A DNA stretch of 23,649 nucleotides from a virus: the IMG/VR virus record IMGVR_UViG_3300013285_000081, positions 1 to 23,649 of that record. The stretch is one strand, 5' to 3'. Positions 1 to 23,649 of the stretch are shown here, piece by piece. The notes beneath the pieces were generated by a model that saw nothing but the letters and a program-made list of their open reading frames with translations, was not told where the DNA came from and searched no databases. Position 1 is the first letter of the stretch; every line of letters starts with the position of its first letter. A program made the translations under genes and the position numbers.

Positions 1-740
1 ATACAGGTACTGGTGTTACAGCCGCAGGTACGTTTACCGGCCTGACACAAAAAGCAACTAACGGTGTTGGTTCTGGTGCAACATTTACAGTTACTAAAAC
101 AAGCGGTACTGCTTATAGCTCAACAATTACTGTTACAGCAACCGGCAAAGGTACTGGCTATGCTGTTGGTAATACTATTACCATTGATGGTGCAAGCCTA
201 GGCGGTGTAACATCAACAAACGATTTGACATTTACAATTGTTGGCGCAGTAGCGGCAGCAGGTACAATCACTGGTATTACAATTACTGAAAAAGGCTCTG
301 GTTACACAACAGTGCCAACAGTTACATTGTCAATAGGTACACAAGGTACATTAACAGTAACAGCGGCATTAACAGTTGACACTGGTAACGTAGGTTCAGC
401 TACTAACCAAGAAAATTCAATCTTGATGACAGCATACCTAACTGGTGGTTCAGCAGTTACAGTTGACATTCTCAAACAAGTTTCAACAAGCCGTTTCAAA
501 GTAACAGACGGTACACGTACAGGTATTGTCAAACTAAAATCATCAGTAGCTACAGCCGCAGGTGAAGGCAGTATTCGTTTGGTTGACAGTGCATCTAACA
601 CATACTTTGCTACTAAGATTACAGCACGTAAAGCTACAGTAACTCGTGGTACTGGTACGCAATTTGCTACTGGTGCCGCAATTAAATGGAACATGACTGC
701 CGCAGTGTTAAATGATTCATTACTGATAGATAACGCTTAA
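1..740 (+). CDS. Phage virion structural protein, 3' part (5' end outside window)
   Basis: The frame is open from the window edge (first full codon at base 3) to TAA at 738-740, so the true start lies upstream. The visible 245 or so residues have three parts. First is a Gly/Thr-rich beta module (GSGATFTVTK, then GYAVGNTITIDG and SLGG), which recurs in three other places in this window. A second GSGY-type turn follows (EKGSGYTTVPTVTL). Last is a C-terminal domain with TSRFKVTDGTRTGIVKLK, NTYFATKITARKATVTRG and TGTQFATGAAIKWN. I recognise that last domain as a recurrent pattern in structural proteins of T4-like cyanophages, and its exact place in the virion is unknown to me. No signal peptide, membrane segment or catalytic motif is visible. 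The gene is followed by a hairpin at 749-766, which may end or protect its transcript. Confidence 0.8.
   Translation, partial: TGTGVTAAGTFTGLTQKATNGVGSGATFTVTKTSGTAYSSTITVTATGKGTGYAVGNTITIDGASLGGVTSTNDLTFTIVGAVAAAGTITGITITEKGSGYTTVPTVTLSIGTQGTLTVTAALTVDTGNVGSATNQENSILMTAYLTGGSAVTVDILKQVSTSRFKVTDGTRTGIVKLKSSVATAAGEGSIRLVDSASNTYFATKITARKATVTRGTGTQFATGAAIKWNMTAAVLNDSLLIDNA
57..240 (+). repeat. GSGATF/LGG beta module
   Basis: The encoded order NGVGSGATFTVTKTSG, AYSSTITVTATGKG, GYAVGNTITIDG, SLGG and NDLTFTI is the first of four copies of this module in the window. Confidence 0.68.
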
Positions 741-748
741 TAGCTAAC

Positions 749-766
749 AGGGCCCTTCGGGGTCCT
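749..766 (+). terminator. C(UUCG)G hairpin between structural genes
   Basis: A seven-pair stem (A749-T766 through C755-G760, with one G-T wobble at 752/763) closes on the very stable TTCG tetraloop in its classic C(UUCG)G setting. No run of T follows (the next bases are TACAGG), so it is not a textbook intrinsic terminator. It may work as a weak terminator or as a 3' mRNA-stabilising hairpin. GGGCCC-TTCG-GGG(C/T)CC hairpins are common between T4-like phage genes. The Shine-Dalgarno of the next gene (AGGA, 770-773) begins only four bases after the stem. Confidence 0.7.
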
Positions 767-779
767 TACAGGATTCTAA

Positions 780-1787
780 ATGTCAAGAATATTAAAAGTT
801 TCAAACGGTGATTATAGGCTACAGGTAAAAACTGGTGGCAATATTGTGCTGGATACACAAAGTACCAGCGGAACTGTTAAAGTTATCGGTAACCTTGACG
901 TTTTAGGCACTTTTACATTTATTGAAAGTACTGACACACGCATTAAAGATACTATCATTCAACTCAACTACGGACAAAATGGTGCAGGAGTTGGTAATGG
1001 TAGTGGCCCGCAAGTTTCTGGTATTGAAATTGATAGGGGTAGTTTGCCTCACTCGCAGTTTTTGTTTGATGAAACGCTACTGCATTATGATTCAACAACA
1101 TCGTTGAACCCAATAGGCACTTGGAAACTTACCACAGATGCAGGTATCCTGGGTGGCATACAGGTTAGATCAATTGTTGGAGACGGTCTCGGCGACTTGG
1201 TATTTGATTTACAATCTGGTAACAAGTTGCTAACAGTTGCCAACACTACAAACTATTACCTGCGTTGTATTAACGACAATAATATTCCCACAGTTAAATG
1301 GGTTAGAAATTATATTGCCAGTAATTGGGATCCAAATAATCCAGGCACACAAGGAACATCAATTGTTTCAACTGTACAGTATCCGACTACTGTGCTATTA
1401 AATGCCGCTAACACTTCAATGCAAGCCGGTGCTAGCACCATTATTTTCCAAATAAGTCAAAACACTATTGCCACAGTAAGTGCTTCAGGTTTAGCAACAG
1501 GCAACGTGCAGTTTGGAGGCAACTCAACTCCTAATCAAATTACCACATCAGCTAGTTCGGGCAACTTAACACTAACAGCAGACAATAAAAACGTTGAAAT
1601 AAATGGATATTTGAATTTAGATAATCAAACATCTGATCCAACATTTGGTGCAGCCGTAAGTAAAATTTACGCTAAATCAACTGTGGGCCCAGGCAGAACC
1701 GGAATATATTTTAACAACAATGCTAATCAGACTTCAGATGAATTAGTAAGTAGAAACCGAGCAGTACTGCTAAGTATTTTACTATAA
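780..1787 (+). CDS. T4-like fibre/virion structural protein, 335 aa
   Basis: The ATG at 780 follows AGGA (770-773) at good spacing. The first 100 residues match a pattern I know from T4-like cyanophage fibre-type proteins: NGDYRLQVKTGGNIVLDT, then GTVKVIGNLDVLGT, then DTRIKDTIIQLNYGQNG and VSGIEIDRG. A mid-region Asn/Ser/Thr-rich beta segment follows. The C-terminal part (GNLTLTADNKNVEINGYL, then GRTGIYFNNN and DELVSRNRAVLLSILL) is also a conserved ending in that family. No enzymatic motif, coiled coil or membrane helix is seen. It sits at the head of a run of three genes with gaps of under 10 bases or an overlap, so it is probably co-transcribed with them. The role is inferred as a structural tail or fibre component. 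The identity as a phage structural gene is firm, but its position in the particle is not. Confidence 0.8.
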   Translation: MSRILKVSNGDYRLQVKTGGNIVLDTQSTSGTVKVIGNLDVLGTFTFIESTDTRIKDTIIQLNYGQNGAGVGNGSGPQVSGIEIDRGSLPHSQFLFDETLLHYDSTTSLNPIGTWKLTTDAGILGGIQVRSIVGDGLGDLVFDLQSGNKLLTVANTTNYYLRCINDNNIPTVKWVRNYIASNWDPNNPGTQGTSIVSTVQYPTTVLLNAANTSMQAGASTIIFQISQNTIATVSASGLATGNVQFGGNSTPNQITTSASSGNLTLTADNKNVEINGYLNLDNQTSDPTFGAAVSKIYAKSTVGPGRTGIYFNNNANQTSDELVSRNRAVLLSILL

Positions 1788-1796
1788 GGACAGAAC

Positions 1797-2120
1797 ATGG
1801 CAATTTCAAACGTATTAGTAACAGCAAGCAATTCAGTTATGTATGCAAGTACTGGAGCTTCAAACGCAGTTACATCAATGATTGTATGCAATTACGGAGC
1901 ATCATCGAGTAATTTAACATTATACGCAGTTCCAGCTGCCGATGTTAGCGGAACAACCACGCAGGCCAAACACACAATTATTTCAGCGTTACCAATTCCT
2001 CCGGGCGAAACTGTAAGTTTAGATCAAGAAAAATTAGTTTTAGCATCAGGCGATACATTGATTGCAGTAGCAAGTGTTGCATCAATGTTAGCATTTACAA
2101 TTAGCACATTGACAGTATAA
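1797..2120 (+). CDS. Small beta-sandwich-like virion protein, 107 aa
   Basis: AAGGA (1786-1790), which overlaps the upstream stop codon, is placed correctly for the ATG at 1797. The protein is short, Ser/Ala/Thr-rich and alternates hydrophobic strands (AVTSMIVCNYG, NLTLYAVPA, HTIISALPIPPGETVSL, LVLASGDTLIAVAS). That spacing resembles the small proteins encoded at 23130 and 23473, and the C-terminal domain of the 6589-7446 product: a LxY/LF start, a strand ending in N, a loop, then a GE..L....L.SGD/PS turn. I infer a shared Ig-like fold and an accessory or decoration role on the tail or fibres. The stop codon overlaps the next start (TAATG), which suggests translational coupling. I do not recognise a named family. 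Confidence 0.75.
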   Translation: MAISNVLVTASNSVMYASTGASNAVTSMIVCNYGASSSNLTLYAVPAADVSGTTTQAKHTIISALPIPPGETVSLDQEKLVLASGDTLIAVASVASMLAFTISTLTV

Positions 2121-3415
2121 TGAGATTCCTTAAACGCCAAGCACTAGATCGCAGATCTGCAAACAATACAACATTGTATTCGGATGCCGCACGAGCAAAC
2201 GTATACATTGCACCAGTAGGAGCAGGTAGTGTAATAGTTCCAGTTGGAACAAACGCACAACGTCCTGCAAATCCTACCAACGGAATGATGCGCTATAGTA
2301 CAGATGCTGTTACCAACGGACAAATGGAAGTTTATTCGGCAGGACGTTGGAGAGCATTACGTTACGCAGAACAAAAACAAATCATACAACAGAATTTGGG
2401 CGCAGGCGATGCCAACAATTTGTATTTTGGCCCACTAAATTCAACATACTATAATCCAAGCAATAATGCCAACAATGCCACAATTGGCGGCCAAAATGTT
2501 TTAGTTATTGTTGAAAACGTCATACAAGTTACAACTATAAACTATACAGTAGTTCAAAATCCTACTACAATTCCAGCTGAAAGCTATGCACCCAAACTGA
2601 GTTTTAATTCCACAGTTGGTAGCACAACATTATATTTTAATACTAGTTTAAGTGTTACAGGTGCTAGCGGAAACGGCACAACAGCAACTTTAACCTTTGC
2701 CACACAAGCACAAATCCCACTGGCAATTGGCGCCAGTATTGTAGTTACCGGCATTAATTCTACAGGCGGAGTTGGTAATTATAACGGAACATTCACAGTC
2801 ACTGGCAGTACAACTGGCAGCGTGAGTTGGTCAAGTGCAACTACAGCAACTTATCAAAACGGTGGCGAAGTTGATGCAGTGGGAGCAGTTTATCCAGCAG
2901 TTACTTTGTTAGGAGCCCAAGTCACTGGTACCAATCAGGCGGCTTCAACAATTCTTAGCACAGTGGCAATTACTGGTACAGCTGGGCAATTTAGTTGTAC
3001 AAGCACCACACTAGCAGTTAATCAAGCAGTGGTTATCAGCGGCACATTTGGCGGTACTGGCAGTATTACTGGCTATACTAATCCTACAACATATTATATT
3101 ACTGCTACTAATGGTACAACAACATTTACCCTAAGTTTAACCCCAGGTGGCGCTGCAATTACAACAACTGCTGGCACTCCAACAGGATTAACTTATACAC
3201 TGCCAGTTAGTATTTTGAGTTATGTTGTAGATCCCAACACTGATGCATTGGTCAGTGCAGTTATTAGCAAGGCAACTATAACATCAACTATAGCTGTAAA
3301 CACCACAGTAAACATTGCAGTATCAGCAATGTCCGGATCTGGTTACTATTTGCAGTTTAGTACACCGGTTCCGTATGGTAAGGTTGTTATAGCCTTGCTA
3401 GGCTTTGACCAATAA
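2120..3415 (+). CDS. T4-like tail fibre-like protein with inserted beta modules, 431 aa
   Basis: It starts at the ATG inside TAATG (2118-2122), sharing one base with the previous stop, so it is probably translated by coupling. The N-terminal 120 residues hold the recurrent phage fibre pattern VGTNAQRPANPTNGMMRYS, then MEVYSAGRWRALRY, and a conserved stretch with QNLGAGDANNLYFGPL and NVLVIVENVIQ. I know this combination from T4-like cyanophage structural proteins. The middle carries two inserted modules: an F..G..I.V.G...YNGT module at about residues 178-251, and a VxxAV.ISGT...YYIT module at about 275-355. The C-terminus (GSGYYLQFSTPVPYGKVV then LLGFDQ) resumes the family pattern, so the modules appear to interrupt an older core. 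There is no catalytic signature. A host-contact or baseplate-fibre role is inferred. Confidence 0.8.
   Translation: MRFLKRQALDRRSANNTTLYSDAARANVYIAPVGAGSVIVPVGTNAQRPANPTNGMMRYSTDAVTNGQMEVYSAGRWRALRYAEQKQIIQQNLGAGDANNLYFGPLNSTYYNPSNNANNATIGGQNVLVIVENVIQVTTINYTVVQNPTTIPAESYAPKLSFNSTVGSTTLYFNTSLSVTGASGNGTTATLTFATQAQIPLAIGASIVVTGINSTGGVGNYNGTFTVTGSTTGSVSWSSATTATYQNGGEVDAVGAVYPAVTLLGAQVTGTNQAASTILSTVAITGTAGQFSCTSTTLAVNQAVVISGTFGGTGSITGYTNPTTYYITATNGTTTFTLSLTPGGAAITTTAGTPTGLTYTLPVSILSYVVDPNTDALVSAVISKATITSTIAVNTTVNIAVSAMSGSGYYLQFSTPVPYGKVVIALLGFDQ
2652..2873 (+). repeat. YNGT-type beta module, copy 1
   Basis: This is a region of about 74 codons with the order VTGASGNGTTATLTF, LAIGASIVVTG, NYNGTFTV, SVSWSS and QNGGEV. 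The same order of strands recurs at 6652, 8201, 8615, 10342, 14936, 15680 and 17218. The copy at 10342 also begins VTGASGNGTTATLTF, so these two are the closest pair by eye. Confidence 0.7.
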
Positions 3416-3430
3416 CTTTAAGGTAACACC

Positions 3431-4936
3431 ATGGCCCAGATAGGTAGAATCAGCGGGCCGTTACTAACAGACAATCTTTTACGTAACGGTAACGACTTAG
3501 CATTTGAAACAAGTCTACTGTACTTAAAAGTTGGCACAAAAACCATTGGCGTTAACACCAACGCACCTTCAAACGATTTAACAATTAATGGTACTAGCAA
3601 TACCACAAATTTAATTGTACCAACTTATGCCAAGTTGGCTAACTTGGAAGTCACTACTAATCAAATACAAAACGTTCTAGGTAATATTACATTTGCCCCA
3701 ACAGGCGGAAGTGCCAAGATTGTTGCTCCTAAAATTGCCACAGCTAACTTGTCAATTACTGGCAATACGGTGTTAAACACCACTGCAAATAGCGATATCA
3801 ACATTGGATTAACTGGCACTGCTGGCCAGATTAAACTGAACAACGATGTGTTGGTTTCAGGCAATTTACATGCAACTGGCAATATTACCTTTGACGGAAA
3901 CATTGTTCTAGGTGACCAACCAACTGACACGATTACATTTGCCGCTGAAGTTGGCAGTGATATTTTACCCAGTGCAACGCTAACAGATAATTTGGGTTCC
4001 GCAAGTTTACAGTGGAGCACTGTTTATGTTTCTACCACTAACGGCAACATTACTCTTCCTAATTTTACAATATCTGGTAACACTATTGCAGGATCTGCTG
4101 CCAATAGTACTGTGTATTATACTGCTAACGGAACAGGCACAGTTAACACTGAATACTTGAATTGGTCCGATAACTCCATTACAAATATTTGGCCAGCTCC
4201 AACTACTGATACACAGCGTAGCATTATTTTTACACCCAACGGAACTGGTAACCTACAAATAAACTCCACTAAAAGTGTAATTTTACCTTTGGGAACTAAT
4301 AGTGACAGAACACTAGCTGCCAACGGTGAAGTTAGGTTTAACAGCTCAACTTTGAACATAGAAGGCTACCAGTCCAACGGGTATGTTAATTTTTTCAATT
4401 TGTACAGCCAGGATAGATTGACCTATATCACTGCTGAACTAACACCTGGCGCCGCAGATAAAATCCTAAGATTTTCAGTTAACAACACAGTAACTACAAC
4501 TATCGATAGTACTGGTGTAACAAATCAAAAATTAATCTCTGGCAATGTGCAAATTAGTGGCAATACCATTCAGAACACTAACGGCGGTACTGACTTGACG
4601 TTTTCCGCTAATGGCACAGGCGGCATAAATTTAGCAAATTTCTTAAAATTTACTAGAAACACTTTAACTAACACACAGAACTTACCGTTAACATTTAGCG
4701 GCACAGGCTATGGATATTATAAATTTGCAGGCGTTAATGGCGTGGGAATTCCTGTTAATACTGCAACAAACTATACTCCTCCCATTGGTACTATTAGATA
4801 CAACAGCACTGCAAGCTCAGGAGAAGTGTACACCAGTACCGGCTGGTCCATATGGACAGGTGCTCAGAATCAACTGATCACACAAACCCAAGACCAAGAG
4901 CTAACTCTCCTTTATACCCTTATGCTAGGGTACTAA
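3431..4936 (+). CDS. GRISGPLL-type fibre protein with GNTI repeats, first tandem paralogue, 501 aa
   Basis: The ATG at 3431 follows AAGGT (3419-3423). The N-terminus GRISGPLLTDNLLRNG then DLAFETSLLYLKV and IGVNTNAPSNDLTINGT is a family I recognise from T4-like cyanophage fibre proteins. The body is built of repeats of the form (L/I)S.NTI.N....D...(T/S)..GTG.(V/I), suited to a beta-helical or beta-prism fibre shaft. A central block (about residues 138-203) carries VSGNLHATGNITFDGN, then GDQPTDTITFAAEVGSDILP and LGSASLQWSTVY. Near the end, GTGYGYYKF.G..GVGIPV and IGTIRYNS precede a Trp-containing tip. The next gene is a full-length paralogue with the same block order. A shaft-and-tip structural role is inferred. 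The tail end (TQDQELTLLYTLMLGY) differs from the paralogue. Confidence 0.8.
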   Translation: MAQIGRISGPLLTDNLLRNGNDLAFETSLLYLKVGTKTIGVNTNAPSNDLTINGTSNTTNLIVPTYAKLANLEVTTNQIQNVLGNITFAPTGGSAKIVAPKIATANLSITGNTVLNTTANSDINIGLTGTAGQIKLNNDVLVSGNLHATGNITFDGNIVLGDQPTDTITFAAEVGSDILPSATLTDNLGSASLQWSTVYVSTTNGNITLPNFTISGNTIAGSAANSTVYYTANGTGTVNTEYLNWSDNSITNIWPAPTTDTQRSIIFTPNGTGNLQINSTKSVILPLGTNSDRTLAANGEVRFNSSTLNIEGYQSNGYVNFFNLYSQDRLTYITAELTPGAADKILRFSVNNTVTTTIDSTGVTNQKLISGNVQISGNTIQNTNGGTDLTFSANGTGGINLANFLKFTRNTLTNTQNLPLTFSGTGYGYYKFAGVNGVGIPVNTATNYTPPIGTIRYNSTASSGEVYTSTGWSIWTGAQNQLITQTQDQELTLLYTLMLGY

Positions 4937-4944
4937 CCAAAATC

Positions 4945-4954
4945 CGATAAATAC
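4945..4954 (+). promoter_or_regulatory. Putative T4-type late promoter box
   Basis: CGATAAATAC lies just after the stop of the previous gene. T4 late promoters use a TATAAATA box at -10 with no required -35 element, and cyanophage versions often read ATAAATAC. By that spacing, transcription would begin near 4959, leaving a leader of about 118 bases before the ATG at 5077. The same ATAAATAC octamer appears upstream of the 14450 gene. I saw no other intergenic copy. Confidence 0.6.
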
Positions 4955-4961
4955 TTTTGAT

Positions 4962-4985
4962 TATGAGAAATGACCATTTCTCATA
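4962..4985 (+). other. Near-perfect hairpin/dyad at predicted late transcript 5' end
   Basis: Arms of 11 bases (TATGAGAAATG at 4962-4972 and its exact reverse complement at 4975-4985) flank only two bases. As RNA this would form a ten-pair stem with a four-base loop. It begins a few bases after the predicted late start. It could protect the mRNA 5' end, terminate read-through, or be a DNA dyad bound by a protein. There is no downstream T run, which speaks against a simple terminator. Confidence 0.65.
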
Positions 4986-5076
4986 TGGTCCGACTGTGGT
5001 AAACCCGCAAAGAGCCCTTGATTTTATGGGATGAAAAAGTGGTTAACCGTGAAACACGGGGTAAACGGGAGCGTAA
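4986..5076 (+). other. Structured leader with GTGGTAAAC-like repeats
   Basis: The rest of the gap has no reading frame that I can support. It holds three similar nine-base words, G(T/G)GGT(A/T)AAC, at 4996, 5039 and 5058. It also has an eight-base palindrome GGTTAACC at 5041-5048 and a small hairpin (CCGTG 5047-5051, loop AAA, CACGG 5055-5059). GGGAG at 5067-5071 is the likely ribosome binding site for the gene starting at 5077. The purpose of the repeats is unknown. A translational control element is one possibility. Confidence 0.45.
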
Positions 5077-6585
5077 ATGGCTGTTGGTCGTATTTCAGGG
5101 CCGCTCTTAAAAGACAATTTACTTCGCAACGGGGTAAATTTAGCTTTTGAGACGAGCCTTCTCTATCTGGATGTTACTGGCACTCGCGTCGGAGTTAATA
5201 CAACGGCTCCTGGTTACACCTTAGATGTCAACGGCACTACAAACAGCACCAATTTAAATGTAGGTAGCACATCAAATCTTGCTACTTTTACCTTATCCGG
5301 TAATACAATCGCAAGCTCGTCCAGTACAATTAATTTGTTACCGACCGGAGCAAGCGGAGTAGTATATCAAGGAATTCTGTCAGTTGGTAACTTTAATATA
5401 GCTACCAACACTATTACAAACACTACCAATAATGATGACATAAACATCACATTGACCAGTGCCACTACAGCTCAGATCAAGTTAAACAACAACGTTTTAG
5501 TTACAGGCAATTTACACGCAACTGGAACCATTACTGCTGATGGTAATATTCAGTTGGGCGATATGCCTACTGATACTATTACATTTACCGGCGAAGTCAA
5601 TAGCAATATTCTTCCAAGTGTAACCAACACATACAACTTAGGTTCTGCTGGTTTACAATGGAATAACATATATGCTGGCACAGTTAATACTAGCATTTTC
5701 AACTCTGGTAATGTACAAATTTCTGGTAATACAATTACCACAACAAACACCAACAGTACATTAATTTTAACAGCCAACGGTACTGGCAACGTACAAATAC
5801 AGAATTTAGCTGTTAACAACAATGTTATCAGTAGTGTAAACACCAACGCAAATATTGTATTAACTCCTCAAGGAACTGGCAGTGTTGTTATTAACAGCAA
5901 TCAAAGTTTAATTATTCCAGTAGGTAATACTGCCACTCGCCCAACCCCTCCTAGTAACGGTATGATACGTTATAATAATCAACTGAATCGATACGAGGGT
6001 TACAGTAGTGCAGGTTCAGGAAACTGGACTGTTTTGGGAGGAGTATCAAGTATTGATGGAAATACATATATTACTCCAGAAACTACTCCGGGTGCTGGAA
6101 ATAATGTAATTAATTTTTATGCAAACAGCGTAAACAGTGCATATATTAACAGCACTGGACTGTATACTCTTGATTTTAAAACAGCAAACATAGACATCAC
6201 CGGTAATACGATAAGTACATATACCGCTAATACCGACATGAACCTTACTCCAAACGGATCAGGTAATGTGATTTTAGGTAGTTTAACGTTTAATACAAAC
6301 ACAGTAACAAACAACAATAACGGAGCAGTTACGCAGTTTGTTTCGTCAGGAACTGGGTATTATTCGTTTGGTAACACATACGGTGTAGGCATTCCTGTAG
6401 GAACTGGAAATAATCGTCCTCCTACAATTTATGCTCAAACGGGTATGATTAGATTTAATACAGATTCGCAATCTGTAGAAGCTTTTAATGGCGCGGCTTG
6501 GTCAAGTGTTGTTGGTAATGCAGGTGGAATTACTTCTACCCAAGCACAAGACATTGGCATAGCAACGGTATTAACATTTGGATAA
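5077..6585 (+). CDS. GRISGPLL-type fibre protein with GNTI repeats, second tandem paralogue, 502 aa
   Basis: The ATG at 5077 is five bases after GGGAG (5067-5071). The N-terminus GRISGPLLKDNLLRNG then NLAFETSLLYLDV and GVNTTAPGYTLDVNGT matches the upstream paralogue block by block. The central block is also shared: VTGNLHATGTITADGN, GDMPTDTITFTGEVNSNILP and LGSAGLQWNNIY. The shaft is made of ISGNTI..T..N..L.LTANGTGNVQI-type repeats. Unlike its twin, it has the full fibre motif VGNTATRPTPPSNGMIRYN then RYEGYSSAGSGNW, and a second GMIRFN...VEAFNGAAW block near the C-terminus. The twin keeps only weak traces of these. It has its own promoter-like box and long leader, so its dose may differ from that of the twin. 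A fibre shaft/tip role is inferred. Confidence 0.82.
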   Translation: MAVGRISGPLLKDNLLRNGVNLAFETSLLYLDVTGTRVGVNTTAPGYTLDVNGTTNSTNLNVGSTSNLATFTLSGNTIASSSSTINLLPTGASGVVYQGILSVGNFNIATNTITNTTNNDDINITLTSATTAQIKLNNNVLVTGNLHATGTITADGNIQLGDMPTDTITFTGEVNSNILPSVTNTYNLGSAGLQWNNIYAGTVNTSIFNSGNVQISGNTITTTNTNSTLILTANGTGNVQIQNLAVNNNVISSVNTNANIVLTPQGTGSVVINSNQSLIIPVGNTATRPTPPSNGMIRYNNQLNRYEGYSSAGSGNWTVLGGVSSIDGNTYITPETTPGAGNNVINFYANSVNSAYINSTGLYTLDFKTANIDITGNTISTYTANTDMNLTPNGSGNVILGSLTFNTNTVTNNNNGAVTQFVSSGTGYYSFGNTYGVGIPVGTGNNRPPTIYAQTGMIRFNTDSQSVEAFNGAAWSSVVGNAGGITSTQAQDIGIATVLTFG

Positions 6586-6588
6586 AAG

Positions 6589-7446
6589 ATGACAACAGTT
6601 TTTAAAAATTCGTTTGCTACTAGTATAACTGGCACACAAACTACTCTAAGTATAACATCTGTTACTTCGAGCTCGCCCAGCGCCGGCTATGTAACTTTTG
6701 GATTTGCAACCCAAACAGCCGCTCCTTATGCCGCTGGTACAAACATATATGTTTCTGGGCTGTCGGTATCTACATTTAACGGCGGGTATGCTGTGACATC
6801 ATCAACCGTGAGCAGTGTTACAGTATCCAGCAGTAACGTCACTGCAATTAAAGGTGCAATGAATGCTAACACCACATTTACTTCATTATCAGGTACAAGT
6901 GTAACTGCGGCTGCAACTTACTCAGGAGTTGGTCAACTATCAACTAGCGGCACTGGCACTGGCGCAACATTTAATATTACAAAAACTGGATCAGGCACTG
7001 CCTACAGCGGAGTTACTACTATTACTTTAGTCAATCCAGGAACAGGTTATGCAATTGGCGACACTATCACTGTTAATGGTGCATTGTTAGGCGGGCTGTT
7101 AGGTTCAAATAGTTTGACATTTACAGTTGGTGCTTCTGTGACATTGTTGTCAGGTTCTGTAGTTAATACACTTTTATTTACAAACGCTTCGGCAACAACT
7201 ACTATTATTGGACTAAGTTTAACTAACACATCAAGCGAATTGACTTTAGTCACAATACAATTGCAAGATACATTAGCTGGTACAACTGCTTATTATATCA
7301 GTAATGCCCTGGTTCCTGCTTATCAAAGTTTGCGTGTAGTTACCAACGGCGAAAAATTAATTTTGGGCCCTAGTACAAACATGTTTGTTACTACAAATAT
7401 TCCGCAGAGTATAGATTCTGTGATTAGTTGGGTTGAAATCAGTTAA
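6589..7446 (+). CDS. Modular beta-rich virion protein, 285 aa
   Basis: The ATG at 6589 is three bases after the previous stop. The only Shine-Dalgarno-like bases are TTTGGA just upstream (6577-6582), so coupling to upstream translation is likely. Three parts are visible. Residues ~20-85 are a module of the F..GT.I.V.G....NGGY.V type. Residues ~120-185 are the GTGATFNITKTG...GYAIGDTITVNG module also seen at the window start and twice in the 2888-residue protein. Residues ~190-285 are a domain with NTLLFTNAS, IIGLSLTNTS, VTIQLQDTLAGTTAYYIS and VVTNGEKLILGPSTNMFV. I know that domain as a recurrent small beta domain of T4-like phage structural proteins. It looks like a small accessory domain with two shuffled modules in front. 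The role in the virion is inferred. Confidence 0.78.
   Translation: MTTVFKNSFATSITGTQTTLSITSVTSSSPSAGYVTFGFATQTAAPYAAGTNIYVSGLSVSTFNGGYAVTSSTVSSVTVSSSNVTAIKGAMNANTTFTSLSGTSVTAAATYSGVGQLSTSGTGTGATFNITKTGSGTAYSGVTTITLVNPGTGYAIGDTITVNGALLGGLLGSNSLTFTVGASVTLLSGSVVNTLLFTNASATTTIIGLSLTNTSSELTLVTIQLQDTLAGTTAYYISNALVPAYQSLRVVTNGEKLILGPSTNMFVTTNIPQSIDSVISWVEIS
6652..6840 (+). repeat. YNGT-type beta module, copy 2
   Basis: The encoded order ITSVTSSSPSAGYVTFGF, APYAAGTNIYVSG, TFNGGYAVTSS and VTVSSSN matches the other copies. The usual YNGT turn is changed to FNGGY. Confidence 0.6.
6949..7135 (+). repeat. GSGATF/LGG beta module
   Basis: The encoded order GTGATFNITKTG, AYSGVTTITLVNPG, GYAIGDTITVNG, LLGG and NSLTFTVG matches bases 57-240 at the window start almost step for step. 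More distant copies lie at 16170-16380 and 20973-21165. Confidence 0.68.
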
Positions 7447-7457
7447 AGGAATTTATT

Positions 7458-7817
7458 ATGTCATACTATCTTGCAGGTCAAAACACAGAACTATTGGGCG
7501 GCCGCCCACGATATTTTTACGCTCTCCGCAGGACAGACGCTGGCGACCTATATGTTCAAAAGATTGATACATTGTACAGCACTGACAGTGCGATGATCAA
7601 TACTCCTGGCGATCAAGCCAATAATTTTTTACAGCTGGATGCTGGTGTAGACTTCTTTGAAGGCAGAGATGTTTATCACAATTTAGTGTATCCAAACTTA
7701 AATTACGAACAACATCGTTGGGACGATGTTAGTATTAATTATTATATAGATGCTACTGGAGAACTGGTAGCTAGAATGAACCAGGCTTACAACTATCCAG
7801 CCGCTAACCAAGCGTAA
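7458..7817 (+). CDS. Small conserved T4-like phage structural-cluster protein, 119 aa
   Basis: AAAGGA just before the ATG at 7458 gives a strong ribosome binding site. The sequence has NTELLGGRPRYFYALRR then DLYVQKIDTLYSTDS, LDAGVDFFEGRDVYHN, NLNYEQHRWDDVSINYY and IDATGELVARMNQAYNY. It is rich in Tyr, Asp, Arg and aromatics, unlike its Thr/Gly/Asn-rich neighbours, and it contains none of the shuffled modules. I recall similar short proteins of unknown function in T4-like cyanophages, always among the fibre genes. It could be a connector, an assembly factor or a small structural part. There is no membrane helix or signal peptide. It sits directly upstream of the first giant fibre gene with a 20-base gap, so the two are probably co-expressed. 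Confidence 0.75.
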   Translation: MSYYLAGQNTELLGGRPRYFYALRRTDAGDLYVQKIDTLYSTDSAMINTPGDQANNFLQLDAGVDFFEGRDVYHNLVYPNLNYEQHRWDDVSINYYIDATGELVARMNQAYNYPAANQA

Positions 7818-7837
7818 ATAGCTAAAAGGTATATGCA

Positions 7838-10800
7838 ATGACACAATTTAGAATAGACAGAATTAGATTTACTTGGAAAGGTGCTTGGAATCAAGGCACC
7901 TTTTACACCAAAGACGACATTGTTCAGTACGGCGGCAAATCCTACGTCTGTCTAGTAGGCCACACATCCACATTACAAACTTCTACAACTGTAAACGGCA
8001 TCACAACCAACACTGGATTTTATACAGATCTTTTTCAAATCAATACCGCAGTAACTCCAAACGTACCAAATCCATACTGGCAATTATGGTTTGATGGTTA
8101 CACATACAAAGGTAACTGGACCAACGGAGTAATATACAATTTGGGAGACATTGTAACTTATGACAGTTTGGTTTATATTTGCAATACAGGTCACACTAGT
8201 GTGTCAAGCACTATGCCAATTTCTATAACATCTGCATCCGGGGATGGTAATTTTGTAACATACGGATTTAGTACACAAATAATCCAACCGTTCAAAGTTG
8301 GAAGTTCTGTAACTATAACAGGAATAACTCCATCAAGTTATAACGGAACATTTACAGTTGTAAATGCCACTGTTAACTCAATTACAGTTACCAGCACAGT
8401 TGTTGCTGTATCTACTATTAATCAAAATAGCACATTGGTTAGTGCTGGATCTCCAGGATTACAATTAGGATTAGAATACAATCAAACCTATTGGACTAGT
8501 TATGCTATCACTGATAACTGGCAAAGTACATGGACAGCAAACACTCGTTATCAAGTTGGCGATGTGGTAAAAAATGGCGGCACAACATACCGATGCACAA
8601 CTGCTCATATAAGCGCACCAGCTACAGCATTTATATCAATAACTGGAATTAGTTCAAGCAGTCCAAGTATAGGATTTGTAACATTAAGTTTTGGATCATT
8701 AATACTTCCGCCGTTTGCCATAGGATCAACAATTACAGTTAGCGGTGTAGGTATAGGATATAATGGAACGTGGACTGTAACAGCATGTACATCGACTACT
8801 GTTGTATTTGCAAATAGTACAACTACAGCGGCAACTGCTGGAAAGGTAAGCGGCCCGAGCCAATTGGGGTTAGAATACAATACTTCCAACTGGACCATAG
8901 AAACACAAACAGACAAGTGGGGAACAGAGTGGACAATCGCAACTCGATACAAAGTTGGTGATATTGTAAGATATGGTGCTTATGTTTACCGTTGTACCAC
9001 AGCGCATGTAAGTTCATCGATATTGGCATTGGGTTTGGAAAATGACTCAAGTAGCTGGCAAACAGTATTGGCTGGTGTAGATTATAAATCAGCTTGGCAG
9101 GCTAACTTTAGATATAAATTGAATGATGTTGTAAAATTTGGTGCCAATGCATATATAGCCAACGTTTATCATACTAGCACAACAACATTTGATGCCACTA
9201 AATGGAATATTTACGCTCCAGGATACGAATACAAAGATCAGTGGAATGCCTCTACAATTTATGTGCCGGGCGATGTGGTAAAATTTCACGGATACAGTTG
9301 GGTGTGTATTGCGGCAAACAGCAATAGCGACCCGTCAATTAGCCCTACGTACTGGTCATTTTCAACAAGCGGTTATTTTACTAGTGGCGATTGGGCCTCT
9401 GGTGTGAATTATTATCCAGGAGATGTGGTAAGACGCAACGGTCAACTGTATGTGGCTATCAGCGACAGTTTCAGTTATGACCCGTCAGCAGTAGGCAATA
9501 CTGTCTATTGGACACTAATTGTTTCTGGAAGTTACTGGGCAAATCGTTGGACTATTGGTGTGGTCTACGCAGTAGGGGATGTTGTAACATATTATGCTAC
9601 CAGCTATAGATGTCTACAGACTAATACTGCATCTAACGGTAATAATCCTTTGACAGATCTTGCACGAGCATATTGGAATATTTACGCACCCGGTGATCGT
9701 TTTGAAGTAATACAAAATCCAGGGGATATTACTACCTACACAACAACGCAAGTAGCATTGCCTATCGGCACACCTGGTATGGTGTTGAAATCAAACGGAG
9801 TCCAGCCAGTATGGAGTCAGTACGGTCAGATTAATAACATTTATTATGTTGCTACTAGTGGAACAGATGCAGTAAATTACGGACTAACATTAAACTCTCC
9901 ATTTGCCACTGTTGCATATGCTTGTAACTATGTATTGAAAGGTGCGTACTTTCAAAATACCGCTTATTTGTTAACGCAAAACAAAGTATGGCTGGTTGCA
10001 GAAATGTACAATTGGATGCTGTACCAGAAACAGATTTCTTCTGCACCGTTTAGTCCTAGCTCAGTCTTTGATCCACAAAGAATGCAACGTGATGCCGAGT
10101 ATATTATTGACGCAATTATTTACGATATAACACGAGGCGGCAATAGCCAATCAGTTGCTTCAGCATTTTCTTATTTTCAATCGGGTACAAACTCTTTTTA
10201 TACAACATCCAACAATGTAATTACATCTACAGAGATGCCGTTTTTTACAGCCGCATTGGCTCGTCTAAACAGTCTAATATCTAATGCATTAAGTCAGTCT
10301 GCTCCTAGCTCTAGCTATCAAGGATTAATGAATGCATCAACTGCTAACGTTATCGTAACTGGTGCTAGTGGAAATGGAACAACTGCCACATTAACTTTTA
10401 ACACTCTAGCTAATCAGCCGTTTACTGTTGGAGAATCAATAATTGTAAGCGGAATATTGCCAGCTGGTTATAATGGCACTTATGTAGTATCAGCTGTTAG
10501 CAATACTAGTGTAAGCTATAGCAATGTAACAATGTCCACATACGTTTCAGGCGGATCGGTATTGGGTTCAAACGTAACTCAATTTGTTAATCTCAGTTAT
10601 ATTTTAGAAGCTAATGCCGTACCTACTGTAAGTAGTTTGCTGGGAATTATTACTACAGCATTAAACAGTGCCAGTGCTGTTGGTATCCCAGCGGCCAATA
10701 CTGGCGTAACTAGTACGATTTTTGTTAAAGACGGAACTTATAATGAAGTACTACCTATTAGTGTTCCAGAAAATTGCGCTATTGTTGGGGACGAATTAAG

Positions 10801-13800
10801 GGGAACTATCGTTCAACCTGCATCAAAAACTATAAATTTTACAGGATCAATTGCATTACAAGCATTAACAATCACCGCATTAACTTCTACCATTTTAACT
10901 GCACAAAGCATAACTGCTACCACTGCCGGAATATTAGGAACAACAAAACTTGGCGGCATAGTGACTGTGGCCAGTACAGCTGGTTTGGCAGTTGGCAATA
11001 TTTTTACTTCAACTGGTAATACTTTAAATCTAGGCGGGTTGGCCAACAACACATATTATGTAGGGTCAATCATATCGTCAACTCAGTTGACATTGAGTAG
11101 CACATATCCTAATGCACTGGCTGGCACATACATTACATTATCAACTGCAACAATTACATCTACAACATTCACTGCTTACAATAATATATCTATAGGACAG
11201 TGGATTTCTTCTAATACAATGTATTATCCAACACAAATTACTGGCCAACTATCAGGAATTACAGGCGGTCCAGGAATTTACTCAGTTGATTTAAGTCAAA
11301 CAGTTTCAAGTGTTGCAATGATAGCCAGTTACTACACTGGTAACATGTTCTATGTAAGAAACGGCGCTGGTATAAGAAATATGACTCTAAGCGGGTTGAC
11401 TGGAACGCTTGGCCCCCTTAACAGTTATTTAACTCAACGACCTACTGCTGGTGCTTATGTAAGTTTAGACCCAGGCGCAGGCCCGTACGATACTAGTGTT
11501 TGGATTTTTAGAAAATCTCCTTACGTTCAAAACGTAACAACATTTGGCACTGGGTGTGTAGGTCTCAAAATTGATGGAGCTTTGCACAACGGCGGAAACA
11601 AATCAGTTGTGGCTAACGACTTCACACATGTTTTAAGCGATGGAATTGGTGCATGGTGTACTGGTGCTGGGTCGTTGACTGAGCTAGTGTCAGTGTTTAG
11701 TTATTATTGCCATGCAGGATATTTGTCAGAAGCAGGCGGTAGAATTCGCGCTACCAATGGCAACAGCTCTTATGGAACCTACGGTGTAGTGGCCGAAACA
11801 TACGATGCATCCGAAGTTCCAATTACTGGTACTGTGTTTAATAGATATTACCAAGCTCAAATACAATCTGCATTTGCCGGACAAGCCAATAATAAAATAT
11901 TATTGTTAGAATATGCTAACATGGGGCAAGATTATACTAATGCTACTATTTCTTTTGCAGGAGCAGGTACTCTTGCAAGCGTGATACAAGATGAATTTAG
12001 AGATAGCGGAATTTTTGAAACGCATTTGATTGGACAATCTTATGGCCTGGGCGGCAGCGGCTATGGTTCAGCTGGATCACAGGCGCAAGCTGGAACAACC
12101 ACATCAATCACAGTGGCTACAGCTGATTCAGGAAGCATCAGCACATATCTTGGAATGAGACTTATTATTGTCAGCGGCACAGGAGTTGGACAATATGGTT
12201 ATATTACTGCATACAATACAAATACCAAAGTAATATCAATATCAGCAGAAAGTACAGGGCAAGCAGGTTGGGATCATGTTATACCCGGAACTCCAGCAGT
12301 AGCTGTGTTGGATACTACAACACAGTATGCAATTGAACCTAGACCATCGTTTGTTGCACCTGCATACAGCGCCACATCAAAAACATTGCCTAACTTAGAT
12401 GTATGGACTGCTACAGCATACGGTGCTGGTTATTTTGTTACTATTGGTGTGGACGGACTAAGTGCTTACAGCAATGACGGAGTTAATTGGATCGGCGGCG
12501 GATCACTTGGCCCAGCAATCACTTGGCAAACACTAGCTTACGGTAACGGATACTTTGTTGCCATTGGTAACGGCTCAAGCACTGCTTCGTACAGTATTAA
12601 TCAAGGGCAGAGTTGGACAACATCTGCGTCAATGCCGTCCAACTCTCCGTGGACTAGTGTGGTATACGGTAATGGCAGATTTGTTGCAGTATCTTCGGGA
12701 GGTGTGGCAACTGCAATATCTACCAACGGTACATCATGGACCGCAGGCGGCAACTTGCCAAGTTCTGCCACATGGTCTGGAGTTGCTTATGGATCTATTG
12801 GCACATGGGTAGCTGTTGCCAACGGCGGGACAGCTTCTGCCTATAGTACCAACGGAGGAGCTACTTGGGTTGCAAGCAACGGCCTACCAAGTAGTCAAAA
12901 CTGGGTTGGAGTCACTTGGGGCAACGGACGATTTGTAGCGTTAGCTGGCGGGGTGCTGGGTTCAAGTACATCAACTGCTGCCGCTTATAGTTTTGATGGT
13001 ATTACATGGATTGCAGGAACATTGCCAAGCAGTCAAAATTGGGTCGCTGTCAAATATGGTCAGGGATTGTTTATGGCCATAGCAACTGCTACCACAGTGT
13101 CTGCAACTAGTCAGGACGGACTAGTTTGGACACAACAAGCCTTACCAGTAAGCACATATTGGAATGATGTTGCATTTGGTAATCCAACAATTATTGGTGC
13201 CGTTACTCCTACATGGGTAGCTGTGTCTGGATACAGTTTGTTGTTATCTAATTATGCGGCAAATATTTTAGCTGGCGCAACTGCAAGAGGACGCATTGTA
13301 ACTAGCGGCGGAACAATTACACTTGTTAAAATGTGGGAGCCAGGTTCTGGATATAGGACTACTCCTACTTTATTGATAACAGATCCAAACGTGGCACTAA
13401 ACAGTGGAACTCCGGCAACACTGTTATGCAGGACTGCTAACGGAGTACTTGCCCAACCCACATGGTTAAATCGAGGGCAGAATTATCAAACAAGTACAAC
13501 TAGGGTAACTGTGTCCGGTAATGGAGTCGCAGATATTTTGCAAGGTCCTGGCAATTTAATTGTTACAGGAATTCAGCAAGCTCCAACACCGGGCGCCGGT
13601 ATGTTAATTTCAGGAAACGGCCTACAATACAACATTGTAATAATTACCCCACTAGGAGGAACTACATATCAGTTCCAATTGAGTGTTAATCTTGATAACA
13701 ATGTACAACCTGTTAATGGTACAGCAGTTTCCATCCGTGTTAAGTACAGTCAAGCTCGACTAACTGGACACGATTTCTTATACATCGGTACTGGTAATTT

Positions 13801-14392
13801 CAGCACAACAAACTATCCTAACGTAAACACAAATACTGCATTACAGAATCAGCAAATTCAATTTAATGGCGGCGGTCGTGTATTCGTAGTTAGTACCGAT
13901 CAAGATGGTAACTTCAAAGTGGGTAATTTATTTGGAGTACAACAAGCAACGGGTATTGTAACAGTTAATGCAAGTTTGTTTAATTTGAACGGAGTGTCAG
14001 CACTAAGTCTTGGCGGAGTATCTGTAGGTCAAAATGCTGTAGTTGTTACACAGTTTTCAACAGACGGTTATTTTACTGCAAACAGTGATGCTATTATTCC
14101 TACACAGAAAGCAATTAAAGCCTATGTAGGACGAGCGATTTCGTTAGGCGGCTCAAATGCGGCTACTGGAACTGCCATTGCAGGTACCGTAGGTGTTGGA
14201 GTGTATAATGGTTATAATGCTTCAATTTTTAGTTCGGTAGTAGGTGGTACAATTTATATGGGACGTACAGGAACTGCAACTGTGAACAAGGTTAATTTTA
14301 CAGGTTCTAGCGGAGGCACGGCAGCAGGAGTTGACGGCGGCCTGTTAGCTATGGCGTTTTTCCATCATGGATTTGGCGGAAGCCAATTTTAA
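7838..14392 (+). CDS. Giant modular fibre-like virion protein A, 2184 aa
   Basis: AAAGG (7825-7829) precedes the ATG at 7838. Domains in order: residues ~12-619, eight units of W....W....Y..GD.V..G..Y.C...HTS......W, resembling chitin-binding type 3 (CBM5/12) modules; ~628-660, the linker GDITTY...LPIGTPGMVL; ~667 on, a pectate-lyase-like beginning (YYVATSGTDAVNYG), a segment rich in likely helices (NKVWLVAEMYNWMLYQ, IIDAIIYDITRGGNS) and FVKDGTYNEVLP..VP; ~835-911 and ~1025-1167, inserted beta modules; ~1170-1330, the conserved KSPYVQNVTTFGTGC, DFTHVLSDGIGAW and NGNSSYGTYGVVAE; ~1523-1810, a seven-blade propeller with S.DG..W boxes; ~1977-2100, GHDFLYIGTGNF, STDQDGNFKVGNLF and PTQKAIKAYV. The last stretch is Gly-rich and ends in AFFHHGFGGSQF. 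I infer a glycan-contacting fibre or spike. A depolymerase role for the helix region is possible, but I see no identifiable catalytic residues. Confidence 0.85.
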   Translation: MTQFRIDRIRFTWKGAWNQGTFYTKDDIVQYGGKSYVCLVGHTSTLQTSTTVNGITTNTGFYTDLFQINTAVTPNVPNPYWQLWFDGYTYKGNWTNGVIYNLGDIVTYDSLVYICNTGHTSVSSTMPISITSASGDGNFVTYGFSTQIIQPFKVGSSVTITGITPSSYNGTFTVVNATVNSITVTSTVVAVSTINQNSTLVSAGSPGLQLGLEYNQTYWTSYAITDNWQSTWTANTRYQVGDVVKNGGTTYRCTTAHISAPATAFISITGISSSSPSIGFVTLSFGSLILPPFAIGSTITVSGVGIGYNGTWTVTACTSTTVVFANSTTTAATAGKVSGPSQLGLEYNTSNWTIETQTDKWGTEWTIATRYKVGDIVRYGAYVYRCTTAHVSSSILALGLENDSSSWQTVLAGVDYKSAWQANFRYKLNDVVKFGANAYIANVYHTSTTTFDATKWNIYAPGYEYKDQWNASTIYVPGDVVKFHGYSWVCIAANSNSDPSISPTYWSFSTSGYFTSGDWASGVNYYPGDVVRRNGQLYVAISDSFSYDPSAVGNTVYWTLIVSGSYWANRWTIGVVYAVGDVVTYYATSYRCLQTNTASNGNNPLTDLARAYWNIYAPGDRFEVIQNPGDITTYTTTQVALPIGTPGMVLKSNGVQPVWSQYGQINNIYYVATSGTDAVNYGLTLNSPFATVAYACNYVLKGAYFQNTAYLLTQNKVWLVAEMYNWMLYQKQISSAPFSPSSVFDPQRMQRDAEYIIDAIIYDITRGGNSQSVASAFSYFQSGTNSFYTTSNNVITSTEMPFFTAALARLNSLISNALSQSAPSSSYQGLMNASTANVIVTGASGNGTTATLTFNTLANQPFTVGESIIVSGILPAGYNGTYVVSAVSNTSVSYSNVTMSTYVSGGSVLGSNVTQFVNLSYILEANAVPTVSSLLGIITTALNSASAVGIPAANTGVTSTIFVKDGTYNEVLPISVPENCAIVGDELRGTIVQPASKTINFTGSIALQALTITALTSTILTAQSITATTAGILGTTKLGGIVTVASTAGLAVGNIFTSTGNTLNLGGLANNTYYVGSIISSTQLTLSSTYPNALAGTYITLSTATITSTTFTAYNNISIGQWISSNTMYYPTQITGQLSGITGGPGIYSVDLSQTVSSVAMIASYYTGNMFYVRNGAGIRNMTLSGLTGTLGPLNSYLTQRPTAGAYVSLDPGAGPYDTSVWIFRKSPYVQNVTTFGTGCVGLKIDGALHNGGNKSVVANDFTHVLSDGIGAWCTGAGSLTELVSVFSYYCHAGYLSEAGGRIRATNGNSSYGTYGVVAETYDASEVPITGTVFNRYYQAQIQSAFAGQANNKILLLEYANMGQDYTNATISFAGAGTLASVIQDEFRDSGIFETHLIGQSYGLGGSGYGSAGSQAQAGTTTSITVATADSGSISTYLGMRLIIVSGTGVGQYGYITAYNTNTKVISISAESTGQAGWDHVIPGTPAVAVLDTTTQYAIEPRPSFVAPAYSATSKTLPNLDVWTATAYGAGYFVTIGVDGLSAYSNDGVNWIGGGSLGPAITWQTLAYGNGYFVAIGNGSSTASYSINQGQSWTTSASMPSNSPWTSVVYGNGRFVAVSSGGVATAISTNGTSWTAGGNLPSSATWSGVAYGSIGTWVAVANGGTASAYSTNGGATWVASNGLPSSQNWVGVTWGNGRFVALAGGVLGSSTSTAAAYSFDGITWIAGTLPSSQNWVAVKYGQGLFMAIATATTVSATSQDGLVWTQQALPVSTYWNDVAFGNPTIIGAVTPTWVAVSGYSLLLSNYAANILAGATARGRIVTSGGTITLVKMWEPGSGYRTTPTLLITDPNVALNSGTPATLLCRTANGVLAQPTWLNRGQNYQTSTTRVTVSGNGVADILQGPGNLIVTGIQQAPTPGAGMLISGNGLQYNIVIITPLGGTTYQFQLSVNLDNNVQPVNGTAVSIRVKYSQARLTGHDFLYIGTGNFSTTNYPNVNTNTALQNQQIQFNGGGRVFVVSTDQDGNFKVGNLFGVQQATGIVTVNASLFNLNGVSALSLGGVSVGQNAVVVTQFSTDGYFTANSDAIIPTQKAIKAYVGRAISLGGSNAATGTAIAGTVGVGVYNGYNASIFSSVVGGTIYMGRTGTATVNKVNFTGSSGGTAAGVDGGLLAMAFFHHGFGGSQF
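8201..8464 (+). repeat. YNGT-type beta module inserted in binding unit 2 of protein A
   Basis: The segment between HTS (ends 8200) and LGLE (from 8465) encodes ITSASGDGNFVTYGF, PFKVGSSVTITG, SYNGTFTV and SITVTST. Unit 4 of the same protein runs straight from HVS to LGLE and lacks the insert. Confidence 0.75.
8615..8863 (+). repeat. YNGT-type beta module inserted in binding unit 3 of protein A
   Basis: Between HIS and LGLE the codons give ISITGISSSSPSIGFVTLSF, PPFAIGSTITVSG, GYNGTWTVTA and VSGPSQ. The position is the same as in unit 2. Confidence 0.75.
10342..10570 (+). repeat. YNGT-type beta module in the interrupted beta-helix of protein A
   Basis: VTGASGNGTTATLTF, PFTVGESIIVSG, GYNGTYVV, SVSYSN and YVSGGSV are encoded. 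A counterpart sits at the same place in protein B (17218-17450). Confidence 0.75.
10910..11335 (+). repeat. TYYVG module plus QLSG/GIYS module in protein A
   Basis: First part: LGGIVTVASTAGLAVGN, NNTYYVGSIISSTQLTL and NALAGTYITL. Second part: FTAYNNISIGQWISS, QITGQLSGITGGPGIYSV and VSSVAM. Protein B has both parts at the matching place (about 17790-18450), with extra sequence inside the second. Confidence 0.65.
12404..13255 (+). repeat. Seven-blade propeller repeat of protein A
   Basis: Blades begin at W: WTATAYGAGYFVTIG, WQTLAYGNGYFVAIG, WTSVVYGNGRFVAVS, WSGVAYGSIGTWVAV, WVGVTWGNGRFVALA, WVAVKYGQGLFMAIA and WNDVAFGNP....TWVAVS. The first six end in a sialidase-type Asp-box-like S.(D/N)G..W turn. 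The seventh lacks it and may close the ring. The fold is inferred from the repeat number and pattern. Confidence 0.75.
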
Positions 14393-14420
14393 ACTAGTAA
14401 AATACGCGGAATGTAAGATC

Positions 14421-14430
14421 ACATAAATAC
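14421..14430 (+). promoter_or_regulatory. Putative T4-type late promoter box
   Basis: ACATAAATAC sits in the 57-base gap before the second giant gene and shares ATAAATAC with the box at 4945-4954. Transcription would begin near 14435, giving a very short leader that starts at the ribosome binding site AGAGGA (14434-14439). Confidence 0.6.
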
Positions 14431-14449
14431 ATCAGAGGAATAAAATAAA

Positions 14450-17400
14450 ATGGCAGAATTTAAACTTGGTAGATTGCGTTTTGTATGGCAAGGCAATTGG
14501 ACAACTGGCACCGGATATGTTAAAGACGATGTAGTAAGAGTCGGCGGTAAAACCTACGTTTGCGTAATTGGCCACACTGCGTCGCCGTCATTTACAACTG
14601 ATCAAAGTGCAAATCCTACAAAATGGAACCAAGTAACAGACGGATCTAACTGGACTGGTAATTGGGCTACTAACACACAGTACAATTTAAATGACCTCGT
14701 AAAGTACGGCGGAATAGTTTATATTTGTAGCATTGCTCATACCAGTGCGCCAACAGCATCCTCAGGAACTAGTCCAGACACTACTGCTGGATTAGAAAAA
14801 GATCAAGGAAGTTGGACTGTTTATGCCAGCAGTTTCAACTGGATTGGTTCATGGACAAACAGCTTTAGATACAAGGCTAACGATGTTGTCAAGTACGGCG
14901 GCGAAACTTATGTATGTAATGTTGGCCATACTAGTGCGATTAGCTCACTAGCAACAACCACATTGGCTACAACAACTGCAAGCGCATCTGGTGGAACTGC
15001 CACAATTGGTTTTGCAACACAAAGCAGTGTTCCATTTAAAATTGGTACCACAATTACCATTGCAGGAGTAACTCCTCTTGCACTTAACGGTGTGTATACT
15101 GTTACCAACTGTTCTACTACTCAAGTACAATTTGCATTAGCAGGCACACTTGGTCCCCAAACGGTTGCAGGAACCGTTGCAGGCCCACAGTTAGTTGGAT
15201 TTGGATTAGAAATTGATCAAGCAAAATGGACTCCGTTTGCCGATGGATTCAGCTGGCAAGGCACATGGATCACTAGTAACTACTATCGTGTTAACGATAT
15301 TGTAAGTTATGGCGGATACTTATATGTTTGTAACACTGGTCACACCAGTGCCAATACTACAATGTTGGGACTAGAAGCTAATCAAAGCTACTGGGATTAT
15401 TACCACAAAGGGTTTTCTTATACTGGTAACTGGAATGCATCTAGTGTAAGATATAAAATTAACGACATTGTTGCCTACGGTGGCGACAATTGGATTTGTA
15501 TTACACCTCATACAAGTAGTGCATCTTTTGCGGCTGTAAACTGGCAGAGATTTGTAGAAGGCCTATCATATATCAATACATGGAGTAGTGCTACTACTTA
15601 CGCACCAGGTGCAATAGTAGGTTACGGTGGCTACACATATATTGCAGAATCCATAAACACCAACGTTGTGCCTTCAACAGATGTTGCAACTCCAACAAGT
15701 CTTGCAATCACTGCGACAACTAGCACAGCTAGTGTTGCAACGCTGACAGTTGCCAGTGGAGGCACCGCATTTACTTCTGGTCAAACAATTACAGTTGCAG
15801 GAGTAACACCTGCCGGATATAACGGACAATACACTGTTATAGGAACTCCAACTGCAACACAAATTCAATATGCAATTAACAACGGCCCACTTGGCGCTGG
15901 CTCTGCATTTGGTACAGTTACAAGCAACAATTGGTTATTATTTGTAACAGGTTATAAATTAATTGGCGATTGGGCCACAAGCCAGACTTATCAAGTTGGT
16001 AACGTAGTTAGAAATGGTGGATACACTTATGTTTGTATCTTAGATCACACATCTGGTGCTGGCAATCAAATGCCCAATACTACCTATTGGTCAAGATTAA
16101 ATAGTGGTATAAGATGGAATGCCGTTGTACAAAACTTTACAAGTCTAAGCCCAACCAACGTAACAGTAACCAACGGTTCTGCTGCCGGTTCAACATTTAC
16201 TATAGCCACAAATGGTACAGCATACACAGTTACAAAAACAGCCAACGGTACAAACTATACTGCTAATGACGTAATTAAAATTTTAGGTAGCAACGTTGGC
16301 GGTATTAGTCCGTTTAACGATATTACAATTACTGTAAACACTGTAACAACAGGCGGTATTACAACATTTACAGCTACTGGTTATGCAAGTACATGGGCGG
16401 CAACGCAAGCGTATGTTGCAGGCGACACAGTTGTATACGGACCAAACAGTTATATTTGTATTCTTGCGCATACAAGTGCTACTGGTAATCGTCCAGACAA
16501 TGATCTAACAGCAACATATTGGAACTTGATCGCGGCCGGTGCAAGCACAAGTATTCTAACAACACAAGGTGACTTGCCATACTATGGTAGTAACGGTGCG
16601 ACACGTTTGCCTATTGGCACAGCTGGACAAGTATTAAAGGTTTCACCAACTGGATTTCCAAGTTGGGGCACATTTGGGTTAATTAGCAACGTTTATTATG
16701 TGTCTAATGCCAACGGAGTTGATAGTCCTGCTCCTGGATATGGTCAAACATTAGATCGCCCTTGGAAAACCATTGCCTATGCCGCTAAACAAGTGTTTAA
16801 CGGTACTGCTTATCCAAATGCATCGTTTTTGTTAAATCAAAACAAAGCATGGATGATTGCAGAAATGTACAACTGGATGATTTATCAAAAGGTAAACAGT
16901 GTTGCTCCATATAGTCCAACATCGTCTTATGACCAATACAAAACTAGCAGAGATGCTGGTCTAATTGTAGACGCTATCATTTATGATATCACACGTGGCG
17001 GCAATAGTCAAACTGTTGCGGCCGCACTGTCTTATTTTAAACAAGGCAGTACAAATACATTCTATAATACTAGTATTGCCGCACAAGTGGCTTTCTATAC
17101 ATCTTCATTGGCAAGATTGTCAATCTTAACTGGTAACGTGCTTGCACAGACCACACCTACTGCTTATCAAGCTGGTATCACTAACTATCAAAGTACCAGC
17201 GGCGGAACAGCCACGTTGTCTGGATTAGGTATTACTGGTATTACTAATGCAAACGGGTTAGTGACATTTACATTTGCATCTCAAACTAATGCACCGTTTG
17301 CAATTGGCGAAACTATTACAATTGCCAGCGTTAATCCTGGTGCATATAATGGTACTTATAAAGTAGTATCTTATAGTCAAACCAGCGTTACAGTATCAAG

Positions 17401-20400
17401 TGTGTTAACCAACACTTATGTTAGTGGCGGAACTATTGCTGGATCGGCAATAACTCAAGTGTTAGACGCAAATTACCCAGCTGAAGCCGGAGCTTCAACA
17501 CTAGTTTCAAATTATATTAGCATTATTACAACAGCATTGACTAATACTAGTACTGCTGGAATTCCAGCAGCCAATACTGGAGTAACTAGCACTATCTTTA
17601 TCAAGAACGGAACATACAACGAAGTACTACCAATTACTGTTCCTCAGAACGTGGCGTTGGTCGGCGATGAACTTCGCGGAGTTATCGTACAACCATTGCT
17701 AGCTCAAGGCAGTTTTACAGGCAGTGTGGCAACAACAACATTGACTTCAACAGCCATGTCTACAATTTTGTCTAGTCAAAGTATTAGCGCAACAGCCGCT
17801 GGAACTTATGGCACAACATCTTTGGGTGGAGTTTTAACAGTAAACAGCACATTGGGTTTACTGACCGGGCATGTATTTGTAGTTACAGGTGCAGGAGGAG
17901 GTGGATTAGCCGCTGGTACTTATTATGTTGGACAAGTTCTTACTAGCACAACATTAAACTTATCTACTAACTTTGCAAATGCACTAGCAGGTACTTACAT
18001 AGCATTTACTTCATCAACACCAAGTGCTACTACATTTACAGCTTATGGCAGTATTATTGCTGGATCATACCTAAGTGGATCTTCAACTATTACAGCACCC
18101 TTGCAAATTACTCAGCAACTGACAGGCGCAAGTGGTTCTGCAATAACAAGTCAAACATTCAATGGTACTAGTGGTGCATTTACAATTACACTATCTAGTT
18201 CAAACAGCACAGTTGCAATTGGACAATTTGTATCTGGAAATGGGGCAACAATTTCAGGTATTCCTGTAAACACATTTGTAACAAATGTTAGCGGTACCAC
18301 AGTTACACTAAGCAACGAAATTACCACGGCATTTACTGGGTTTGCCACTACATTGTATTTCTTTACAGCAGGGCAAACTGGTACTTACAGTATTCCAAGT
18401 TCAACTTACACTATTGGAAGCACAACGCTAACAGCTGGATATGTAACAGCCAATATGTTCTACTTACGCAACGGCAGTGGTGTTCGTAACATGACTCTAT
18501 ATGGCTTAACTGGGTCTGTAGGAACTCCTGTAACAATTAGTTCAGGAAGCATTACGGCTACTACAGCTGGCACATACGGAACTGCTACCAGTTCAACTGG
18601 CGGATTTATTACTGTTGCCAGCACAGCAGGATTTAATACAGGTAACACATTTAGTATATCAGGATCTGCTGGCAACGGCTTAACAGCAACAACTTACTAT
18701 GTTGGAACTGTAATTGATGCAACAACATTGACCTTGGCAACTTCCTATAATAATGCCATAGCTGGAGTATTTGTCACATTGACAACTAATGCTAGTTATA
18801 GTGGAACAACATATACATTAACTTATGGTACAAGTCGTCCAACAGCTGGTGCATATACCAGTTTAGATCCTGGAACTGGCCCAGCTGATAGTACAGCATG
18901 GATTATTCGTAAGAGTCCTTATGTACAAAACGTAACTACTTTTGGTACAGGTTGTGTTGGATTAAAAATTGACGGAACTTTACACAACGGCGGTAACCGA
19001 AGCATTGTATGTAACGACTTCACACATGTTCTAAGTGACGGTATTGGAGTATGGGCATACGGTCCAAATGCACTAACAGAGTGTGTGTCAGTGTTCTCAT
19101 ACTACAATCAGATTGGTTATTTGGCTGAAGCAGGTGCTAAGATTCGTGCTACTAACGGTAACAGCTCTTATGGTAGTTACGGTGTTGTAGCTGAAGGCTA
19201 TGATGTAACTGAACCAGTTGTAACAGCAACTATTAATAACAGATATACAAACCCAATCGTGGGTGCAGTAGTAACTGATGCTGTTAATAAAATATACCGC
19301 GTTGAATTTACTAACGCAGGACAAAATGCCAACTCTGCTACTATCACATTTGCCAGTGCAGGTGGATATGGACTAGTACAAATAGCTAATGAATTTAGAG
19401 ATAAAGCTGTATTTGAAACTCGCTGGTTAACTGCTGGTGCAAACTATGTAACAGCTAGCAATACCGGTCAAGGTGGAACATTAACATCAATGACTATTGC
19501 CGCTACTGACCAAAATATTAGTAGTGTTTATGTAGGCATGCGACTATTAGTTACTGGCGGAACAAGTGCTGGCATAACTGGTTGGATTGCAAGTTATAAC
19601 AACGGTAGCAAAATTGCTTTGATAGCTAAAGAAAGTTTTACAACATTAACTGTTACTGGAACAACAACTGGAACTGCTAGTGCTACAGGTATTATTTCTG
19701 CAGGCGCAAACGTAGCAGGATCTGTGTTTATTCCAACAGGAACTGTTACTGGTTCATTTGTTCCAGGAATGTTTTTAACTAGCAGTGGTACTGTTATCGC
19801 CGGTACATATATTACTGCGGTAACTGTTGGTACAATTAACTCACCTTCAATTGCAAGCACTGTTGTCAGCAGTTCGGGAACAGTTGGTAGTATCAGTGGT
19901 ACAGGTCCGTGGACTGCAACTATCACCGGTATGAGTACAACTACTGGATTCATCGTGGGTGCTCCAATTACTGCTACAGCTGGTAGCGGTACGCTGTATG
20001 GCGGTAGCCCAACTAGCGTAGTTGTAACAAGTATTGTTAGTCAAACAAGTATTACTTACAGAGTAACTGGTGGCACAACACCAACAGCTGGAACAATAAC
20101 CAATGCTTCTACAACGGTATTAACTGCCAGTGCTGGCTCTCTTGGATTGTTGGCAGGAGCAGTTCCAAGCGGTGGCTCCGTAACAGCTGGTACTTACGTA
20201 CTTGGACAATTGACCACAACTGGAACAGCGGCAGTAACGGCCACATTTACGGGTACTTCTACTCAAACTACATTAACTTTAAGCTCATATACCGTAGGTA
20301 GTGGATTGCTAATTACAGTTGGTATGTTTGTTGCGCCAATCAGCGGTATTCCGTCAGGTACTTATGTAACTGCGGTCAACATGAATGCCAATCAAATTAC

Positions 20401-23116
20401 AATTAGCAATGCGTTAGTTGGTGCAGTTAGTGGTTCAACTAGTTTAATTGCCGCAGGCGGATCAGGAACTTACGGATTAAACCAGGCAGCTACTGGAACT
20501 CCGTCAGCAAGTGCAACTTATACTGTCAGTGCAAGCCAGTTGCAAACAAGTGCTACCATTACAGGTACACAAAACACATTGACTGTGGCCAGTACAGCAA
20601 CCGTTTATAACGGCATGCCAATTTATCTAAGTGCCACAACTGGTGCTAATTTGACACCGTTAACATTGTACTATGCAATTGGCGTTGTTCCAAACTCAAC
20701 AGTATTCAGTGTTAATACAGCTTCTAACTCTACTGCTGGGTTAACAGTAACAACTACTACAGGTCAAACTATTAGTTTGTATGGTGCAGGATGGGATCAT
20801 GTGGTTTCAGGAACATATATTCAACCAACACTTACACTTGATACAACTTCAACATACATCATTGAACCAAGATTAACATTTACAAGCCCAACATATACAG
20901 CAACTCCTGGCACACAAGCCAGTGCAACATGGGTGGATTGCATATACGGAGATATTAACGGAACTTATGCTACACTAACACCAACTGGTGGTAGTGGTAC
21001 TACTGCATCATTTACAATAGTAAGAACTGGTAATGCTTATGCTGTTACACTAATAAGTGGCGGCATAAATTATCTAGCAAGCGACACATTAACAATTGCT
21101 GGAACAAGTTTAGGCGGTCTTGCACCAGCAAACAACATTACAATTACAGTAACCAATGTTACTAATTCACCGTCAAATGGTATTATTAATAACTTTACAT
21201 ATACTGGAACTGGAGCAGGCGGTAACTATGTAGCAATTGCTTCTGGTGTAACTACAAGCCAATACAGTACTAACGGTACAAGTTGGACCGCAGGTGGTGC
21301 ATTGCCAGCTACTAGCACTTGGACAAGTATAGCATATGGAGTTGTTTCTGGTGTAGGTACATGGGTAGCTGTACAAAACGGTTCAAATAACTGTGCAATT
21401 AGTACTAATGGTGGTAGCACATGGAGTGCTGGCGGCACTTTAGGTGTTGCCGCAAACTGGTCTTCTGTAACATTTGGTAACGGTGTGTTTGTTGCTGTAC
21501 AGAACGGCGGAACAAATAGTGTTTATAGTACAACAGCAGGTGCAAGCTGGATTTCCGGTGGATCTATCACAGCATTAGCTAGTGCAAACTGGACCAGTGT
21601 TGCATACGGCAACGGAACATGGGTAGCAATTGCCGGCGGTGGCACCACAGCGGCTTACAGCATAACTGCAAACCCAACAACTTGGGTAGCAAGCACTTTG
21701 GGATTACCTAGCACACAAAACTGGACCAGTGTTACATTTGGTAAAGGCAAGTTTGTGGCAGTGGCCGCAAACACAACTGCTACAGCATACAGCTTTGATG
21801 GCAACACATGGTATGCAAGCCCATACGGCTTGCCAACCACACAGTTCTGGTCAAAAGTTCGTTATGGACAAGGTTTATTCTTTGCAGTTACTACAGACGC
21901 AACAGCCAATGCCGCAACATCAGAAGACGGTATTTTCTGGACATTGAGAGCACTGGGTTCAGCCCCAACAGGCGGCTGGCCAGCTGTTGCTTTTGGTAAT
22001 CCAAACTTTACTCCAGCATGGGTAGCACTAACTACTAGTTCTATAGTGTTCAATACTGTGACAACTGGTTGCACAGCACAAGCAAGAACTGTGGTTGTTG
22101 CAGGCGGAACTACTGGATTTAGAATGGTTGAGCCTGGCAGCGGTTATGCAAGTGCTCCTACAATGACCGTGACTGATCCAAACCCAACAGTTGCAACAAC
22201 TTTCAGTGTACGAATAGGTAACGGAGTATTAGCTAATCCAACATTTGCAAATAGAGGCACTGCGTATGCTACTGCCACTGCGACTACTGTAACTAATGGT
22301 ATTGCTGATGTTTATCAACCAGGCAGTTATATCAACGTTTCAGGCTTGGCTGTTAATCCAACACCGGGTGCAAACATACAGTTTACTGGTAATAGCGGTA
22401 TTTACAAACTGGTACAAGTTACAAACTTTGTTGGAACTGGTCCCAACTCAGTTGCACCGTATATTGCTAACTTCCAAATTAATCCAGCATTGACTACAAC
22501 TAATGCACCGGCTAACAATACAGCAATTACTTTGAGATTGAAATACAGTCAGGTTCGATTAACTGGACATGACTTTTTGAGTATTGGAACTGGTAATTTT
22601 GCTAATACAAACTACCCAGGAACGCCGTTGATTGCATCAAACACCAACTATCAAACTGTGAGCAATAACGGCGGACGCACATTCTTTACAAGTACTGACC
22701 AAGACGGTAACTTCAACGTGGGTAACTTGTTCTCAGTACAACAGGCCACTGGTGTTACAACATTGAATGCCAGTGCGTTTAATATTGCTGGCTTGAACAG
22801 TTTAACAATTGGTGCAGTTAGTTTGGGAACAAACAGCGCAACAATTACGTCGTTTAGTACAGATCCGTACTTTACGGCCAACAGCGATAATATACTACCA
22901 ACACAAAAAGCTATTAAATCATACATCACTGCTCAAATTGGCGGCGGCGGAAGCTCATTGAACGTAAATACACTAACGGCGGGTTCGTTATATCTAACAG
23001 GTAACACAATATCTACTGGAAATACCGGAATCCAAATTAAAGTATCTAACAAAATGTATTTCGTAGGCGGAGTTGACGGTAGCCCATTAGCGTTGAACTT
23101 TTTATTATTAAATTAA
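14450..23116 (+). CDS. Giant modular fibre-like virion protein B, 2888 aa, paralogue of A
   Basis: AGAGGA (14434-14439) precedes the ATG at 14450. The plan equals that of protein A from end to end. Residues ~13-697 hold eight chitin-binding-like units, starting FVWQGNW then YVKDDVVRVGGKTYVC. Residues ~704-730 hold TTQGDLPYYG and RLPIGTAGQVL. From ~747 an interrupted beta-helix follows (NVYYVSNANGVDS, NKAWMIAEMYNWMIYQ, FIKNGTYNEVLP). At ~1488-1590 come KSPYVQNVTTFGTGC, DFTHVLSDGIGVW and NGNSSYGSYGVVAE, and at ~2161-2539 a seven-blade propeller. The C-terminal part has GHDFLSIGTGNF, STDQDGNFNVGNLF and PTQKAIKSYI. Most of the 704 extra residues are inserted beta modules, the largest at 19640-20785. 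The likely role is a host-surface-contacting fibre or spike. Its size, repeats and even Thr/Gly/Ser content give no sign of frameshift. An enzyme role for the helix is possible but unproven. Confidence 0.85.
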   Translation: MAEFKLGRLRFVWQGNWTTGTGYVKDDVVRVGGKTYVCVIGHTASPSFTTDQSANPTKWNQVTDGSNWTGNWATNTQYNLNDLVKYGGIVYICSIAHTSAPTASSGTSPDTTAGLEKDQGSWTVYASSFNWIGSWTNSFRYKANDVVKYGGETYVCNVGHTSAISSLATTTLATTTASASGGTATIGFATQSSVPFKIGTTITIAGVTPLALNGVYTVTNCSTTQVQFALAGTLGPQTVAGTVAGPQLVGFGLEIDQAKWTPFADGFSWQGTWITSNYYRVNDIVSYGGYLYVCNTGHTSANTTMLGLEANQSYWDYYHKGFSYTGNWNASSVRYKINDIVAYGGDNWICITPHTSSASFAAVNWQRFVEGLSYINTWSSATTYAPGAIVGYGGYTYIAESINTNVVPSTDVATPTSLAITATTSTASVATLTVASGGTAFTSGQTITVAGVTPAGYNGQYTVIGTPTATQIQYAINNGPLGAGSAFGTVTSNNWLLFVTGYKLIGDWATSQTYQVGNVVRNGGYTYVCILDHTSGAGNQMPNTTYWSRLNSGIRWNAVVQNFTSLSPTNVTVTNGSAAGSTFTIATNGTAYTVTKTANGTNYTANDVIKILGSNVGGISPFNDITITVNTVTTGGITTFTATGYASTWAATQAYVAGDTVVYGPNSYICILAHTSATGNRPDNDLTATYWNLIAAGASTSILTTQGDLPYYGSNGATRLPIGTAGQVLKVSPTGFPSWGTFGLISNVYYVSNANGVDSPAPGYGQTLDRPWKTIAYAAKQVFNGTAYPNASFLLNQNKAWMIAEMYNWMIYQKVNSVAPYSPTSSYDQYKTSRDAGLIVDAIIYDITRGGNSQTVAAALSYFKQGSTNTFYNTSIAAQVAFYTSSLARLSILTGNVLAQTTPTAYQAGITNYQSTSGGTATLSGLGITGITNANGLVTFTFASQTNAPFAIGETITIASVNPGAYNGTYKVVSYSQTSVTVSSVLTNTYVSGGTIAGSAITQVLDANYPAEAGASTLVSNYISIITTALTNTSTAGIPAANTGVTSTIFIKNGTYNEVLPITVPQNVALVGDELRGVIVQPLLAQGSFTGSVATTTLTSTAMSTILSSQSISATAAGTYGTTSLGGVLTVNSTLGLLTGHVFVVTGAGGGGLAAGTYYVGQVLTSTTLNLSTNFANALAGTYIAFTSSTPSATTFTAYGSIIAGSYLSGSSTITAPLQITQQLTGASGSAITSQTFNGTSGAFTITLSSSNSTVAIGQFVSGNGATISGIPVNTFVTNVSGTTVTLSNEITTAFTGFATTLYFFTAGQTGTYSIPSSTYTIGSTTLTAGYVTANMFYLRNGSGVRNMTLYGLTGSVGTPVTISSGSITATTAGTYGTATSSTGGFITVASTAGFNTGNTFSISGSAGNGLTATTYYVGTVIDATTLTLATSYNNAIAGVFVTLTTNASYSGTTYTLTYGTSRPTAGAYTSLDPGTGPADSTAWIIRKSPYVQNVTTFGTGCVGLKIDGTLHNGGNRSIVCNDFTHVLSDGIGVWAYGPNALTECVSVFSYYNQIGYLAEAGAKIRATNGNSSYGSYGVVAEGYDVTEPVVTATINNRYTNPIVGAVVTDAVNKIYRVEFTNAGQNANSATITFASAGGYGLVQIANEFRDKAVFETRWLTAGANYVTASNTGQGGTLTSMTIAATDQNISSVYVGMRLLVTGGTSAGITGWIASYNNGSKIALIAKESFTTLTVTGTTTGTASATGIISAGANVAGSVFIPTGTVTGSFVPGMFLTSSGTVIAGTYITAVTVGTINSPSIASTVVSSSGTVGSISGTGPWTATITGMSTTTGFIVGAPITATAGSGTLYGGSPTSVVVTSIVSQTSITYRVTGGTTPTAGTITNASTTVLTASAGSLGLLAGAVPSGGSVTAGTYVLGQLTTTGTAAVTATFTGTSTQTTLTLSSYTVGSGLLITVGMFVAPISGIPSGTYVTAVNMNANQITISNALVGAVSGSTSLIAAGGSGTYGLNQAATGTPSASATYTVSASQLQTSATITGTQNTLTVASTATVYNGMPIYLSATTGANLTPLTLYYAIGVVPNSTVFSVNTASNSTAGLTVTTTTGQTISLYGAGWDHVVSGTYIQPTLTLDTTSTYIIEPRLTFTSPTYTATPGTQASATWVDCIYGDINGTYATLTPTGGSGTTASFTIVRTGNAYAVTLISGGINYLASDTLTIAGTSLGGLAPANNITITVTNVTNSPSNGIINNFTYTGTGAGGNYVAIASGVTTSQYSTNGTSWTAGGALPATSTWTSIAYGVVSGVGTWVAVQNGSNNCAISTNGGSTWSAGGTLGVAANWSSVTFGNGVFVAVQNGGTNSVYSTTAGASWISGGSITALASANWTSVAYGNGTWVAIAGGGTTAAYSITANPTTWVASTLGLPSTQNWTSVTFGKGKFVAVAANTTATAYSFDGNTWYASPYGLPTTQFWSKVRYGQGLFFAVTTDATANAATSEDGIFWTLRALGSAPTGGWPAVAFGNPNFTPAWVALTTSSIVFNTVTTGCTAQARTVVVAGGTTGFRMVEPGSGYASAPTMTVTDPNPTVATTFSVRIGNGVLANPTFANRGTAYATATATTVTNGIADVYQPGSYINVSGLAVNPTPGANIQFTGNSGIYKLVQVTNFVGTGPNSVAPYIANFQINPALTTTNAPANNTAITLRLKYSQVRLTGHDFLSIGTGNFANTNYPGTPLIASNTNYQTVSNNGGRTFFTSTDQDGNFNVGNLFSVQQATGVTTLNASAFNIAGLNSLTIGAVSLGTNSATITSFSTDPYFTANSDNILPTQKAIKSYITAQIGGGGSSLNVNTLTAGSLYLTGNTISTGNTGIQIKVSNKMYFVGGVDGSPLALNFLLLN
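14936..15196 (+). repeat. YNGT-type beta module inserted in binding unit 3 of protein B
   Basis: Between HTS (ends 14935) and GFGLE the codons give SASGGTATIGFATQ, PFKIGTTITIAG, LNGVYTVTN and VAGTVAGPQ. The host loop is the same as in protein A units 2 and 3. Confidence 0.72.
15680..15928 (+). repeat. YNGT-type beta module inserted in binding unit 6 of protein B
   Basis: ITATTSTASVATLTV, FTSGQTITVAG, AGYNGQYTVIG and IQYAINN are encoded between NTNVVPSTDV and the closing NNWLLF of the unit. Confidence 0.68.
16170..16380 (+). repeat. GSGATF/LGG-type module splitting binding unit 8 of protein B
   Basis: NGSAAGSTFTIATNG, YTVTKTANGTNYTANDVIKI, SNVGGISPFNDITITV and TFTATG are encoded. The sequence before it (IRWN) and after it (YASTWAATQAY) would form a normal unit start if joined. 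Confidence 0.6.
17218..17450 (+). repeat. YNGT-type beta module in the interrupted beta-helix of protein B
   Basis: GITGITNANGLVTFTFASQ, PFAIGETITIAS, GAYNGTYKVVS and YVSGGTI are encoded, at the place matching 10342-10570 in protein A. Confidence 0.72.
17790..18010 (+). repeat. TYYVG beta module, copy B1
   Basis: LGGVLTVNSTLGLLTGH, AGTYYVGQVLTSTTLNL and NALAGTYIAF are encoded, matching 10910 on in protein A. Confidence 0.68.
18137..18376 (+). repeat. SGIP-type beta module nested inside a QLTG/GTYS module
   Basis: The encoded segment runs from FNGTSGAFTITLSSSNSTV through FVSGNGATISGIPVNTFV to VSGTTVTLSN. It splits QLTGASG from TGTYSI, which are contiguous (QLSGITGGPGIYSV) in protein A. Confidence 0.65.
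18527..18829 (+). repeat. TYYVG beta module, copy B2, an insertion relative to protein A
   Basis: TTAGTYGTATSS, GGFITVASTAGFNTGN, TTYYVGTVIDATTLTL and NAIAGVFVTL lie between the anchors GLTG and RPTAGAY. In protein A those anchors are only about ten residues apart. Confidence 0.72.
19640..20785 (+). repeat. Block of stacked beta modules, about 382 residues, absent from protein A
   Basis: The block lies between IAKESF and GAGWDHV, which are almost adjacent in protein A (ISAESTGQAGWDHV). It encodes degenerate repeats of the type F..GMF(L/V)....(I)..GTY(I/V)TAV......I..., including ISGIPSGTYVTAVN, GGSGTYGLNQAATG and a diverged TYYVG-like end (LTPLTLYYAIGVV). It is very rich in Thr, Ser, Gly, Ala and Val. 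Confidence 0.7.
20930..22060 (+). repeat. Seven-blade propeller repeat of protein B, blade 1 interrupted
   Basis: Blade starts: WVDCIYGD (interrupted, resuming at GGNYVAIASG), WTSIAYGVVSGVGTWVAV, WSSVTFGNGVFVAV, WTSVAYGNGTWVAI, WTSVTFGKGKFVAV, WSKVRYGQGLFFAV and WPAVAFGNP....AWVALT. Most of the first six end in an S...G..W turn, as in protein A. Confidence 0.75.
20951..21217 (+). repeat. GSGATF/LGG-type module inside propeller blade 1 of protein B
   Basis: GGSGTTASFTIVRTG, YAVTLISGGINYLASDTLTI, SLGGLAPANNITITV and a linker are encoded between the W..C.YG and NYVAIASG strands of one blade. Confidence 0.65.
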
Positions 23117-23123
23117 CGGAGAA
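23117..23123 (+). promoter_or_regulatory. Ribosome binding site, copied before both tail-end genes
   Basis: CGGAGAA directly follows the giant gene's stop codon and serves the ATG at 23130. The same word lies at 23460-23466 before the ATG at 23473. The 27 bases from TAA through the first codons differ at only two positions between copies. Confidence 0.7.
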
Positions 23124-23129
23124 TTATAT

Positions 23130-23456
23130 ATGGCAACAGGAAGATTCGGGGCAGTAGACATAAGTTTGGCAGCAACAGACACATTGCTATATACAGCCCC
23201 TGCTGGTTACTTTACTGTGGCAACAGTTTCGATAGTAAACCGAACAAACTCAAGTGCAACAGTGAGGCTAGCTATCAGTTCCAGTTCAACTACCATGTCC
23301 AACTCAGAATTTCTTGAATACGAATGCGAAGTTTTAGCTCACGGTGTTTTAGAGAGAACTGGCCTAGTGTTGCAAGCTGGGTATTCTATACTGTTTAGAT
23401 CAAGTATTCTTGGTGTTAATGCAGTGGCATACGGCATAGAAACATCAACAACATAA
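23130..23456 (+). CDS. Small beta-sandwich-like virion protein, first tandem copy, 108 aa
   Basis: CGGAGAA sits just before the ATG at 23130, 13 bases after the giant fibre gene. The sequence MATGRFGAVDISLAATDTLL, YTAPAGYFTVATVSIVNR and SATVRLAISSS is a pattern I recall from small, often multi-copy structural-cluster proteins of T4-like cyanophages. The rest (EVLAHGVLERTGLVLQAGYS, ILFRSSILGVNAVAYGIE) completes an alternating strand pattern fitting an Ig-like fold. There is no signal peptide, membrane segment or catalytic motif. A near copy follows directly. It could decorate a fibre or tail sheath, or cap the giant fibres. This is inferred from its context only. Confidence 0.8.
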   Translation: MATGRFGAVDISLAATDTLLYTAPAGYFTVATVSIVNRTNSSATVRLAISSSSTTMSNSEFLEYECEVLAHGVLERTGLVLQAGYSILFRSSILGVNAVAYGIETSTT

Positions 23457-23472
23457 TAACGGAGAATTACAC

Positions 23473-23649
23473 ATGGCAACAGGACGTTTAGGGGTAGTAG
23501 ATATATCAAGTGCGGCAACAGATACGTTGCTTTATACAGCCCCAGCAGGCTACTTTGCAGTGGCAACAGTTTCAATCGCTAATAGAAGTAACTCAGCGGT
23601 TGCAGTGCGTTTGGGAATTAGCTCAAGTACTAGCACAATTGGTAACAAT
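23473..23649 (+). CDS. Small beta-sandwich-like virion protein, second tandem copy, 3' end cut by window
   Basis: CGGAGAA at 23460-23466 serves the ATG at 23473. The frame is open to the window edge, giving 59 residues. By hand alignment 44 of these 59 match the preceding gene (for example MATGR, AATDTLLYTAPAGYF and VATVSI are identical). Differences cluster after residue 40 (SAVAVRLGISSSTST versus SSATVRLAISSSSTT), so the copies have diverged. The role is presumably as for its twin, and more copies may follow downstream. Confidence 0.82.
   Translation, partial: MATGRLGVVDISSAATDTLLYTAPAGYFAVATVSIANRSNSAVAVRLGISSSTSTIGNN

Follow-up and report, generated by a model that had tools for sequence, protein, structure and literature searches.

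The window analysed here is the whole 23,649-nt stretch that makes up the record IMGVR_UViG_3300013285_000081, a contig of an uncultured virus. It holds a tail-fibre operon comprising o1, o2, o3, gA, gB, gC, gD, gE, gF, gG and gH, all on the plus strand. Two of these genes, gF (7838–14392) and gG (14450–23116), are paralogues with eight CBM5/12 matches each, the former encoding a tail fibre protein of 2184 aa and the latter a protein of 2888 aa. Over several stretches, both match the profile of the phrog_9851 tail fibre family (E 3.5e-157 for gF and 1.8e-146 for gG), which places them in this family. Homologues of gF include the tail-fibre-like PSSM2_301 of Prochlorococcus phage P-SSM2 and proteins of other Kyanoviridae. 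Viral contigs yielded relatives that keep this gene order; the loci compared below include L014, L015, L016, L036, L096, L101 and L103. A T4-type gp23 capsid gene is present in two of the relatives with this gene order, so the phage of the window can be regarded as T4-like. We infer that this virus is probably of freshwater origin. Searches of cultured phages at the DNA level returned nothing near the window, and tblastn with the module copy at 10346 (see below) gave no match among them.

A domain of about 75 aa, module A, occurs in the window eight times, always on the plus strand. One copy (2642–2875) lies in gA (2120–3415, 431 aa), and another (6652–6855) in the small gene gD (6589–7446, 285 aa), where it follows residue ~13 of what is otherwise a protein of ~111 aa. 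Three copies belong to gF: two in loops of CBM5/12-like units 2 (8210–8422) and 3 (8633–8857), and one at a central site (10340–10570). The last three are found in gG, in the loops of units 3 (14954–15190) and 6 (15692–15928) and at a central site (17222–17449) equivalent to that of gF. The first-pass annotation, made by reading translations, had reported these eight copies, and all of them are present within a few bases of where it put them. It had also described them as sitting in otherwise different proteins; different virion genes do carry them, but gF and gG are paralogues, and the copies that it began at 10342 and 17218 occupy the equivalent site.

The eight copies are homologous. Each of them, when left out, is recovered by a profile built from the seven that remain (i-E 7e-10 to 1.5e-20), and the same approach revealed no ninth copy among the window proteins, the next best score being below 5 bits. 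Pairwise amino-acid identity ranges from 20 to 48%, and synonymous sites are saturated in every pair. Viral contigs were searched with a three-copy alignment, the eight-copy one having too few conserved stretches. All of the host proteins are rich in Thr, Gly and Ser, and just five columns are invariant across the copies; one might thus see here look-alike beta linkers whose similarity is a matter of convergence or composition. However, the leave-one-out values far exceed what a Thr/Gly-rich composition yields elsewhere in equally Thr-rich proteins, and a confident common fold is predicted for the copies. We consider this explanation already refuted and extremely improbable. As for the opening VTGASGNGTTATLTF, which the first-pass annotation had found to be shared by its copies at 2652 and 10342, the likeness exists at the protein level but not at the DNA level: fourfold-degenerate sites agree at only 4/27, so VTGASGNGTTATLTF is a conserved protein sequence rather than recently copied DNA.

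Other cassettes are present in the operon as well. Cassette B, a beta cassette (GSGATF...GTGYA.GD.I.I.G..LGG..N.LTFTV), has four copies in o1, gD and gG (63–248, 6949–7134, 16175–16345 and 20987–21160), and the one in gD stands directly behind module A. Cassette C (GTYGTT..GG.LTV...TYYVG.V.S.T.LTLS..Y.NALAGTYI) has three copies in gF and gG (10904–11152, 17777–18016 and 18545–18790) and is found in several relatives too. Cassette D (TTYYITATNGTTTFTLSLTPGGAAI) occupies 2948–3202 in gA, which also carries module A, and has relatives in L108, L112 and L016.

Several further features of the operon deserve comment. The longest DNA stretch common to the relatives (5039–5176, 91–93% identity) spans the gB–gC gap together with the beginning of gC; the genes flanking it are far more diverged, and it is possibly a conserved promoter or another regulatory site. 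Near the 3′ end of gG, 50 bases (22682–22731) are conserved at ~94% identity in L101, L103 and L036, despite the far greater divergence of these loci elsewhere. L036 and L016 have a counterpart of this stretch close to the end of the fibre gene upstream, and the stretch could thus act as a recombination point between the paralogues. Downstream, gH (23130–23456) is followed by a second, partial copy of its start, 73% identical, which runs off the contig (23114–23639); relatives such as L016 have two tandem gH copies.

Filled and empty sites and the history of the copies

Comparison with the relatives reveals orthologous sites that are filled with module A in some phages and empty in others. The clearest series comes from gD, whose product is 111–117 aa long without any insert (L016, L101 and L103) and ~187 aa long with module A (L096, L014 and L015). 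In the window, where A and B are both present, it reaches 285 aa. The gD site is also empty in L107, L110 and L112. The gA site is empty in L101 and L103. In gF and gG, CBM5/12-like units carry the module in a loop between HTS and GLE, and the filled units vary from phage to phage: the window, L096 and L015 have it in unit 3 of gG, L016 in units 2 and 4, and L101 and L103 in no unit. Likewise, the gF site of unit 2 is empty in L101 and L103, and that of unit 3 is empty in L096, L016, L101 and L103. The central site behaves differently. Both paralogues carry the module there in the relatives compared, including gG of L101 and L103 (by alignment and full-record search), so the two central copies of the window go back to one old insertion. 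Although gF and gG are homologous to the phrog_9851/T4-GC296 fibre of Kyanoviridae (P-SSM2_301) over their CBM5/12 and C-terminal parts, the marine Kyanoviridae homologues of gF have no copy of module A.

A careful tree was built from 51 copies over ~77 columns; being unrooted, it makes insertion and loss look alike at most sites. The copies cluster by site across phages, and not by genome. The copy at 15692–15928 falls with the unit 6 copies of L096, L016 and L015 (100/99), the central gG copy groups with its orthologues (100/98), and the gD copies form a clade of their own (99/94). In 26 of the 32 copies that have a same-site partner, the best match lies at the copy's own site. A topology that unites the eight window copies in one clade is rejected (p = 1e-7).

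Nevertheless, discordant copies exist. The copy at 14954–15190 matches the L036 copy of the central site at 68% identity, with flanks at ~20%; to copies at the orthologous site its identity is only 38–45%, and there the flanks reach ~58–71%. Such a pattern, seen in sequence comparisons, points to probable replacement by a foreign copy, with an AU p of 0.053 that is not strictly significant. The gF.d copy of L015 pairs with the gG unit 4 copy of L016 (100/98). A replacement was likewise considered for the copy at 2652, but the careful tree groups it with the gA copies of L015 and L016 (support 94/30), and we do not claim it.

Exchange between phages has left traces in gD. L015 and L096 are 69% identical overall, and a sliding-window comparison found a 120-nt patch inside the gD module that is 97.5% identical, the highest of 1382 windows. 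Contig L014 (IMGVR_UViG_3300006100_000032) is 100% identical to L096 up to about base 1110 and to L015 from about base 1051, the switch of parent falling at the 3′ end of the gD module, on the patch common to L015 and L096. It is either a natural recombinant or an assembly chimera formed at the shared patch. Among the near-identical DNA tracts listed between phages at 90%, no long one covers a module.

The first-pass annotation had suggested that the fibre genes exchange a common cassette, possibly by recombination between copies, in order to vary the virion surface. The first half of this proposal stands: module A is insertable, its sites are filled or empty depending on the phage, and certain copies have changed site or passed from one phage to another. 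An active system reshuffling the fibre genes of one genome fares much worse. The crowding of eight copies in four neighbouring genes would fit such a system, as would clades that mix sites (for instance, gF unit 3 with gD and gF unit 2 at 98/97) and the unit 1 copy of L015 gF, which is nearest, at 63%, to unit 3 of gG in its own genome. Recent recombination among the eight copies is nevertheless contradicted by their saturated synonymous sites (4/27 even for the showcase pair), by the rejection of a single clade and by their tracking of site; of the 168 within-genome pairs in all the loci compared, only one, a tandem pair in L072, looks recent. Neither are the modules clearly hypervariable. 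Their identity mostly stays near that of their flanks, and in five informative close pairs, the divergence of the module was similar to that of its host in three and ~1.8 and ~2.8 times higher in two, which amounts to no consistent excess. The idea of a varied surface is thus weak at best, and intragenomic reshuffling, largely refuted for recent time, appears to us very unlikely.

One may go to the opposite extreme and regard the modules as structural spacers that date from an ancient form of the fibre and are inherited vertically, with losses alone making the difference between phages. The prevalence of same-site best matches (26 of 32) and the central site filled in both paralogues of all compared relatives speak in favour of this scenario. 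However, it would have to accommodate the discordant copies, the differences between phages in the CBM units that are filled, and the presence of the module in unrelated virion proteins, including a sheath copy that is missing from sheaths ~70% identical (see below); we find it unlikely. Overall, copies are exchanged between phages and, on a longer time scale, from one site to another.

The predicted fold and ubiquitin E1 FCCH

An AF2 model of module A, made from an alignment of 115 copies, is a small all-beta domain of seven strands (pLDDT 90.6). When a CBM unit was modelled together with its insert, two beta parts were obtained at lower confidence (pLDDT 79). Compared with the PDB, the module model gave ubiquitin E1 structures as all of its best 28 matches (~85 aligned columns, TM ~0.7 by query length, best E 1.2e-3, probability 1.00), and against the isolated FCCH domain (2v31), TM was 0.70/0.58. 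Module A, as modelled, has an FCCH-like fold. Among predicted viral proteins, matches reached E values down to 6e-8 and came mostly from uncultured Caudovirales.

A sequence relationship between module A and FCCH was tried in three ways and was not found, with the human UBA1 FCCH letters confirmed against PDB sequences. Run at E <= 10, the E1_FCCH profile (PF16190) did not match the window; hhalign of the phage family against an FCCH alignment of three sequences only gave a probability of 0.2% and a score within those of column-shuffled controls; and the family HMM scored FCCH no better than shuffles. Hence, we say that module A folds like FCCH, and not that it is a member. FCCH provides the nearest solved fold, and within E1 it is likewise an inserted domain, but no parts of an E1 enzyme surround the phage module. 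It is tempting to suppose that the phage module and the FCCH domain of eukaryotic E1 enzymes share a common ancestor; the data show a shared, predicted fold alone, and we hold such ancestry to be unlikely. If true, the phage decoration domain would have been a prokaryotic pool for the E1 insert, or the reverse. The bacterial genomes searched for the module yielded one weak match only, and the literature searched contained no paper linking FCCH-like folds with phage virions. Some databases may annotate such phage proteins under an E1 FCCH superfamily name, and fold-based automatic annotation may give them ubiquitin E1 names.

The comparison that first comes to mind for an extra domain on virion proteins is with Ig-like domains, known as additional beta domains on tail sheaths (PMC9230969) and, in another virion example, as Hoc (PMC10385173). 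For their exchange and proposed weak carbohydrate binding, PMC9230969 cites Fraser et al. 2006. Like them, module A is a small beta domain that sits in several unrelated virion proteins as an insert and whose presence varies among related phages. Unlike them, it is predicted to fold as E1 FCCH and not as an Ig beta-sandwich: the 50 top PDB matches listed include no Ig structure, no solid Pfam Ig, FN3 or Big match was obtained for the module, and the 25 Pfam families most often matched weakly by the 115 members include none of Ig type.

Module A as a probable decoration domain of virions

Module A is not confined to fibres. It was also found in tail sheath proteins of other phages (phrog_10581 and phrog_23), in a virion (head) structural protein of phrog_3287, in a central tail fibre J, in a tail protein and in an SU10-type adaptor. 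The sheath of L064 carries a second copy at 571–645, which is absent from the ~70% identical sheaths of L033 and L045. That the module occurs in sheaths, an adaptor and head proteins as well suggests a generic decorating role and not one limited to adsorption specificity.

Taken together, we favour, with a probability of about 80%, the reading that module A is a promiscuous, insertion-competent and independently folding decoration domain of virions, kept by site and sometimes replaced. According to this scenario, a beta domain of ~75 aa, probably exposed on the surface of virion proteins, would enter surface loops of its hosts, such as the one after YGG..Y.C...HTS in CBM5/12-like units or the first turn of gD, and leave the host fold undisturbed. 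It would then stay at its site and be inherited with the gene. Over longer time scales, copies may be lost, gained or replaced, presumably through recombination between co-infecting phages, for which the module itself or the flanking repeat units could offer the homologous stretch. Its role may be weak binding to cell-surface glycans, or spacing and stiffening of the virion. These possibilities recall the Ig-like phage domains, which are inserted or appended and exchanged between phages, and for which weak binding of cell-surface carbohydrates or virion stabilisation has been proposed.

Fragment shuffling and domain mosaicism are frequent in receptor-binding proteins of phages, both tail fibres and tail spikes (PMC10684548). 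What is added here is one specific, undescribed domain traced over sites, phages, empty sites and several classes of host proteins. Many environmental phages bear module A in sheaths, fibres or head structural proteins, or in an adaptor, yet we found no Pfam family that covers it, and its PHROG matches are weak; it seems to be an add-on surface domain in wide circulation, poorly covered by protein-family databases. Promiscuous decoration domains of phages are known mainly as Ig-like, and module A would add another fold to them. Comparing syntenic genomes in which a site is filled or empty shows which positions of virion proteins accept an additional domain, and the role of such decorations thereby becomes testable.
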